Assembly (NCBI GenBank): GCA_016784025.1
Contig: JADHVL010000001.1
Location: forward strand, 1-64,000
Direction: 5' to 3'
DNA length: 64,000 bases
Source: Fidelibacterota bacterium
GTDB taxonomy: Bacteria > Fidelibacterota > UBA8477 > JABMPR01
The position numbers and the translations under genes were made by a program. The notes beneath the pieces were generated by a model. It was not told where the DNA came from and did no database searches. It saw only the letters and a list, made by a program, of their open reading frames with translations. Of this stretch, positions 1-64,000 are shown one piece after another; position 1 is the first letter of the stretch, and each line of letters opens with the position of its first letter.

Positions 1-159
1 ATAGCGTTTCATGGTGGAATGCTTATTGATGATCCAGATGTGATGCCAAGTTTTCTGAATCGCTGTCCAGATTGTGACTCGGGGAATCTCCAGGTATGGG
101 ATATTAAGCATCCATGTCCCAAATGTCATGAACACATGGTGGAGCTCTCACAGAATTAA
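1..159 (+). CDS. C-terminal fragment of a zinc-ribbon protein
   Basis: The reading frame is open from the first base to a TAA at 157-159 and encodes 52 residues of the end of a larger protein. It contains two CxxC pairs (Cys-Pro-Asp-Cys and Cys-Pro-Lys-Cys) about 20 residues apart, which is the pattern of a small zinc ribbon. The rest of the protein lies left of the window, so the family cannot be named. It is followed by 85 bases before the next gene on the same strand. Confidence 0.55.
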   Translation: MAFHGGMLIDDPDVMPSFLNRCPDCDSGNLQVWDIKHPCPKCHEHMVELSQN

Positions 160-244
160 CAAGCCACCCAATTGGGACAGACCAAACGTAGGAGGAAATT
201 AAATTGCTGAGCACCAATTCTTTTCAATCTAGATATTCACAGGG

Positions 245-1183
245 ATGAATACTATGCTGGAAGATATTAAGAAAAAAGCCGGTATCGTTGGTCAAAGTAA
301 GGTCATCAATGAGGCATTAGATGAAGCAGCAAGAATTGCAGAAACAAGTTCTCATGTTCTGATACTAGGTGAACCTGGCACTGAGAAGAAGGAATTTGCC
401 AAGTTTATTCATCTCTTAAGTGAGCGCGCTTCAAATAGTATGACAGAGTTTAATTGTGATATTCACTATAAGTTCTCCAAGGAAGTTGAATTGTTTGGGC
501 ATGAGAAAGGTGTTGTGAAAGGATCAATGTCATATCGTCGTCCTGGCTTGTTCGAGAGTGCAAACATGGGTTCTGTTTTTTTGGAGTCAATCAGTCAATT
601 ATCTTCTGGCAACATACAAAAGATAAAGAAGGCCATGGTTGATGGAAGTGTTCAGCGAATAGGTGCCGATATGACCGAGAAGATAGATACTAGGGTCTTT
701 CTTGATATTGAGCTGGACATCAGAGGAAAACTCGTACTACCCAGCTTGAAAAAGCGATTTGCTAAACTGGATGTGGTGGAAATAGTCATTCCACCATTAC
801 GTAAAAGACCTGAAGACATCCCTTCGTTTTGCAATAAGCAACTTTCCTCAGGAGCCCATGAACGCCTTTATTCATATGATTGGCCTGGAAACATTCATCA
901 ACTTCTTGAAGTTGTTAGAAATTCAGAATTATTTTGCTTGTCAGAAACATTACACGCGGAGGACCTCCTTCTCCCACATAGTGATCATTTCCAGGACTTC
1001 TACTCTGCTTTACCTGAACCCGAGCAGGGATTTGATATGCCATCCTTTTTAAGCAAGGTGGAAAAACAACTAATCATTCGCGCTATCTATAAAGCTGGAT
1101 TCAATCTAAGTGAAGCCAGCCGAATTTTGGGTGTCTCGGCTAAGACAGTCAGAAAATTTTGGGAAGAGTATGGACCTGATTAA
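245..1183 (+). CDS. Degenerate sigma-54 activator-like AAA+ protein with Fis-type HTH
   Basis: The 312-residue protein has the order of a bacterial enhancer-binding protein: AAA+ domain (about 15-245) and C-terminal Fis-like helix-turn-helix (about 270-308). It has no receiver or other sensor domain at its N terminus. The key motifs are eroded. Walker A reads GEPGTEKKE instead of GExGTGKE, the GAFTGA loop that contacts sigma-54 reads GVVKGS, and Walker B reads GSVFLESI instead of GGTLFLDEI. The sensor-II region (RKRPEDI) and WPGN motif are kept. From what is known of the family, this should neither hydrolyse ATP well nor open sigma-54 promoters. It may act as a plain DNA-binding regulator. 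An internal ATG at 254 has the better-spaced AGGG and may be the true start. Confidence 0.8.
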   Translation: MNTMLEDIKKKAGIVGQSKVINEALDEAARIAETSSHVLILGEPGTEKKEFAKFIHLLSERASNSMTEFNCDIHYKFSKEVELFGHEKGVVKGSMSYRRPGLFESANMGSVFLESISQLSSGNIQKIKKAMVDGSVQRIGADMTEKIDTRVFLDIELDIRGKLVLPSLKKRFAKLDVVEIVIPPLRKRPEDIPSFCNKQLSSGAHERLYSYDWPGNIHQLLEVVRNSELFCLSETLHAEDLLLPHSDHFQDFYSALPEPEQGFDMPSFLSKVEKQLIIRAIYKAGFNLSEASRILGVSAKTVRKFWEEYGPD

Positions 1184-1454
1184 TCTGAACGATGTTGCCT
1201 ATAATTATGAGACACCCTTTTTGAGAGAAATTGTGGTTATCTAAGGAGTCCTCGATTAACAGAAAAGTATGTCTCAAATACGCTAGTAGCGGCTTGAAAC
1301 GAGACTTTGATTTTGAGATGAGTTTTGAGGCACTGTCTATTGACTCAAGCGGTGTATGGAGCATTTGATTCAGAGTCTCATAAACCAAGGTTATTGAAAA
1401 GCCTGATAACACCCTGAGGAATGAAATTTCCAGTTTGAGACGCAGGGAGTAGGC

Positions 1455-1472
1455 CGAGGGATTTTAAGTCCT
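1455..1472 (-). repeat. 18-bp tRNA-Leu(UAA) anticodon-arm repeat, copy 1
   Basis: The 18 bases CGAGGGATTTTAAGTCCT are identical to 6458-6475, where they form the anticodon arm of a tRNA-Leu(UAA) 3' fragment on the minus strand. Here only the anticodon arm is present, with no T arm or acceptor. It could be an attachment-site core left by a tyrosine recombinase. Confidence 0.45.
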
Positions 1473-1635
1473 GAATATATCATTGATACTCAGTAGGTTA
1501 CGGAAATTGTGTCAAAATATTATGATGGTATATTCGTACAAAAGGTATCGATGAAGATGGTTGGACATCGAGTGTATGTCCCCCTCATTAAACCTGCTGC
1601 TTGAATAGCAAAGAACCAAGGGTTTATTAATGACA

Positions 1636-1653
1636 CGGGGATTTTCAGTCCCG
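1636..1653 (-). repeat. tRNA anticodon-arm-like palindrome (GAA anticodon)
   Basis: CGGGGATTTTCAGTCCCG folds as a tRNA anticodon stem-loop. On the minus strand the loop reads CTGAAAA, which would be a GAA (Phe) anticodon. There is no T arm beside it. A TGTGCACT...TGTGCA motif follows 59 bases downstream, as at 6535-6542. Confidence 0.3.
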
Positions 1654-1904
1654 TTGTCAGTCTCTGTAGTGAGTTGATAGTCAGTGTGTTACGGGGATGG
1701 TTGTTTTTGCGTGTGCACTATGTGTGCATTTGGATGCTGATTGAGCCAGAAGGACCTACGGGATCAATGCCTTTCCTGTAGTTCCCTGACTCTAAAGAAC
1801 GCAACGAGACTCATTGATCATGGATATGTGGCATAGGGTTTGAAGTATTGGTTAATTGAACAAACACAATTACACATACGCTGAATTGATGGAGGATATA
1901 TGAG

Positions 1905-2357
1905 ATGATAGCACGAATCACGACGACCATGAAAACAACCCCTGAGACCATGTGGGAAAAGATCTCTCAACCTGCAACACTGATCTATGTTTCATCGCCA
2001 GTACTACGATTTGTTCCCATCGATGGACCTAAGCTGGATACCCACTGGCACTTGGATGGCATATATCGACTGAAGCTGTACTTTTTGCACTTCATACCCA
2101 TGGGAAACCATACGATCAGATTTGCTAAGTTTGATCAAGCAACGAACACTATCATCAGTCATGAATCTGGGACACTAGCAAAAGTCTGGCACCATAAGAT
2201 CACATTCAAAACTAGTGGTGAGAATAGAATAGATTACTGTGATGAGGTAGAGATCAAAGCGGGGCTGCTAACACCATTCATTTGGGGATTTGCACAGCTG
2301 TTTTACCGTCATCGGCAGAAACGATGGGCGGGAGTTCTTGAGCGGAACCTCTTCTAA
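1905..2357 (+). CDS. SRPBCC-like (START/polyketide-cyclase fold) protein
   Basis: The 150-residue protein begins with a pattern typical of SRPBCC ligand-binding proteins: a strand (MIARITTTMK), then 'TPETMWEKISQPATL', then alternating strands and a long C-terminal helix. The fold has a hydrophobic pocket; no substrate can be named. There is no signal peptide, so it is probably cytoplasmic. It ends two bases before the stop of the convergent membrane-protein gene. The family call rests on overall pattern, not on a diagnostic motif. Confidence 0.6.
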   Translation: MIARITTTMKTTPETMWEKISQPATLIYVSSPVLRFVPIDGPKLDTHWHLDGIYRLKLYFLHFIPMGNHTIRFAKFDQATNTIISHESGTLAKVWHHKITFKTSGENRIDYCDEVEIKAGLLTPFIWGFAQLFYRHRQKRWAGVLERNLF

Positions 2358-2358
2358 T

Positions 2359-2721
2359 CTATACTGACATTCCCAGTAGTGCCCCGTTGATATAGGAGAA
2401 CATCCAAAGAGCCCATACTACAACACTGAAGCGATGAAACCGAATTCGTAGGGTATCAATGTTTCGCACAAGGACGTGTGTAGCCCAGATGGTATGAATC
2501 AACATAAAGAAAATACCAGCATATCCTGATAAGGAATGAAGGCTGATTGTTTCAATTGTAGAATTATGGATCATGAGCCCTGTCCCAAGGACATCGAAGA
2601 ACAATCCAGCCCAGAACAGAATCAAGTGTGATCGATTAAGAATCCCTGCGATCCGCTCACTCCACGTCGCAGTTGTATAAAGGACGAGAGCGATTGTGAT
2701 GAGAATTGCTGGTATTGGCAT
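2359..2721 (-). CDS. HsmA-like small membrane protein
   Basis: The 120-residue protein has four predicted transmembrane segments, near residues 3-20, 30-50, 63-85 and 98-118. The histidines between helices (ILNRSHLILFWAGLFFDVLG and SLHSLSGYAGIFFMLIHTIW) fit the HsmA/TIGR03987 family of uncharacterised inner-membrane proteins. It is convergent with the SRPBCC-like gene and is separated by a strong bidirectional hairpin from the lipoprotein gene beyond. Its function is unknown. Confidence 0.65.
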   Translation of the reverse strand: MPIPAILITIALVLYTTATWSERIAGILNRSHLILFWAGLFFDVLGTGLMIHNSTIETISLHSLSGYAGIFFMLIHTIWATHVLVRNIDTLRIRFHRFSVVVWALWMFSYINGALLGMSV

Positions 2722-2779
2722 CTTGTTAATCTCCGAATTTGAAAGGGATTATAATCACCCGACACAGCAAACCTAAATA

Positions 2780-2803
2780 AAAAGCCCGGATGAACCGGGC
2801 TTT
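2780..2803. terminator. Bidirectional rho-independent terminator
   Basis: AAAGCCCGG, a four-base loop (ATGA), and ACCGGGCTTT form a GC-rich hairpin flanked by A- and T-runs. It lies just beyond the end of the minus-strand lipoprotein gene (ends 2832) and upstream of the HsmA-like gene. Confidence 0.8.
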
Positions 2804-2831
2804 CTACTGAATTAATTCTCAACTCATCGGA

Positions 2832-3515
2832 TTAGGGGTGAGTTCCAAGCCGGCCATCATCTCTGAACCCACGAAAGGACTCGCGAATGGCATCATCTAT
2901 CTCGTCCTCATCATCCTCATCCAAAGGATTGAGGGGATTACCATCCTCATCCTGGAACCAACTATCAACATCAACAGTAAGCGTCACGTTCACCTCCAGC
3001 CCTTCCTCGTCAATGACTAGGGGTGGATCGATTTCAACGCGTTGCTTAGTGCTTTTGCGAGATTTGAAAGTAAAGGCAGTTCCTTCATAGGTGCCCTTAA
3101 TTACAACACAGAATCTCTCATTGCCACTGGTGCCTTCCTTGAAGTCTGGATCACCTGGATCTTCATCATCCTCCGGCTTATGGATGCGAAAGCTGACTTT
3201 GTTATATGTCCCGAGTGGAATATCAGCAGCATGAAGCGTATTGACTGATCCATCTAGAGCCAGATTAAGAATCTGAGGTTCAGTCTTAAAATCAAGAGAA
3301 TCTCCTTCATCCTCACTGTGAAATTGAATGGTCTTGAGAAGGATCTTCACAGAATCCAGTTGAACAGCTGAATTACTCGGCTTCAACAGAGTACCACTTG
3401 CTGGTACTGCAAAACTAAGTGATGCGGTTGAATTCAGATCCTCCTCAGCTTGCTCGCAACTATAGAGAAAGAGTGCTGATAGAGCGATTATAAGGATATG
3501 TTTAACATACTTCAT
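2832..3515 (-). CDS. DUF4382-type lipoprotein, Asp/Glu-rich C terminus
   Basis: The 227-residue protein starts with a lipoprotein signal peptide (hydrophobic core LIIALSALFLYSC, with Cys20 as the lipidation site). A beta-rich domain follows, containing 'DSVKILLKTIQFHSEDEGDS' and a Gly-Thr-Tyr-Asn turn, the pattern of DUF4382 proteins. The C-terminal third is very acidic (DEDGNPLNPLDEDDEDEID) and may bind metal cations. It lies 14 bases after the heme-motif T9SS protein on the same strand, so the two are probably co-transcribed and both cell-surface. Confidence 0.7.
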   Translation of the reverse strand: MKYVKHILIIALSALFLYSCEQAEEDLNSTASLSFAVPASGTLLKPSNSAVQLDSVKILLKTIQFHSEDEGDSLDFKTEPQILNLALDGSVNTLHAADIPLGTYNKVSFRIHKPEDDEDPGDPDFKEGTSGNERFCVVIKGTYEGTAFTFKSRKSTKQRVEIDPPLVIDEEGLEVNVTLTVDVDSWFQDEDGNPLNPLDEDDEDEIDDAIRESFRGFRDDGRLGTHP

Positions 3516-3528
3516 TCGTCTGGTCTCC

Positions 3529-4542
3529 TTACTTGAGTAACATCATCCGCTTAGAGTGCATCTGACCATCAGCTCGAAGCGTATAAATATAGATTCCAGC
3601 GGGCAATTGCTCTCCTCTATAGTTACGCGCATTCCACGCGACACTCTGGAGACCGGCTTGACGCACGCCAGACTGTAGAGTGGCAACCTGGGCACCTTGG
3701 AGATTATATACATTGAGCTCCACGAATCCGGGTGCTGCCAATTCATATCGTATAACAGTTTCTGGGTTGAATGGATTTGGGTAATTATCATATAGGACCA
3801 ACTCAGTAGGCACGGCTGCTAGGTGATCTATGCTCACAGTTCCACCAATGTCAGTGAAATTGGTGTTGTGACTAAAGCTCTCCATGGTATTTCCAGAAAC
3901 TGATGCCAGGTCAACTCTCCAGGCGTGATCCGTGGGTGGAGCGTCATAAGTTCCGTTTCCATTGTGATCAGCCCAGAAATCAACTTGATAACTCGCACCA
4001 TCTTCAAGTGCGTGTAGAAACACAAACTCGTAAGCTGCATCACCAATACTTGATAGGTCTTCGCTGGCCACGGTTAGATCGTTTGAGGTATCCACAATGC
4101 GGATTTCAAAGTATTGACCAACATGGGGAGTCATATCAGTGAACTGCATCTGGAATGAAGATTTTGCAGCATCTCCTTCTGGCACGCTGCTATTAGACCC
4201 GGGGTTGGTTACAAAGGATGTGTTTCCCGGGTTAGTTGATCCGCTTGTCCAGACACCAAAGGGGTCCTCAAGCTCGTGACCATTACTAAACCCGTCACCG
4301 TCTGCATCTGCTGCAGCCAGTTCGGGACCCCAAACAACATTGCCACCAGACAGATAGCTATTCTCAATGAGGGTACCAAAGGCAGTTCGTGGACCACCGG
4401 GAGTCACATGGCATGAAGCGCATCCAAGCTCGCTCCCATTGGGAATCTGATCCACTCGATGGCTTCGTGCAAACAGACTAGTAGTGAGTGAAAGTAGTGT
4501 AACTACCATTATCATTGTTGAACGTGTAACTGTTCTCTTCAT
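3529..4542 (-). CDS. Secreted CxxCH heme-motif protein with T9SS sorting domain
   Basis: The 337-residue protein has a signal peptide (MKRTVTRSTMIMVVTLLSLTTSLFA). A CASCH heme-binding motif at about residue 41-45 lies in a short cytochrome-like region. It is followed by a calcium-loop-like segment (DADGDGFSNGHEL), a beta-sandwich region, and a T9SS type A sorting domain (NYPNPFNPETVIRY near residue 253, ending KRMMLLK). It is likely displayed on the outer surface. The single heme site with calcium loop is seen in cytochrome-linked proteins of FCB bacteria. A Fnr/Crp-like palindrome sits about 55 bases upstream of the start. Confidence 0.75.
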   Translation of the reverse strand: MKRTVTRSTMIMVVTLLSLTTSLFARSHRVDQIPNGSELGCASCHVTPGGPRTAFGTLIENSYLSGGNVVWGPELAAADADGDGFSNGHELEDPFGVWTSGSTNPGNTSFVTNPGSNSSVPEGDAAKSSFQMQFTDMTPHVGQYFEIRIVDTSNDLTVASEDLSSIGDAAYEFVFLHALEDGASYQVDFWADHNGNGTYDAPPTDHAWRVDLASVSGNTMESFSHNTNFTDIGGTVSIDHLAAVPTELVLYDNYPNPFNPETVIRYELAAPGFVELNVYNLQGAQVATLQSGVRQAGLQSVAWNARNYRGEQLPAGIYIYTLRADGQMHSKRMMLLK

Positions 4543-4596
4543 ATTATCTCCTTAGGTTGTTTTTCCGATCTAAGTTATCTATGTAATTAATAAATA

Positions 4597-4611
4597 TGAT
4601 GATATTCATCA
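4597..4611. promoter_or_regulatory. Crp/Fnr-type palindrome upstream of heme-motif gene
   Basis: TGATG-ATATT-CATCA is a perfect 5-5-5 inverted repeat 55 bases upstream of the start at 4542. It matches the spacing of Crp/Fnr-family operators. A Crp/Fnr-family gene lies 0.5 kb away. Confidence 0.5.
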
Positions 4612-4729
4612 CATATATTGACAATTGTAATTATCAGTTGTCCGTCATGTCTCACTTGTTTTTGATAGCGTAGTTGATAAAGAAGCAAGTCAGGTCAGGT
4701 TATACCCAACCTAACTTGCTGAGGAGGTA

Positions 4730-4927
4730 TCAGGTTTTTGAATGGTTAACGCGACAGGTAGACAGACCGAAGGGTAAGTAGAGTGGACACCAGCCCAATG
4801 CAGATGTTGCAAGAGGGACAATTCCCACAAGTCCCCACCATGATTGAAAGTGATATCCTAAGGCTAGTATTATTACCCCGAGCAAAACTCTAATAAGCCT
4901 ATCCATGCGTCCAACATTTTGATCCAT
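4730..4927 (-). CDS. DUF2892 (YgaP-like) two-helix membrane protein
   Basis: The 65-residue protein begins MDQNVGRMDRLIRVLLGV, the hallmark of the DUF2892 family. It has two transmembrane helices separated by a Trp-Trp turn (FQSWWGLVGIVPLATSALGW), then CPLYLPFGLSTC with two conserved cysteines. In other bacteria this domain anchors rhodanese sulfurtransferases or stands alone beside sulfur and redox genes. A perfect Crp-like palindrome at 4999-5013 lies upstream. Confidence 0.8.
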   Translation of the reverse strand: MDQNVGRMDRLIRVLLGVIILALGYHFQSWWGLVGIVPLATSALGWCPLYLPFGLSTCRVNHSKT

Positions 4928-4998
4928 ATTATATTCCTCTTCATTAGTCAGTTAATCAATAGCCGGCTAAATGATAGCAGGAAACAGAATCCAAAGTC

Positions 4999-5013
4999 TG
5001 TGACAATGTCACA
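4999..5013. promoter_or_regulatory. Crp/Fnr-type palindrome upstream of DUF2892 gene
   Basis: TGTGA-CAATG-TCACA is a perfect 5-5-5 inverted repeat between the Crp/Fnr gene and the DUF2892 gene on the minus strand. It has the half-site TGTGA typical of Crp-family binding. Confidence 0.55.
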
Positions 5014-5018
5014 TATCC

Positions 5019-5690
5019 TCAGTTTTTGGTGATATTAAGTAGACTCTGATGATCTAGAATATGAATTATACCTCGTTCAAGCGAAATCAGCTCTCGATGT
5101 TCAAAGTCTTTGAGAACTCTACTAACAACTTCTCGTGCAGAGCCTAATTCATATGCTATGTCCTGATGAGTGCGCTTTAGAGGCTTATCATCAGTAGAAT
5201 TTGCAAGCAAGTATTCAGACAGTCGAATATCCAGCCTCTTGAAAGTGACAGAATCAACTAGCTCGATAATGCTATCAAGTCGGCTTGACATCATCCCAAA
5301 GGCAAAGCGTCGCCACACTTCGTACTTATCCGTCCAATCAGCTATTATACCAGCCGGTATTCCGATAGCCTGGACTGATTCTTCAACTACAGCATGTGCT
5401 GGGAATTCCTTTGCACTGAGAATACAGGAGACAGTGAGAATGCAACTTTCGCCAGGATGAATTCTGTAGAGGGTCAGTTCTCTCCCATTCTCTCCAACTT
5501 TGTAGACTCTGACTAAGCCATTAATTACGAAAGGTAGATGTCCACAAGTGTCACCTTCCCAGCAAACATACTGACCTGGTTCCAAGGAGAGCTTGACTCC
5601 ATGTCTTTCAATTTCTTTAATCTGGCCTTGAGATAAGTCGGGTGCAATTGAAAATGCTCGGTCAATGTCTGACCTGATCAATGAATTCAA
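5019..5690 (-). CDS. Crp/Fnr family transcriptional regulator
   Basis: The 223-residue protein has an N-terminal cyclic-nucleotide-binding fold (about 25-125, with 'LEPGQYVCWEGDTCGHLPFV' and 'GRELTLYRIHPGESC'). A dimer helix and a C-terminal winged helix follow (LKRTHQDIAYELGSAREVVS, about residues 175-195). It has no N-terminal four-cysteine cluster, so it is not a classical oxygen-sensing Fnr. The recognition helix ends SAREVVSRVLKDFE, normal for the family. It likely controls the two palindromes found within 1 kb. It follows mntP by 16 bases, so the two may form an operon. Confidence 0.85.
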   Translation of the reverse strand: MNSLIRSDIDRAFSIAPDLSQGQIKEIERHGVKLSLEPGQYVCWEGDTCGHLPFVINGLVRVYKVGENGRELTLYRIHPGESCILTVSCILSAKEFPAHAVVEESVQAIGIPAGIIADWTDKYEVWRRFAFGMMSSRLDSIIELVDSVTFKRLDIRLSEYLLANSTDDKPLKRTHQDIAYELGSAREVVSRVLKDFEHRELISLERGIIHILDHQSLLNITKN

Positions 5691-5706
5691 AGTGTCTCCT
5701 CCTCAT

Positions 5707-6270
5707 TTAGGATAAATATATGTGTGTAAAAAGTATTCGTAGTCCGATCCCTATCAGAATAAGCCCGCCAAAAACCTCAACGCCCTTACCTATCATCCTT
5801 CCAGCTACCAACCCAAGTCTTGTAGCAATAATGGAGAGGATGAAGGTGATGACCCCAATCAGTATACAAGCTAACCAGATGTCCACATCTAATAACGAAA
5901 AACTCAACCCCACGGCTAAAGCATCAATGCTTGTGGCCAAACTCAAGGTGATCAGCGTCCATCCTCGTGTTGGGTCGGATATGGTTTTCTCAGCTAATTT
6001 ATCAAACCAGGAGGCAACCATACGTCCACCGACAATTGCCAATAAAGTGAATGCAACCCAGTGGTCCCACTTTTCGATGTATTCAACAACGGTTGAGCCC
6101 AGAAACCATCCTATGAGGGGCATGACTCCTTGAAAAAGCCCAAAATGGAAAGCTAGGCGAAATACTTGACGTCTCTGGTGGGCAAACCCTGAAGCTGCTG
6201 CAGTCATTGAGACGGCTGATGCATCCATAGCTAGCCCGATAGCGATGAGTATGAGTTCGAATAGAGTCAT
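5707..6270 (-). CDS. mntP: MntP-type manganese efflux pump
   Basis: The 187-residue inner-membrane protein has six predicted helices and the two inverted family motifs, GLAMDASAVSMTAAASG near residue 13 and LATSIDALAVGLSFSLL near residue 110. The Asp residues in these helices bind the exported cation. The length matches the family. It exports Mn2+ from the cytoplasm. I see no obvious yybP-ykoY manganese riboswitch in the 150 bases upstream. Confidence 0.9.
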   Translation of the reverse strand: MTLFELILIAIGLAMDASAVSMTAAASGFAHQRRQVFRLAFHFGLFQGVMPLIGWFLGSTVVEYIEKWDHWVAFTLLAIVGGRMVASWFDKLAEKTISDPTRGWTLITLSLATSIDALAVGLSFSLLDVDIWLACILIGVITFILSIIATRLGLVAGRMIGKGVEVFGGLILIGIGLRILFTHIYLS

Positions 6271-6417
6271 GATGCAAAGTAATCTTCGTGATTGAGAATA
6301 ATACGGTAATCACAGAGGGCATAGGTTAACTATCACCTGAGAATGCAGCATATCGCTTAAAGTCCACATTCAGCTGTATTAATTATGTAAGTGACTGCGC
6401 GTCAGTCCATTAGACGT

Positions 6418-6478
6418 GTACCCGGGGCCGGAATCGAACCGGCACGCCTGTTTAGGGCGAGGGATTTTAAGTCCTAAG
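6418..6478 (-). pseudogene. 3' fragment of tRNA-Leu(UAA)
   Basis: Read on the minus strand this has a Leu anticodon loop (CTTAAAA, UAA anticodon) and a variable arm. It also has a T arm with GGTTCGATTCC and an acceptor 3' strand CCCGGGT. The sequence departs from tRNA immediately 5' of the anticodon stem, so the D arm and 5' acceptor are missing and the outer anticodon stem pairs are lost. It lacks a clean CCA. Such a 3' half is what site-specific integration into a tRNA gene leaves at the far end of an element. Confidence 0.7.
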
Positions 6479-6555
6479 GCACATCTCCGTAAGTATCTAT
6501 GTATCAACTATATACGGGATATATAGATTTATTATGTGCACTGGGTGTGCAGAAA

Positions 6556-6593
6556 GCAGAGGGCACCAATTCTTGAAGAATGGGGCCCTCTGC
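6556..6593 (-). terminator. Terminator of the lipoprotein hydrolase gene
   Basis: GCAGAGGGC and GCCCTCTGC form a nine-pair hairpin with a 20-base loop. It lies about 30 bases beyond the stop of the minus-strand gene ending at 6626. Only a short T-run follows on the minus strand. Confidence 0.6.
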
Positions 6594-6625
6594 TTATTGA
6601 GTTGAATGAATTGAGCTAGCTACTA

Positions 6626-7597
6626 TCAGTAATTATCAACCAGGAAATTGACCATCTTTGCATTCACGACATCTGCCTTCTCCACGTTAAGACTATGGCC
6701 TGTGCCTGGGACAATCACTATCTCAGCATGGGGGAGAGCTAAGGCGGCTGCCTGGGCGAATACCTCAGGATCTTTGTAAACAATGGGTTTACCGCCAGCC
6801 ATAATAAGAACTGGCATGGTCACATTTGTCAATTCATCAGCTGTATAAATTCTGTGCTGGGGGATGTCAAACATACCTATAGATCCATATTGAATAACAT
6901 CTAGCATGTGCTCCAACCATAGGTCAGATTCTGGTGTGCTGAAACCACCACCCATCCAATCAAAGAACCGTCTATATTTATCGCGATTGGGGAACCACAT
7001 GAAATCGCGGAATCCCCTCCAAGCAATACCCCCATCCATTTTTGTAAAGGTCTCCGAAGGATCGAGCATGATTATTGCGCTGATAGATTCTGGAGTCTCT
7101 CTTGCCAGAGCTAGACCGAGCCAAGATCCGTATGAGAGACCGCCAACTGCAGCTTTGTCATACCCAAAATATGAAAGTAACTGGTCATACCAGGCTGCAT
7201 AATCATTGATATTGAGGATTGGCTTACCGGTAGGTTGGCTTTTCCCCCCGTAGGTCATCTGGTCTGGACAGATCACGCGATAATGTTCTGCAAGAGGACC
7301 AACATTGGCATACCACATGGTGGCATCCGCGAATAATCCTGCAAACAAGATGACAGGTTTGGCATCCGCAGGACCTGAGATTATAAGATGGGAGATCCCA
7401 AAATCAGTCTCTATCCATTCTTCAGTATAGTCAACAGGCCAATGCTTCATGATTTTATCATAACTCTTATACGCCGTCTGCCTGGCAGCAGTATTATCAT
7501 ACAACTCTTTTGGTTCAGGCGTCTTTTTGCTCGATGCGCAATTAAAGATCATCATTCCTCCTAATATGACCAGTGTTAACCATGTTGCTCGTTTCAT
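6626..7597 (-). CDS. Alpha/beta-hydrolase lipoprotein
   Basis: The 323-residue protein has a lipoprotein signal (TLVILGGMMIFNC, Cys20). An alpha/beta-hydrolase domain follows, with nucleophile elbow GGLSYGS near residue 153 and a late 'GTGHSLNVEKADVV' that supplies the catalytic His. 'DQMTYGGKSQP' matches the loop after strand 4. The substrate is unknown; such proteins are esterases or lactonases. It is divergent from the TetR gene and shares a 130-base intergenic region that contains a palindrome, so it is probably repressed by that TetR. Confidence 0.8.
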   Translation of the reverse strand: MKRATWLTLVILGGMMIFNCASSKKTPEPKELYDNTAARQTAYKSYDKIMKHWPVDYTEEWIETDFGISHLIISGPADAKPVILFAGLFADATMWYANVGPLAEHYRVICPDQMTYGGKSQPTGKPILNINDYAAWYDQLLSYFGYDKAAVGGLSYGSWLGLALARETPESISAIIMLDPSETFTKMDGGIAWRGFRDFMWFPNRDKYRRFFDWMGGGFSTPESDLWLEHMLDVIQYGSIGMFDIPQHRIYTADELTNVTMPVLIMAGGKPIVYKDPEVFAQAAALALPHAEIVIVPGTGHSLNVEKADVVNAKMVNFLVDNY

Positions 7598-7641
7598 TAT
7601 TTCCCCCTTTCTGAGGCTAATTATAACATCTTGCTTGGAAA

Positions 7642-7657
7642 ATAAACAAACGTTTAT
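7642..7657. promoter_or_regulatory. Candidate TetR operator
   Basis: ATAAAC-AAAC-GTTTAT is a perfect inverted repeat between the divergent hydrolase and TetR genes. TetR-family repressors usually bind such a site in the shared promoter region. Confidence 0.5.
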
Positions 7658-7730
7658 ATATTATCAAGAAATATGTTTACTTTTGACACAGATTTATTGT
7701 TTAATGGAGGAAAGAGAGGTAGTCACAAGT

Positions 7731-8369
7731 ATGGGGAGACCAAAGAAATCAGATATGGGATCGGTGCCTACCGAGGAACGGATATTACAGAAAGCACTGG
7801 AGTTATTTGCTCTTAAAGGCTATGATGCAGTATCAGTGCGGGATATCACGACACCCCTGGGGCTTAACCAAGCCACCCTTTATATATACTATAAAAATAA
7901 AGCAGCACTTCTCGATGCCATCTTCAGACGCCTCGAGGAAAAGTTAATTAATCCAGGCTTCTCTGTGCCACCGCCTGAGTTTTTCGCTGAAATGGAAACA
8001 TTTGATCTGGCAACTTTTCTCATCGCAGGTGCAAAAAGGTTCTTCGGCCGAACAGACCAGGAAACGCGATTCACCTGGAGATTATTGATGATGAGTCAGT
8101 ATCAGCATGAGGTTGCCCGACATAGCATGGAAATTCAAGTTTTAGATGCGCCTATGCGTCACTTTGCTGCATTGTTGGATAGCATCAAGGCTGCAGGGCT
8201 GATTAAGGATGAGGTGGATACGGTGAGTGCTGGCCGTATAATAGCTACTATGTTCTTTGAGTACTCCTTCAGAGCAAACCTTGCGGCAGCCTGGGAGGAG
8301 AAGCATGATCACGTTTTTGACAGACTGTGCGAAGACTTGCGAGCTTTCGCCGACTTAATTTCAGTTTAG
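7731..8369 (+). CDS. TetR family transcriptional regulator
   Basis: From the ATG at 7731 the protein is 212 residues, normal for the family. The N-terminal helix-turn-helix reads ERILQKALELFALKGYDAVS followed by RDITTPLGLNQATLYIYYKNKAALLDAI. The last part is the recognition helix and the classic YxxYxxK motif. The frame stays open upstream to 7527, but that part is not TetR-like. GAGAGG lies 12-16 bases before 7731. The C-terminal ligand domain is unspecific. It probably controls the divergent hydrolase gene. Confidence 0.88.
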   Translation: MGRPKKSDMGSVPTEERILQKALELFALKGYDAVSVRDITTPLGLNQATLYIYYKNKAALLDAIFRRLEEKLINPGFSVPPPEFFAEMETFDLATFLIAGAKRFFGRTDQETRFTWRLLMMSQYQHEVARHSMEIQVLDAPMRHFAALLDSIKAAGLIKDEVDTVSAGRIIATMFFEYSFRANLAAAWEEKHDHVFDRLCEDLRAFADLISV

Positions 8370-8815
8370 AACTTCCAGATGATCTAGGGATTATGTATCC
8401 CTTGGTGATATCATGCAACGCCGTATCCCACAGTTAATTGCAGTGATTCCAAAAACAGCATGTGCATCTGGTGATACATTTTGGTCTATATAGGGGTCAT
8501 TTTTCCATATTTACACATGGGTACCTAGTGTAAGAGAGGTAGATATTATTACTTCGTTTCCAGCCCCGGCAAGTCCTAGTACGACCTTTGGGTTATGAGC
8601 CCAACGAGGGCTAAGTATAATTAATAACTTACGATAGGACTGTGACGTATACGTGACAAACCATGTTTCTGGAAAAGCTTGGGGAAGAGGGTCTTATTGT
8701 AGCAATAGTATCCATTTTGATAAGCAAGCAGTTTGAATGAATCTTTGTTTAATTTGATGCAAATACCTAATTTGTAAGTCACAATCGTTATTATATCGAA
8801 CTAGGGGTTCAGATC
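8370..8815. other. Intergenic region with tRNA-Met remnant
   Basis: These 446 bases hold no open gene. The only recognisable structure is a piece of tRNA-Met (8581-8608) and a palindrome GTGACGTATACGTGAC nearby. An AT-rich segment ahead of 8816 probably carries the promoter of the giant gene. Confidence 0.5.
8581..8608 (-). pseudogene. Decayed tRNA-Met(CAU) fragment
   Basis: On the minus strand the piece reads CTCGTTGGGCTCATAACCCA followed by AAGGTCGT. This matches the anticodon arm (CAT anticodon) and variable loop of bacterial elongator tRNA-Met. The T arm and acceptor that should follow are not recognisable, so it is a remnant and not a working tRNA. Confidence 0.55.
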
Positions 8816-11800
8816 ATGCGCATACAACATTGTATTTCAATCATTGTCCTGCTACTAATGGGTTTACCTGATCAAACATGTGCCCAGGATTTTGAATGGG
8901 GGTTTCTTATTGGGGGTACTACTAGTGGTAGTCAGGCTAACGGTGTTGCAACCGACAATGAAAATAATGTGTATGTAACCGGATGTTTCCAGGGAACCGT
9001 GGATTTTGATCCTCTTCCAAGTAGTGAATTCAATCTCACGAGCAACGGACTAACAGATATCTACCTAGCAAAATACAACTCAACCGGTGCACTCGTATGG
9101 GCTATTGCCATTGGGTCCGAACTAACCCATAATACACATGGAGATATAGGTGAGGATATTGCCCTCGATGGTGGCGGCAATATATTTATCACTGGTTATT
9201 TTCGTGGGAATGTGGATTTTGATCCATCAGATAATGAAGCAATATTAACTGCTCCGGACGATGATTTCTTCATTGCTAAATACGATAACGATGGAAATTA
9301 CCTTTGGGCTGATCATGGGGGTAGTTATACCTATGAACCTTCTTTCTCAAATAGCATTGTTGTAGATAATGATGACAACGCAGTAATCACTGGCTCCTTC
9401 AACCGACGTATCACAATAGGTTCCTTCTCACTGGATGTAGGTTCTGGCAATACGGGGGCTTTCTTGGCGAAATACAATCCGACAGGAACTGTTCTATTTG
9501 CCGCTGAATTGGGCGGGACAGATCATACAATAGGACATGGAGTTGTGTGTGGACCTACCGGAGCTCTGTATGTCATGGGTGATTTTAATGGATCTGATCA
9601 ATTCGGTGCTTTTCAATTGTCTGGTGGACCTTCTTTAAGCGTCTTCGTATGTAAGCTTAACGATACTGGTGAAGTGGAATGGGCAAAAGAGATCGTCTCA
9701 CAAAGTTCAGTAAATGGTAAAAGCCTCACAATTGACCAGTATGAAAACCTATATCTCACCGGTGATTATTACCAGATAGTTGACGCTGATCCCAGCAGTA
9801 CGGACTACATTTTGTCATCCAATGGAAGTAGTGACATATTCTTACTATCCTTAAATCTGTATGGTGAATTTCGTTGGGGGCAATCAATAGGAAACACCGA
9901 AGTTGACTATGTCTACGGGATGGGTATATCAGAGCACCAAGAAATCTCGATTACAGGTCGCTTCAATGGTGAATTGGATGTTGATCCGAGTGGTAACATC
10001 CAGAGCCTCATTTCTGGTGGTGAGGAAGATGCTTTTATTTCAGCATACTCATTCGCTGGTGAGTTTCGATGGGCTGTCTCGTTTGAGGATCAGGGAAGTG
10101 ATACAGATCAAGGTTCGACAGTCACATATGACAATTCAAATAATGTAATCTGTACAGGTCGACTTTCAGGTACCGTCGACTTTGACCCAGAAACTGGACA
10201 AAATATACTTTCAACGAATGGTAGAGAGGGCTCATATGTAGTTAAACTTACAGGAATAGAGACTTTCCCTCATTCATCAATGGTACTTCATGTTCCATTA
10301 TTGTATCCAACAATCCAATCCGGTATTAATACAGCTGACTCCAGTGATATTGTGCTTCTTCAACCAGGTACTTACTATGAGAATCTTATCTGGCCGCAGA
10401 GAAGCGGAATCAATCTTTTGAGTACTGGTGACCGTACCAATACAATAATTGATGGGAATGGCTTGACGAGTGTAATCTTGATGAATCCACAGGTAGTAAG
10501 TATTGATTCAACAACGTCCATTCAAGGGATTACAGTCAGGAATGGTGGAAATGCCTACTATGGTGGTGGCATATCTTTAATTGGAGCAAGCCCCACATTA
10601 TCAGATTTAAACATACAGGATAACTCTGGTAGTAGAGCGGGTGGCATCTATCTGACCAATTCAACACCTATCTTGAGTAGGTTGAGTATAACGAACAATT
10701 TCTCTGAAGATGATGGCGGGGGCATCGCAGCTATTTCATCCAATCTCCTAGTCGAATACTCTCATATACAGAATAATGTTTCAACTGATGATGGAGGAGG
10801 GATATACGCATATCATTCTTCCTTAACTCTGAGTAATGTCATTCTTTTAGGCAATGAAGGTAATGAGGGTGGGGGTATCTGTTTTGGTTCAGATGCTACT
10901 GCTGAATTCGAGAATGTTTCTGTTATCAGTAATTCTGCCTTCCGTGGTGGTGGATTGAGTGTAATACCTTTTGCGGATATATCCATTTTAGACATGAACG
11001 TGATTGGCAATTCTGCTGTCGGGAAAGGTGGGGGGATATATGTTGAACATGAGGGGGATATCGCTTTTCAAAACATTAATCTAATAAGCAACACGGCACA
11101 GGAAGAGGGCGCAGGAATATATTGGAATGACCACAACGGAGTTCATACTCTTTCCTATTCAAACATAATGGAGAATGGAAATGGAATGTTCGGCACTGGA
11201 ACTATTGGTGCATTGAATAACTTCTGGGGCCATTCCTCTGGACCGACCCATACTGCACAAAACCCAATTGGACAGGGCGATACGGTTAATGTAAATGTTA
11301 GCGTAACTCCTTGGTTGACTCTGCCGCATCCTGACTCTCCACCCTTACCACCACAGAATGTGACCGTTTCTAGCATTGGGAATGATTTTCTACTCTTAGA
11401 CTGGGAGTTCAGTCTGATACCTGATTTTGATAGGTTTAGGCTATACTACGATGAAGATCAACGCGGATATCCATACGCGAACTATCTAGAGTTAGGTACT
11501 GAACCATCATTCACACTTTCCGGATTAAATCTTGGCTCAGAATACTATATCGCGGTAACTGCGTTTGATTCTGACGGTAATGAAAGTTGGTACTCTAAAG
11601 AAGTAACCGGAGTAACAAGAATTATGGAGGTACAAAACCTTGACATCGGCGGAGATGAAAATCTTGATCATATCACTTCTCATGCTCCCCATGTCACCTT
11701 CGATTACTTTGATAGTATGGTAGAAACTCAAACCAATTATTGCATACAACTATCGGATGATTCAACATTTCAGAATTACTTATGGAATCCAGGAGAAGTC

Positions 11801-14749
11801 GAAGGAAACGAAACTACGATTTCTGTGCCAGAGGGATTACTGGTGAATGGCGAGACCTATTTCTTGCGAATGAAAGTTTCCAGTGGAGATTTCTGGAGCG
11901 ATTGGTCTTCGCTTTCCTTCAGGATGAATTCCGAGCCTGAAGCGCCTACTCAGATATCACTGATTAATAATGCGATCTCTGTAGGAAGTGTTAACCTTGT
12001 TGTTGGCAATAGTTTAGATGGTGAAGGTGATGACTTGACATACTGTTTCAGACTCTACACTGATGAAAGTCTTAACACACCGATTGATTCTAGTCTGGCT
12101 GTTTTGCCAGGAATAGATGAGACTTCTTGGTGTGTAGCGGCTACCCTAGATGATAATTCCCAATTCTGGTGGACGATTCAAAGCTACGATGGCTTTGAGT
12201 TTAGCCGGTTGGTTGGACCAGAAAGCTTTCTAGTGAATAATGAGAACGACATCCCCAGTGAATTCGCAATTCTCTACCCAACCACTGGTGGGAACGCGAA
12301 TAGTTTAACGCCCTTTCTAAGCTGGCAATCTTCATATGATCCTGATCCTCTAGATACTTTAAGCTATACAATCTATCTTGACACACCAGCACCAGGCGTT
12401 GAAGTCTTTTCGGTAGGACTTGATACCTTCTTCCAGGTTGTAGAACCTTTGGCAGACAACACTCCATATCACTGGAAGGTAGTCGCTGAAGATTTGCATG
12501 GTGGTTCTAGAGAGAATATAGAGGGTTATCAAAGTTTCACGGTCAATACTGAGAATGATCTCCCAGTGGCTTTCAATCTTCTTTCACCTATTGCTAATAT
12601 GATGGTGACCACACTGACCCCTGAGTTCCTGTGGGAATCATCTTCTGATCCTGACGATGAGACCATCGTGATGCGGAGCACTGGCAAGGATCGGAAGACT
12701 GATCAATTAAGTGGTGTTGATAACTCAGTAATGGTCATCACGGGCTATGACTTTTACCTGGGAACAGATGCAGCATTGACAGACGTAGTTCCAGTCGAAG
12801 TCATTGGAACGAGCTATACACCCGATACCGATCTCACAGAGAACCAGGTTTATTACTGGGTTGTATCAGCCATAGATGACTCAGGTGGTGTGACTTTCTC
12901 TGATACAGCTTCATTCTGGAGTAACAGTGAGAACAGTGCACCAGAACCACTTACACTGCTCACACCGGTGATGGCCAGTGAAACGGACCTGACACCAACC
13001 TTCTCCTGGACCCTAACAACAGATGCAGATTTGAACGATACTCTGAACTATACACTCATGTTCGGTACCGATCCATTCAGTCTCATGTCAGTCAACATGG
13101 GAGCGGAGTCCCAGTATGTCCCTGAAGAGCCTCTTATGGATAATACTGAGTATATCTGGCAAGTAATTGCCACTGATATTCAAGGGGCTACCTACACTAC
13201 AGAGTTCTTCTCCTTCTTTGTGAACAGTGAAAACGATGTTCCAGTCGAATTCACATTGGTGGGACCTGATAGTGGAAGCTACCTGGCCAATGCCGATGTG
13301 ATGCTGGTCTGGACTCCGAGTACCGATCTAGAGGGAGACGCCATCGCGTATCGTGTCCTTTTCGGTGAGACGATTGAAACACTGGAAGCCATCGATACGG
13401 TGGGCGTGAACTACTATGAACTCAATGACCTTGCAGATGGTTACTACGTCTGGCAGGTCGAAGCCATGGACGAAATGGATGGTACGCTCGCCAGTCCAAT
13501 ATGGGGATTCCTCATAAATGTGAATAATGACCCACCAGAGCCATTCAGCCTGATCTACCCAACAGCTGAAATGTTACTCACAGATCAGCAACCTATGTTC
13601 ACCTGGGAGGCTTCGAGCTCTGGAGATGCCGGTGATCATACCTCCTATCGTTTAGAGTTGGGGACCAATGCTGAAGATATGGCTGTGGTCTATGAAGGGG
13701 ATAGCACCCACTTCACACCAGAGCTAGCTCTGGAAGACAATGCGATCTACTACTGGCAGGTAACAGCCATTGACATGGCTTATGCAACCACCATCAATGA
13801 AGGTGGCTACCAGAACTTTATCTTGAATACGGTAAATGATGGACCAAGTATGGCTGAGCTGATCTCACCTGATTCTGTTATCGTTCTCTCTGACACACCT
13901 GTGTTCAATTGGACTGCAAGTACAGATATCGATCCAAATGACTCTCTCACCTATGAAGTCCATTGGTGGACTGATCTCACAGAGATGGATTCTATCATTA
14001 CCACAGAGACACAAGCAAGTCCAGCTACGCCACTTGCTGATGATAATCTCGAGTACACATGGAATGTAATCACCATGGATGCTCATGGAGGGATCGCACA
14101 TTCAGAGGAGAAGACCTTCTGGGTAGACTTCATGCCTGAGGTCCCAGCTTCTTTTGCACTGCTTGGACCAGACAGCGCCAGTGCCGGGAATGGGACACGT
14201 CCTGAGCTCACCTGGGCAGAGGCCATCGATCCTGATCCTTTTGATGCTGTTCATTACAGCATAGCCATAGCGACAGATTCTCTCATGGAGAACGTGGTCT
14301 TCGAGGAAGTTGCTCACATTGAAACCTGGATGCCTGAAACTGATCTGGATAATGACACGAGATACTATTGGCAGGTCACAGCGATAGATGAGGACTCCCT
14401 GACTACCGAATCCAGCATCTGGACCTTTGATGTTGGATATGTTGCTACTGATGAGTTTGCACAGTTACCTGATGAGTTCACCTTGAAGCAGAACTATCCC
14501 AATCCATTCAATCCAAGTACAACCATCAGATATGGTTTACCAGAAGACACAAATGTCTCACTGGTGATTTACGATGTCCGTGGCCAGATTGTCCAGACCA
14601 TTGCATCGAAACATCAGTCAGCTGGTTGGTACGACATTGTCTGGAATGGGCAAACTATGGACGGTAAGACGATCAGTACGGGCATCTATTTCGCAAGACT
14701 AGTAGCTGGTGAGTATAGCCAGGTTATTAAGATGCTGTACCTCAAATAA
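8816..14749 (+). CDS. Giant secreted multidomain protein with T9SS sorting domain
   Basis: The 1977-residue protein has a signal peptide (to about residue 24). Residues 25-470 are SBBP/beta-propeller-like repeats, each with a 'VTGxFxGxVDFDP' strand. Residues 490-850 are a right-handed beta-helix with many GGGIY/GGGIS turns, as in polymorphic outer-membrane proteins. An FN3-like domain follows (about 860-960). Residues 1100-1870 hold about eight tandem Ig-like modules that repeat 'LxPxFxWxxSxDPD' and 'YYWQVTAxD'. The end is a T9SS sorting domain (NYPNPFNPSTTIRYGLPED, near 1893, to KMLYLK). It is probably a very long surface-displayed adhesin or matrix protein. A terminator follows 24 bases after the stop. 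Confidence 0.85.
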   Translation: MRIQHCISIIVLLLMGLPDQTCAQDFEWGFLIGGTTSGSQANGVATDNENNVYVTGCFQGTVDFDPLPSSEFNLTSNGLTDIYLAKYNSTGALVWAIAIGSELTHNTHGDIGEDIALDGGGNIFITGYFRGNVDFDPSDNEAILTAPDDDFFIAKYDNDGNYLWADHGGSYTYEPSFSNSIVVDNDDNAVITGSFNRRITIGSFSLDVGSGNTGAFLAKYNPTGTVLFAAELGGTDHTIGHGVVCGPTGALYVMGDFNGSDQFGAFQLSGGPSLSVFVCKLNDTGEVEWAKEIVSQSSVNGKSLTIDQYENLYLTGDYYQIVDADPSSTDYILSSNGSSDIFLLSLNLYGEFRWGQSIGNTEVDYVYGMGISEHQEISITGRFNGELDVDPSGNIQSLISGGEEDAFISAYSFAGEFRWAVSFEDQGSDTDQGSTVTYDNSNNVICTGRLSGTVDFDPETGQNILSTNGREGSYVVKLTGIETFPHSSMVLHVPLLYPTIQSGINTADSSDIVLLQPGTYYENLIWPQRSGINLLSTGDRTNTIIDGNGLTSVILMNPQVVSIDSTTSIQGITVRNGGNAYYGGGISLIGASPTLSDLNIQDNSGSRAGGIYLTNSTPILSRLSITNNFSEDDGGGIAAISSNLLVEYSHIQNNVSTDDGGGIYAYHSSLTLSNVILLGNEGNEGGGICFGSDATAEFENVSVISNSAFRGGGLSVIPFADISILDMNVIGNSAVGKGGGIYVEHEGDIAFQNINLISNTAQEEGAGIYWNDHNGVHTLSYSNIMENGNGMFGTGTIGALNNFWGHSSGPTHTAQNPIGQGDTVNVNVSVTPWLTLPHPDSPPLPPQNVTVSSIGNDFLLLDWEFSLIPDFDRFRLYYDEDQRGYPYANYLELGTEPSFTLSGLNLGSEYYIAVTAFDSDGNESWYSKEVTGVTRIMEVQNLDIGGDENLDHITSHAPHVTFDYFDSMVETQTNYCIQLSDDSTFQNYLWNPGEVEGNETTISVPEGLLVNGETYFLRMKVSSGDFWSDWSSLSFRMNSEPEAPTQISLINNAISVGSVNLVVGNSLDGEGDDLTYCFRLYTDESLNTPIDSSLAVLPGIDETSWCVAATLDDNSQFWWTIQSYDGFEFSRLVGPESFLVNNENDIPSEFAILYPTTGGNANSLTPFLSWQSSYDPDPLDTLSYTIYLDTPAPGVEVFSVGLDTFFQVVEPLADNTPYHWKVVAEDLHGGSRENIEGYQSFTVNTENDLPVAFNLLSPIANMMVTTLTPEFLWESSSDPDDETIVMRSTGKDRKTDQLSGVDNSVMVITGYDFYLGTDAALTDVVPVEVIGTSYTPDTDLTENQVYYWVVSAIDDSGGVTFSDTASFWSNSENSAPEPLTLLTPVMASETDLTPTFSWTLTTDADLNDTLNYTLMFGTDPFSLMSVNMGAESQYVPEEPLMDNTEYIWQVIATDIQGATYTTEFFSFFVNSENDVPVEFTLVGPDSGSYLANADVMLVWTPSTDLEGDAIAYRVLFGETIETLEAIDTVGVNYYELNDLADGYYVWQVEAMDEMDGTLASPIWGFLINVNNDPPEPFSLIYPTAEMLLTDQQPMFTWEASSSGDAGDHTSYRLELGTNAEDMAVVYEGDSTHFTPELALEDNAIYYWQVTAIDMAYATTINEGGYQNFILNTVNDGPSMAELISPDSVIVLSDTPVFNWTASTDIDPNDSLTYEVHWWTDLTEMDSIITTETQASPATPLADDNLEYTWNVITMDAHGGIAHSEEKTFWVDFMPEVPASFALLGPDSASAGNGTRPELTWAEAIDPDPFDAVHYSIAIATDSLMENVVFEEVAHIETWMPETDLDNDTRYYWQVTAIDEDSLTTESSIWTFDVGYVATDEFAQLPDEFTLKQNYPNPFNPSTTIRYGLPEDTNVSLVIYDVRGQIVQTIASKHQSAGWYDIVWNGQTMDGKTISTGIYFARLVAGEYSQVIKMLYLK

Positions 14750-14772
14750 ACGACCCATAAATACGAAATGTC

Positions 14773-14800
14773 AAAGCCCCTGACTAGAATCAGGGGCTTT
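14773..14800 (+). terminator. Rho-independent terminator after the giant gene
   Basis: AAAGCCCCTGA, six loop bases, TCAGGGGCTTT: a perfect 11-pair hairpin flanked by A- and T-runs, 24 bases after the stop at 14749. Confidence 0.85.
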
Positions 14801-14805
14801 CATAT

Positions 14806-15285
14806 CCAGTAACTTTTTAGCAACTAAAAGCCACTTTCTCATACTGTATAGGGGAGTGCATACTACTGAAAAACGAAGTAAGGCGAGCGGAATCACGATA
14901 GTGATGGAGGCTCAGTCAATCCTCGTTTGCAGTAGCTCATATTTCTAAAATGCAGAATCAGATTGGTAGAAATTCGGAATTATTTAAGATAGATTAACTA
15001 TAAGTAATTGATAATAATATACTTACAAGCGCTGGCGGAGAGGGAGGGATTCGAACCCCCGGTACCCGAAGGTACGCTGCATTTCGAGTGCAGAAATTTA
15101 TCATTAAAGGCTGCAGTGTGATCAATTCAATCGATTAGCGGCATATTACTTGTAAAGGTGGATTCAAAGATTCACTCCAAATCCGCCACCTGCCGAACCA
15201 AGCTGTTTCATTAAAAATTTGCGTTCCAGAATGGTCCACGTTACGATCTCAATTTATCTTTTCGTCAGTAATATACTGACCTGAC
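14806..15285. other. Intergenic boundary region with hairpin and tRNA-Ser fragment
   Basis: No open gene is seen. It holds a two-level inverted repeat: outer arms CTACTGAAAAACGA at 14863-14876 and TCGTTTGCAGTAG at 14923-14935, inner hairpin ATCAC-GATA-GTGAT at 14892-14905. It also holds the tRNA-Ser 3' fragment (15033-15093) and a small hairpin GTCAGTA-ATA-TACTGAC at 15264-15280, just past the fucosidase stop. This is the left edge of the polysaccharide locus. Confidence 0.55.
15033..15093 (-). pseudogene. 3' fragment of tRNA-Ser(CGA), probable attachment site
   Basis: On the minus strand this reads: complete anticodon arm CTGCA-CTCGAAA-TGCAG (CGA anticodon), the Ser variable arm, a T arm with GGTTCGAATCC, the acceptor 3' strand CTCTCCG and an encoded CCA. 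The sequence leaves tRNA exactly at the 5' edge of the anticodon stem. The D arm and the 5' acceptor are absent. A clean 3' half is the usual distal att site of an element integrated in a tRNA gene. From the orientation, the element would lie to the right, over the sulfatase locus. Confidence 0.75.
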
Positions 15286-16914
15286 TTATTTGGTTTTCTT
15301 GGGCAACTTCATTCTGCTTTGTACATGCGCTGGTCCACTTTTATCCAACTCTCCCACAACTGTGATCCTGAAGGCCAGCGCCCATGAATTCGGGAGAGTT
15401 ATTGGCAATCGAATTTCTAAAGCCTCACTGGTTCTAGACCATTCTACAGGACCAGAACCCAGGAGTTCTATTCTGTCGATCCCATCCATGGAGGAGATTG
15501 CTGATTTAGAACTAAGCGATTTGATGTGAACCGTGTCAGTAGGAGGGATGCCCAGCACTGTGGCATACAAGGTGTTACCCTTGCGGGTGAAACGCACATC
15601 TTCCCAATTTAATCGTCGGGTATTCGGCTGAACTGCCCTGGATTGCTTTCCTGCAGCATTGGTCTCATGGTATTCCAGACGTTCAGTATGACCCTCCGCA
15701 TAAATCTTATAGGGCACCGTGGTATAAATTGCTTCACCATTTTGAGCCAGCCACTCACCAATGCCTAGCAGAAGATCTTCCAGACCCATATCAAAGGTAC
15801 CATCCGGTCTGGGATTTAATGAGAGCAGCAAACCCCCATTTCGCGCCACCAGATCTACCAGTCTGACCACCACATCACGTGGCTTTTTATACTCAATGCC
15901 TTCGTACCAGGGCCAATCAAAAGACATCTGTGCCGACGGTGTATCGTCTTCCCAGGTCCTGTTGACATACAAGGGTCGTTTATGACCGTTTTCATAGGAA
16001 AACACACCAAAATTATCGGGGAAGTTCCCCTTGTTGTGTACGGTGACCTGCTTGCCTTCAGCTTCAGCCATATTGAAAAAATCAGCAATGATTCGCTCGG
16101 TGTTAAACTTTCCAGCACCCCCATCAAACCAGATGGCATCCGGCTTATAATTATCGATGACCTCTTTGGTCAGACCATAGCGTTTTTCCTCAAACATTTC
16201 CCGTTCACCGGCAAACCAGTAATAGTTGGCATAATCCGGATCCAGTAAATCCACCCCGGCAGCAGTCGGCTGTTCCTTCAATTTCCTGATAATGCTCTGG
16301 TAATGCTTATAGGTCCGCGCATGGTGAAAAGAGGTGAAGGTTTTAAGACCCCGGGCTTCAAGTGCCGTGAATATGTCACCCAGCAAATCACGCTCTGGAC
16401 CCAGCTTGCCAGCGCAAAGGTCAATAACTTCGCTGTCCCACATGGCATAGCCATCATGGTGCATGGCAGCTATGCCGGCATATTTCGCACCCGATTTTTC
16501 AATGAACTCTGCCCAATAATCAGGATCAAAATTTTCAGCCTTGAATTGTTTGGCCAGATCCTTATAGCCATAGCCCTCTTCTGGATTACCGACATGTTTT
16601 TCAAACAATCCACGGGTTTCATTGTTCTTACTGTGGTGATACACACCTCTATATGGAGTGATATAGGCATTTCCCCAGTTGGGTTTGGAATAATCCCAGT
16701 TTCCAGAAACTGAATACACCCCCCAATGTGCATAGATACCAAATTTGGCGTCCTTCGCCCATTGAGGAACTTCATGCGTTAACAGTGATTCCCATTCAGG
16801 CATATACTTCTCAGACGGAGTGGATCCGGATTGACCAGCCAACTCACCCAGGAGTATTGATATTAGCACTACCAATGCAGTAAAAATTTTAATGGATCTC
16901 ATGCCATGCTTCAT
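15286..16914 (-). CDS. GH29 alpha-L-fucosidase
   Basis: From the ATG at 16914 (GAGG five bases upstream) the protein is 542 residues with a signal peptide (MRSIKIFTALVVLISILLG). The GH29 signatures are AKFGIYAHWGVYSVSGNW (about 56-73), the MHHDGYAMWDS motif with the conserved His pair (151-161), and DAIWFDGGAGKF with the predicted nucleophile Asp264. Retaining fucosidases of this family release L-fucose from the ends of glycans in the periplasm or outside the cell. It is the last gene of a minus-strand operon that begins near 23.5 kb with the two LVIVD proteins and carries the AGTATACT operator. Confidence 0.92.
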   Translation of the reverse strand: MKHGMRSIKIFTALVVLISILLGELAGQSGSTPSEKYMPEWESLLTHEVPQWAKDAKFGIYAHWGVYSVSGNWDYSKPNWGNAYITPYRGVYHHSKNNETRGLFEKHVGNPEEGYGYKDLAKQFKAENFDPDYWAEFIEKSGAKYAGIAAMHHDGYAMWDSEVIDLCAGKLGPERDLLGDIFTALEARGLKTFTSFHHARTYKHYQSIIRKLKEQPTAAGVDLLDPDYANYYWFAGEREMFEEKRYGLTKEVIDNYKPDAIWFDGGAGKFNTERIIADFFNMAEAEGKQVTVHNKGNFPDNFGVFSYENGHKRPLYVNRTWEDDTPSAQMSFDWPWYEGIEYKKPRDVVVRLVDLVARNGGLLLSLNPRPDGTFDMGLEDLLLGIGEWLAQNGEAIYTTVPYKIYAEGHTERLEYHETNAAGKQSRAVQPNTRRLNWEDVRFTRKGNTLYATVLGIPPTDTVHIKSLSSKSAISSMDGIDRIELLGSGPVEWSRTSEALEIRLPITLPNSWALAFRITVVGELDKSGPAHVQSRMKLPKKTK

Positions 16915-16968
16915 AATAACCTCAGTATTTCCAGTATGGGAGTGACTCATTTGATGTACTATTTTTAA

Positions 16969-18831
16969 CTAGTAAAAGTTGAACATTGACACGACTTGAA
17001 CAACATCAAGAATGTTGGTGGCCAAATCCTGATTGATATCCCCTGAAAGAATGGTCGTTTCCGGAAAGAACTCTGGATATATGATATATTCCACCAACAG
17101 GAGCAAGTCACTCACATCCAGAACCCCATTCCCGTCCAGGTCAAAATAGAGCTCATGGGCATTGTGGATTACTTCAAGATTATCAAACACCAGGGGGCTG
17201 GCAGATTGGGTACTGTCCAGAGCAGTGGAAGCAATGGTTAAATAGGCATGGGTCGGTGTGGTCCAATCTGATTGTACGATGAGGTGTTGTCGATCAGGAT
17301 CACTGTACCAGGCACTGTCTCCATCAAATCTTATCCTGATCGTGCGTTCGTCATCGCATAGTGCGACATAATCGGTGAGCAAATTCTCACTTTGGATGTG
17401 TCGGGCAAAAGTCACATTGATTTCATCCTGCCAGAGGATCATCTTGATCCCAATCCTGCTGGTATCAATCAATGGATTCTCCACAGCGTTTGTCATATCA
17501 CCAGGATCATCACCTGGCCAATCACCAAAATTACCCTCAAAAATGGACATGCTATGCAGGCTCGGATCTGAATGATTCGGATTTATCAAATACACCGAGA
17601 CAGACTGCTGCGTATTAGAATGGTTCAAGCTGACCAGGAAACCTGATCGGTTATCAGCGCCGAAAGATGTTTGAGGTAAATCATCTTCGGGACCAAAATC
17701 CTGATTCCAGACACCCAATTCACATGATGAATTCAAATTCCCCTCAAGTGTTCGCTCCACAATCATATCCATCTCAATGGAAGCACCGGATGGATTCATA
17801 AAATAAAATTCATCGGTGAGCTGTAGGGCAGCTGTGTGGAAAGCAGTGGGGGACAGGACCAGCTGACCATTAGCTTCCATAACAATTGAATCTACCGTGC
17901 TCAGATTTATAAATCCGTTGCCTGGTCCCGGATTATAATTGAAACTTCCATCGCCAAACTCGTCAAATGTATGTTGATCCAGGGGGTGGTCTAAAAAGTT
18001 GATGGCATCCCTGAAAGAATGTTCATTCCAGGAATTTGAATGTCTTCCGGGTTGATCAATAATGCGACTGAGGAACCCATATCTCTCGAATCCAAAATGA
18101 TAAACATTAAAATTATCACCTTCCCTGAAATCATTGAAAGACGTTATAATTGCAAACCGTCTACCCAGAGCCTTGGGACGATCCCTGAACTCAGCATCAT
18201 TGACCCCCTGGCCCAAAAAATAGGATGTCTCATAGTGACTGTTGGGGTCCCGTGTTTCATAGACCTGGGGTAAATGTTCCGGAAAAGCGGATCCAACCCG
18301 GCCGGCAACCCCCTTATACAATTCAGGGTGACCAAACTGTAAGGCTGTAGCAGATCGCATTCCACCACTTGACCCACTGAGATAAATTCGATTTGTATCT
18401 ATGTTGAATAGTTCCAGACCCTTGTAAGTCGCCAATAACGAACGACCCAGACGGTTGGATACCCATTCACCGTTTCCAACATCCTGCCCACCGATCCAGA
18501 TCAGCTTGTAGTCCTCAAGCACCGGTCTCCAGACAGTCTTGGGTTTACCGCCGGAGTTTGAATTAATCCAGATAATTAACCCGAAAGGTTCACTCTCGTC
18601 ATATCCCTGGGGAATGTGTATATCATATAATTCAGTGCTTAAATCGATATCGTAATTTATCCAATTGGTGTAAAGCTCATTTACGATCTCAGGATGATTT
18701 AGTGCGCCCAGGGTCACATTGTTAAACGTTCCAGCGCTAGAGTATTGAAAGTGCTGACCCGTAATGGGTCGAACCAATATTGCCATCATGAAGAAGACCA
18801 GGATTGATTTGCGAGTTACAGATAACATCAT
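16969..18831 (-). CDS. Secreted alpha/beta-hydrolase with C-terminal dockerin-like domain
   Basis: The ATG at 18831 has AAGGGA at a good distance and is followed by a signal peptide (SVTRKSILVFFMMAILVRPITG). Residues about 70-280 form an alpha/beta-hydrolase of the PHB-depolymerase/feruloyl-esterase type, with nucleophile elbow GSSGGMRSA and a late His (GRHSNSWNEHSF). A beta-sandwich follows. The end carries two dockerin-like calcium repeats (DLDGNGVLDVSDLLLLVEYI and GDINQDLATNILDVVQVVSM). It probably removes ester groups from the target glycan. It lies between the LVIVD genes and the fucosidase, 54 bases from the latter. Confidence 0.75.
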   Translation of the reverse strand: MMLSVTRKSILVFFMMAILVRPITGQHFQYSSAGTFNNVTLGALNHPEIVNELYTNWINYDIDLSTELYDIHIPQGYDESEPFGLIIWINSNSGGKPKTVWRPVLEDYKLIWIGGQDVGNGEWVSNRLGRSLLATYKGLELFNIDTNRIYLSGSSGGMRSATALQFGHPELYKGVAGRVGSAFPEHLPQVYETRDPNSHYETSYFLGQGVNDAEFRDRPKALGRRFAIITSFNDFREGDNFNVYHFGFERYGFLSRIIDQPGRHSNSWNEHSFRDAINFLDHPLDQHTFDEFGDGSFNYNPGPGNGFINLSTVDSIVMEANGQLVLSPTAFHTAALQLTDEFYFMNPSGASIEMDMIVERTLEGNLNSSCELGVWNQDFGPEDDLPQTSFGADNRSGFLVSLNHSNTQQSVSVYLINPNHSDPSLHSMSIFEGNFGDWPGDDPGDMTNAVENPLIDTSRIGIKMILWQDEINVTFARHIQSENLLTDYVALCDDERTIRIRFDGDSAWYSDPDRQHLIVQSDWTTPTHAYLTIASTALDSTQSASPLVFDNLEVIHNAHELYFDLDGNGVLDVSDLLLLVEYIIYPEFFPETTILSGDINQDLATNILDVVQVVSMFNFY

Positions 18832-18911
18832 TCTAGCGCTTCCCTTGTTTATGCTCTGGAACTGATGAATCATACACTAGCCAATTTATTCAAAACTGTC
18901 TGCCTGCATTG

Positions 18912-21179
18912 CTATTTCAGCAGCAGCATTTTGCGCGTCTCTGTGTATTCACCAGCGCTCAATGTGTAGAAATACATTCCCGATCCCACCGAGACACCTC
19001 TGGTGTCTTTGCCATTCCAGGTGATTGAATAGGAACCCGCTGCCTTTGCGGGAGTGGACAGCCCCCTGATTTCCCGACCCAGTATGTCATGTATGCTAAG
19101 CTCAATTTCTGATGGATAAGGAATCTGGAAGCGTATGGTGGTTGCCGGGTTAAAAGGATTTGGAAAATTCTGCTCCAGATTGAAGCTCTCAGGTGTTGTG
19201 GCATGCGGGTCACGGTCAATCGCAACAGTACTGAAATCGTGCCTGACGATGAGCAAACCACCATCATAATCTGCAATGTAAACCAGACTGTCCCGGATTT
19301 CTATGTCCGCGCACCAGTCAATGGTACGGTAGTTCCCCACACGGGTGGGCGTCGCAGGGTCGGCAATATCAACCACTTTCATCCCGCCACCTTCTTTGGC
19401 CACAAATGCGAATTGACCGTTCTCAGAGATCCTGAAGTTCCAACCCCCGGGTCCCCAGATGCCCAATTGTGTAATGGCTGTGGGATCACTTATATCAAGT
19501 ATAAACATGCCCTCATTGTCTAGCAGATAGGCAGTGCTGTCTCGAACGATTAATGAATTACCCCAGGCCCATTCCACAGAGCCCGTCCATGATCCAACAA
19601 ATTGAGGATTGGTTGGATCTGCAACATTCAATACTTCCATGTATTGGAGGTCTGGATCGGGATATTGACCATCATTGGACCTGAAAAGTATGTATGCCAG
19701 ACTATCAACGACTTGAACATCATTGATTGCTTCAGCATCAGGGTCGTAATTGGCCAACTCAACAATTTGCTCTGGATCGGAAACATCAAGAATGAATAAA
19801 CCGCGCTGTTTATAGGCGAGGTAACAGATATCTCCTTTTACGTCTACGCCATGGGTCCAGACCGTAGCACCGTAGGATCCACGTATAAATTCATCGGCAA
19901 GAAAGGCATTCTCCGGATCAGAAATATCAACAATATGCAACCCATAGGTCCCTGAGACGTAAGCATAATCACCAAAAATTTCAACCTTAAGCCCGATTCC
20001 ATCAAAACCCACATTTCTAACGATATAAGGAACGGTAGGATCAGCAACATTCACAATGGTGAGATCGTTCCCAAAATCGGCGATATATACATAATCATCC
20101 TTGTAGGCCACGCCAAAAGCACCCCCGCCGGAATTGGGCGAACCTGACGCCAGATAGCTTGTCTCCTGGGGCGGGGAGACATCCAGAATATGGAGACCAC
20201 TGAGACCGATGCATAAAAAGGCGATCCCATCAGCCAAAACTATATCTGAGCCATATGAATATTCCTCAGGGGGCTCATAGCTTCCAACCGGCATATCCGG
20301 CATGGCACTGGGATCGGAAATGTCGATGATGGTCAGCCCTTCCGCATCGCTGGCCACATAGGCATAATCAGAGTCAACCACCACTTCGGTATACCAGCCA
20401 TCCCAATAGGATGTGTCCAGAACGGTGGGGGACATGTGGTGGGTGATATCCAGACTCACCAGACCCTGGCCACCGGCTGCGACAAACGCCGTATTACCGC
20501 TGATGGTGAGACCCTCTGGTATTTCATTAATATTAACACTGCCCAGAAACACCGGAGCAGCTGGAAAGGTGATATCAATCGTCTGAACAAGAAAACTGTC
20601 CCAGTTTTCACCGACGCCACCCAGCAGCATCAGATTTTGGGATATGGCCATACTGTGATATGAATAAAAATCTGGAGATGCATAGGTGCCGAGAATCTGA
20701 CAACTATTGGGCTGACTGATATCAATCACAGTTAAACCCTGGTCTTCCCTTAGAATGAAGACTGTATCATTTCTGGCAATCAGCTGGGCAGAATAGGTTT
20801 CCCAGATTGGATCAAAAAAAACCGCTCCCAGGTTAATGGAATCGAGAAATGTTACTTCCTCAGGGTCCTCGACATTGAACAGGTTGAAATAGCCATGGGC
20901 ATCCAGTACTGCCAGGTGCTCGCCTACTACATCAAGGTCCAGCACAGTTGTGTTGAGGAGAAAAGTTCCCAGCACATCTGGAACGGCAGAATTCGACACA
21001 TTGGAAATGGTAACTTTGTTGCCACTGTCAAAATACAGCAGGTCATTCTCCAGGGTGCAGACTCTGGAACTGCCATTTACCAATTGTGACAGCAATTCGA
21101 ATTGCTGTGCAAACGATGAAACACAGAAATAAAGGCTACTTATAATAGCGATGAAAAGCTTTAAATGATTGCGCTTCAA
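18912..21179 (-). CDS. LVIVD-repeat surface protein with T9SS sorting domain (copy 2)
   Basis: The gene starts with TTG at 21179, preceded by GGGGA; the product begins MKRNHLKLFIAIISSLYFCVSSFAQQ, a clear signal peptide. The 755-residue protein contains about a dozen LVIVD-type beta-propeller repeats (patterns 'xxYVADxxxGLxIIDISDP' and 'ANSAFVAKEGGGMKVVDIAD'-like). A T9SS domain (NFPNPFNPATTIRFQIPYPS to KMLLLK) ends it. The paralogue at 21251-23506 is very similar throughout. Such proteins are probably displayed on the outer surface and may bind the polysaccharide; no catalytic motif is seen. Confidence 0.85.
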   Translation of the reverse strand: MKRNHLKLFIAIISSLYFCVSSFAQQFELLSQLVNGSSRVCTLENDLLYFDSGNKVTISNVSNSAVPDVLGTFLLNTTVLDLDVVGEHLAVLDAHGYFNLFNVEDPEEVTFLDSINLGAVFFDPIWETYSAQLIARNDTVFILREDQGLTVIDISQPNSCQILGTYASPDFYSYHSMAISQNLMLLGGVGENWDSFLVQTIDITFPAAPVFLGSVNINEIPEGLTISGNTAFVAAGGQGLVSLDITHHMSPTVLDTSYWDGWYTEVVVDSDYAYVASDAEGLTIIDISDPSAMPDMPVGSYEPPEEYSYGSDIVLADGIAFLCIGLSGLHILDVSPPQETSYLASGSPNSGGGAFGVAYKDDYVYIADFGNDLTIVNVADPTVPYIVRNVGFDGIGLKVEIFGDYAYVSGTYGLHIVDISDPENAFLADEFIRGSYGATVWTHGVDVKGDICYLAYKQRGLFILDVSDPEQIVELANYDPDAEAINDVQVVDSLAYILFRSNDGQYPDPDLQYMEVLNVADPTNPQFVGSWTGSVEWAWGNSLIVRDSTAYLLDNEGMFILDISDPTAITQLGIWGPGGWNFRISENGQFAFVAKEGGGMKVVDIADPATPTRVGNYRTIDWCADIEIRDSLVYIADYDGGLLIVRHDFSTVAIDRDPHATTPESFNLEQNFPNPFNPATTIRFQIPYPSEIELSIHDILGREIRGLSTPAKAAGSYSITWNGKDTRGVSVGSGMYFYTLSAGEYTETRKMLLLK

Positions 21180-21250
21180 GGTTGATTCCCCTTTTTATTC
21201 TCAAACTACGGGTGGATGACAATTGCCTTGTTGAATTCAATTCAATCGAA

Positions 21251-23506
21251 TCATCTCAGCAGCAGCATCTTCTGGCTCCGGGTGAACTCGCCACTGATGA
21301 TCTGACACACATATAAACCGGAGGCAACAGCTCTGCCTGACATATCCGTTCCATCCCAGCTTACCGAATAGAATCCTGCACTTGGATGGTAGACAGAATG
21401 GACCTTCATCAGCCGGCCCTGCATATCATATATATTCATCTCGACCTGTGCTGAGTAGGGGATGGAATAAGCGATTGATGTGCTTGGATTGAAAGGATTG
21501 GGAAAGTTCTGATCCAATCCGAAGGAAATGTGCATTTCAATTTCATCATCCGGGTTGATGGAAACGGGTGCAAATACGTGTTCAGCGATGAGCAAACCGC
21601 CATCAGCGTCAGCTATGTAAACCAGACTGTCCCTGGGGGCAACATCCGCGCAATAATCAATGGTGGAAAAACTAGCAGCCAGGGAAGGGTTGGTTGGGTT
21701 GGAAATATCGATGACCTTTAACCCGCCTCCTTCTTTTGCGATATAGGCATAAGCGCCATCTTCAGAGAGTCTGAAATTCCACCCACCTGGATTCCACACT
21801 CCTGCTGTAAGCGGATTGGTGGGATCTGAAATATCGATTACAAATAATCCGTGGTCCCCCAGGATGTAGGCATAGGTGTCTCTCACTGAGATGCTGTTTG
21901 ACCAGGCGTAATTGTTTGACCCTGTCCAGTTTCCAATTTCATGGATATTGTTCGGATCAGAGATATTCAACACTTGCATGTATTGCAGTGCTGCAGAAAA
22001 GCCACCACCATCATTCAGATTTAACAAGTAGGCAAGACTATCAACAACTACCACATCTCTAGCCCAGTCCAGGGCGTTGAAATGACCAAGCTCCACGGGA
22101 TTTTCAGGAGTGGTGACATCCACAACATACAGCCCCATGGCGTTATGTGCGACATACATTTTACCCTGCTTGACATCCACGCCATGCGGACTGGGACCGC
22201 CCGGTTCACTACGAATGAATTCGCCCACTACTGATGCTTCAAAAGGGTCTGAAATATTTACAATATGTATCCCGTAAGATCCAGTCACATAGGCATAATC
22301 CCCGAAGATGCGTACTTTCTTAGCGCTCCCTTCAAAACCCACAGTTCGAATGATGGCAGGGCTGGTGGGGTCGCTTGCATCAACGATGGTCAAATCATTG
22401 GACCAGTCAGCGATGTAGATAAAATCATCTTTGTAGTCCACTCCAAAAGCAGATCCACCGGAGTTTGGAGATCCGTCAGCCAAATAGACTGGAGCAGAAG
22501 GATTTGAAATATTCACTATTTTCAATCCTCCAAGTCCATAGGGTAGATAGGCGATGTTTTCCTCAATTGTAAGATCTTGCAAGAAGGAATATTCTTCGGA
22601 GGAGGTATAAATACCTACTGGTATATCTACCATATTGTCCGATTGGCTGATATCTATGACCAACATTCCAGCTGCATCAGCAGCAACATAGGCGTAATCA
22701 CCAGATACTTCAACCTGGGTGTACCAGCCATCCCAATAAGATGTATCCAAAACTGTGGGGGAGGTTGGGTTGCTGATATCCACACTGAGAAGTCCCAGTT
22801 GACCTGCGGCAATATATGCTTGATCACCCACCAGTGTCAGGCCTTCAGGGGTGTCATCCAGACTGAGATCAGCTATAAATTCCAGGTCGGTATAGTCCGA
22901 ATGGTGGAGAACTTTAACTACACCCATGAATTCCGCTGTTACCAGGCCAATCAAAACCAGACTATCCGAAGTGGTAAAACTGTAATACCCGATGGATGTG
23001 TCATCACTGTAACTGGCCACCAGCTCGCAATTCCCTTGATCACTGATATCAATCACCAGTAACCCACTGTCTTCTCGCAGAACATACACTTTTGGGCCAA
23101 CTATTGATACTTCTGCGGCAAAACTCTCGAGAATGGGATCAAATTCCACTGGACCCGTTGACAAACTGTCCAGCAGTTGAGGTAGTTCAGGATTTTCTAC
23201 AATATATAAGCTGAACAGGCCATTGGCATCCAGAATGGCCAGCCATTCAGATTCAGAATCCAGGTCAAGGATGGTTGCATCTAAGAGAAAACTCCCCAGA
23301 ACAGTTGGGCTTGAAGGATTTGAGATGTTCGTCATTACGATTTTGTTTCCACTATCAAAGTAGAGCACACCATTATTCACCGCACTGACGGTTGCACTGC
23401 CATTGACCAATTGTGATATGAGGGTGATGTCCTGAGCGAAAGTTAGATGCTGGAGCACCATGAATAAACAAAGTACTGAAACCCTTTTCGCCAGATATTG
23501 AAGCAT
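21251..23506 (-). CDS. LVIVD-repeat surface protein with T9SS sorting domain (copy 1)
   Basis: The best start is the ATG at 23506, with AGGAG seven bases upstream and the signal peptide MLQYLAKRVSVLCLFMVLQH. Upstream in-frame codons run into the operator and are unlikely to be translated. The 751-residue product has the same repeat architecture as its downstream paralogue ('GLLVIDISD', 'AYVAADAAGMLVIDIS', 'IYIADWSNDLTIVDASDP') and ends in a T9SS domain (NFPNPFNPSTSIAYSIPYSA to KMLLLR). It is the first gene of the minus-strand operon of four and lies just downstream of the 17-bp palindrome at 23541-23557. It may serve as a substrate-capturing surface protein. Confidence 0.85.
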   Translation of the reverse strand: MLQYLAKRVSVLCLFMVLQHLTFAQDITLISQLVNGSATVSAVNNGVLYFDSGNKIVMTNISNPSSPTVLGSFLLDATILDLDSESEWLAILDANGLFSLYIVENPELPQLLDSLSTGPVEFDPILESFAAEVSIVGPKVYVLREDSGLLVIDISDQGNCELVASYSDDTSIGYYSFTTSDSLVLIGLVTAEFMGVVKVLHHSDYTDLEFIADLSLDDTPEGLTLVGDQAYIAAGQLGLLSVDISNPTSPTVLDTSYWDGWYTQVEVSGDYAYVAADAAGMLVIDISQSDNMVDIPVGIYTSSEEYSFLQDLTIEENIAYLPYGLGGLKIVNISNPSAPVYLADGSPNSGGSAFGVDYKDDFIYIADWSNDLTIVDASDPTSPAIIRTVGFEGSAKKVRIFGDYAYVTGSYGIHIVNISDPFEASVVGEFIRSEPGGPSPHGVDVKQGKMYVAHNAMGLYVVDVTTPENPVELGHFNALDWARDVVVVDSLAYLLNLNDGGGFSAALQYMQVLNISDPNNIHEIGNWTGSNNYAWSNSISVRDTYAYILGDHGLFVIDISDPTNPLTAGVWNPGGWNFRLSEDGAYAYIAKEGGGLKVIDISNPTNPSLAASFSTIDYCADVAPRDSLVYIADADGGLLIAEHVFAPVSINPDDEIEMHISFGLDQNFPNPFNPSTSIAYSIPYSAQVEMNIYDMQGRLMKVHSVYHPSAGFYSVSWDGTDMSGRAVASGLYVCQIISGEFTRSQKMLLLR

Positions 23507-23540
23507 TTTTTTCTCCTGGATATTCTTGTTACACATAAAA

Positions 23541-23557
23541 AGTATACCTAATATAAC
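23541..23557. promoter_or_regulatory. Locus operator, site 1 (upstream of LVIVD/fucosidase operon)
   Basis: AGTATACC-T-AATATAAC, an imperfect 8-1-8 palindrome 35 bases upstream of the start at 23506. It belongs to the set of five sites with consensus AGTATAYY-N-RRTATAYY found upstream of separate transcription units of this locus. Confidence 0.6.
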
Positions 23558-23803
23558 AAATCATTGTTTATTCCCTATTTATTTGTTATAATGGTCATCA
23601 TAGGAAGCATAATGAGAAGTGATTCATTTTAATTGATATTTGTAAAATTATAAGATACTTACATTATATGGTTAGTCTGACTGGGAAGCAGGGCAATCGG
23701 GGTTTACAGCGTGAAACCGATCCTGGATCATGTAAAACCTTTGCCATGTCCAGCAAATGCTTTATTTGATATATGCCGAATACCAGGTGCTAAGGAGAAT
23801 TCA

Positions 23804-25417
23804 ATGCATTCACCCATAGATCGCCGAAAATTTCTGAAAAAAGCAAGTGTTGCGGCAGTCTCCATGGCCTTGCCACTGGCAAGTTATGGACAGACCGGTT
23901 TCCTGAAGAAATTATTTAAGCGCCCCCCCCAACGTCCCAACATTCTGTTCATCATGTCAGATGACCATGCCGCCAAGGCCATCAGCAGCTACGGAAGCAT
24001 GCTTGCTGAGTATGCGCAAACACCCAACATCGATCGATTGGGAAATGAGGGCTGTCGGTTGAACCAGTGCTACTGCACAAATTCAATCTGTACTCCCAGC
24101 CGGGCAGCTATTCTCACCGGACAGTACAGTCACATCAATGGCGTTAATACGCTTCAGGATGATTTTGATCGGGATCGCTCAAATGTAGCTAAACTTTTAC
24201 AGTCATCAGGCTATCAAACTGCCATGATAGGAAAATGGCACCTGCACACTGAACCCAGCGGTTTTGATTACTATAACGTCCTTCCAGGACAGGGTCTCTA
24301 CCACAATCCTCTACTAAAAGAGAAAGGCAAGCCCTGGAAAAAACGCAATGCCGGTGGAGAGGTCTATGAAGGCTATGTGACCGATGTGATTACAGACCAG
24401 GCGCTCAAATGGTTGGAGAACCGCAATACGGATCAGCCCTTTTTCATGATGTGTCACCATAAGGCTCCCCATGGGCGCTGGGAATATGCCAGACGACATG
24501 AACATCTTTTTGATGGTGTCACCATCCCTGAACCATCCAGCTTATTCGAAGATAAAAGTCATCGCTCCAAAGCGACTCAAAGTTATGGATCCACACTCTC
24601 GAGTAAAAATCCAATCCGAAATCGTGTGGCTCGAATGACGGATCCAAACAAAGTTTGGCCGACCGGTATGTTGGAGACTGAAGGATTGACTCAGGATGAA
24701 ATCACAAGTGCCGCCTACCAGAAATATCTGAAAGACTATTTGAGATGCTGTATCGCCGTAGATGAAAATGTAGGCCGCATGCTGGACTATCTTGATGATA
24801 ACAATCTCAGCCAGAACACCATTGTGATCTACACCTCTGACCAGGGTATGATGCTGGGCGAACATGATCTGATTGATAAGCGTTGGATGTTTGAAGAATC
24901 CCTTCAAATGCCCTTTCTGGTTCGCTATCCAGAGGAAATTGAATCTGGCAGCACAAATGAAGATATGTCTCTGAATATTGATTTTGCACCCACATTTCTG
25001 GATTATGCAGGTCTGCCCACGCCCACTGAAATGCAGGGCAGGAGCTTTAGAACAAACCTGCAGGGCAAAACACCTCAGGACTGGCGTCAGTCTATGTACT
25101 ACCGCTACTGGATGCATCGTGCCCATCATGATATTCCTGGTCATTATGGTATTCGGACAAAACAACATAAGCTCATTTTCTATCATGGATTACCTCTGGA
25201 TGCAAAGGGAGCAAAGCAGGAAAAGTCTCCTGCAGGATGGGAATTATACGATATGATGAAGGATCCACAGGAACTTCAGAATGTTTATAATGACCCAGCA
25301 TACCAATCTGTGATTCCACAACTAAAAGATGAGCTGCTCAAACTCAAGCAGCAGTATGGCGATACAGATGAAAAGTATCCAGAACTTATGAAAGTAAGAT
25401 CCAATCATTGGGACTAA
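23804..25417 (+). CDS. Tat-exported S1 sulfatase (GlcNAc-6-sulfatase-like subgroup)
   Basis: The start at 23804 follows AGGAG at nine bases and gives a Tat signal (DRRKFLKKASVAAVSMALPL). The 537-residue enzyme has metal-ligand Asp53-Asp54, the formylglycine motif C96-T-P-S-R, KWHLHTE and YTSDQGMMLGEHDLIDKRW near residue 345. The sequence around 'YSHINGVNTL' and 'HHKAPHG' groups it with the 45471 and 54868 sulfatases of this window. S1 sulfatases hydrolyse sulfate esters through a hydrated formylglycine and Ca2+. Cys96 must be oxidised, probably by the radical SAM enzyme at 38142. A run of eight C at 23923-23930 lies just after the signal peptide. Confidence 0.92.
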   Translation: MHSPIDRRKFLKKASVAAVSMALPLASYGQTGFLKKLFKRPPQRPNILFIMSDDHAAKAISSYGSMLAEYAQTPNIDRLGNEGCRLNQCYCTNSICTPSRAAILTGQYSHINGVNTLQDDFDRDRSNVAKLLQSSGYQTAMIGKWHLHTEPSGFDYYNVLPGQGLYHNPLLKEKGKPWKKRNAGGEVYEGYVTDVITDQALKWLENRNTDQPFFMMCHHKAPHGRWEYARRHEHLFDGVTIPEPSSLFEDKSHRSKATQSYGSTLSSKNPIRNRVARMTDPNKVWPTGMLETEGLTQDEITSAAYQKYLKDYLRCCIAVDENVGRMLDYLDDNNLSQNTIVIYTSDQGMMLGEHDLIDKRWMFEESLQMPFLVRYPEEIESGSTNEDMSLNIDFAPTFLDYAGLPTPTEMQGRSFRTNLQGKTPQDWRQSMYYRYWMHRAHHDIPGHYGIRTKQHKLIFYHGLPLDAKGAKQEKSPAGWELYDMMKDPQELQNVYNDPAYQSVIPQLKDELLKLKQQYGDTDEKYPELMKVRSNHWD

Positions 25418-25469
25418 ATATACTCAGCAACTAAAATTTTAACCCGCTTGAAGCGAATGGGGATAGCAC

Positions 25470-26915
25470 GTGCAAAAAATGAAACAAAGTCGTAGAGAAT
25501 TTCTGAAACAGGCCGGCATGGGCCTCGTGGCTGCAAGCCTGCCCATTGGCTGCTACACTAAAAAATCTGATACAACTGAGAAACCCAATATCCTGTTTGT
25601 CATGGCCGATGATATGGGACCAGAATGGGTGAGTTGTTATGGCGCTGAAGAAATCATTACGCCAAATATTGATGCGCTGGCCGATGAAGGGATGCGATTT
25701 CTCAATGCCTATTCCATGCCCAAATGCACACCTACGCGTGCTTCCCTCTTAACCGGTCAATATCCCTGGCGAACCGGTTGGATTAACCATTGGGATGTCC
25801 CACGCTGGGGGGCAGGTTGTCATTTTGACTGGAATCATTATACCAGCTTTGGAAAAGTGATGCAATCTGCAGGCTATACCACGGCTGTAGCAGGTAAATG
25901 GCAGGTGAATGATTTTCGAGTCCAGCCCGATGCACTGGAGAAACATGGATTTAACGACTGGTGTATGTGGACGGGTTATGAAACAGGCAACAAACCAAGC
26001 GCTAATAGATATTGGGATCCCTATCTGTTTACTCGCGAGGGCAGCAGAACTTATCCTGGTCAGTTTGGTCCAGATGTATTCACAGATTTTCTCATCAATT
26101 TCATGTCCGAGAATCGGGACAAGCCCCTGATGATGTACTATCCCATGGTAGATCCCCATGGTCCTCTGGTAAATACTCCCAATTCACCGGATGCTGAAAG
26201 TAATAAAGAAAAATTCAAAGGCATGGCAGAACATGTAGACCATCAACTTGGTCGTTTGGTGAAATCCATTGATGATTTAGGGTTACGAAAGAAAACAGTG
26301 ATCATATTCACTACGGACAATGGAACCGCCCGCAATATGAAAACCACCATGAACGGTCGTAAGGTACGCGGTGGGAAAGGTGAGCTCGGTGAGAACGGTA
26401 TGCATGTTCCATTTATAGCGAGTTGCCCAACCCGAATTCCTGAAGGCGTGGTTACAGATGCCCTGACTGACTTTACTGATATGCTACCCACCTTCGCTGA
26501 ATTTGGGGGTGCCAGTCTCCCAGAGGGCGAAACCATTGATGGGCACTCTATCGCCCGGCTATTGACGGGTAAAGCTGAAGATTCGGATCGTGAATGGATC
26601 ATGGCCATGGGGGGTGGTGTTGCAAAGCTCACCGAGCAGGGGGTTATTCCTCAGAAGGCCTACGCTGACCGTGTAATTCGTGATAAGGTTTACAAAATGT
26701 GGGTGTCTGAAGGAAGCGGGGTCAAATTATTCAATTTGACTGAGGATCCTGGAGAGGCCAACAATCTAATCCATAGTGACCTGCCTGAAATCAGGGCGGC
26801 CCGGAAGAAGTTTGAAACTGCCATTGCAGGTTTTCCAGCCCGGGATGCCCATCCCAAATATGATCCAACCCCGGCACAGACCTGGGATTTACAGGTCGGT
26901 GACAAGTATAAATAA
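25470..26915 (+). CDS. Tat-exported lipoprotein S1 sulfatase
   Basis: The 481-residue protein has a twin-arginine signal (QSRREFLKQAGMGLVAAS) that ends in a lipobox LPIGC (Cys28), so it is probably a Tat-exported lipoprotein. Metal-ligand Asp47-Asp48, the motif C86-T-P-T-R and 'AGKWQVNDF' follow. The region 'NAYSMPKCTPTRASLLTGQY' is closely shared with the 41676 sulfatase, its paralogue. The start is GTG at 25470 (GGGGAT eight bases before); ATG at 25479 is possible. It follows the first sulfatase by 52 bases and precedes the GDP-mannose pyrophosphorylase gene by 73, suggesting one transcript. Confidence 0.9.
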   Translation: MQKMKQSRREFLKQAGMGLVAASLPIGCYTKKSDTTEKPNILFVMADDMGPEWVSCYGAEEIITPNIDALADEGMRFLNAYSMPKCTPTRASLLTGQYPWRTGWINHWDVPRWGAGCHFDWNHYTSFGKVMQSAGYTTAVAGKWQVNDFRVQPDALEKHGFNDWCMWTGYETGNKPSANRYWDPYLFTREGSRTYPGQFGPDVFTDFLINFMSENRDKPLMMYYPMVDPHGPLVNTPNSPDAESNKEKFKGMAEHVDHQLGRLVKSIDDLGLRKKTVIIFTTDNGTARNMKTTMNGRKVRGGKGELGENGMHVPFIASCPTRIPEGVVTDALTDFTDMLPTFAEFGGASLPEGETIDGHSIARLLTGKAEDSDREWIMAMGGGVAKLTEQGVIPQKAYADRVIRDKVYKMWVSEGSGVKLFNLTEDPGEANNLIHSDLPEIRAARKKFETAIAGFPARDAHPKYDPTPAQTWDLQVGDKYK

Positions 26916-26988
26916 AGCCTCAATGCTGTTCTATCCATTTCAATTGTCAGCCAGGCTAGATCAGACTAAAAGTTCGGAGTATTGATAA

Positions 26989-28056
26989 ATGATTGCAGTA
27001 ATCATGGCAGGGGGTGTTGGCTCGAGATTCTGGCCCAGAAGCAGGGTGGAACGCCCCAAGCAATTACTTGATATTGTTTCAGAACAGACCATGCTGCGTG
27101 TGACTTACGATCGATTGAGTCAGATCACTGATGTGAACATGATATATGTTGTAGCCGGACCCACGTTGAAGGATGCCATCCTGGCTGAGCTAACCGAAAT
27201 GCCGGAAGCGAATCTGATCGTTGAACCCAGTGGTAAGAATACAGCCCCGGCCATTGGACTTGTTGCCGCCCTACAAAAAAATGATTCCACAGATGAAGTC
27301 ATGGGCGTCTTTCCCTCTGATCATCTCATCACCGATGTGGATGCTTTTAGAAATGACGTTCAGGCAGGGATTGCATTTGCCAGTTCGGAAGATGCACTGG
27401 TAACCTTTGGAATCAACCCTTCCAAACCGGCTACAGGATACGGCTACATCAAATATGACCACCAATCTCCCAGCAGCGGTGACCAGATATTTAAAGTTGA
27501 TCGCTTTGTGGAAAAGCCTGATCTGGATAAGGCGGAAGGTATGGTAGCCAGTGGAAATTATCTGTGGAATGGGGGCATGTTTATCTGGAGTGTATCCAGC
27601 ATACTGCGCGCCCTGGAAAATCATTTACCACATATGTATGAAAAACTGGAATCAATCCGAATGGGTCGCCAGCGAAAGGATTATGATCGATTCTTCAAGC
27701 TGACCTGGGCTGAAATCAAAGGTGAATCCATAGATTATGGCGTACTTGAGCAGGCCTCAAATGTATTTGTAATTAAAAGTAGTTTTGATTGGAATGATGT
27801 GGGCTCATGGGATGCTTTATACGATATCAGCAAGAAGGATGCCTCTGGAAATGTGCATAGAGGGGATATCCAGGCGCTAAACTCAGAGAACTGCTTTTTT
27901 TACACTGATGATCTTAGAATATCCACAGTGGGTGTTAAAGATCTCATTGTGGTAAAGTCAGGAAATGCCCTGCTTATTGTCAATCGCAATGAGTCAGAAC
28001 AGGTAAAACAAATCGTCACAGACTTAAAATCTGAAAACAGCATTGAATATCTCTAG
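26989..28056 (+). CDS. manC: Mannose-1-phosphate guanylyltransferase
   Basis: The 355-residue protein starts with the nucleotidyltransferase signature MAGGVGSRFWPRSR and carries the FVEKP motif (about residue 170) and PSDHLI (about 108). It lacks the C-terminal isomerase domain of bifunctional ManC/AlgA proteins, so it is the short monofunctional form. It makes GDP-mannose from mannose-1-phosphate and GTP in the cytoplasm. In this setting it would supply the substrate of the epimerase at 35738. It is cotranscribed with two sulfatases by spacing, which is unusual for a biosynthetic gene. Confidence 0.9.
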   Translation: MIAVIMAGGVGSRFWPRSRVERPKQLLDIVSEQTMLRVTYDRLSQITDVNMIYVVAGPTLKDAILAELTEMPEANLIVEPSGKNTAPAIGLVAALQKNDSTDEVMGVFPSDHLITDVDAFRNDVQAGIAFASSEDALVTFGINPSKPATGYGYIKYDHQSPSSGDQIFKVDRFVEKPDLDKAEGMVASGNYLWNGGMFIWSVSSILRALENHLPHMYEKLESIRMGRQRKDYDRFFKLTWAEIKGESIDYGVLEQASNVFVIKSSFDWNDVGSWDALYDISKKDASGNVHRGDIQALNSENCFFYTDDLRISTVGVKDLIVVKSGNALLIVNRNESEQVKQIVTDLKSENSIEYL

Positions 28057-28122
28057 CGATCGCAGAACTGGGCATCATTGAGAATTATTTTTGATAATTA
28101 ACTGAAAGAACTGTTGATACTC

Positions 28123-28139
28123 AGTATATTTGGTATACC
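28123..28139. promoter_or_regulatory. Locus operator, site 2 (upstream of sulfate/GDP-sugar operon)
   Basis: AGTATATT-T-GGTATACC, an 8-1-8 palindrome 55 bases before the start of the operon at 28194. The same consensus occurs at four other promoters in the window. Confidence 0.65.
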
Positions 28140-28193
28140 TTATTTCGGTTTAATTCAAAATTAACAATTTAATAGGAATAATCTGGAGGGAAT

Positions 28194-29417
28194 ATGGCAA
28201 GAAAGCAAAAAAATGTTATTCTGCTGACGATTGATACCCTTAGGAAAGATGTTATAGGATGTTACGGAATGGGTGAGAGTTATACACCATTTCTTGACTC
28301 AATTCAGGATAAATGTGTCAGGTTTAATAACTGTCAGTCCGTAGGACCTTATACACAGGCATCCTTTCCCGGTATTTTAACTTCATCATATTATTTTGAG
28401 TTCGGACGAGAGAAGCAAATCTCCTCCAAACGCACAGTTATCTCCGAAGTCGTAAAAAATGGTGGCTTTACGACGGCTGGTTTCCATTCAAATCCATTCC
28501 TTTCTGCATTTTTCGGTTGGAATCGGGGGTGGAATACTTTTTACGATTCAATGATGGATCAAGTAACTGACCATGCACCCTACATTCTGGGTGATGTCAT
28601 CAATTCTAAGGTGGATAGCTGGGTGAACAAGCACACCTCGAGTGAAGACTATACCCCTTTCTTTCTATGGGCCCATTATATGGATGTCCATGAGCCTTAT
28701 GTACCTAAGCAAGAGTACATCGCTCGTATCGATCCAGAATTGAAAATTACTGATGATGAGATGTTCCAGTTATTCAAAGATGTTGTGCTACCGCGTGATA
28801 CCTCTGATCCTGCGAAAAATGAGCTATTGAAAAAACTTTACCTCGCTCACGTTCTGGAAGTAGATGAGTATGCCAAACAATTCTTCGAGAATCTGGAGAA
28901 GAGTGGCGTTTTGAAAGATACCATTGTCATCATCACCTCAGATCATGGGGATGAATTTGGTGATCATGGGAGTCTATCGCATGATGGGCGTATGTATGAT
29001 GAACTCATCAACGTACCTCTCATGATTTATGATGCCGATCAGACTGAAAATCAGGTATCTGACACCGTAGTAAGTGGTGTAGATATTCCACCAACCATTG
29101 CCAAGACCTTTGAACTGAGTTCTCCTGACAGTTATTGTGGCCAGCCTCTGCTTCCCCTCGAATCGTATTCGAGTAATGGCAGTTTTGGGGAAGCCATGGG
29201 AAAACTTCAGCACAAGATAAAACCAACTGATAGACCAGCGTATTTCTACCAGGAAGAAAATCTCCGTATCAGCTATCGGATCGAGGATGAGAAGTGGGAG
29301 ATGTTTGATCTACAAGCTGACCCTGCTGAGAAAGAAAATATCGTTGAAAGCTCCGGCTCAGCATCAGATATGAAAGAAAAATTAAAAGCGCAAATGCACG
29401 TCGTTGCATTTGATTGA
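28194..29417 (+). CDS. Cytoplasmic sulfatase-fold hydrolase lacking the formylglycine motif
   Basis: The 407-residue protein has the alkaline-phosphatase fold: TIDTLRKDVIGCYG with metal Asp14, and late metal site TSDHGDEFGDHG near residue 244. There is no C-x-P-x-R. When the conserved 'ILT' is aligned to 'ILTG' of the true sulfatases, Thr54 of YTQASFPGILT falls at the catalytic position. Members of the superfamily with Thr there are phosphatases, phosphonate or phosphodiester hydrolases, or phosphoethanolamine transferases. It has no signal peptide and is probably cytoplasmic. It is the first gene of the sulfate/GDP-sugar operon, behind a good GGAGGG site. The substrate is unknown. Confidence 0.75.
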   Translation: MARKQKNVILLTIDTLRKDVIGCYGMGESYTPFLDSIQDKCVRFNNCQSVGPYTQASFPGILTSSYYFEFGREKQISSKRTVISEVVKNGGFTTAGFHSNPFLSAFFGWNRGWNTFYDSMMDQVTDHAPYILGDVINSKVDSWVNKHTSSEDYTPFFLWAHYMDVHEPYVPKQEYIARIDPELKITDDEMFQLFKDVVLPRDTSDPAKNELLKKLYLAHVLEVDEYAKQFFENLEKSGVLKDTIVIITSDHGDEFGDHGSLSHDGRMYDELINVPLMIYDADQTENQVSDTVVSGVDIPPTIAKTFELSSPDSYCGQPLLPLESYSSNGSFGEAMGKLQHKIKPTDRPAYFYQEENLRISYRIEDEKWEMFDLQADPAEKENIVESSGSASDMKEKLKAQMHVVAFD

Positions 29418-29449
29418 TGTACCGAAAATCATTGAAAGGGAAATTTAGC

Positions 29450-30292
29450 ATGCCTAAAATTGAATTAAGTGAAGCGAGAGTTGCTGAGCTAAAACAGAAG
29501 ATTGAAAAATCCAAAGAAATCTTCAAAATGGCCTACGATCGTTTTGAAGTAAAAGATCAGAGAATGGTATGGTCAGCAGGTAAAGACAGTACCCTCATGC
29601 TCTGGATCTGTAAACAGTTCTGTGAAGAGAATAATCTTCCAATGCCTATCTGTTTTACCATCGATGAGTTTGATGTTTTTGAAGAAATCGATGCCATGTT
29701 GAAAATTTATGCCGAAAAATGGGATCTCCGTCTGGATTGGGGTATCAATATTGACGTCGTAGAGGCTTCTGGATGGGAATTAAATGCAGATGTTACCGTA
29801 AGCGATCTGACCAAAGAAAACCAGGCTGAAATCGATAGAATCGGGTTTGGTGAATTGGAAAGATTTCCCTTTGAAGCCGAAAGTTTCATCGGGAACCACC
29901 TCATGAAATCTGTAGTCGTTAACAAATACATCCAGGATCATGATGTCAAGGCATTCTATCAGGGATTACGTTGGGATGAACAACCCACTCGTTCGGATGA
30001 TCCTTATTTCGAAGATGTTGCCGCCGATGAGTACACACCAGAACAGACACGCTATCGTCCGATCCTGCATTTTTCGGAACGTGATCTATGGGAAACAACA
30101 CTATACTTTGACATCCCTTATTGCTCACTCTATGAACAGGGCTATCGCTCACTGGGAGCCAAGACCACCTCATTGAAACTTGATGACAAAAAAGCCTGGG
30201 ATCAGGATCTGGAAAACACCATCGAACGTGCTGGCCGTCGTCAAGATAAAGAAGCTGCCATGGAACGTCTCCGTCAGCTGGGATACATGTAA
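29450..30292 (+). CDS. CysD/PAPS-reductase family PP-loop protein
   Basis: The best start is ATG 29450 (AAAGGGAA nine bases upstream), giving 280 residues. The PP-loop MVWSAGKDSTLMLW lies near residue 36. The C-terminal part (GYRSLGAKTTSLKLDD and ERAGRRQDKEAAMERLRQLG) follows the pattern of CysD, the adenylyltransferase subunit of ATP sulfurylase. It lacks the C-terminal ECGxH redox cysteine of CysH reductases. No CysN GTPase gene is near, and a separate one-subunit ATP sulfurylase is encoded two genes downstream. It is therefore probably not a standard CysD. It may bind APS/PAPS or another adenylate. It lies in the operon 94 bases before the first arylsulfotransferase-like gene. Confidence 0.75.
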   Translation: MPKIELSEARVAELKQKIEKSKEIFKMAYDRFEVKDQRMVWSAGKDSTLMLWICKQFCEENNLPMPICFTIDEFDVFEEIDAMLKIYAEKWDLRLDWGINIDVVEASGWELNADVTVSDLTKENQAEIDRIGFGELERFPFEAESFIGNHLMKSVVVNKYIQDHDVKAFYQGLRWDEQPTRSDDPYFEDVAADEYTPEQTRYRPILHFSERDLWETTLYFDIPYCSLYEQGYRSLGAKTTSLKLDDKKAWDQDLENTIERAGRRQDKEAAMERLRQLGYM

Positions 30293-30386
30293 ACAAAGCG
30301 TTTACGCTTTCTATAAATACACGGGAGTCTGGTTTCGGCCAGACTCCATTATCAACAAAAAAAGTTACATAATCGGAGGCTAACCC

Positions 30387-31568
30387 ATGGGTGGCATCGC
30401 ACGCAGAAAGAACTTAGGTGTTACTTTTCATAACCGAGAGAAATCCTACCAGGGATATACATATCTCGATCCATATTTTGAGCAGAATCGTGCCTATTTG
30501 ATAAACAATGATGGTGATGTCGTTCACTATTGGGATCTCCCGGGTATGTTTGCTGATTGGACAGAACTGTTGCCCAACGGCAATGTGTTGGCACCCGTCA
30601 GGAAAAATCTCAAGGAAGGACCCAAATTTCCTGGTTTCTGTGGCGCAACGATCTACGAAGTGGATTGGGATGGAAATATTGTCTGGGAATATGAGGATGA
30701 TTTCCAACATCATGCTGTCAAACGTCTTGAGAACGGAAATACACTCATCTTGCGTGTCATCCAGGTTCCACCTGATATGGCCAAACAGGTCAAAGGGGGT
30801 ATGCCCGGATCTGAGGACAAACAGGAAAAGTATAAAGGCTTCATGTGGACTGACAATATTCAGGAAGTTGACAAAAGCGGTAAAGTCGTCTGGGAATGGA
30901 ATTCACACGAGCACCTCGATTTTGGCGAGGATCCAATCTGCGCCTTAGAAGAACGAAGTGAATGGAGTCATGGAAATAACATGGAGCTATTTCCAAATGG
31001 TGATCTGCTGGTTGCTTTCAGATGCATACACCAGGTCTGTAGGATTGAAAAATCTACAGGAAAAATTCTCTGGAAATGGGGACGAGATCAAGTTCACCAT
31101 ATGCATAATCCGAATTGTCTGGAAAATGGAAACATTCTGATGTTCGATAACGGTATGCATATACCTGATTCCTATGTATGTCGCTCGAGACTGGTTGAGG
31201 TTAATCCCGAAACAAATGAAATTGTCTGGACCTACAGTTCTGTACCTGAAACAGAATTCTTCTCTACTTTTTGTGGGGGAGTGCAACGTCTACCAAATGG
31301 GAATACGCTGGCCTGTGAAACTGAAGCAGGTCGACTCTTTGAAGTGGATACTGATGGCAATATTGTCTGGGAGTATATGAGTCCCTTCTATTCTCTCAAC
31401 CAGCAGGTAGGCGATGACCCCCGCGATCTGGGGCATTCACCAAGAATTCATAGAACCACAAGATTTCCGAAGGATTATTCTGCCTTTAAAGGTAGAGACC
31501 TCGATCCTGCAAAACACAAAGTCATTAACCAGCTGTTTGGTTCAGCTGGCATGAAAGGGGTGAAATAG
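30387..31568 (+). CDS. Arylsulfotransferase (ASST)-like beta-propeller protein 1
   Basis: The 393-residue protein is made of repeated blades with 'LxNGNTLIL' and 'DGNIVWEY' motifs, as in ASST family proteins (Arylsulfotran_2 type). ASST enzymes move a sulfuryl group between phenolic compounds through a catalytic His. Several conserved-looking His sit in similar places here (FQHHAVKRL, WNSHEHLDF, WSHGNN, VHHMHN). There is no signal peptide, unlike the periplasmic enzyme of enterobacteria, so it should act in the cytoplasm. GGAGG lies nine bases before the ATG. It overlaps the next gene by one base; the two are tandem paralogues. Confidence 0.75.
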   Translation: MGGIARRKNLGVTFHNREKSYQGYTYLDPYFEQNRAYLINNDGDVVHYWDLPGMFADWTELLPNGNVLAPVRKNLKEGPKFPGFCGATIYEVDWDGNIVWEYEDDFQHHAVKRLENGNTLILRVIQVPPDMAKQVKGGMPGSEDKQEKYKGFMWTDNIQEVDKSGKVVWEWNSHEHLDFGEDPICALEERSEWSHGNNMELFPNGDLLVAFRCIHQVCRIEKSTGKILWKWGRDQVHHMHNPNCLENGNILMFDNGMHIPDSYVCRSRLVEVNPETNEIVWTYSSVPETEFFSTFCGGVQRLPNGNTLACETEAGRLFEVDTDGNIVWEYMSPFYSLNQQVGDDPRDLGHSPRIHRTTRFPKDYSAFKGRDLDPAKHKVINQLFGSAGMKGVK

Positions 31569-32806
31569 TGAAAAAGTGTCCAGCTAGACAGACCACCGAA
31601 GGCGTGGCGATTTATTTACCATCAGAATCCCATTTCGGCTTTACCCTGATCACACAATTCAGCTCAAAAACAATCCGACTTATCAATATGCAGGGTGATG
31701 CAATTAAAGAGTGGAAGACTGATTATCTACCTGTTGAAGCAAAACTGATAGATAACGGTAATCTACTTGTAACAGGAAAAGATGAAACCGGACCCCTAGC
31801 CTCATTTGAAGGTGCCAGCGGTATCATACAGGAGTTGGATCCAGATGGTAAAGTTGTGTGGGAGCATAAAGACCCATACATGCACCACAGGGTTGATCGT
31901 CTTGAAAACGGGAATACCCTCATCCTGAAATGGGTGGAGGTCCCTGCAGAATTGGCTGCCCAGGTTGCCGGTGGATTCACCAAAGAAGACTCCGACGGTA
32001 AAATGTGGGGTGACGCGGTTGTAGAAATTGACAATCAGGGTAACACCGTCTGGGAATGGAATTCACACGATCACCTCAACCCCGAGACGGATGATATCTG
32101 TCCGCTTTGCTCAACCACCGAATGGGGACATGCAACCTGTGTCCAGGCTGTGGGTGAGGACAAAATATTCATCAATTTCATGCGCATCAGCCAGATCGCT
32201 CTCATTGACAAAAAGACCGGCAAGTTTGACTGGAAATGGGGTACCAAGGTCCACGAAGGTGAAAAGGTTAACGAGATTAATCATCAAACCTATGCCACCA
32301 TGTTGGAAGATAATTCTGTTGCCATTTTCGATAATGGTCGCCATCTCCGCGGTGAAGCTCTGAATTATTCCAGGGCGATTGTAGTTGATCCTAAAACCGG
32401 AAATATCCTGTCAGGATATGAGGAAGACCCTCCAAGCTTCTTATTCTCATCATTTCTTGGAAATACCCAGAAACTTGACAATGGTGGTACACTCGTCGTT
32501 GAGGGTACCCGCGGTCATATCATGGAATTGAACTATCGCAATAGCGTTGTTTGGGAATATGTCACACCTGACTGGGGTACAGACTCAGTTTATGGCGAGA
32601 ACAACTGGATCATTTCGGCATACAGGTATTCATTAAATGAAGAGTCCTTGAAGAAATGTCTTGGAGTCGATACGACCTGGAGAACCTGGCTGGAAGTTGC
32701 CAAGGTATCCTATCTGGTCGACAGGGAAGAAGAATCTGAACCAACTCAGCCCCAAATGTCTCAAGCTGATGCGGTTAGAAACAGACTAGAGAACCTGGGT
32801 TACTAG
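31568..32806 (+). CDS. Arylsulfotransferase (ASST)-like beta-propeller protein 2
   Basis: The gene starts with GTG that overlaps the TAG of its paralogue (tight coupling). The 412-residue product shares 'VWEHKDPYMHHRVDRLENGN', 'WNSHDHLNPE' and 'VVWEY' blades with the upstream protein, so it is a diverged duplicate and not a copy. It has no signal peptide. The last 50 residues (rich in Glu, Gln) extend beyond the propeller. Two such proteins in one operon suggest a heteromer or two acceptors. The reaction is inferred, not shown. Confidence 0.75.
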   Translation: MKKCPARQTTEGVAIYLPSESHFGFTLITQFSSKTIRLINMQGDAIKEWKTDYLPVEAKLIDNGNLLVTGKDETGPLASFEGASGIIQELDPDGKVVWEHKDPYMHHRVDRLENGNTLILKWVEVPAELAAQVAGGFTKEDSDGKMWGDAVVEIDNQGNTVWEWNSHDHLNPETDDICPLCSTTEWGHATCVQAVGEDKIFINFMRISQIALIDKKTGKFDWKWGTKVHEGEKVNEINHQTYATMLEDNSVAIFDNGRHLRGEALNYSRAIVVDPKTGNILSGYEEDPPSFLFSSFLGNTQKLDNGGTLVVEGTRGHIMELNYRNSVVWEYVTPDWGTDSVYGENNWIISAYRYSLNEESLKKCLGVDTTWRTWLEVAKVSYLVDREEESEPTQPQMSQADAVRNRLENLGY

Positions 32807-32840
32807 GCTCGATTCAGATGCAAATAGAGGAATTATTGTC

Positions 32841-34010
32841 GTGAGTAAATTGGTCCCACCACACGGAGGAGCACTTAATCCTCGCTTGATTGAGGATAAA
32901 AATGCCAGAGAATCTGCACAGCAGGCTGCTGTTGATCTTACTCAGATCAAACTTTCCTCTAAAGAAGAATCTGATCTGATCATGCTGGCCACTGGCTCCT
33001 TTAGCCCCCTTTCTGGGTTCATGGGGCAGGCTGATTATGAATCGGTTGTAAAGGATATGCGACTGGTGGACGGCACGCTATGGCCCATTCCTGTTGTATT
33101 ACCCGTAACACATGCTCAGGCTGAAACCATCAATCCCGGTGATAAAGTTGCCCTGGTGGCGACCGAATCTGATGAAATAATGGGTTGCCTCATTGTCTCA
33201 GAAAAATATGCCTACGATAAAGATCAGGAAGCACAGGATGTTTTCTGTACCACTGATGATGCACATCCTGGAGTGAAGAAGATACGAGAACAAGGTGATA
33301 TTTACCTCGGCGGAGCTGTGGAAGTCTACTCTGAAGGTGAATACCCCTCTGCTTATCCTGAATATGCCCGACCCGCTGAAACCCGCGCCTTGTTCACGGA
33401 AAATGGTTGGAACACAGTTGCTGCCTTTCAAACTCGCAATCCCATCCACAGATCCCATGAATATCTCACCAAGGTCGCTATGGAAGTCTGCGATGGTGTC
33501 CTGATACATCCTGTGGTCGGGAAGCTGAAAGCAGGGGATATCCCTGCTGATATTCGTATGAAATGTTATCAGGCTATGCTGGATAATTACTATAAACCTG
33601 AGAATACAGTACTCAAAGTTTATCCCATGGAGATGCGATATGGAGGTCCCAGGGAAGCTATTCTGCATGCAATTATCAGACAGAATTTTGGATGCAGTCA
33701 CATGATTATCGGTCGAGATCATGCTGGCGTTGGTAACTATTACGGACCCTTCGATGCCCAGGACATTTTTGATAAACTGAAACCGGGTGATATTTACCTG
33801 AAACCATTGAAACTGGACTGGACCTTCTGGTGCAATAAGTGTGAAGCTATTGTCTCCACAAAAACTTGTCCCCATGGTAATGATGATCATCTCATGATCA
33901 GCGGTACCAAATTACGTGATATGCTGGCTAAAGGTGAGCGACCTCCGGTGGAGTTTGGTCGACCTGAAGTGATTGACATACTGATTGAATATTACGAAGG
34001 GCAAAAATAA
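32841..34010 (+). CDS. sat: Sulfate adenylyltransferase (ATP sulfurylase, Sat type)
   Basis: The 389-residue homo-oligomeric Sat starts at GTG 32841. It has the PUA-like N domain (about 1-165), the HxxH-containing ATP site QTRNPIHRSHEYL (about 197) and GRDHAGVGNYYG (about 292). A zinc-binding CNKCEAIVSTKTCPHG follows near residue 331. This form, with the zinc motif and no APS-kinase domain, is common in sulfur-metabolising bacteria. It makes APS from ATP and sulfate. No APS kinase, APS reductase or CysH gene lies in the window. In this operon the APS could feed sulfuryl transfer or an unknown step with the CysD-like protein. Confidence 0.93.
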   Translation: MSKLVPPHGGALNPRLIEDKNARESAQQAAVDLTQIKLSSKEESDLIMLATGSFSPLSGFMGQADYESVVKDMRLVDGTLWPIPVVLPVTHAQAETINPGDKVALVATESDEIMGCLIVSEKYAYDKDQEAQDVFCTTDDAHPGVKKIREQGDIYLGGAVEVYSEGEYPSAYPEYARPAETRALFTENGWNTVAAFQTRNPIHRSHEYLTKVAMEVCDGVLIHPVVGKLKAGDIPADIRMKCYQAMLDNYYKPENTVLKVYPMEMRYGGPREAILHAIIRQNFGCSHMIIGRDHAGVGNYYGPFDAQDIFDKLKPGDIYLKPLKLDWTFWCNKCEAIVSTKTCPHGNDDHLMISGTKLRDMLAKGERPPVEFGRPEVIDILIEYYEGQK

Positions 34011-34059
34011 GTCCTTCAGTTATGGTGCATAACTCTTTTATGAAAGAACGGGTGGATTA

Positions 34060-35694
34060 ATGGATTTAGTAAGGATTAGTATCCTCGATACGCTGATAAT
34101 CGTCGCTTATTTTATAGGTATTGTTTCTCTCGGTATCTGGATTTCTAAGTCAAAAGTTAAAAGCGGAGAAGACCTGTTCTTAGCTGGTCGAGATTCAAGC
34201 TGGCCTGTTCTGGGAGCATCTCTATTTTCAACAAACATATCGAGTCAGCAATTTGTGGGACAGGCTGGACTGGCATTTTCAGTTGGTATTGTGGCCGGTG
34301 CCTTTCAGATGGTTGGTGCACTTGCATTTACCTTCCTGGCAATGTTCTTTCTGGAAGCCTATATGGGCCTACGATTGTATACCTCTCCGGAATTTTTTGA
34401 AAAGAGATACAGCCGGGGAAGCCGGTCATTTGTTTCAGGAATAAATATGTTGATGATGGTAAGTGCAAATGTTGCTGCTGCGCTCTATGCCGGGGCAACG
34501 GTGCTGACAGTCATCCTGGGTTGGGACTCAAATACCTTATTCTGGACCGCAGTTATAGTATTGGCGGCTACCACCGGTGCCTATACCGTCCTGGGTGGAT
34601 TAAGATCGGTGCTATGGACGGACTTTGCACAAACTTTTATCCTGGTTGTTGGTGGAGTTGTAACACTAGTGGTCTCAATCGCCGCTGCTGGAGGCATCGA
34701 TCAGGTTCTCATGTTAAAGGATTCACAGGGAATGAGTATGTGGTCCATGTATCGTCCCTGGAACCATGATTTTGGCTGGCTACCATTTGTGACCGGTGTG
34801 ATTATCCTGGGTGTTCATGGACACTGTACCGACCATGACTATGTCCAGAGAGCCCTGGCTGCAAAAAGCTTATACCACGCAAAAATGGGGGCAATATTTG
34901 CTGCCTTTCTGAAAGTACTGGCACTATTTATTATTGCCGCTCCAGGTGTTGTAGCCGCAAGTCTTTTTCCAAATCTCCAGAATGGTGATGCTGCTTACGC
35001 CAGAATTATTGTTGAATTCATGCCCATCGGCTTAAAAGGCTTAGTCCTGGCAGGCTTAATCGCAGCAATCATGTCAAGTGTTTCCTCCGGGCTGAATGCA
35101 ACGGCAGCCCTGATCACTTTTGACTTTATCGGTAAACGAAAACCTGATATGACCGACGAACAAACTGTTAAGATCGGCCGTTACTTGATGATTGGTATTC
35201 TACTAATTTGTACAGTTTGGGCACCATTTATCAGAGACTTTAAAGGCTTGTTCAATTATTTACTCCAAGTCTGGGCTCTGATTGCTCCACCTGTCTTTGT
35301 GACCGTAATTTTTGGTCTGTTTTATAAAAAGGCTAATTCCAAAGGAGCGATTGCAACGCTTACAGTTGGATCTGTTTTAGGAGCTATCACCTTCGCAATC
35401 TTAAATATGGCAGCACTGGCTCAGGTCAAAGCGAACCTCCCGATCTATTTCCAGAACAAGCTAAACGATGGGTTTATTATCACCCTGATTTGCGTGGCTG
35501 TGATGCTGATTGTCAGTCATTATACAGGATCAACGCCTGAAGATTTGGCTAAGGCTGAAGCCATCCGTCATTCAAAGACCACCGAGAAAATGACAGACGA
35601 AGAGAATAAAAAGTTCCGCTATGTATTAATTGGACTCCTGGTCTTCTGGCTTGCCGTTCTGATCCTATTCTCACCGTTGGGTCTGGGTTCATAA
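34060..35694 (+). CDS. Sodium:solute symporter (SSS/SLC5 family)
   Basis: The 544-residue protein has about 13-14 transmembrane helices and the SSS-family motifs. These include 'SLFSTNISSQQFVGQAGLAFS' split across helix 1-2 and 'LAGLIAAIMSSVSSGLNATAALITFDF' near residues 327-354. It probably imports a sugar or related organic solute with Na+. It sits between ATP sulfurylase and the GDP-sugar epimerase. It is the only transporter seen in the locus apart from a LysE-type exporter; there are no SusC/SusD genes in this window. The substrate could be a monosaccharide released by the fucosidases and sulfatases, an inference from context. Confidence 0.9.
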   Translation: MDLVRISILDTLIIVAYFIGIVSLGIWISKSKVKSGEDLFLAGRDSSWPVLGASLFSTNISSQQFVGQAGLAFSVGIVAGAFQMVGALAFTFLAMFFLEAYMGLRLYTSPEFFEKRYSRGSRSFVSGINMLMMVSANVAAALYAGATVLTVILGWDSNTLFWTAVIVLAATTGAYTVLGGLRSVLWTDFAQTFILVVGGVVTLVVSIAAAGGIDQVLMLKDSQGMSMWSMYRPWNHDFGWLPFVTGVIILGVHGHCTDHDYVQRALAAKSLYHAKMGAIFAAFLKVLALFIIAAPGVVAASLFPNLQNGDAAYARIIVEFMPIGLKGLVLAGLIAAIMSSVSSGLNATAALITFDFIGKRKPDMTDEQTVKIGRYLMIGILLICTVWAPFIRDFKGLFNYLLQVWALIAPPVFVTVIFGLFYKKANSKGAIATLTVGSVLGAITFAILNMAALAQVKANLPIYFQNKLNDGFIITLICVAVMLIVSHYTGSTPEDLAKAEAIRHSKTTEKMTDEENKKFRYVLIGLLVFWLAVLILFSPLGLGS

Positions 35695-35737
35695 AATTAT
35701 TAGTAATGTTATAAAGAAGTAAAGAAGGAGATTCAAA

Positions 35738-36715
35738 ATGAAGAAAATTTTAGTAGCAGGGGGTGGTGGTTTCATCGGCGGTCACCTCGCCATAGATTTG
35801 CTCAAACAGGGACATGAAGTTGTTGTAGCAGACAAAAAACCCTTGTCCGAATGGTATCAGGTCACAGAAGGTATTACTAACCTTGTTCTGGATCTTCAGT
35901 ATCTGGAAAACTGCTATACTGCTGTCGAGGGTGTTGATGAAGTATTCAATCTGGCTGCAGATATGGGTGGAATGGGTTTTATTGAGAATAACAAAGCCTT
36001 ATGCATGTTAAGTGTATTGATCAATACACACCTTCTGCAGGCTGCCAACGATGGTGATGTAACCAGATATTTCTATGCGTCATCAGCCTGTGTCTATAAC
36101 GGTGATAAACAGACAGATGCGGACAATCCAGGATTGAAGGAAGAAGACGCATATCCCGCACTGGCTGAAGATGGCTATGGCTGGGAAAAACTATTTAGTG
36201 AACGTATGTGTCGTCATTTCCGTGAGGATTATGGTCTGACCACCCGTGTTGCTCGATTTCATAATGTTTATGGTCCCTATGGAACCTGGGATGGTGGACG
36301 CGAGAAAGCACCGGCAGCCATGTGTCGCAAGGTCTTAGAAGCCCAGAAATCAGGTGATATGGAGATCAATATCTGGGGTGACGGAGAACAAACTCGCAGT
36401 TTTATGTATATCGATGAATGTGTTGAAGGCATACAGAAGATCATGTATTCTGATGTGATCGAGCCGCTTAACCTCGGTAGCGATGAGATGGTTTCTATTA
36501 ATACTCTGGTCAGTATTGTTGAAGAAATTGCTGATGTCAAATTGGAGAGAAGTCATGATCTGACTGCCCCTCTAGGTGTCCGCGGTCGCAATAGTGACAA
36601 TGATTTGATTAAGAAATTATTGGGCTGGGCACCTTCATATCCGTTGAAAGATGGCATGAAGAAGACCTATGACTGGATTAAAGGCGAAATGGATAGAGAC
36701 GCCAAATCCCTCTAA
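35738..36715 (+). CDS. GDP-mannose 3,5-epimerase-like NAD-dependent epimerase
   Basis: The 325-residue short-chain enzyme has a Rossmann GxxGxxG (VAGGGGFIGGH) and YGWEK, where the catalytic Tyr/Lys of the family lie. 'NLAADMGGMGFI', 'SSACVYN' and 'NVYGPYGTWDGGREKAPAAM' match the diagnostic segments of plant and bacterial GDP-mannose 3,5-epimerase, which makes GDP-L-galactose. 'RGRNSDN' near the end also matches. It is preceded by AAGGAG. With ManC and the fused kinase it points to a GDP-hexose pathway in a sulfated-glycan locus. Confidence 0.88.
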   Translation: MKKILVAGGGGFIGGHLAIDLLKQGHEVVVADKKPLSEWYQVTEGITNLVLDLQYLENCYTAVEGVDEVFNLAADMGGMGFIENNKALCMLSVLINTHLLQAANDGDVTRYFYASSACVYNGDKQTDADNPGLKEEDAYPALAEDGYGWEKLFSERMCRHFREDYGLTTRVARFHNVYGPYGTWDGGREKAPAAMCRKVLEAQKSGDMEINIWGDGEQTRSFMYIDECVEGIQKIMYSDVIEPLNLGSDEMVSINTLVSIVEEIADVKLERSHDLTAPLGVRGRNSDNDLIKKLLGWAPSYPLKDGMKKTYDWIKGEMDRDAKSL

Positions 36716-36728
36716 ATCTAAATAGATG

Positions 36729-36794
36729 TTGAGTATGTCTCCCCACCATGGTACCGAACCCTGAGCTCGTCGAAGGGTGGGAAGACACACTCAA
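36729..36794. repeat. MITE-like hairpin element
   Basis: A 66-bp element with imperfect 18-bp inverted ends, TTGAGTATGTCTCCCCAC and GTGGGAAGACACACTCAA (16 of 18 pair). The inside carries ACCCTGAGCTCGTCGAAGGGT, a form of the dispersed 'CCCTTCGA-(N)-TCAGGG' repeat that also occurs at 49827-49884 and near 59.57 kb. It sits between two genes of the same operon. Confidence 0.6.
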
Positions 36795-36841
36795 AATAGC
36801 GTTTATATTTTTCATCAAACAAAAGATAGAAAAGACTAGTT

Positions 36842-37972
36842 ATGGCAAATAAAAAAGTTCTGGTAAGTGGTTGTTACGATCTGATTCATGGTGGGCATGT
36901 GGCTTTCTTTAAGACTGCTGCTCAGTATGGAGATTTATATGTATCTGTTGGCGCTGATTCAAATATTCAACTATTAAAGGATCACGCCCCTCATTTCTCA
37001 GAACAAGAGCGTGTGTTCATCATTAAGTCATTCAAGTATGTCAAAGATGCCTTTGTTGCAACTGGCTCAGGTATGCTGGATTTCGAGCCGGAAATCGCTC
37101 GTATTAAGCCAGATATCTTTGTGGTAAACGAAGACGGTTATACGGAGGGGAAACAAGAACTCTGCGACAAATACAGTGTAGAGCTAAAGGTCCTTGAGAG
37201 GATACCTGAAGAAGGTTTACCTGCTCGTTCCAGCTCTGAGACAAAACTTGGAATGCGTTTCCCCAATCGCGTCTGTATTGCCGGTGGCTGGCTTGATCAG
37301 CCCTGGGTCTCTGAGATTCAGCACGGATCTGTTGTGGTGGCTGCATTGAGTGCGGAACATGATTTTGAAAACAGATGTGGTATGGCATCCAGCTCCAGAA
37401 TCGTCGCCAAAAAAATCTGGGGTGATAAATTACCAGAGGGTGATCCGGAAGAGTTGGGTCGAATCCTGTTCGGTGCTGAGAATCCTCCAGGATCTCCATA
37501 TGTATCTGGATCTCAGGATCAGTTGGGATTGTTTATGCCAGGTGTGAATCAGCTTTGTTATGATGGCAATTTTTGGCCACATCAAATCAATTCAGCAATA
37601 AACAAAGATACTTGCGAATGGCTTTCCAGTGTGCTGCACATGGTCCCATTCAAAAAACGACCAGATGGTTATAATCCGCTACTAGAACAAAATGTAACCA
37701 AGGCCGGTGTGAAAAGACTGGCTGAATCAGGTCAGTTGTGTTGGGATAGCATCTTACGACATGATGTCAAGGGATTAGGAGCCTCTTTGCGAGGTACCCT
37801 TGAATCCTGGTATGAAATACTACCACTTACCGTCCCTGATTATTGCTGGGAAGAAATTAAAAAATACGATGATCACGCCGGTGCTGGGTTTTCCGGAGCA
37901 GGTGGAGGCTACGTACTGGTTGCCTCAGATAAACCTGTCAAGGGAGGCTTCAACGTCAAAGTACGTTTTTGA
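36842..37972 (+). CDS. Bifunctional nucleotidyltransferase / GHMP sugar kinase
   Basis: The 376-residue protein joins two domains. Residues 1-125 are a cytidylyltransferase-type Rossmann fold with HxGH (H16-GG-H19), like glycerol-3-phosphate or heptose nucleotidyltransferases. Residues 140-376 are a GHMP kinase of the L-fucokinase/HddA group: RVCIAGGWLDQPW (142-154, GGWxDxP), GMASSSR (179-185) and GAGFSGAGGGYVL near 352. Together they would turn a free sugar into the sugar-1-phosphate and then an NDP-sugar. The order is the reverse of FKP (pyrophosphorylase-kinase) and the kinase fold differs from HldE. The sugar is unknown; fucose or L-galactose are guesses from context. It is the last gene before the operon terminator. 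Confidence 0.8.
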   Translation: MANKKVLVSGCYDLIHGGHVAFFKTAAQYGDLYVSVGADSNIQLLKDHAPHFSEQERVFIIKSFKYVKDAFVATGSGMLDFEPEIARIKPDIFVVNEDGYTEGKQELCDKYSVELKVLERIPEEGLPARSSSETKLGMRFPNRVCIAGGWLDQPWVSEIQHGSVVVAALSAEHDFENRCGMASSSRIVAKKIWGDKLPEGDPEELGRILFGAENPPGSPYVSGSQDQLGLFMPGVNQLCYDGNFWPHQINSAINKDTCEWLSSVLHMVPFKKRPDGYNPLLEQNVTKAGVKRLAESGQLCWDSILRHDVKGLGASLRGTLESWYEILPLTVPDYCWEEIKKYDDHAGAGFSGAGGGYVLVASDKPVKGGFNVKVRF

Positions 37973-38004
37973 TAAATAGAACTCCTTAGTACAAGAAAAT
38001 AGAA

Positions 38005-38040
38005 TGGGCTTTGGTATATCACCAGAGCCCATCTTATTTT
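38005..38040 (+). terminator. Rho-independent terminator of the eight-gene operon
   Basis: GGGCTTTGGT, a five-base loop, ACCAGAGCCC, then ATCTTATTTT. The 10-pair hairpin with T-rich tail lies 33 bases after the stop at 37972. Confidence 0.85.
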
Positions 38041-38141
38041 AAATGGAATAGGTCAAATCCTGAGGGATTGACATGACAGGATTGGCATGAGTGTTGAAAT
38101 GACGAGAACTGCAATAAGTTCAAATTCATAGGAAGTTACCG

Positions 38142-40265
38142 ATGACCCTGATAGTAAATGGCGAACTGATCAAAGAAGATCAGATCCAGGATGAAATAAA
38201 TAGATTACGACCGCATTTTCAATCTCTGTTTACCGAACAACCAAAGGATGAACAGGAATCAAAGCTAGCTGAGTGGGCGCGGGAAAATGTTATGGAGAGT
38301 ATTCTGCTTCGGCAATCAGCTCATGCTGATCCACGCGGCATCGATCCTGAGGTACTCAGCCAGGCTTTGCTTACACTCAAAGATGAGCGCGGGGGCGAAG
38401 AAAAGTTCTATTCAGAAACGGGTCTCAAACCTAAAGATGATGAAAATATCCTGTTCGAGATTGAGCAACAGCATAAAGTTGAGCGCTTGATGTCTGAACT
38501 TCATGCACAGGCTGACCAGGTAAGTGAGTCTGATGCTTCAGAATATTATCAGGCCAATCCAGAACAGTTCATGCTACCCGAAATGGTTCATGCAGGTCAT
38601 ATCGTCAAACATATCGAAGGGTATCGTGCTGAGAAAGAAGCCAGGACTGAGATACAGGAGATCTGGAATAAAATTCAATCTGGGACTAGCTATGAGGAGC
38701 TAGCAGGGCAACAAACTGATTGTGCTGATAATGGTGGAGATCTGGGTGTTTTTCCACGAGGACAAATGGTTCAAGAATTTGAGGATGTGGTTTTCAATAT
38801 GGAAGCAGGTGAAGTGAGTGAGGTGTTCCCATCACCTTTTGGATTTCATATCGCCAAGGTCTATGAACGGAAGGCACCCCGGAAAATTGAATTTGAGGAA
38901 GTGAAATCCCAAATCATTGAAAAATTGACTGAGGATGCGCGGAATGTGGAAGTTGAGAGGTTTGTTGATACGGTGAAAGAAACAGCTCGGATTAATTATT
39001 TCCCTGATGAAGTAAAATTCAAGAAGATGCTCACCAGCGTCCTTGTCAAACCATCAGGTCCTGATTGCAACCTGGATTGTGATTACTGCTTTTATCTGGA
39101 AAAAGCAGATTTGTTCAGCGAGACTAAAAAACATCGTATGTCCCTAGAGACATTGGATCTCTTTATACGACAGACACTTCAACAGACCTCAGGTCAAATT
39201 TCCTTCGGATGGCAGGGGGGAGAACCAACTCTTATGGGTTTACCCTTTTTCCAGCAAGCTGTAAAACTCCAGAAAAGGTACGGAGCAGGACGATCCGTTG
39301 GTAATGGACTCCAGACCAATGGTTTGTTGTTGAATGGTGAGTGGGCGACCTTTCTCCAGGAAAATAATTTTCTAGTCGGTATCTCCATTGATGGACCAGA
39401 GCACATCCATGATAAATATAGAACTCACGTAAATGGGAAACCAAGCTGGCAACAGGTGGTTGATAATGCGAAGATGTTGCTCGATGCCGGTGTTGAAGTC
39501 AATGTCCTCAGCGTTGTAAATGACTATTCCGTTCAATTTCCAGAAGAAATTTATAAGTTTCATAAGTCTCTGGGCTTTGAGTATATGCAGTTCATACCTC
39601 TGGTTGAGCCCGACCCGAATAATCCCGATAAAGCTGCGCCATATTCTGTGGGACAGGAAGCATATGGTAATTTCCTCATCAAACTCTTTGACCTCTGGCA
39701 GAATGATTTTGAAAATGGGGTAGCAACGACTTCTATCAGGCATTTCGACTCGGTATTTCACAGCTATGTAGGTCTCGAAGCACCTGAATGCACCTTGCTC
39801 AAAGAGTGTGGAAATTATGTCGTCGTCGAGCATAATGGAGATGTGTATTCCTGCGATTTCTTTGTCGAGCCCACCTGGAAACTGGGCAATCTTTATGATG
39901 ATGATATCCTGGTGATGTTGAATTCGGATAAACAGAAGGAGTTTGGCGAACTCAAGAGTGATCTTCCGGAGAAATGCCAGAAATGCAAATGGCAGCGTCA
40001 ATGTTATGGTGGATGTACAAAGGATAGACTGCGAGATCCTGAGGATAATGGCTTGAGTCATTTCTGTGAGGCCTATATCGCCTTCTTTGAGCATGCGGAT
40101 GAGCGTCTAAAGCAATTGGCAGATGAATGGAAGGCTAAACAAACCCATTTGAATCCTGTCGATTCTCAGAAGACAGGTCTGACTCAAACCGATAAAAAAC
40201 AGGGTCGAAACGAAGCGTGTAGTTGTGGAAGTGGCAAGAAGTATAAAAATTGTCACGGTAAATAG
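38142..40265 (+). CDS. Parvulin-anSME-SEC-C fusion: sulfatase-maturating radical SAM enzyme
   Basis: One 707-residue frame carries three parts. Residues 1-290 are a SurA/PpiC-like unit: an N-terminal helical region and a parvulin prolyl isomerase domain (about 145-245, with GGDLGVFPRGQMV and PFGFHIAKV). Residues 296-665 are an anaerobic sulfatase-maturating enzyme: radical SAM cluster C309-x3-C313-x2-C316, GWQGGEPTLMG, ISIDGPEHIHD, and the SPASM cysteines 550, 556, 571, 612, 615, 621, 625 and 642 (including KCQKCKWQRQCYGGC). Residues 689-707 are a SEC-C zinc motif (CSCGSGKKYKNC). Typical anSMEs have only the middle part (about 370-400 residues). No signal peptide is present. It would convert the motif Cys of the 11 sulfatases to formylglycine before Tat export. 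Confidence 0.88.
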   Translation: MTLIVNGELIKEDQIQDEINRLRPHFQSLFTEQPKDEQESKLAEWARENVMESILLRQSAHADPRGIDPEVLSQALLTLKDERGGEEKFYSETGLKPKDDENILFEIEQQHKVERLMSELHAQADQVSESDASEYYQANPEQFMLPEMVHAGHIVKHIEGYRAEKEARTEIQEIWNKIQSGTSYEELAGQQTDCADNGGDLGVFPRGQMVQEFEDVVFNMEAGEVSEVFPSPFGFHIAKVYERKAPRKIEFEEVKSQIIEKLTEDARNVEVERFVDTVKETARINYFPDEVKFKKMLTSVLVKPSGPDCNLDCDYCFYLEKADLFSETKKHRMSLETLDLFIRQTLQQTSGQISFGWQGGEPTLMGLPFFQQAVKLQKRYGAGRSVGNGLQTNGLLLNGEWATFLQENNFLVGISIDGPEHIHDKYRTHVNGKPSWQQVVDNAKMLLDAGVEVNVLSVVNDYSVQFPEEIYKFHKSLGFEYMQFIPLVEPDPNNPDKAAPYSVGQEAYGNFLIKLFDLWQNDFENGVATTSIRHFDSVFHSYVGLEAPECTLLKECGNYVVVEHNGDVYSCDFFVEPTWKLGNLYDDDILVMLNSDKQKEFGELKSDLPEKCQKCKWQRQCYGGCTKDRLRDPEDNGLSHFCEAYIAFFEHADERLKQLADEWKAKQTHLNPVDSQKTGLTQTDKKQGRNEACSCGSGKKYKNCHGK

Positions 40266-40401
40266 AAAATATACTGGCGACCCTAGTTAGAATCACATTG
40301 TAGCTCCATCGCCATAGAAGTGACTTAATGTACGTTTTTCATCACAACTAATTGATTAAGAACCAGTTATCTAAATTCAACTTGTATTAAATATTATGTT
40401 A

Positions 40402-40418
40402 AGTATATTCGGTATAGA
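40402..40418. promoter_or_regulatory. Locus operator, site 3 (upstream of the regulator gene)
   Basis: AGTATATT-C-GGTATAGA, 53 bases upstream of the GntR/LacI-type regulator gene. It resembles the other four sites and suggests autoregulation. Confidence 0.6.
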
Positions 40419-40470
40419 GTTTTTCGTATTGAGAATCCAGCACTAACACACGATTTGATAGGGGCAAGAC

Positions 40471-41568
40471 ATGGGTATTGATCAACACAATCCAAAACCA
40501 TTTTACAAGCAGGTTGGAGAAGAAATTGTTAATCAGATAAATAGTGGTGAGTTGAAAGTTGGAGATAAGCTTGAAACGCAAAGTGAGCTGGTCAAGCGCT
40601 ATGATGTGAGTTTGATTACCATTAAGCGAGCCCTTTCAGATTTAATCAGTGAAGGTGTTCTCTATGCCCGAGCTGGAAAAGGTACCTATGTGGCCCGACG
40701 ACCTCAAAAAATTGATTATTCAAAGCACCTGACCATTGCATATGTCCTAAAGGATCTGGATAACCCCTTCTACCAGAGTATGGTATCCAGCGTTGAAAGA
40801 AATCTGTCAAAAAATGGCAGCAACCTAATGCTCTATTCATCAGACAATCGTCATGATAATGAAGAACGTAAGATCAGATATTTTATGGACATGGGGGTCA
40901 GTGGTCTTATACTGGGTTCGCTTTCCCACAGTCATTATACAGACTCCCTCATCAAGCAACTCGAAGCTGAACGATTCCCTTTTGTGATGGTTTCCTACAC
41001 TGAAGATCCCAGCATCAATTTTGTTGGTACAGATCAGGAGTTGGGTGGTTTCATGGCTACCGAGCATCTAATAAAAAATGGATATACAGATATCGGATAT
41101 GTGAATGGAGAAAAGAGGAACCTGGTGGGTGAAGCTCGCAAACGCGGTTTTCTGAAAGCCATGGCTGACAATAATGTACCGGTTTCTCAGAAAAATCTGA
41201 TGCAAATTACCGTCGATGGAAAACGAGATGATATGAATTCTGGATATCAAGTTGGCAAGCAATTCTGTGAAATGGAAGAGCGCCCCAGAGCCATGTTTAT
41301 CTACAATGACCTCTCAGCACTTGGTTTCATCCAAGCCCTTGGTGAGTCTGGTATCAACGTTCCCAAGGATGTAGCAATAGTGGGTTTCGATGATATTGTA
41401 AATGGTAGAACAGCCTCCGTGCCATTAACTACTGTCCATCAGCCAACAGAGTTGATTGGACAAATAGCAGTTGAAAGTTTGCTCAAGAAGATAAATGGTG
41501 AAGAGCCATCCATGCATAAACTGCTTGAACCAAAGCTAGTTGTCAGAAAGTCCTGCTGTAACAACTAG
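40471..41568 (+). CDS. GntR/LacI-type (AraR-like) sugar-responsive regulator
   Basis: The 365-residue protein has an N-terminal GntR winged helix (about 10-75; 'ELVKRYDVSLITIKRALSDL') and a C-terminal periplasmic-binding-protein-like sensor (about 90-360; 'LTIAYVLKDLDNPFYQSM', 'VAIVGFDD'). This domain pairing is that of AraR-type regulators, whose sensor binds a sugar. The palindrome AGTATACT-N-AGTATACT lies upstream of it and of four other units. It is the only sugar-responsive regulator in the window and the best candidate to bind these sites. The inducer is unknown. Confidence 0.85.
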   Translation: MGIDQHNPKPFYKQVGEEIVNQINSGELKVGDKLETQSELVKRYDVSLITIKRALSDLISEGVLYARAGKGTYVARRPQKIDYSKHLTIAYVLKDLDNPFYQSMVSSVERNLSKNGSNLMLYSSDNRHDNEERKIRYFMDMGVSGLILGSLSHSHYTDSLIKQLEAERFPFVMVSYTEDPSINFVGTDQELGGFMATEHLIKNGYTDIGYVNGEKRNLVGEARKRGFLKAMADNNVPVSQKNLMQITVDGKRDDMNSGYQVGKQFCEMEERPRAMFIYNDLSALGFIQALGESGINVPKDVAIVGFDDIVNGRTASVPLTTVHQPTELIGQIAVESLLKKINGEEPSMHKLLEPKLVVRKSCCNN

Positions 41569-41675
41569 CCTGAGTATTATCACATAGATAGAGCGTCTCT
41601 ATCACATATCATGAATGCTTGATTTGTAGATCGTGTTTACTTGATATTATTGTTTAGCCTAAAATAGGGGAGAAA

Positions 41676-43463
41676 ATGCTTAGAAGGGAATTTCTAAAAA
41701 AAGCTGCACTGGGTTCCACTGCAGCGAGTGTATTGCCCTGGACACTTGTAAATTCCGCATCCGCCTCAACCTCTCGCCGGCTCGAAGAACAACCCAATAT
41801 CATATTCATTATGATCGATGACCTGGGCAAAGAATGGTTGACCACCTGTGGTGCGGAGCATGATGACATGAGCCTCCCTAACATCGAAGCCCTGGCATCT
41901 GGTGGGATGCGCTTTACAAATGCATACTCCATGCCGCAATGCACACCTGCCCGAATTACATTATTAACAGGACAGTACCCCTGGAGAACGGGTTGGGTCC
42001 ATCATTGGGATGTCCCCGGTACAACAAAATTTCCCGAGGACGAGCTAAAGATCAGGTTTGATCCTGAAGTTCATCCCAGTTTTGCAGGTATTCTGCAATC
42101 TGCCGGCTACAAAACTGCAGTTGCAGGGAAATGGCAGATTAACGACTTCCGTCTGGAACCTGAAGTGATGTTGGAGCATGGCTTTGATGATTATTGTCTA
42201 TGGACTGGGAAAGAAACGGGTAATGAAGCCGCACTCCAAAGGTATTGGGATCCCTACATTCATACTACTGAAGGAAGTATGACCTATACCGGGCAATTTG
42301 GCCCTGACATTTTTACTGATTTCCTGATCAATTTCATGGAGGAAAATGTCAATCACCCCATGATGCTCTATTTCCCAATGTGTCTCATTCATAACCCGGT
42401 GACTGCAACACCACTTGAGCCAAATCTTGACGTTGATATTGATGGAAAATTACCCATGGTGAAGGCTATGATTCGCTATACTGACCATTTATTGGGAAGG
42501 CTGACAGATAGCCTCGACGCATTGGGAATACGAGACAATACCATCATTATTTGGACAACGGACAATGGGACGGCAAAGCGCTATACTGGAAATATTGAAG
42601 GGGATGATGTTCAGGGTGGAAAGACAAAAATTTCTGAAGCAGGTGTGAACGCACCTTTCATAGTGAATTGTCCAGGCCTTGTCCCAGCCGGAGTTGTCAC
42701 AGATACTCTTACTGATTTTACAGATATGCTACCAACTTTTGCTGATCTAGGAGAAGCTACAATTCCAGATGATCTTGTTCTTGACGGTCATTCTATAGCG
42801 GATGTGATGCTGGGAAACGCTGATGATGGAGCTCGGGATTGGATTCTGGGCGTAGGAAGTGGCGGTGGAACTGTCAACATCCTCAGGGAACCACCTATGG
42901 AAGGTGTTGAGGATTATCAAGCTGTTAATGAATTTGACCACAAGCAACGAGCCATTCGCAACAAACAGTACAAACTCTGGATAGAAAACAGTGAAGAGGG
43001 GATTGCTTCAGCTACTCAATTCTATGACCTTTTCGCTGATCCCCGCGAAACAGTTAATCTAATCGATAGTACTGACGAAACCATTGTCACAGCATTAAAT
43101 GAGTTGTTGGCAGTATGGGCTTCCTTTCCAGCTGTGGATGCCATTCCCACCTACGGACCTATACCAGAGGTCAATACGAGGGAGGAGCAGACTCGACCGG
43201 ATAATTTCACATTGAAACAAAATTTCCCCAATCCGTTCAATCCCACCACCACCATTCATTTTGAGACTCGATTTGACTCCCGAGTTAAACTGGAGGTATT
43301 CGATGTGAAGGGAAGGCATTTGAAAACCCTTGTCAATGGTCATCTTCCATCAGGAAATCACTCCATAATATTTGACGGGAGTGAACTTGCCAGCGGAGTC
43401 TACACCTATAGATTAACTTCTGGAGCAAACAAACAGTCCAAGCGTTGTGTATTAAGCAAGTAA
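41676..43463 (+). CDS. Tat-exported S1 sulfatase with T9SS sorting domain (A)
   Basis: The 595-residue protein has a twin-arginine signal (RREFLKKAALGSTAASVL), metal Asp48-Asp49, the motif C89-T-P-A-R and YPWRTGWVHHWDV. It ends in a T9SS sorting domain (NFPNPFNPTTTIHFETRFDS near residue 517 to the last KRCVLSK). The sulfatase part matches the 25470 lipoprotein sulfatase closely; that one lacks the T9SS end. A Tat signal with T9SS signal is rare, because T9SS cargo normally crosses by Sec. It may allow cofactor insertion in the cytoplasm before export to the surface. GGGGAG lies five bases before the ATG. Confidence 0.88.
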   Translation: MLRREFLKKAALGSTAASVLPWTLVNSASASTSRRLEEQPNIIFIMIDDLGKEWLTTCGAEHDDMSLPNIEALASGGMRFTNAYSMPQCTPARITLLTGQYPWRTGWVHHWDVPGTTKFPEDELKIRFDPEVHPSFAGILQSAGYKTAVAGKWQINDFRLEPEVMLEHGFDDYCLWTGKETGNEAALQRYWDPYIHTTEGSMTYTGQFGPDIFTDFLINFMEENVNHPMMLYFPMCLIHNPVTATPLEPNLDVDIDGKLPMVKAMIRYTDHLLGRLTDSLDALGIRDNTIIIWTTDNGTAKRYTGNIEGDDVQGGKTKISEAGVNAPFIVNCPGLVPAGVVTDTLTDFTDMLPTFADLGEATIPDDLVLDGHSIADVMLGNADDGARDWILGVGSGGGTVNILREPPMEGVEDYQAVNEFDHKQRAIRNKQYKLWIENSEEGIASATQFYDLFADPRETVNLIDSTDETIVTALNELLAVWASFPAVDAIPTYGPIPEVNTREEQTRPDNFTLKQNFPNPFNPTTTIHFETRFDSRVKLEVFDVKGRHLKTLVNGHLPSGNHSIIFDGSELASGVYTYRLTSGANKQSKRCVLSK

Positions 43464-43490
43464 AACATTAATAAATAAGCAGACACATCA

Positions 43491-45308
43491 ATGCAGGATA
43501 TGAATAGAAGAACATTTCTAAAAACATTGGGACTTGGAATGGCTGCGCTCGCTGTCTCCAATCCATTATTGAAAGCTGCTTCAAGACGTGATGGAACGCC
43601 CAATGTTATCCTCATGATGGCAGATGATATGGGTTTTGGTGATTGTGGTTTCACTGGGAATACAATCATTCAAACACCTCACCTGGATCAATTATGTCAG
43701 GATGGTGTCAAACTATCTAACTTCTATTCCGGTGGACCAGTCTGCTCACCCACTCGAGCAACCTGCTTGACCGGTCGCCATTATTATCGCTATGGTATCT
43801 GGTCAGCCAATGATGGACGATTGCCTCAGCAAGAAGTTACCATACCAGAAGTCTTGCAGGGAATTGGATATAACACGGGCCACTTTGGCAAATGGCACCT
43901 GGGAGCACCCGTTGAAGGCTATACCGGTCAAAATGCCAATAATCATGCTTACGTAGATTGGTTTGGCTATGATGAATACTTTGTCACAGGTTACTCCGTC
44001 CCTCTTTATGATCCTTACGGCCCCAATGGGGAGGAGGCGGCGACCAGCGACAATCCTTACTGGCACAATGGAGAACGGGTTTTAGATAACATTACCGGAG
44101 ATGATTCCCGGATTATGATGGATCGGGTCATTCCCTTTGTTCAGCAGGCGAATGCTAATGGGCAACCTTTTCTGGCGGTGATCTGGTTTCATGCACCACA
44201 CAAGGATATTGATGCCAGTCCTGAACACCGAGCTATCTACTCCGACTACAGCACAAGCGAGCAAAAGTATTATGGATGTATCACTGCCATGGATGAGCAA
44301 GTAGGGAGATTAAAAGATGAACTCGAGAACCTGGGAGAACTTGGGAACACTTCGTGGTGGTTCTGTAGCGATAACGGTCCTGAAGGTGGAACTGATGGGA
44401 GTACTGGTGGGCTGCGCGGCCGAAAACGCAGTCTTTTCAATGGAGGTGTTGGGGTACCAGCCTTCCTGCATTGGCCTGATTTTACAGATAACCCGATTTT
44501 CGAAACAGAGATAGATGAGCTTGGATATCCATCTACAGATGTCGTTTGTAGCACGCTCGATTATTTCCCAACGATAATGGATTTCTTCGAGCAGAGTATG
44601 CCAGATGATCGACCCATTGATGGGATCAGCCTGATGCCCTTGCTGGAAGGAAGTATGCAGGAACGTCCAACACCAGTGCCATTCAGGTTTTATCAGAAAA
44701 TTCATAAGATGGCAGATTCTCCGACCATTGCCACCATGGCGACCGTGGCAGGAACCCGCTACAAATTTTTAACAAACCTATCAGATTGTGCTGTGGAGGA
44801 TGTGCTGATCAACCTCGATGAGGATCGTGGGGAGCAAACCAACCTGCTGGAAAACCATCCCCTGTTGGCAGACTCCTTACGTCAACATTGCCAGGATTTT
44901 ATGACTTCCTTTGAGAACAGTTACAATGGCGGGGATTATGACTATGATCCAACCGGTTCCTGGCGACCACTGGGCCAATGGCAGAGTTACAGCCCCTGTG
45001 ACAGTCTGGCCGTTTCTATTTATAGTCGAGATCTGAAACCAGGGGGATTTACTCTAGAGGAAAATTACCCGAATCCGTTTAATCAGGGAACAGTAATCAA
45101 ATACTCCATCCCAATTCAATCTGTGGCTAAGCTATCGGTCCATGATATGCTGGGGAAACAGGTGGCGAAATTGGTGGACAGTGAGCATCCCGCAGGAGAG
45201 TATTTAATTCAGTGGGCTCCAGGAAATCTGGCATCAGGACCATATTTTATAAAACTTCAAAGTGGGGCCAACCAGATTGATGTCATCAAATGTATGCACA
45301 TCAAATGA
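43491..45308 (+). CDS. Tat-exported S1 sulfatase with T9SS sorting domain (B)
   Basis: The 605-residue protein has the Tat signal NRRTFLKTLGLGMAALAVSN, metal Asp45-Asp46, and motif C85-S-P-T-R within FYSGGPVCSPTRATCLTGRH. It ends in a T9SS domain (NYPNPFNQGTVIKYSIPIQS to the last CMHIK). It lies 27 bases after the first T9SS sulfatase. Its catalytic half is a paralogue of the 47148 sulfatase, which lacks the T9SS end. Its last residues (Ile-Lys) fit the sorting signal. A second in-frame ATG lies at 43500; the first was kept. Confidence 0.88.
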   Translation: MQDMNRRTFLKTLGLGMAALAVSNPLLKAASRRDGTPNVILMMADDMGFGDCGFTGNTIIQTPHLDQLCQDGVKLSNFYSGGPVCSPTRATCLTGRHYYRYGIWSANDGRLPQQEVTIPEVLQGIGYNTGHFGKWHLGAPVEGYTGQNANNHAYVDWFGYDEYFVTGYSVPLYDPYGPNGEEAATSDNPYWHNGERVLDNITGDDSRIMMDRVIPFVQQANANGQPFLAVIWFHAPHKDIDASPEHRAIYSDYSTSEQKYYGCITAMDEQVGRLKDELENLGELGNTSWWFCSDNGPEGGTDGSTGGLRGRKRSLFNGGVGVPAFLHWPDFTDNPIFETEIDELGYPSTDVVCSTLDYFPTIMDFFEQSMPDDRPIDGISLMPLLEGSMQERPTPVPFRFYQKIHKMADSPTIATMATVAGTRYKFLTNLSDCAVEDVLINLDEDRGEQTNLLENHPLLADSLRQHCQDFMTSFENSYNGGDYDYDPTGSWRPLGQWQSYSPCDSLAVSIYSRDLKPGGFTLEENYPNPFNQGTVIKYSIPIQSVAKLSVHDMLGKQVAKLVDSEHPAGEYLIQWAPGNLASGPYFIKLQSGANQIDVIKCMHIK

Positions 45309-45416
45309 TCTTGAATAATCCAGATCAAACCATCTCATATAACAATAATGACAGGTTGATACTGATGGTTCAGTCGGGAGAATCATAAAAAAAAGCTGGT
45401 ATTTGCTGTAGAATAA

Positions 45417-45433
45417 AGTATACTGAGTATACT
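45417..45433. promoter_or_regulatory. Locus operator, site 4 (upstream of the 45.5 kb operon)
   Basis: AGTATACT-G-AGTATACT, the perfect 8-1-8 palindrome, 37 bases upstream of the start at 45471. It is the best-conserved member of the set. Confidence 0.75.
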
Positions 45434-45470
45434 AATATAGCTGAAGACTATTTCAATTACAGGTAGACAA

Positions 45471-47084
45471 ATGAAAAGACGTGAGTTCTTAAAAAGTGTG
45501 GGTATTGGCTCAGCAAGTCTGCTCATCCCATCAACTGTCCTTGCCTTAAGCAAAAACAAAAAACCGACAGGTACGAGACCAAATATTCTCTACATCATGG
45601 CTGATGATCAAAATGCCAGTTTTGTGGGGTCCTATGGAGGCTGGATAAAAGACTTTGTCCAGACACCTACCATTGACAAACTCGCAGAAGAAGGTGCTCG
45701 GCTAACCAACTGCTTTAATACGAACTCACTTTGCGCCCCAAGTCGAGCTTCAATCATATCAGGTAAATACAGCCATAACTCAGGTGTTTATACGCTAAGG
45801 GAAGATATGAATACTGCAGGTTGGAACACCCTCCCTGTGGTTATGAAGAAATCCGGATACCAGACGGCCGCCGTTGGTAAATGGCATGTGCATGGGGACA
45901 ATCTGCATGGTCTGGATTATTACGCCCTGACAAAAACCTCCCAGGGACGCTATATCAATCCATCCATGTCAACCCCAGACGGAAAGCGGAACGAAGAAGG
46001 GCACAGCTCCGATGTTTACACAAACATCTCTATGGAATGGCTTGAGAAACGTGACAAAACACAACCCTTTTTTCTTATGCATCACTTCAAGGCAGCTCAT
46101 GGGCCCTGGCAGTATGCCCCCCGATACGAATCCTTATATCAGGATGTTGAAATCCCAGAACCACCTACTCTCCATGATGACTACAGCAATCGATTCGAAG
46201 GTGGTGTTGGCGTTAAAAAATCTAAAATATTCTCAAAAGATGGGACAGGTAGTTTAGCCTCCAGAATGCAGGGTTTGAATAAAAAGGGTGAACAAGGAGA
46301 GTGGCCCACTGGCAACCTGGATATCTCTGGTATGTCCGACAGCGAAATAAAAAAGGCGACCTATCAGAAATATGTAAAGGATTACCTGCGCTGTGTCAAA
46401 GGGATTGATGATAACGTCCTGCGACTGGTCAATTATCTTGAACAAGAAGGCATTCTGGATGATACACTTATCATCTACACCGCGGATCAGGGTATGTATG
46501 TGGGTGAACACGGCTTTTATGACAAACGTCTCGGGCTGGATGAGGGGATGCGCATGCCTTTCATAGCAAGATATCCAAAGGAAATTCAGGCTGGCGTTGT
46601 GTTGGATGACATAGTCAATAATGTTGATTTTCCAGAAACCATGATCGATTACGCCGAAGCAGAAATCCCAGCCGATATGCAAGGTTTCAGTTTCAGAAAG
46701 AATCTCAATGGGGATCCTGAGGCCCATCAACGAACTGCAACCTTCTACGCTTTCTATTCATCCGGCACTCCTCGTCATTATGGGATTCGCACCAAACATC
46801 ATAAGTTGTTGAAATATATGGGAAAAGATGGGTCAGCCATTGGTCAGGATCTGTTTGATATGGACAAAGACCCCCATGAGCTCAGAAGTGTGCTGAATGA
46901 TAAATCCTATGCTGGAGTACTAAAGAAATTAGAGTCTCAACTGAAGGATGAAATGCAGGCCATCGGCCTGAGTGAAGAGGATTTACCTGGTCGATGGAAA
47001 GCACCAGGAAAAAAAACCAAGAATCCAAAGAAAAGCAAAAAGACTGGGATGAAGAACAAAAAGAGTAAGAAGAAGAAATCCTAA
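45471..47084 (+). CDS. Tat-exported S1 sulfatase with Lys-rich tail
   Basis: The 537-residue protein has a Tat signal (KRREFLKSVGIGSASLLI), metal Asp45-Asp46, motif C88-A-P-S-R and a matching YTADQGMYVGEHGFYDKRL segment. It belongs with the 23804 and 54868 enzymes. After the catalytic domain it ends with a tail that is about half lysine (residues 510-537), which may hold the enzyme to acidic glycans. It is the first gene of the long operon reaching to 59.5 kb. Confidence 0.9.
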   Translation: MKRREFLKSVGIGSASLLIPSTVLALSKNKKPTGTRPNILYIMADDQNASFVGSYGGWIKDFVQTPTIDKLAEEGARLTNCFNTNSLCAPSRASIISGKYSHNSGVYTLREDMNTAGWNTLPVVMKKSGYQTAAVGKWHVHGDNLHGLDYYALTKTSQGRYINPSMSTPDGKRNEEGHSSDVYTNISMEWLEKRDKTQPFFLMHHFKAAHGPWQYAPRYESLYQDVEIPEPPTLHDDYSNRFEGGVGVKKSKIFSKDGTGSLASRMQGLNKKGEQGEWPTGNLDISGMSDSEIKKATYQKYVKDYLRCVKGIDDNVLRLVNYLEQEGILDDTLIIYTADQGMYVGEHGFYDKRLGLDEGMRMPFIARYPKEIQAGVVLDDIVNNVDFPETMIDYAEAEIPADMQGFSFRKNLNGDPEAHQRTATFYAFYSSGTPRHYGIRTKHHKLLKYMGKDGSAIGQDLFDMDKDPHELRSVLNDKSYAGVLKKLESQLKDEMQAIGLSEEDLPGRWKAPGKKTKNPKKSKKTGMKNKKSKKKKS

Positions 47085-47147
47085 TAGAGCCAACCGACGG
47101 ATGGGATCACCTGAATCCTTGGTCAAAAATTTTGGAGATCAGTACAA

Positions 47148-48698
47148 ATGGATCGTAGAGACTTCTTAAAGATCACCGCAATGGGAATTGCATCTACAGC
47201 CATACCCGCATTCAGTTTTCGGAAAAAAATGAAAAAACCAAATATCGTTCTGATGATGACAGACGATCAGGGTTGGGGTGATGTTGGCTTTAACGGGAAT
47301 ACTGAAATCTCAACCCCAAATCTGGATGGCATATGCGACGAGGGCGCAAATCTATATCACTTTTTCTCAGGCGGACCCGTCTGCTCACCCACACGCGGAA
47401 CCTGCCTTTCAGGCCGTCATTATTTCAGGTATGGAATCTGGCAGGCCAATAGCGGTAGACTTCCACGACAAGAATACACCCTTGCTCAGGGACTTAAAGA
47501 TGTGGGATACCAAACCGGTCATTTCGGGAAGTGGCACCTGGGTTCCCCTCATCCTGAATACACTGGTAAAGGGGGAGGAGGTAGCGACAAACATCTCGCC
47601 CGTCCCGAGTGGTTTGGATATGATAAATATTTTGTGACCCATCACGCTGTCAAAACCTGGGACCCATACGGACCTGATGGAAGTGAAATTGATACCACTG
47701 ATAATCCATACTGGGAGGATGGCAAAAGAGTCACCGAAAGGTTAACCGGTGATGATTCACGCATTATCATGGATCGGACCATTCCTTTTATCGAAAGCGC
47801 GGTCAAAGCAAAAAAGCCATTCCTGTCTGTCATCTGGTCACACACACCTCACGGTCCACTGGAAGCTGGTCCCGAATATGCAAAAATGTATGAGGCAAAA
47901 GGTTTGCCTAAGGGCAAGGTGAAATATTACGGGTCAATCACGGCTCTGGATGATCAGGTTGGCCGTCTCAAGAAAAAGCTTAAAGAATTAGGCCAATGGG
48001 ATAACACCATCATCTGGTTTTGCTCTGATAACGGTCCAGCTCACGATGTAAGAAATGGCGGTTATGGATCAACAGGCGGTATGCGTGGGAAGAAAAGTTA
48101 TCTGTTCAATGGCGGCGTCTGTGTCCCCTCATTCCTGTACTGGAAGGGCAAAGTTAAAGCTGGATCAACCATTAAAACTCCCCTGTCAACCCTGGACTTT
48201 TTACCTACTCTTTTTGAGGCAACGGGAGCGACCATGCCCGATAGTCGACCTGTTGATGGAGAAAACGTTCTGGATATTGTTTCCGGGGAAACAAAATCAC
48301 GGGAAAAGCCAATTCCATTCAGACACAAAAAATTAACGGCTCCCTGTCTGGCTCTCATTGATGATAAGTATAAATACTACACCAATTTCGATACGGAAGA
48401 GCCTATCGGAGATTTACTCTATGATATTTTTGCTGATCGAGCTGAAGCAAATAACCTCATTGACAAAAAACCCGAGACTGCTCATAAGATGAGAGCCTAT
48501 GCGTTGGAATTTCTGAAATCCTGCGAAAAAAGTCATTCCGGGCTGGATTACCCCAAAAACTCAGGCTATACCCCACTGGGTAGTTTTCAGGATATGGCCA
48601 ATATTCCCTGGGATCCCAATCAAAAGAAAAATAAAGCAATAAAAAAGAAGCGGCAGAAAAAAAATAAGCAGCGCAAGCAAAAGACAAAGAAATCATAG
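47148..48698 (+). CDS. Tat-exported S1 sulfatase with Lys-rich tail (paralogue of 43491)
   Basis: The 516-residue protein has a Tat signal (DRRDFLKITAMGIASTAI), metal Asp39-Asp40, motif C79-S-P-T-R and GKWHLGSPHPEYTGKG. The catalytic half is closely related to the 43491 sulfatase ('SGGPVCSPTRxTCLxGRHYxR'), so one arose from the other. The C terminus is a Lys/Arg-rich tail (about residues 495-516). It is followed nine bases later by the GH18-like gene. Confidence 0.9.
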   Translation: MDRRDFLKITAMGIASTAIPAFSFRKKMKKPNIVLMMTDDQGWGDVGFNGNTEISTPNLDGICDEGANLYHFFSGGPVCSPTRGTCLSGRHYFRYGIWQANSGRLPRQEYTLAQGLKDVGYQTGHFGKWHLGSPHPEYTGKGGGGSDKHLARPEWFGYDKYFVTHHAVKTWDPYGPDGSEIDTTDNPYWEDGKRVTERLTGDDSRIIMDRTIPFIESAVKAKKPFLSVIWSHTPHGPLEAGPEYAKMYEAKGLPKGKVKYYGSITALDDQVGRLKKKLKELGQWDNTIIWFCSDNGPAHDVRNGGYGSTGGMRGKKSYLFNGGVCVPSFLYWKGKVKAGSTIKTPLSTLDFLPTLFEATGATMPDSRPVDGENVLDIVSGETKSREKPIPFRHKKLTAPCLALIDDKYKYYTNFDTEEPIGDLLYDIFADRAEANNLIDKKPETAHKMRAYALEFLKSCEKSHSGLDYPKNSGYTPLGSFQDMANIPWDPNQKKNKAIKKKRQKKNKQRKQKTKKS

Positions 48699-48707
48699 AC
48701 CTATCCA

Positions 48708-49787
48708 ATGGGCTCAAAATTCAGAATAGTAATCTCCGCCATTGTCGCCCTAATTGTACTGAGTCTTTCTACCTGTACTTCCACGAATCCTACAGAGTCG
48801 ATTTCCACAAGACTAGTTCACCTTCCTGACTCTTCTGAATCTCCTGAAATCACAGCATTCTGGTGGAATGGGGGCTGGGATCACTATGATCCAGATTATA
48901 TGAAATACCTCGATGAATTCATCATTTTTGCAGTCGCTCCTAATCCTGAGACTGGTGAAATATTCATCGATTCTGTGGCTGAATCTACAGGTGAAATCTT
49001 TTATAAAAGAAATTCTGGACCAGGTCTATCCACTGAAATGCTTAAGCAAATTACAGCAGATGCTGATAAGTACCAGGTTCGTAAAACCCTGGGTATCAAT
49101 GGAATGGGGAAGAAAAAGACCATCTTTAACCCATTAGTTGAGAATGGGAATGAAACAAAATTCGCAAAAGAAATCCTGACCCTGTGTCGGACCTGGGGAA
49201 TCCAAAATGTAGATGTGGATTACGAGCATCCTAATAATGATGGTGATGTAGAAATCCTTACAGCGATAGTTCGAGCGCTCTACGATAACCTGAATCCTGC
49301 TGGAATCGGTGTTTCCATTGCAGTGGGACCGGGGCGGGAGTTCATGCAAAAATTTGTGAAGCAGAATCACCAGTATCTTTCAGCAATTAATCTGATGTCT
49401 TATCTACAGCCCTATGCCGGTTTTGTGAAATGGCTGGAATTGTATCACAATGAATTGGGAGTTCCTCGGGAAAAACTATTTGGAGGGATTGGGTTTTATA
49501 TCAAGAAAAAGGGAAAACCAAAAGAATCCCACAATTATCGGGATTTTGTTGAATGGTTCCCTGAGGGCAATATCCCAGATGAAATTACCCGAGTTGATCC
49601 AGATAATCTTGAGAATATGAAAACATTCCGTTTTAACAATTCTCATGAAACACTTTCCCAAAAGATTCAATATGTAAAAGACAAAGGCTTTGGAGGGATC
49701 ATGATCTGGGCTATCAACCATGATCTGCCCATGAGCGACGATCGCTCCATGTTGCGCTTTGTGCACAGTGAGGTTCATAAAAAATGA
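48708..49787 (+). CDS. GH18-like glycoside hydrolase, probable lipoprotein
   Basis: The 359-residue protein has an N-terminal hydrophobic signal (IVISAIVALIVLSL) followed by STC at residue 23, so it may be a lipoprotein. A TIM-barrel with the GH18 catalytic motif NVDVDYEHP (D-x-D-x-E; the Glu is the acid) lies near residue 165-170. 'GGIMIWAINHD' near the end matches the last strand with the conserved Trp. GH18 enzymes cleave GlcNAc linkages (chitinase or endo-beta-N-acetylglucosaminidase); the target here is unknown. It lies within the sulfatase operon. Confidence 0.85.
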   Translation: MGSKFRIVISAIVALIVLSLSTCTSTNPTESISTRLVHLPDSSESPEITAFWWNGGWDHYDPDYMKYLDEFIIFAVAPNPETGEIFIDSVAESTGEIFYKRNSGPGLSTEMLKQITADADKYQVRKTLGINGMGKKKTIFNPLVENGNETKFAKEILTLCRTWGIQNVDVDYEHPNNDGDVEILTAIVRALYDNLNPAGIGVSIAVGPGREFMQKFVKQNHQYLSAINLMSYLQPYAGFVKWLELYHNELGVPREKLFGGIGFYIKKKGKPKESHNYRDFVEWFPEGNIPDEITRVDPDNLENMKTFRFNNSHETLSQKIQYVKDKGFGGIMIWAINHDLPMSDDRSMLRFVHSEVHKK

Positions 49788-49826
49788 CTACGAAACTAGA
49801 TGAAAAATTATCACCCTACGTGTGGT

Positions 49827-49884
49827 CCCTGAGGCTCTCGAAGGGTGAACACACCAGCCAATTGACCCTTCGAGAGCCTCAGGG
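49827..49884. repeat. Perfect 20-bp inverted repeat (dispersed CCCTTCGA...TCAGGG element)
   Basis: CCCTGAGGCTCTCGAAGGGT (49827-49846) and its exact reverse complement (49865-49884) are separated by 18 bases. Related repeats lie at 36758-36778 and 59569-59586. The hairpin lies between the GH18-like gene and the next sulfatase and could fold in the mRNA. Confidence 0.8.
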
Positions 49885-49913
49885 TCCCGATCAACATAGA
49901 AAGCGACCAATAA

Positions 49914-51470
49914 ATGAAACGCCGTGAATTTCTTAAGTTTGCTGGAATTGGAACCCTGGGACTGGTGGCATGTGTACCGCCAACTCCAGTGCCTGTAAAA
50001 AAATCGGGTAAACATCCAAACATCATCTATATCCTGGCTGATGATCTGGGCTTTGGAGATGTGAGTTGTTTAAACCCTGACTCCAAAATACAAACCCCTT
50101 ATCTGGATCAACTCGCTGCCAGTGGGATCAAATTTATGGATGCCCATTCAAATTCAGCCGTGTGCACACCCACTCGTTATGGCGTATTAACGGGTCGCTA
50201 TACCTGGCGAACAACCCTCAAACGAGGTGTTCTCAAAGGTTTCTCCAAACCGCTTATTGCAAAAGACAGACTCACGGTTCCAGCTCTGCTGAAACAGGCC
50301 GATTACACCACCGCTTGTATAGGCAAGTGGCATCTGGGAATGGATTGGCCTACAAAAGATGGCAAAGAAGTCCAGAAGGGTCTTCAGAATGTAGATTTTA
50401 ACAAGGATATCCAGCACAATCCCCTGGATCTTGGATTTGACTACTACTATGGAATCTCGGCATCTCTGGGAATGGCACCTCATGTATTCATCGAGAATAG
50501 ACGCGTCGTCAAAGAGCCCACTATCTATGTAAAAAAGAAAAGTCCTGAAGCCAAAAAACTACTCAATGGACGTGAAGGCTGGATGGTTGAAGGCTGGGAT
50601 ATTCATGATGTATTACCACGGTTCAGAGATAAGGCTGTTGAGTTTATAGAAGATCATGCCAGCGCATCCCCTGAACAACCATTCTTCATGTATATGGCTT
50701 TGAATTCTCCCCATAAACCCATTGCTCCCAATAAAGAGTTTCGAGGGACAAGCAAAGCTGGGGAGTATGGCGATTTCGTTGTTGAAACGGATCATGCAGT
50801 AGGTCAGGTGGTTCAAGCTGTCAAAGATGCAGGAGTTGCTGATAATACACTGATCGTTTTTACCAGTGACAATGGTCCCGAGCGAATTATGTATGGTATC
50901 CATGAGGAATATGGACATGATGGTTCGGCTCAATTCAGAGGCTGCAAACGAGATAACTGGGATGGAGGGCACCGAATCCCCTTCTTTGCCGCGTGGCCCA
51001 ATGCAATTACTCCAGGACAATCAAGTCAGGAAATTATCTGCCTCACGGACATGCTGGCTACCTGTGCCGAGATCACGGGTCAGAAATTGCCGGATGATGC
51101 TGGTGAAGACTCTGTAAGCATGCTTCCAGCACTCAATACTTCGAATACAAAACCACTCCGGGAAGCGATTGTCCATCATTCTTCCAAAGGATTCTTTGCT
51201 ATCCGCAAAGGAGAATGGAAATTATTACTCCATGATGGATCAGGTGGAAATAAATATCCTGATATAACAACTCCAGAAGTGCAGTTGTACAACATGCGAA
51301 TCGATGAGACTGAAACTCAGGAATTCTCCGACCAGCATCCCGAAATTGTCACTGAACTGGCAACCCTGATGAAGCAATATGTGGTGAATGGACGCAGTAC
51401 AACTGGCCTGCCTCAGCAGAATGAAACATCTGAAAAATGGCATCAGTTGGATTGGATGCAAAGATACTAG
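49914..51470 (+). CDS. Tat-exported lipoprotein arylsulfatase A-like S1 sulfatase
   Basis: The 518-residue protein has a Tat signal (KRREFLKFAGIGTLG) ending in the lipobox LVAC (Cys20). It has metal Asp43-Asp44, motif C84-T-P-T-R, GKWHLGMDW and TSDNGPERIMYG. No close relative lies in this window. The pattern is that of the arylsulfatase A/GALNS-like subgroup (Y-C-T-P-T-R...YTWRTTL). It precedes the next sulfatase by eight bases. Confidence 0.9.
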   Translation: MKRREFLKFAGIGTLGLVACVPPTPVPVKKSGKHPNIIYILADDLGFGDVSCLNPDSKIQTPYLDQLAASGIKFMDAHSNSAVCTPTRYGVLTGRYTWRTTLKRGVLKGFSKPLIAKDRLTVPALLKQADYTTACIGKWHLGMDWPTKDGKEVQKGLQNVDFNKDIQHNPLDLGFDYYYGISASLGMAPHVFIENRRVVKEPTIYVKKKSPEAKKLLNGREGWMVEGWDIHDVLPRFRDKAVEFIEDHASASPEQPFFMYMALNSPHKPIAPNKEFRGTSKAGEYGDFVVETDHAVGQVVQAVKDAGVADNTLIVFTSDNGPERIMYGIHEEYGHDGSAQFRGCKRDNWDGGHRIPFFAAWPNAITPGQSSQEIICLTDMLATCAEITGQKLPDDAGEDSVSMLPALNTSNTKPLREAIVHHSSKGFFAIRKGEWKLLLHDGSGGNKYPDITTPEVQLYNMRIDETETQEFSDQHPEIVTELATLMKQYVVNGRSTTGLPQQNETSEKWHQLDWMQRY

Positions 51471-51478
51471 GGTATTGA

Positions 51479-53239
51479 ATGGAACGTCGTGAGTTTTTAA
51501 AGATTGCCGGGAGAACGCTTGCAATGGCGGCCGTCCCATCGTTGCTGGCTGGAAAATCCATGCAACCCAATGTTATCTTGATTCTTACAGATGATCAGGG
51601 CTACGGAGAGTTGGGGTGTACAGGGAATACGGTCATTAAAACTCCTTTTCTGGATCAAATGTATGCTGAATCCAGCCGCCTGAATGATTTTCATGTCAAC
51701 TCAGTATGCTCTCCATCCCGGGCAGCCATTCTTTCAGGCAAATATTCAAGTCATGTGGGTATCTGGCATACCGTAGGTGGGCGAGAAATCCTTAATCGTG
51801 ATGAAACCCTCATGCCTCAACTTTTCCAGGCCAATGGCTATCGTACGCAGATGGTGGGGAAATGGCATCTCGGTGACAACTATCCCTATCGACCCGAAGA
51901 TAGAGGGTTTGATGAGGTATTCCGTATAGGGGGCGGAAGTCCCGGTCAGGTTCCTGATTATTGGGGTAATGGAATCTTTGATCTCCACTATTGGAATGGT
52001 AAAAAATGGAGACCATCCAAAGGCTTCTGCACCGATGTTCAATTTGATGCCACCATGAAATTCATCAAGGACTCCGGGAAAAATCCCTTCTTCTGTTATC
52101 TGGCAACTACGGCTGTCCATGCGCCCATCGGTGCCCCAGATGAGTATCTGGAGATGTATAAAGATTTACCAGAGCCCGTTCAAAAATTTTATGCCATGAC
52201 CACCAATGTGGATACCAATGTGGGTCGTTTAAGGAAATTCCTCAAACAGAATAAGCTTGACGATAATACCATCCTCATATTCATGACTGATAATGGTTCA
52301 GCTTGTGATAAAAAGGATAAATACAAGCTTCACAACGGCGGGATGCGGGGGAAAAAGGGTTCTACCTACGATGGTGGACACCGAGTTCCCTGCTTTATCC
52401 ACTGGCCAGCAGGCGGGATCAGTCGGGGTATGGATATCGAGGAGCTAACTGCTCATATCGATTTACTACCCACGCTAATGGATGCCTGTGGGCTGGAGCG
52501 AGGACCTGAAATCCAGTCAGATGGTCGCAGTCTTCTGGAACTGTTGAAAGGTAAATCTAAGACCTGGTCAGATCGAACACTTGTCACTGAATCCAAGGTC
52601 AAAAAACGAGCCGAAATGTATGCATCGGCTGCGATTATGACTGAGCAGTGGCGTCTGGTGGACAAGGGAAGACAATTATACGATATCGAAAAAGATCCGG
52701 GACAAAAACAGGACCTTGCAACCAGTCATCCGCAAATAGTTGAGCAACTCCAGACTGATTATCAAAGCTGGTATCAATCGGTGGAAGAAGGGTTTTCACC
52801 CATCAATCGTATTGTTGTCGGTGCTCCAGAAGAAAACCCGACTCGTTTAACCTGTATGGATGTGTATCCAGTTGAGGGAGCCAATGCAGGTAAGATTGTC
52901 TGGAATCAAAGTCAGCTTCTCAAAGGCAATCGCAACCACGGGAGGTGGCTATTGGAGGTTGCTAAAACTGGAGAATATGAATTTGAATTGCGACGCTGGC
53001 CTGTTGAATCTGGTTTGAAATTTTCTCAAGCACCCAGGAAGGCTAAAAAGGTGATTTACACAGAAGCACATTTGAAGATTGGGGATCGGGAACAAAGGCG
53101 CCCTGTCGATATGAATGAATCAAGTGTGAAATTCTCTATGAAATTGGATCAGGGACCGCTTGAATTGGAAGCACTTCTCTTCGAAAAGGGTGGGGAAATT
53201 ACCTCGGCCTATTATGTGGAAATTTTAAAGAAACATTAG
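51479..53239 (+). CDS. Tat-exported S1 sulfatase with C-terminal beta-sandwich
   Basis: The 586-residue protein has Tat signal ERREFLKIAGRTLAMAAV, metal Asp38-Asp39, motif C77-S-P-S-R and GKWHLGDNYPYRPEDRGFDE. Beyond the catalytic domain (about residue 430) an all-beta domain of about 150 residues follows. The 61326 sulfatase carries the same domain ('RIVVGxxxxNPxR', 'YEFxLxRWP'), so the two are paralogues. The added domain may bind substrate. A short in-phase repeat lies just after the stop. Confidence 0.9.
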   Translation: MERREFLKIAGRTLAMAAVPSLLAGKSMQPNVILILTDDQGYGELGCTGNTVIKTPFLDQMYAESSRLNDFHVNSVCSPSRAAILSGKYSSHVGIWHTVGGREILNRDETLMPQLFQANGYRTQMVGKWHLGDNYPYRPEDRGFDEVFRIGGGSPGQVPDYWGNGIFDLHYWNGKKWRPSKGFCTDVQFDATMKFIKDSGKNPFFCYLATTAVHAPIGAPDEYLEMYKDLPEPVQKFYAMTTNVDTNVGRLRKFLKQNKLDDNTILIFMTDNGSACDKKDKYKLHNGGMRGKKGSTYDGGHRVPCFIHWPAGGISRGMDIEELTAHIDLLPTLMDACGLERGPEIQSDGRSLLELLKGKSKTWSDRTLVTESKVKKRAEMYASAAIMTEQWRLVDKGRQLYDIEKDPGQKQDLATSHPQIVEQLQTDYQSWYQSVEEGFSPINRIVVGAPEENPTRLTCMDVYPVEGANAGKIVWNQSQLLKGNRNHGRWLLEVAKTGEYEFELRRWPVESGLKFSQAPRKAKKVIYTEAHLKIGDREQRRPVDMNESSVKFSMKLDQGPLELEALLFEKGGEITSAYYVEILKKH

Positions 53240-53254
53240 AAAACAACGTTAAAA

Positions 53255-53285
53255 GCAACTTTGGAAGCAACTTTGGAAGCAACTT
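53255..53285 (+). repeat. Short tandem repeat of 12 bases
   Basis: GCAACTTTGGAA occurs twice in tandem and is followed by a partial third unit. It lies between the sulfatase and the GH29 gene, upstream of the likely start at 53309. Confidence 0.7.
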
Positions 53286-53308
53286 ATAAAACATTTGGAA
53301 TGACTAAT

Positions 53309-54772
53309 ATGAACTTGAATCAAAAGAGCACTGTTAAAGTGATCGCGCTGTGTATCAGCAGTCTATTTATTTTATCATCATTAATTGCAGCTGAGGTACC
53401 AAGGAATGCATCTCCAGAGCGTATGGAAGAATGGCGTGACTGGAAGTTTGGACTATTTATCCATTGGGGACCATTTGCCCAGGCTGGCGCTCCCAATGGT
53501 CGAATATCGAGCATGCGCAAGGATTTGGAAGCAGGTTTGAATTATTATAAAACTTTTAATCCCGTCAAATATGATCCCAACCAATGGGCAAAGCTCGCCG
53601 GTGAAGCTGGAATGCGCTATGCTGTATTGGTTGCCAAGCATCATGATGGATTCTGCAATTGGGATTCCAAGGTCACTGAAAGAACCATTACCAATCCAGA
53701 CTGCCCCTGGAGCAAATCAAAAAATCCAGATATTGTGGGTGAATATGTCAAAGCATTCAGAAAGGCAGATCTGAAAGTTGGTCTGTACTCCTCACATCTG
53801 AATTATTCAGATCCAGGTGGCATGGGGGCAATGATTGATGCCCAGCCGGGTGCAAAACGTAAATCGGTGAATCGTTGGGTTGAGGACTACAAGGAAAGAG
53901 CTCCTGAATTGTGGAAGAATTATGTACAGCAGGAATATGATCAGCTCTCTGAGCTCATGGGAAATTACGGTCCCATTGATATTGTCTGGTTTGATATTCA
54001 CTGGCCTAAAAATGGAAGTGAGGATGCTGCTCCCATCTACCAGATGATTCGTGAGAAGCAGCCGAATATCATTTTTGATAATCGTGGTACCCTCGATTAT
54101 GTAGATTATAAAGTCCAGGAACAATGGATTCCCAACGTACCACCCAAAACAGAATTCTGGGAATTTAACTGTCCTACTGCCAGCAGTGGAGGAGGAGGTT
54201 TCTGGTATAAGGGTGAAGATGCAGTTTACAGGACAGGTGAGGAACTTTTATACATCCTGGTAGATGTGGTTGGAAAAGGGGGCAACTTCCTCCTGAATGT
54301 CAGTCCCAAACCTGATGGCAGCATTGCACAACAAGAAGTTGATGCCTTAAAGGGGATTGGAACCTGGATGGATAAAAATAGTGAAGCCATCTATGGGACA
54401 ACCGCCAGTCCATGGGGTGATCCTCCAGCCTGGGGCCGAATATCGACTAAAGGGAATCGTCTCTACCTCATGGTTTGGGATTGGAAAAAAGGATCAGAGC
54501 TCACTCTGGATATTCCAGCGAAACAGGTCAAGAAAGTCTCCCTGCTCGCTGACAATAAAAAAGTCAAATACTCCAAAGCGAAGGATGGGATCAAGATCAA
54601 GCTGTCAACCTCTGCACCTGACAAATATGTCTCAGTTATTGCAGTGGACTACATAGGTGATCTTAAGGCCGACCAAAAATGGTCCAAACCAGTTAAACAT
54701 GCCAAATCTGATGTCTGGCATTTTGATAAAAAATCAGGCAAGCAGGAAAAAGGATTTCCGCCAAAACCATAG
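53309..54772 (+). CDS. GH29 alpha-L-fucosidase (second)
   Basis: The start at 53309 gives a signal peptide (VKVIALCISSLFILSSLIAAE) and a 487-residue protein; an upstream TTG at 53261 adds only repeat-derived residues. GH29 signatures are KFGLFIHWGPFAQAG (46-60), KHHDGFCNWDS (110-120) and IVWFDIHWP with predicted nucleophile Asp229. It resembles the first fucosidase only in the family core. It lies in the middle of the sulfatase operon, so desulfation and removal of fucose would be coordinated. Confidence 0.9.
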   Translation: MNLNQKSTVKVIALCISSLFILSSLIAAEVPRNASPERMEEWRDWKFGLFIHWGPFAQAGAPNGRISSMRKDLEAGLNYYKTFNPVKYDPNQWAKLAGEAGMRYAVLVAKHHDGFCNWDSKVTERTITNPDCPWSKSKNPDIVGEYVKAFRKADLKVGLYSSHLNYSDPGGMGAMIDAQPGAKRKSVNRWVEDYKERAPELWKNYVQQEYDQLSELMGNYGPIDIVWFDIHWPKNGSEDAAPIYQMIREKQPNIIFDNRGTLDYVDYKVQEQWIPNVPPKTEFWEFNCPTASSGGGGFWYKGEDAVYRTGEELLYILVDVVGKGGNFLLNVSPKPDGSIAQQEVDALKGIGTWMDKNSEAIYGTTASPWGDPPAWGRISTKGNRLYLMVWDWKKGSELTLDIPAKQVKKVSLLADNKKVKYSKAKDGIKIKLSTSAPDKYVSVIAVDYIGDLKADQKWSKPVKHAKSDVWHFDKKSGKQEKGFPPKP

Positions 54773-54867
54773 CAGGGCGTTCTATCAAATTCAAGCTTTT
54801 GCCTCATATGTCTCTGATGGTGTGTCGTGGATTTGAACACTGAATGAATTGATTTGAGTATAGGGTC

Positions 54868-56592
54868 ATGGAACGAAGACAATTTCTGAAAATAGTGTCT
54901 CTGGCATCCGTAAGTATGCTAGGGAATGTTCCATTAATTGCCGCTGAAAAACGTCCCAATATCCTCTTTATAATGTCAGATGATCATTCCTCTGAAGCCA
55001 TTGGGGCTTATGGAGGAAGATTGGCCAAACTAAATCCGACCCCCACCATTGATAAACTGGCAGCAGAAGGCATCATCTGCAGAAATACATTCTGCACTAA
55101 TTCAATCTGTAGCCCAAGCCGGGCTTCAATTCTTACGGGTCAATACAGTCATACCAATGGTGTGACTTCCCTGGGGGGACGGGTTGCTGAAAAGGATCAA
55201 ACCTTGCCGCTCAATCTTCGCCAGGCAGGTTATCAAACTGCTGTTGTGGGAAAGTGGCACCTGAACACCCAGCCTCTATCCTTTGATTTTTATAAGGTTC
55301 TCAAGGGGCAGGGAAACTACGATAATCCTACTTTTTTTGAACGTGAATCCCCAAGAGCCAAGGAAGTAAAGTCCCAAGAAACTGGCTATTGCTCTGATTT
55401 GATCTACGAAAATTCTGTGAAGTGGTTAGAGCAAAGGGATAAAAGGAAGCCCTTCGCCTTGTTTTATCATTTCAAAGCTCCTCATGGTCCCTGGAAATAT
55501 CATGATCGTTATGCTTCCCTGTACAGGGATCTTGACATGCCTGAGCCTGAAAGTTTATGGGATAATAAGGAGCATGGGTCTCTTGCTACCCGCGGTCATA
55601 ATGACGAACTCATCACTCAGATTGGCTCTTCAGTTGGACGCAGGCATCGTTCCAGGACCCAGATTAGATATCTGAAAAAGGAACTTGCCAGACAGGGCAA
55701 GAAGTCACTTGTGGACAACCTGGACAATCTCTCTGATGATGAAATAAAGGGGATGTCGTATCAAGCTTATGTCAAGGGCTATCTCCGGTGCGTCAGGGGA
55801 GTGGATGACAATATTAGAAAGATGTTGGAATTTCTAAAAGCAGAAGGTCAGTTGGATAACACCATCATCGTTTATACCTCAGACCAGGGCATGTTTCTGG
55901 GTGAGCACGATTTCATTGACAAACGCTGGATGTATGAGGAATCATTACGTATGCCGTTTATTGTTCGATATCCACGGGCGATAAAGGCTGGTACCGCTAC
56001 GGATGCCCTGATCAACAATACAGACTTTGCGCCCATGTTGCTTGATTATGCCGGTGTGAAGACCCCTGGGAGCATGCAGGGCACCAGTTTCAGACCAATT
56101 CTCGAAACCCGAAAAGAACCAGATGATTGGCGCACAGCCACCTACTACAGGTATTGGCTACACATGGCACATCACTATAATCCAGCGCACTTTGGAATTC
56201 GAACCAAGGAATGGAAGCTCATTTTCTTTTATGGTCAACCAGAGAAAGTTCCAAAAGAGGGGAAAAAGAAATCTCCCAAATCAATCTTTACTCCACCTGG
56301 TTGGGAGCTGTATAACATGCAAGATGATTTTCAGGAGATGAATAATCTCTATGGAAAGCCAGGATATGCAAAGATCACCAAACAGTTAAAGCGTGAGCTC
56401 AAGGAACTGCGTGAGGAACTTGGTGATTCCGACGATGACTTTCCACATATCAAAGTGGTGGTAGAGCGACATTGGGATGATGATTTGAAGGAATCCCTGA
56501 AAATCTCAAATCATCTTAGCGAAAATGCAGACGAGCTGAATTCATTCGAGAAACCAGAAAAGCTTAAGAAATCAAAAAAATCAAAAAAATAA
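54868..56592 (+). CDS. Tat-exported S1 sulfatase with Lys-rich tail, slippery end
   Basis: The 574-residue protein has Tat signal ERRQFLKIVSLASVSMLG, metal Asp38-Asp39, motif C81-S-P-S-R and YTSDQGMFLGEHDFIDKRW. It belongs with the 23804 and 45471 enzymes. The last codons encode LKKSKKSKK and contain two A-AAA-AAA heptamers in the zero frame, the second just before the stop. A -1 shift there leads into the GH97 frame. See the GH97 entry. Confidence 0.9.
   Translation: MERRQFLKIVSLASVSMLGNVPLIAAEKRPNILFIMSDDHSSEAIGAYGGRLAKLNPTPTIDKLAAEGIICRNTFCTNSICSPSRASILTGQYSHTNGVTSLGGRVAEKDQTLPLNLRQAGYQTAVVGKWHLNTQPLSFDFYKVLKGQGNYDNPTFFERESPRAKEVKSQETGYCSDLIYENSVKWLEQRDKRKPFALFYHFKAPHGPWKYHDRYASLYRDLDMPEPESLWDNKEHGSLATRGHNDELITQIGSSVGRRHRSRTQIRYLKKELARQGKKSLVDNLDNLSDDEIKGMSYQAYVKGYLRCVRGVDDNIRKMLEFLKAEGQLDNTIIVYTSDQGMFLGEHDFIDKRWMYEESLRMPFIVRYPRAIKAGTATDALINNTDFAPMLLDYAGVKTPGSMQGTSFRPILETRKEPDDWRTATYYRYWLHMAHHYNPAHFGIRTKEWKLIFFYGQPEKVPKEGKKKSPKSIFTPPGWELYNMQDDFQEMNNLYGKPGYAKITKQLKRELKELREELGDSDDDFPHIKVVVERHWDDDLKESLKISNHLSENADELNSFEKPEKLKKSKKSKK
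56574..56592 (+). promoter_or_regulatory. Candidate -1 ribosomal slippage site
   Basis: Two A-AAA-AAA heptamers (56574-56580 and 56583-56589) lie in the X-XXY-YYZ phase of the sulfatase reading frame, the second directly before the TAA. A -1 step continues into the open GH97 frame. Slippage is inferred from sequence only. Confidence 0.35.
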
Positions 56593-56609
56593 TTCTCTGT
56601 ATTTGTTTT

Positions 56610-58559
56610 TTGTCTGCATCTTTGAGCTCTATGGCTCAAGCCAGAGACATGGAAATAGTCAGTCCGGATGGAAGTATCTCTGCCAGGATAGGGCGGGATG
56701 CTGAACTGCATCTCACACTTGAAGTCAGCCGGGGTAGAGATTTAATTCTCCATCCATCGCCCATGGGTATCATCATCGATTCAATTGATCTTGGTTCTGG
56801 AGCTGAGATCATCACGCATGAGCCATATATAGTGAATGAATCCTATGATTTGCTCGGAGGACATTCCAGAGCCATAAATCATTGTACTGGCTCAAAAATA
56901 AAAATCAAAACCTCAGGACAGACCTGGACACTCGGCGTGAGAGTTTTTAATGATGGTGTTGCCTTCCAGTATATCTATCCAAACACTGGTCCTGTTAAGT
57001 TTACTGGCGAGTCAACCCAGTTCAATTTCAGTAAAGGTCTAAATGCCAAATACATGCTTCATAAACGGGCAGAAGAGAGTAAAATCTATACGGGAAAACT
57101 CTCTGATTTCTCCAGAAGCAAGACCAAACGAACCATGCCACCACTTTTGCTTTATTCTGATGATATGAGTGAATATATCATGCTCTTAGAGGCTGGTGGA
57201 TTTGATTTCCATGGGTACTCTCTGCTTCCGGAAATTCCAAAAGGAAATGTTGGCGGAGTAACCAGTCTGAAAGTGGATTATGCTGAAGCGGCTGATGGTT
57301 GGGACATTAATGGAGACATTGAAACTGCCTGGAAAGTTCTTTGCATTGTCAACTCACTGAATGAATTGGTGAATACTGACATCGTGACCAATCTTTGTCC
57401 AGAGCCAGATCCACAATTGTTTCCACGAGGAGTCCATGAGGATTGGATCAAGCCTGGCAAATCAACCTGGAATTGGTGGGCCAGGGTCAAAGTGGATTAT
57501 GAAAAACAGAAGGAGCTGATTGATTTAGCAGCTCAGATGGGAGCCGACTATCATCTCGTGGATATTGGCTGGGATTCCAAGTGGGGGAATGAAGCAAAAG
57601 GAGCCTATGATTTTCTGCAGGATCTGTGTGATTATGCTGGATCGAAAGGTATTGGTATCTTTGTTTGGAAGACTTCAGATGTCAGCTTGAACCTGGAATT
57701 GAAAAAAGCAGATCCTAAAAACAAGTTTACAAAGCTACAGGCCTATGATGTCAGCCGGAATCTTGATGAGATGCGAACCGAGGTGGAACGTATAGCCGCT
57801 ACAGGAGCAATAGGCATTAAGCTAGATTATATCAACAGCGAAAATTCCCAATGGAAACGATATATGGAGGATTTTCTGAAAGTTGCCGCTGAGAATCAAT
57901 TGATGGTAGATTTCCATGGATGTCCCATACCAGCTGGTGAAAGTCGCACCTACCCAAATGAAGTATCCAGAGAGGCTATCTGGGGAGGTGAAAAACTGAG
58001 AGGCGGTGGGGGTGCCAGGAAAATGCCCACATCCCATTACATTGATCAACTCTTTACTCGCCTGATAGCGGGTCATGCTGATTTTACTCCCGGTATTTTG
58101 AATCCTGAAAAAGGTTTAGGCTATACTCAAGCGATGCAATTGGCAGCTGCCATGATGTTCACCTCACCGTATTTGTGTTGGGCGGATCATCCGGACAATT
58201 ATCTTGCATCAGCAGGTCTGGACCTGATCCAAAGTCTTCCAACTACCTGGGATGAGACCCTGGTTTTGGAGGGGAGTGGGTTGAGCGATCTGGCCGTTTA
58301 TGCCCGGAGAAAAGGTGGGAATTGGTATGTGGCCGGAATCAATGGCCTGGCGAATGAAGTCCAAAAATATGATTTAAACTTGAACTTTCTGAATGAAAAA
58401 AAATACCTGGTTACACTCTACTCAGATGACTTAATCAAGGGATCGCCAGATATTGTGGCCAGCAAGCTGGTGAAGCGGCGAGGTGATCAGGTCAAGATCA
58501 AGATGCTTCCCAGCGGTGGGTTTATCGTTCGTTTAACCGAAGTTGAAACCCCCGAATGA
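56610..58559 (+). CDS. GH97 glycoside hydrolase
   Basis: The 649-residue product (from TTG 56610) has the GH97 N-terminal beta-sandwich (about 10-260) and a TIM barrel with VDIGWDSKWGN and IKLDYINSE, then a C-terminal beta domain. The family holds alpha-glucosidases and alpha-galactosidases. The frame is open upstream to 56568 and encodes a typical signal-peptide core (KKIILCICFLSASLSSMAQA). That stretch has no ATG, GTG or TTG before its core. The true start may be ATA, ATT or ATC, or entry by -1 slippage from the sulfatase. It overlaps the esterase gene by four bases. Confidence 0.85.
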   Translation: MSASLSSMAQARDMEIVSPDGSISARIGRDAELHLTLEVSRGRDLILHPSPMGIIIDSIDLGSGAEIITHEPYIVNESYDLLGGHSRAINHCTGSKIKIKTSGQTWTLGVRVFNDGVAFQYIYPNTGPVKFTGESTQFNFSKGLNAKYMLHKRAEESKIYTGKLSDFSRSKTKRTMPPLLLYSDDMSEYIMLLEAGGFDFHGYSLLPEIPKGNVGGVTSLKVDYAEAADGWDINGDIETAWKVLCIVNSLNELVNTDIVTNLCPEPDPQLFPRGVHEDWIKPGKSTWNWWARVKVDYEKQKELIDLAAQMGADYHLVDIGWDSKWGNEAKGAYDFLQDLCDYAGSKGIGIFVWKTSDVSLNLELKKADPKNKFTKLQAYDVSRNLDEMRTEVERIAATGAIGIKLDYINSENSQWKRYMEDFLKVAAENQLMVDFHGCPIPAGESRTYPNEVSREAIWGGEKLRGGGGARKMPTSHYIDQLFTRLIAGHADFTPGILNPEKGLGYTQAMQLAAAMMFTSPYLCWADHPDNYLASAGLDLIQSLPTTWDETLVLEGSGLSDLAVYARRKGGNWYVAGINGLANEVQKYDLNLNFLNEKKYLVTLYSDDLIKGSPDIVASKLVKRRGDQVKIKMLPSGGFIVRLTEVETPE

Positions 58560-59485
58560 TGCGCATTTTCCAAACAACATTATTCATTGTGCTAGGAGCA
58601 ATTCAATTGCTGGCCGTGCAGAAGTCCCAGGACACTCTAGCTCTGATATACACCAGAGGTGGTGGCTTTAAAGCCGATAAGATTGTGAAGTACAAAACCA
58701 TTGGTGAAAATGATCTATCCCTATACTGCTTCTATCCAGACGACTTCAATCCAGGTGACTCGAGGCCAGCCATTGTGTTCTTTTTCGGTGGCGGGTGGAA
58801 AGGGGGGAGTGTCCAACAGTTCTTTCCCCAAAGCAAATATCTGGCTTCCAGAGGAATGATAGCCATTTGCGCCCAATATCGTACTGCTAAACAGGGAGCT
58901 GAACCTTATGAATGTGTAGAGGATGGAAAATCCGCTATCCGCTATGTCAGAGGACATGCCCGAGAATTGGGTATCAATCCTCAGCTTATTGCAGCTGGAG
59001 GAGGATCGGCAGGTGGACATCTGGCAGCCTGTACGGCCACTATTTCTGATTATGACTGCCCAGAAGATGATCGATCAATATCAGCAATACCCAATGCGCT
59101 GGTATTATTTAGTCCGGTCTATGACAATGGTCCTCAGGGCTATGGATACGAACGGGTGAAGGATTATTACCTGTCTATTTCACCCATCGATAATCTGAAT
59201 GGTAAACAGCCACCCACTCTGGTATTCATGGGTGATCGTGATAAACACACACCGGTTGAAACCACTCAACGATATCAGCAATCCATGCTGGCGAATGGGA
59301 ATCACTGCCAGACCATCATTTATCCAGGGCAAAAGCATGGTTTTTTCAATATTCATAAGTCGAAGCAGCCAAAATATTTTATTGAAACAGCTGTCAAAAT
59401 GGATGGCTTTCTCAAAACGCTAGGGTTTATATCCGGTCCAGCTACCATTCATGAGTGGTTCAAAGATCAGGAAGGTACTGAATGA
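58556..59485 (+). CDS. Secreted alpha/beta-hydrolase, carbohydrate esterase-like
   Basis: The 309-residue protein starts in an ATGA overlap with the GH97 stop. A signal peptide (IFQTTLFIVLGAIQLLA) is followed by the hormone-sensitive-lipase-like order: oxyanion loop FFGGGWKGG (HGGGW in most relatives), nucleophile elbow GGGSAGGHLA near residue 145, and a late 'GQKHGFFN' with the catalytic His. Relatives (BD-FAE, acetyl-xylan esterases) remove acetyl or feruloyl groups. It is the last gene of the 45.5 kb operon. Confidence 0.82.
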   Translation: MMRIFQTTLFIVLGAIQLLAVQKSQDTLALIYTRGGGFKADKIVKYKTIGENDLSLYCFYPDDFNPGDSRPAIVFFFGGGWKGGSVQQFFPQSKYLASRGMIAICAQYRTAKQGAEPYECVEDGKSAIRYVRGHARELGINPQLIAAGGGSAGGHLAACTATISDYDCPEDDRSISAIPNALVLFSPVYDNGPQGYGYERVKDYYLSISPIDNLNGKQPPTLVFMGDRDKHTPVETTQRYQQSMLANGNHCQTIIYPGQKHGFFNIHKSKQPKYFIETAVKMDGFLKTLGFISGPATIHEWFKDQEGTE

Positions 59486-59565
59486 AAAATGAGAATTACT
59501 TCCGGTTGTACTGGTTTGAGAAATTGTGTAAAACTAATGGCACTTCATCATATGCGCTATGATGT

Positions 59566-59620
59566 CATGCTTCGAGAGCCTCAGCAAGACACATAGCTGG
59601 GCTCCCTGAGGTGGCACGCT
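59566..59620. repeat. Degenerate copy of the dispersed TTCGA-GCCTCAG repeat
   Basis: TGCTTCGAGAGCCTCAGC (59568-59585) followed by GCTCCCTGAGG (59601-59611) is an imperfect inverted pair like 49827-49884. It lies in the non-coding stretch between the esterase gene and the next operon. Confidence 0.5.
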
Positions 59621-59682
59621 TCTTTTGTAACAGAATTGCCAGGAAATGACTGCAAAAAGTACTGGACTTTATTCCCGAATAA

Positions 59683-59699
59683 AGTATACTAAATATATT
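59683..59699. promoter_or_regulatory. Locus operator, site 5 (upstream of 59.7 kb operon)
   Basis: AGTATACT-A-AATATATT, 36 bases before the start at 59736. It has the same 8-1-8 layout as the other four sites. Confidence 0.6.
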
Positions 59700-59735
59700 A
59701 TAGCTTAGCACCTTGTTTACCCAGAAAGGGTTATC

Positions 59736-61316
59736 ATGTCGAGATTTGGACATCCACAAAGAAGCCAGAATCCAATGGCTAGTGCAGTTGGTTTATTGCT
59801 TCTAGTCATGATCTCGAATAGTCCAATCTCAATTCTTGCTGATGTGCAGTTGCCTGCTCTGTTTCAAGACCATATGGTACTCCAGCAGATGACTGAAATT
59901 CCTGTGTGGGGCTGGGCAAATCCTGGAGAAAAAATTCATCTGGAGTTTGCGGATCAACAAAAAAACCTAGAAGCCAATGATGTTGGAGAATGGAGTACAT
60001 CTCTAACTCCCATACCATATGGCGGTCCCTATCAGATGACCATCTCAGCTGAAAATGAAGTCGTTTTGAAAGATATCCTGCTGGGTGAAGTCTGGCTTTG
60101 CTCTGGTCAGTCCAACATGGATTTTACGGTGTCAAAAGCCAAGGATTCTGAGATGGAAATTGCAGCTGCTGATTTCCCAAATATTCGACTGTTCAGCGTA
60201 AAGAAAGCGATGACTTATGATGGTCCCAATTCTGACTGTAACGGGAGCTGGACTGTCTGTTCTCCTGAGAGTATCAAAAAGTTCTCTGCCGTTGCCTATT
60301 ACTTTGGACGTGAAATTCATGAAGAGCTAGATGTTCCAGTCGGGTTGATTCAGGCATCATGGGGTGGAACGAGGGTGGAAGCCTGGACTTCACGTCAAGC
60401 GCTTGAATCCCATGAAGCTGGGGAATCCGCAATACAGAAGTATGAGCATGAACTGGCGACATTTGATCCACAACAGGCCGCCAGAGATTATGATGAACGT
60501 TTGGAGGCTTGGGAGAAGAAGAAACTTCGCAAGCCAAATGTCAAGAAACCAAAAAAGAAACCAAGTCCTGCTAAAAATAGAAATGCTCCAACAGGTCTTT
60601 TTAACGCCATGATCAATCCTACGATTCCCTTTGCCATTCAGGGAGTTATCTGGTACCAGGGTGAAGCAAACTCGAAAACTGAACAGGATGCCTATCAATA
60701 TCGCACTCTCTTATCATCAATGATCCAGAACTGGCGTCAGAGCTGGGATCAGGGCGATTTCCCCTTTTATTTTGTGCAATTACCTGCATTCGCATCAGAA
60801 AAGGTTTACTGGCCCATAATCCGAGAGTCCATGTCAGTTGTGAATAGCACAATTAAGAATACTGGTATGGCAGTAACTGTAGATCTGGATGAAACAAAAT
60901 TGCATCCCAAAAACAAGCAGGATGTGGGGTATCGATTGGCACTCCTGGCTTTGGGTGATACCTACCAAAGAGATATAGCTTTTTTAGGGCCTGAGGTTAA
61001 AACAGTGCGTCTCAAAGGATCTGAAGTGCTGATTCGCTTTAAATCTTTTGGTGATGGATTATCAACAACTCAAGCTGAATTATCAGGATTTGAACTAGCC
61101 GGAGCCGATGGTCAGTATCATTCAGCACAGGCGAATGTTATATCTTCGGGATTTTTTAAAAGAGAGCAGAATCAAGTAAGTGTGACTAGCCCAACAGTTT
61201 CAAATCCAGTATATGTCAGATATGCCTGGGCAAACGCACCGGTTGCCTCTCTGAAAAACAGTGCAGGGTTACCAGCCCCACCCTTTCAATTAGAAGTTCA
61301 TGCTTCAGGAAAATGA
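59736..61316 (+). CDS. SASA-type carbohydrate acetylesterase (sialate O-acetylesterase-like)
   Basis: The 526-residue protein has a signal peptide (about 14-35) and the SASA/CE20 order. An N-terminal beta domain (VQLPALFQDHMVLQQ...WGWANPGE) is followed by the SGNH-type GQSNM with catalytic Ser126, and GLIQASWGGTRVEAW near residue 208. The catalytic His is likely in DETKLHPKNKQDVGYRLA. These enzymes remove O-acetyl groups from sugars, often sialic acid or xylan. A charged Lys-rich loop (about 256-284) is unusual. AAAGGG lies just upstream. It starts the last operon. Confidence 0.88.
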   Translation: MSRFGHPQRSQNPMASAVGLLLLVMISNSPISILADVQLPALFQDHMVLQQMTEIPVWGWANPGEKIHLEFADQQKNLEANDVGEWSTSLTPIPYGGPYQMTISAENEVVLKDILLGEVWLCSGQSNMDFTVSKAKDSEMEIAAADFPNIRLFSVKKAMTYDGPNSDCNGSWTVCSPESIKKFSAVAYYFGREIHEELDVPVGLIQASWGGTRVEAWTSRQALESHEAGESAIQKYEHELATFDPQQAARDYDERLEAWEKKKLRKPNVKKPKKKPSPAKNRNAPTGLFNAMINPTIPFAIQGVIWYQGEANSKTEQDAYQYRTLLSSMIQNWRQSWDQGDFPFYFVQLPAFASEKVYWPIIRESMSVVNSTIKNTGMAVTVDLDETKLHPKNKQDVGYRLALLALGDTYQRDIAFLGPEVKTVRLKGSEVLIRFKSFGDGLSTTQAELSGFELAGADGQYHSAQANVISSGFFKREQNQVSVTSPTVSNPVYVRYAWANAPVASLKNSAGLPAPPFQLEVHASGK

Positions 61317-61325
61317 TTTGAGAAA

Positions 61326-63155
61326 ATGATGGACCGCAGGAAATTCTTAAAAACAGCTGGCCTAGTTTCCGCCGGTCTGGCAACCCAGGGATTTTCTAGC
61401 TCCAAATGGTTTAAGAAATCAAAACCCAATGTGGTCATCGTCATGACCGATGATCAGGGCATGGGTGATATGTCGTGTATGGGGAATCCCTATGTGCAGA
61501 CTCCTGTCCTGGATGAGTTATGGGCTGATTCCTATCGTTTGACCGACTACCACGTTTGTCCCACCTGTTCTCCTACGCGCGCTGGATTTTTGACAGGTCA
61601 ATATTCCAATCGAGTTGGCGCTCTATGGACGGTTCGCTCTCAGGAGCTGGTCTATCGCGACAAAATCATGATGGCGGATGTGTTTAAGGCAAACGGCTAC
61701 AGCACTGGCATGTTTGGCAAATGGCATCTCGGGGAAAATTATCCATTCAGACCTCAGGACCGTGGCTATGATCAGGTGACCATCCATGGTGGGGGTGCCA
61801 TCTCACAGAGCCCCGACTATTGGGGAAATGACTTGTTTGACGATACCTACTATGTAAATGGAAAACCCACAAACTTTGAAGGGTATTGTACAGATATCTG
61901 GTTTGATGAAGCCAGTAAATTTATTAAAAAGTCAGGTGACAAACCCTTCTTTGCCCATATTGCCACCAATATCGCTCATGTCCCTATGATTGCCCCAGAA
62001 GGCTACGAAGAGAAGTATCTGGATATGGGTCTTGATAGTTGGATGGCCAGATTTTATAGCATGATCCAGAACATGGATGAAAATCTAGGGCGACTCATTC
62101 AATTGTTGAAAGATGAGGGCAAACTGGATGATACTCTATTTATGTTCACCACTGATAATGGGTCCTCAGCCTTTAAACGCGTCATGGACGGGCAAACCCC
62201 TCTCAATGATCCCTTGAAACAATTTGAGCTACTCAACGGTGGGCTCCGGGGGCATAAAGGTCTGACCTACGATGGCGGACACCGCGTCCCCATGTTTATA
62301 AAATGGCCCAAAATGAATCTAAACGGCGGTAAAGATATCAATGCCTTGTGCGGCCATATTGATATTCTCCCAACCCTAATGGATCTTTGTGACCTGAAGT
62401 CCAAAGCCGCTGAGAACTTTGATGGACGCAGCCTGGCTCCAATCATCAGTGGTAAAATGAAAGACTGGAAGGATGATCGCGTACTGGTCAATGACAGTCA
62501 GCGTGTTGAGGAACCTGTGAAATACCGTCGGGGTATGGTTATGACCAGCACCTGGCGTCTGTTGTATTCAAATAAAAAGGATACCCCTCCAGAGTTGTAC
62601 AAAACAACTGACCGCGCCCAGCAAAATAATGTCTCTAAGCAATATCCAGAAGTTGTCAAGAAATTGGTGGCCGCCTATGATGTCTGGTGGGATGAATTAC
62701 TGCCAGATATGCAAAGGGTTGCTCGCATCGTGGTTGGTAATGATGCAGATAATCCGGCACGCATCTCATCCCATGAGATGAGAGGGGGCAAGGGGGATTT
62801 TCGTCACTCTGCTGTTGATAAGCTGGAAAACAAGAATGATGGATATTACACCCTGGAGGCTGATGTCTCCGGGACATATACCTTTGATCTTATGCGCTGG
62901 CCACCTGAGGCCATGGGACCCATTAATGGTCAACCCAAATGGCCGCTTACCAGAGGAAAAACCAAACAAATCAGCGTAAATCGGGCTGAGTTAAAACTGG
63001 ATGGAAAACCACAGTTCCGCGAAATCAAGTATGGAGATGAATTTGCATCCTTCACAGTGAAATTAGATAAAGGTCCATTCAAATTAGAAAACATGTTTTA
63101 TGAAAATGAAAAACCGGTTGTAGGAGCTTCCTACATCCGCGTGACCAGAGCATAA
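61326..63155 (+). CDS. Tat-exported S1 sulfatase with C-terminal beta-sandwich (paralogue of 51479)
   Basis: The 609-residue protein has Tat signal DRRKFLKTAGLVSAGLAT, metal Asp42-Asp43, motif C81-S-P-T-R and GKWHLGENYPFRPQDRGYDQ. Both the catalytic domain and the C-terminal beta domain match the 51479 sulfatase ('RIVVGNDADNPAR', 'YTFDLMRWPPEAM'). It follows the SASA gene by nine bases. Confidence 0.9.
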   Translation: MMDRRKFLKTAGLVSAGLATQGFSSSKWFKKSKPNVVIVMTDDQGMGDMSCMGNPYVQTPVLDELWADSYRLTDYHVCPTCSPTRAGFLTGQYSNRVGALWTVRSQELVYRDKIMMADVFKANGYSTGMFGKWHLGENYPFRPQDRGYDQVTIHGGGAISQSPDYWGNDLFDDTYYVNGKPTNFEGYCTDIWFDEASKFIKKSGDKPFFAHIATNIAHVPMIAPEGYEEKYLDMGLDSWMARFYSMIQNMDENLGRLIQLLKDEGKLDDTLFMFTTDNGSSAFKRVMDGQTPLNDPLKQFELLNGGLRGHKGLTYDGGHRVPMFIKWPKMNLNGGKDINALCGHIDILPTLMDLCDLKSKAAENFDGRSLAPIISGKMKDWKDDRVLVNDSQRVEEPVKYRRGMVMTSTWRLLYSNKKDTPPELYKTTDRAQQNNVSKQYPEVVKKLVAAYDVWWDELLPDMQRVARIVVGNDADNPARISSHEMRGGKGDFRHSAVDKLENKNDGYYTLEADVSGTYTFDLMRWPPEAMGPINGQPKWPLTRGKTKQISVNRAELKLDGKPQFREIKYGDEFASFTVKLDKGPFKLENMFYENEKPVVGASYIRVTRA

Positions 63156-63190
63156 TTGCAGAATGATAAACGCTCAGGGAAAGATTTGAT

Positions 63191-63820
63191 TTGAGTATTC
63201 AGTCCTGGATTGTCTATGTAACGCTTGTTGTTGTGGCCACCTCTTCACCAGGTCCCTCGACCGTTTTAATAGTGACAAACTCCATTTTATATGGCTGGCG
63301 GAAAACCACCTATACTGCGCTGGGAAATGTAGCTGCGCTCTTCCTGTTGGGGCTTCTTTCGGTCATCGGTCTGGGAACGCTGCTGAAAACCTCAGTGCTG
63401 GCATTCACCGTTTTCAAGCTTGTAGGAGTGCTCTATTTATTCAGCCTGGGAGTGATATTCATTTTGAAAAAGCATGCTTCCATACAGGTACCCTCTGATT
63501 CGAGTGCGGTGCTGGAAATATCCGGATGGAGGTTATTCCTGCAGGCTCTGGGTGTTGTTTCAAGCAGCCCCAAGGCTATTCTGGTGCTGACCACATTGTT
63601 TTCACAGTTTCTGGATCCAGAATCAGCATTAATCCCGCAATTCAGTGGTCTAATTATCACACTGATGTTGTCATCATTCATTTTTCTTATGTGTTATGCT
63701 GTCCTGGCTGATGGTATGAAGCGGTGGTTGAGCAATCCAGATAGCAGAATGTTGGTGAGTCGAATCAGCGGTATTATTTTTATAAGTTTCTCGGTCATGC
63801 TAGCCGTTTCAAGTCAGTAG
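63191..63820 (+). CDS. LysE/RhtB family exporter
   Basis: The 209-residue membrane protein starts with TTG at 63191 and has six predicted helices. The N-terminal motif 'VATSSPGPSTVLIVTNSILYG' is that of LysE/RhtB amino-acid exporters. In this sulfatase context the exported molecule is unknown. It lies 35 bases after a sulfatase gene and 28 bases before the next one. Confidence 0.82.
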   Translation: MSIQSWIVYVTLVVVATSSPGPSTVLIVTNSILYGWRKTTYTALGNVAALFLLGLLSVIGLGTLLKTSVLAFTVFKLVGVLYLFSLGVIFILKKHASIQVPSDSSAVLEISGWRLFLQALGVVSSSPKAILVLTTLFSQFLDPESALIPQFSGLIITLMLSSFIFLMCYAVLADGMKRWLSNPDSRMLVSRISGIIFISFSVMLAVSSQ

Positions 63821-63848
63821 GACCGTTTAGAAGAATTAGGAGTTTTTG

Positions 63849-64000
63849 ATGCAGCGTAGAGAGTTTTTAAGATTAACCGGCGGGGTACTGGCTGCCAGCG
63901 CGACCGGTCTGGCCTGGGGAAAGAAAAAGAAAAGACCCAATATTGTATTTCTCTTAACCGATGATCAGGCCTGGCATCTCCTGGGATACAATGGAAATAC
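63849..64000 (+). CDS. Tat-exported S1 sulfatase, N-terminal part cut by window end
   Basis: AGGAG lies eight bases before the ATG. The visible 50 residues are a Tat signal (QRREFLRLTGGVLAASATGLAWG), a Lys-rich linker and RPNIVFLLTDDQAWHLLGYNGN, the start of an S1 sulfatase with metal-ligand Asp38-Asp39. The formylglycine motif would lie beyond the window. Its presence shows that the locus continues to the right. Confidence 0.85.
   Translation, partial: MQRREFLRLTGGVLAASATGLAWGKKKKRPNIVFLLTDDQAWHLLGYNGN

Follow-up and report, generated by a model that had tools for sequence, protein, structure and literature searches.

A GH97 glycoside hydrolase gene that probably starts at a non-canonical AUC codon within the end of an overlapping sulfatase gene in a Fidelibacterota bacterium

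The infC gene (IF3) is known to start at an AUU, AUC, or AUA (AUH) codon: E. coli uses ATT and Streptomyces uses ATC (PMC5472188), and its start in S. aureus is also an AUH codon (PMC13009471). In infC, this codon is combined with a strong Shine-Dalgarno sequence, a conserved start position, and autoregulation. Other protein-coding AUH starts are those of ccpN and citZ (AUA) and cvfC1 (AUU) in S. aureus, which were proven by profiling or reporters, give lower output than AUG, and include an extended Shine-Dalgarno sequence in ccpN and cvfC1; AUA and AUU starts measured in this species yielded about 10-30% of the AUG output (PMC13009471). Switches from AUG to AUH are very rare in annotated genomes, with one (to AUU) among 61,358 ancestral AUG starts (PMC5622118), partly because annotation rarely allows AUH starts. 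Two other systems bear on the locus described here. In ATGA-type coupled operon pairs, the start region of the second gene lies in the 3' end of the upstream gene, in the -1 frame, and AUG is used, and bacterial -1 frameshifting, as in dnaX and IS elements, takes place at A-AAA-AAR heptamers.

The window (the whole stretch of 64,000 nucleotides analysed) contains, on its forward strand, a sulfatase gene of the SGSH_C type (54868..56592), a GH97 glycoside hydrolase gene (56580..58559), and a gene for a BD-FAE-like esterase (58556..59485; ORF list and Pfam). The sulfatase, identified from the ORF list, from Pfam (Sulfatase, 8e-57; SGSH_C, 2.5e-50), and from a syntenic ortholog with 84% identity in genome G012 of the same genus, has a Tat-like MERRQFLK leader at its N-terminus and is the upstream partner of GH97, with a Lys-rich 3' end that overlaps the GH97 frame. 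The GH97 enzyme matches the Pfam families GH97_N, Glyco_hydro_97, and GH97_C over the curated cut-offs (E 2e-18 to 6e-50), its closest homologs are 55-62% identical, its reading frame of 663 codons is intact, and it is predicted to be secreted, with a signal peptide at 56580-56642.

Direct reading of the junction bore out what the first-pass annotation had described. The sulfatase gene ends with tca(56572) aaa aaa tca(56581) aaa aaa taa(56590-56592) and thus holds two A-AAA-AAA heptamers (56574..56580 and 56583..56589), both in X-XXY-YYZ phase and the second followed at once by the TAA stop; a -1 shift at the second heptamer enters the GH97 frame, as had been claimed, and the first heptamer does likewise. 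The GH97 frame begins after an in-frame TAA (56565..56567), is open from 56568, and reads gaa ATC aaa aaa ATC aaa aaa ATA att ctc tgt att tgt ttt TTG(56610). Its translation over the start region is EIKKIKKIILCICFLSASLSSMAQA, i.e. E-I-K-K-I-K-K-I-I-L-C-I-C-F-L-S-A-S-L-S-S-M-A-Q-A from 56568, followed by the complete GH97 enzyme. The n- and h-regions of the signal peptide are therefore encoded 5' of the first canonical start codon: no ATG, GTG, or TTG precedes the hydrophobic core, as had also been noted, and the first one, the TTG at 56610..56612 (also in the ORF list), lies inside it. This TTG is unlikely to be the GH97 start; the next ATG in the frame is at 56631. Such an arrangement is unusual, since a signal peptide located wholly upstream of the first ATG, GTG, or TTG was clear in only 2 of 593 long ORFs (856 kb), namely GH97 and the gene at L056:14353.

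Three AUH codons compete as the GH97 start. The ATC at 56580..56582 is favoured because infC of the same genus starts with ATC AAA AAR, because the leader read from 56580 has an n-region, an h-region, and an AQA cleavage site of textbook form (signal peptide MKKIILCICFLSASLSSMAQA), and because its distance to the conserved SPD motif agrees within one residue with that in homolog L034, the N-termini themselves not being reliably alignable. A start at this codon, which likewise opens ATC AAA AAA, would produce a 13-nt overlap with the sulfatase gene. The other two codons, both read directly, are the ATC at 56571..56573, a possible alternative that would yield MKKIKKIILC..., and the ATA at 56589..56591, a possible start within an ATAA stop overlap (analogous to ATGA), which would leave the product without the Lys n-region. 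An AUH start reached by coupling was one of three explanations offered by the first-pass annotation, and it has become the best-supported reading, as infC, a secreted-protein gene, and probably pgeF of the genus use AUC or AUA; for GH97 itself, we infer the codon from the features given above. We consider it fairly probable that GH97 starts at AUC 56580 (with AUC 56571 and AUA 56589 as alternatives), coupled to termination of sulfatase translation.

Sulfatase, GH97, and esterase form a compact operon of overlapping genes in which GH97 comes second. Its start region overlaps the sulfatase stop, an arrangement that permits coupling, and coupling is proposed because the sulfatase TAA lies within about 10 nt of AUC 56580. 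Ribosomes ending the sulfatase at TAA 56590-56592 would thus be placed close to that codon and would initiate there through translational coupling, the leader being A-rich and lacking a Shine-Dalgarno sequence. This would give a product that begins I/M-KKIILCICFLSASLSSMAQA and a modest output of secreted GH97. This output may be low and IF3-sensitive; the choice of AUC 56580 and coupling as the driver are likewise proposals from the sequence. The start of the esterase gene and the stop of GH97 share a 4-nt ATGA (at 58556), and tight coupling thus appears to be the style of this operon. No Shine-Dalgarno sequence was found upstream of 56580, in contrast to infC and pgeF; many ATG genes in this genome likewise lack a strong one (25% with a 5-mer and 58% with a 4-mer).

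The locus therefore combines features of several described systems. With infC it shares the AUH codon and, in the same genus, the first codons ATC AAA AAR, but it lacks the Shine-Dalgarno sequence and its candidate start is known from one genome. With ccpN, citZ, and cvfC1 it would share a protein-coding AUH start with lower output than AUG, although the mechanism proposed for GH97 is coupling to the overlapping gene upstream. It resembles ATGA-type pairs in the position and frame of its start region, but would use AUC (or AUA in the ATAA overlap) instead of AUG.

The sulfatase ortholog in G012 is the only syntenic one found among the relatives. It ends with GAA ATT AAA AAG CTA ATG AAG TAA, contains no heptamers, and is directly followed not by GH97 but by the leader of a sialate-O-acetylesterase-like gene. 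The alignment (blastn) to the G012 site ends at window position 56570 and resumes at 59624, which defines a block (56571..59623) comprising GH97, the esterase gene, and a trailer; the left edge of the block falls within the A-rich tract. GH97 and the esterase thus form a block that is present or absent exactly at the sulfatase junction, through either a gain in one genome or a loss in the other. The GC and GC3 values of the block match those of the neighbouring genes. The same sulfatase-GH97 junction was found in no other genome, the 245 genomes of the phylum searched contain no close GH97 relative at E <= 1e-60, and none occurs in viral contigs; a scan of genome contigs yielded only five loci, all from other organisms, whose best segments are 49-64% identical. 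A search of eight genus relatives, which had no positive control, did not detect the esterase. No Rfam element was detected in 54500-60000. A promoter scan of 54700-59900 yielded 17 consensus matches versus 9.4 +/- 3.2 in shuffled sequences, matches of a kind that does not constitute evidence, and an internal promoter would supply no start codon.

Start codons of this type appear to occur elsewhere in the genus. The AUC start of infC (L108, G000:C14 about 19299-19550, minus strand) is conserved in this genome and 14 relatives: the start region reads GGGAGAGAA(T/C)AG-ATC-AAA-AAR, or a close variant, in 15 of the 15 genomes with a match, with a GGGAGAG element ahead of the ATC-AAA-AAR column. 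In nearly all of them, a stretch of 26 codons or more is free of ATG, GTG, and TTG; one carries a GTG a little upstream. A secreted-protein gene with no Pfam family at L056:14353-16245 (G000:C26:34353-36245) has ATA in its start column in three species (G000, G013, and G007), ATG in G009, G010, and G018, GTG in G012, and TTG in G006; these orthologs come from separately assembled genomes and have intact reading frames. G000 and G013 have another ATA three codons upstream, nearer an AAGG, which is a further start candidate. When 43 G000 ORFs were tested for a start-column switch in that synteny group, only this gene gave a clean result. In pgeF (Cu-oxidase_4; L124:4414-5175, G000:C1:104414-105175), 17 of 18 genomes share an ATC at the same column, 12 nt behind a stop codon and in most cases preceded by a conserved GGAGT(C/T); this genome offers no canonical start before codon 41. 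Two order-level relatives have an ATG start nearby. A weaker candidate is an ATA or GTA four codons further downstream, and in four genomes a GTG follows six codons after the ATC. The start of pgeF is probably this genus-conserved GGAG-N5-ATC. Judging from these alignments, AUC or AUA initiation appears to be used in three independent genes of the genus, to different degrees, and is clear by conservation in two of them (infC and L056:14353).

Among the alternatives, an error in the consensus or a strain polymorphism is unlikely. A single substitution, with ATG read as ATC at 56580 (or 56571), would suffice to hide an ordinary overlapping ATG start in the real or dominant genome, the source assembly is a 47-contig draft that is about 86% complete, and an ATG opens the homologs L031 and L032 (L034 most likely begins with TTG). 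Substitution errors seldom enter a consensus, however, and in this genome a canonical start is truly missing from no fewer than two or three further genes, a state also seen in independently assembled relatives.

It is quite unlikely that GH97 is poorly translated, or not translated, from a proper start as a result of damage when the block was joined, or that it is made as a leaderless cytoplasmic form from TTG 56610 or ATG 56631. The edge of the block falls exactly in the GH97 start region and 56580 has no upstream Shine-Dalgarno sequence; GH97 could have come in recently with its start damaged. Against this stand the intact 663-codon frame, the GC and GC3 contents similar to those of the neighbours, the intact overlapping gene downstream, and the full preservation of the signal peptide; a start at TTG 56610, inside the hydrophobic core, would abolish export.

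A sulfatase-GH97 fusion produced by programmed -1 frameshifting, another suggestion from the first reading of the junction, is very unlikely; the shift would take place at one or both heptamers, and the product might later be cut at the internal signal peptide. The heptamers resemble those of dnaX and IS elements in sequence and phase, both are perfectly in phase, the second abuts the stop, and a -1 shift gives the GH97 frame. In 289 genes of a 440-kb sample, however, in-phase A7 runs are at or below expectation (34 observed versus 44 +/- 7 expected from synonymous-codon shuffles), and an A7 directly before the stop is not unique to the sulfatase, occurring in 2 of 593 genes; the final ten codons of genes encode Lys at twice the frequency seen elsewhere. 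A frameshift stimulator would be a structure 5-9 nt downstream or an upstream Shine-Dalgarno-like element. Folding downstream of the heptamers is not significantly above that of shuffled sequences (z -0.5 for 103 nt and z -1.5 for 63 nt). The closest hairpin, starting some 30 nt past the second heptamer, is too distant to act as a stimulator; a 121-nt segment across the junction gave z -1.9 but contained no stem at the distance a stimulator needs, and no GGAG-type element was found upstream of the heptamers. Neither the site nor the fusion is conserved, as the G012 ortholog lacks both heptamers and GH97, and in a fusion the entire Sec signal would come to lie between two exported enzymes, the sulfatase with its Tat-like leader and GH97. 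Unlike dnaX and the IS elements, the junction has no unusual nearby structure, conservation, or functional reason for a fusion. The heptamers were accordingly rejected as a frameshift signal, on enrichment, downstream folding, and ortholog conservation. The last suggestion, a homopolymer miscount, is extremely improbable: A7 runs can be miscounted on some platforms and a single extra A would join the two frames into a real fusion ORF, but such a fusion would have an entire Sec signal peptide in its middle, and none of the three homologs examined with an intact 5' end (L031, L032, and L034) is fused to a sulfatase. Moreover, as the tract is devoid of G beyond 56568, an ATG could not be regained through any indel in the A-runs.

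As a rule, gene callers accept no start codons other than ATG, GTG, and TTG. AUH-started genes are consequently annotated without their signal peptides and their products are misplaced in the cell. AUH starts are already known and measured elsewhere, although rare, and GH97 would add a further case to them. Comparison within the genus turns a single odd start into a small set of AUC- or AUA-started genes, and the presence of several such genes in one genus is the broader, modestly interesting point. We suggest only tentatively, and with more doubt than confidence, that the genus tolerates AUC or AUA initiation well beyond infC (in infC, pgeF, the secreted-protein gene, and GH97) and that annotation mis-starts a noticeable fraction of its genes; if so, the IF3 level could co-regulate several unrelated genes.

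Three further observations were made. The region 43491-63155 of the window is a dense cluster of genes for sulfatases, an alpha-L-fucosidase, GH97, and esterases, which suggests the use of a sulfated fucose-containing polysaccharide. The prfB gene (RF2; L062 about 19580-19700, G000:C4) contains the classic +1 frameshift site AGG GGG CAT CTT TGA C, which lies in the reading frame of an ATG further upstream. At L067:7784-9064 (G000:C9, minus strand), a gene for a membrane protein that is MscS-like by eye has an N-terminus without a canonical start, overlapping a short ATG-led ORF in another frame; a frameshift or an unusual start is possible there.
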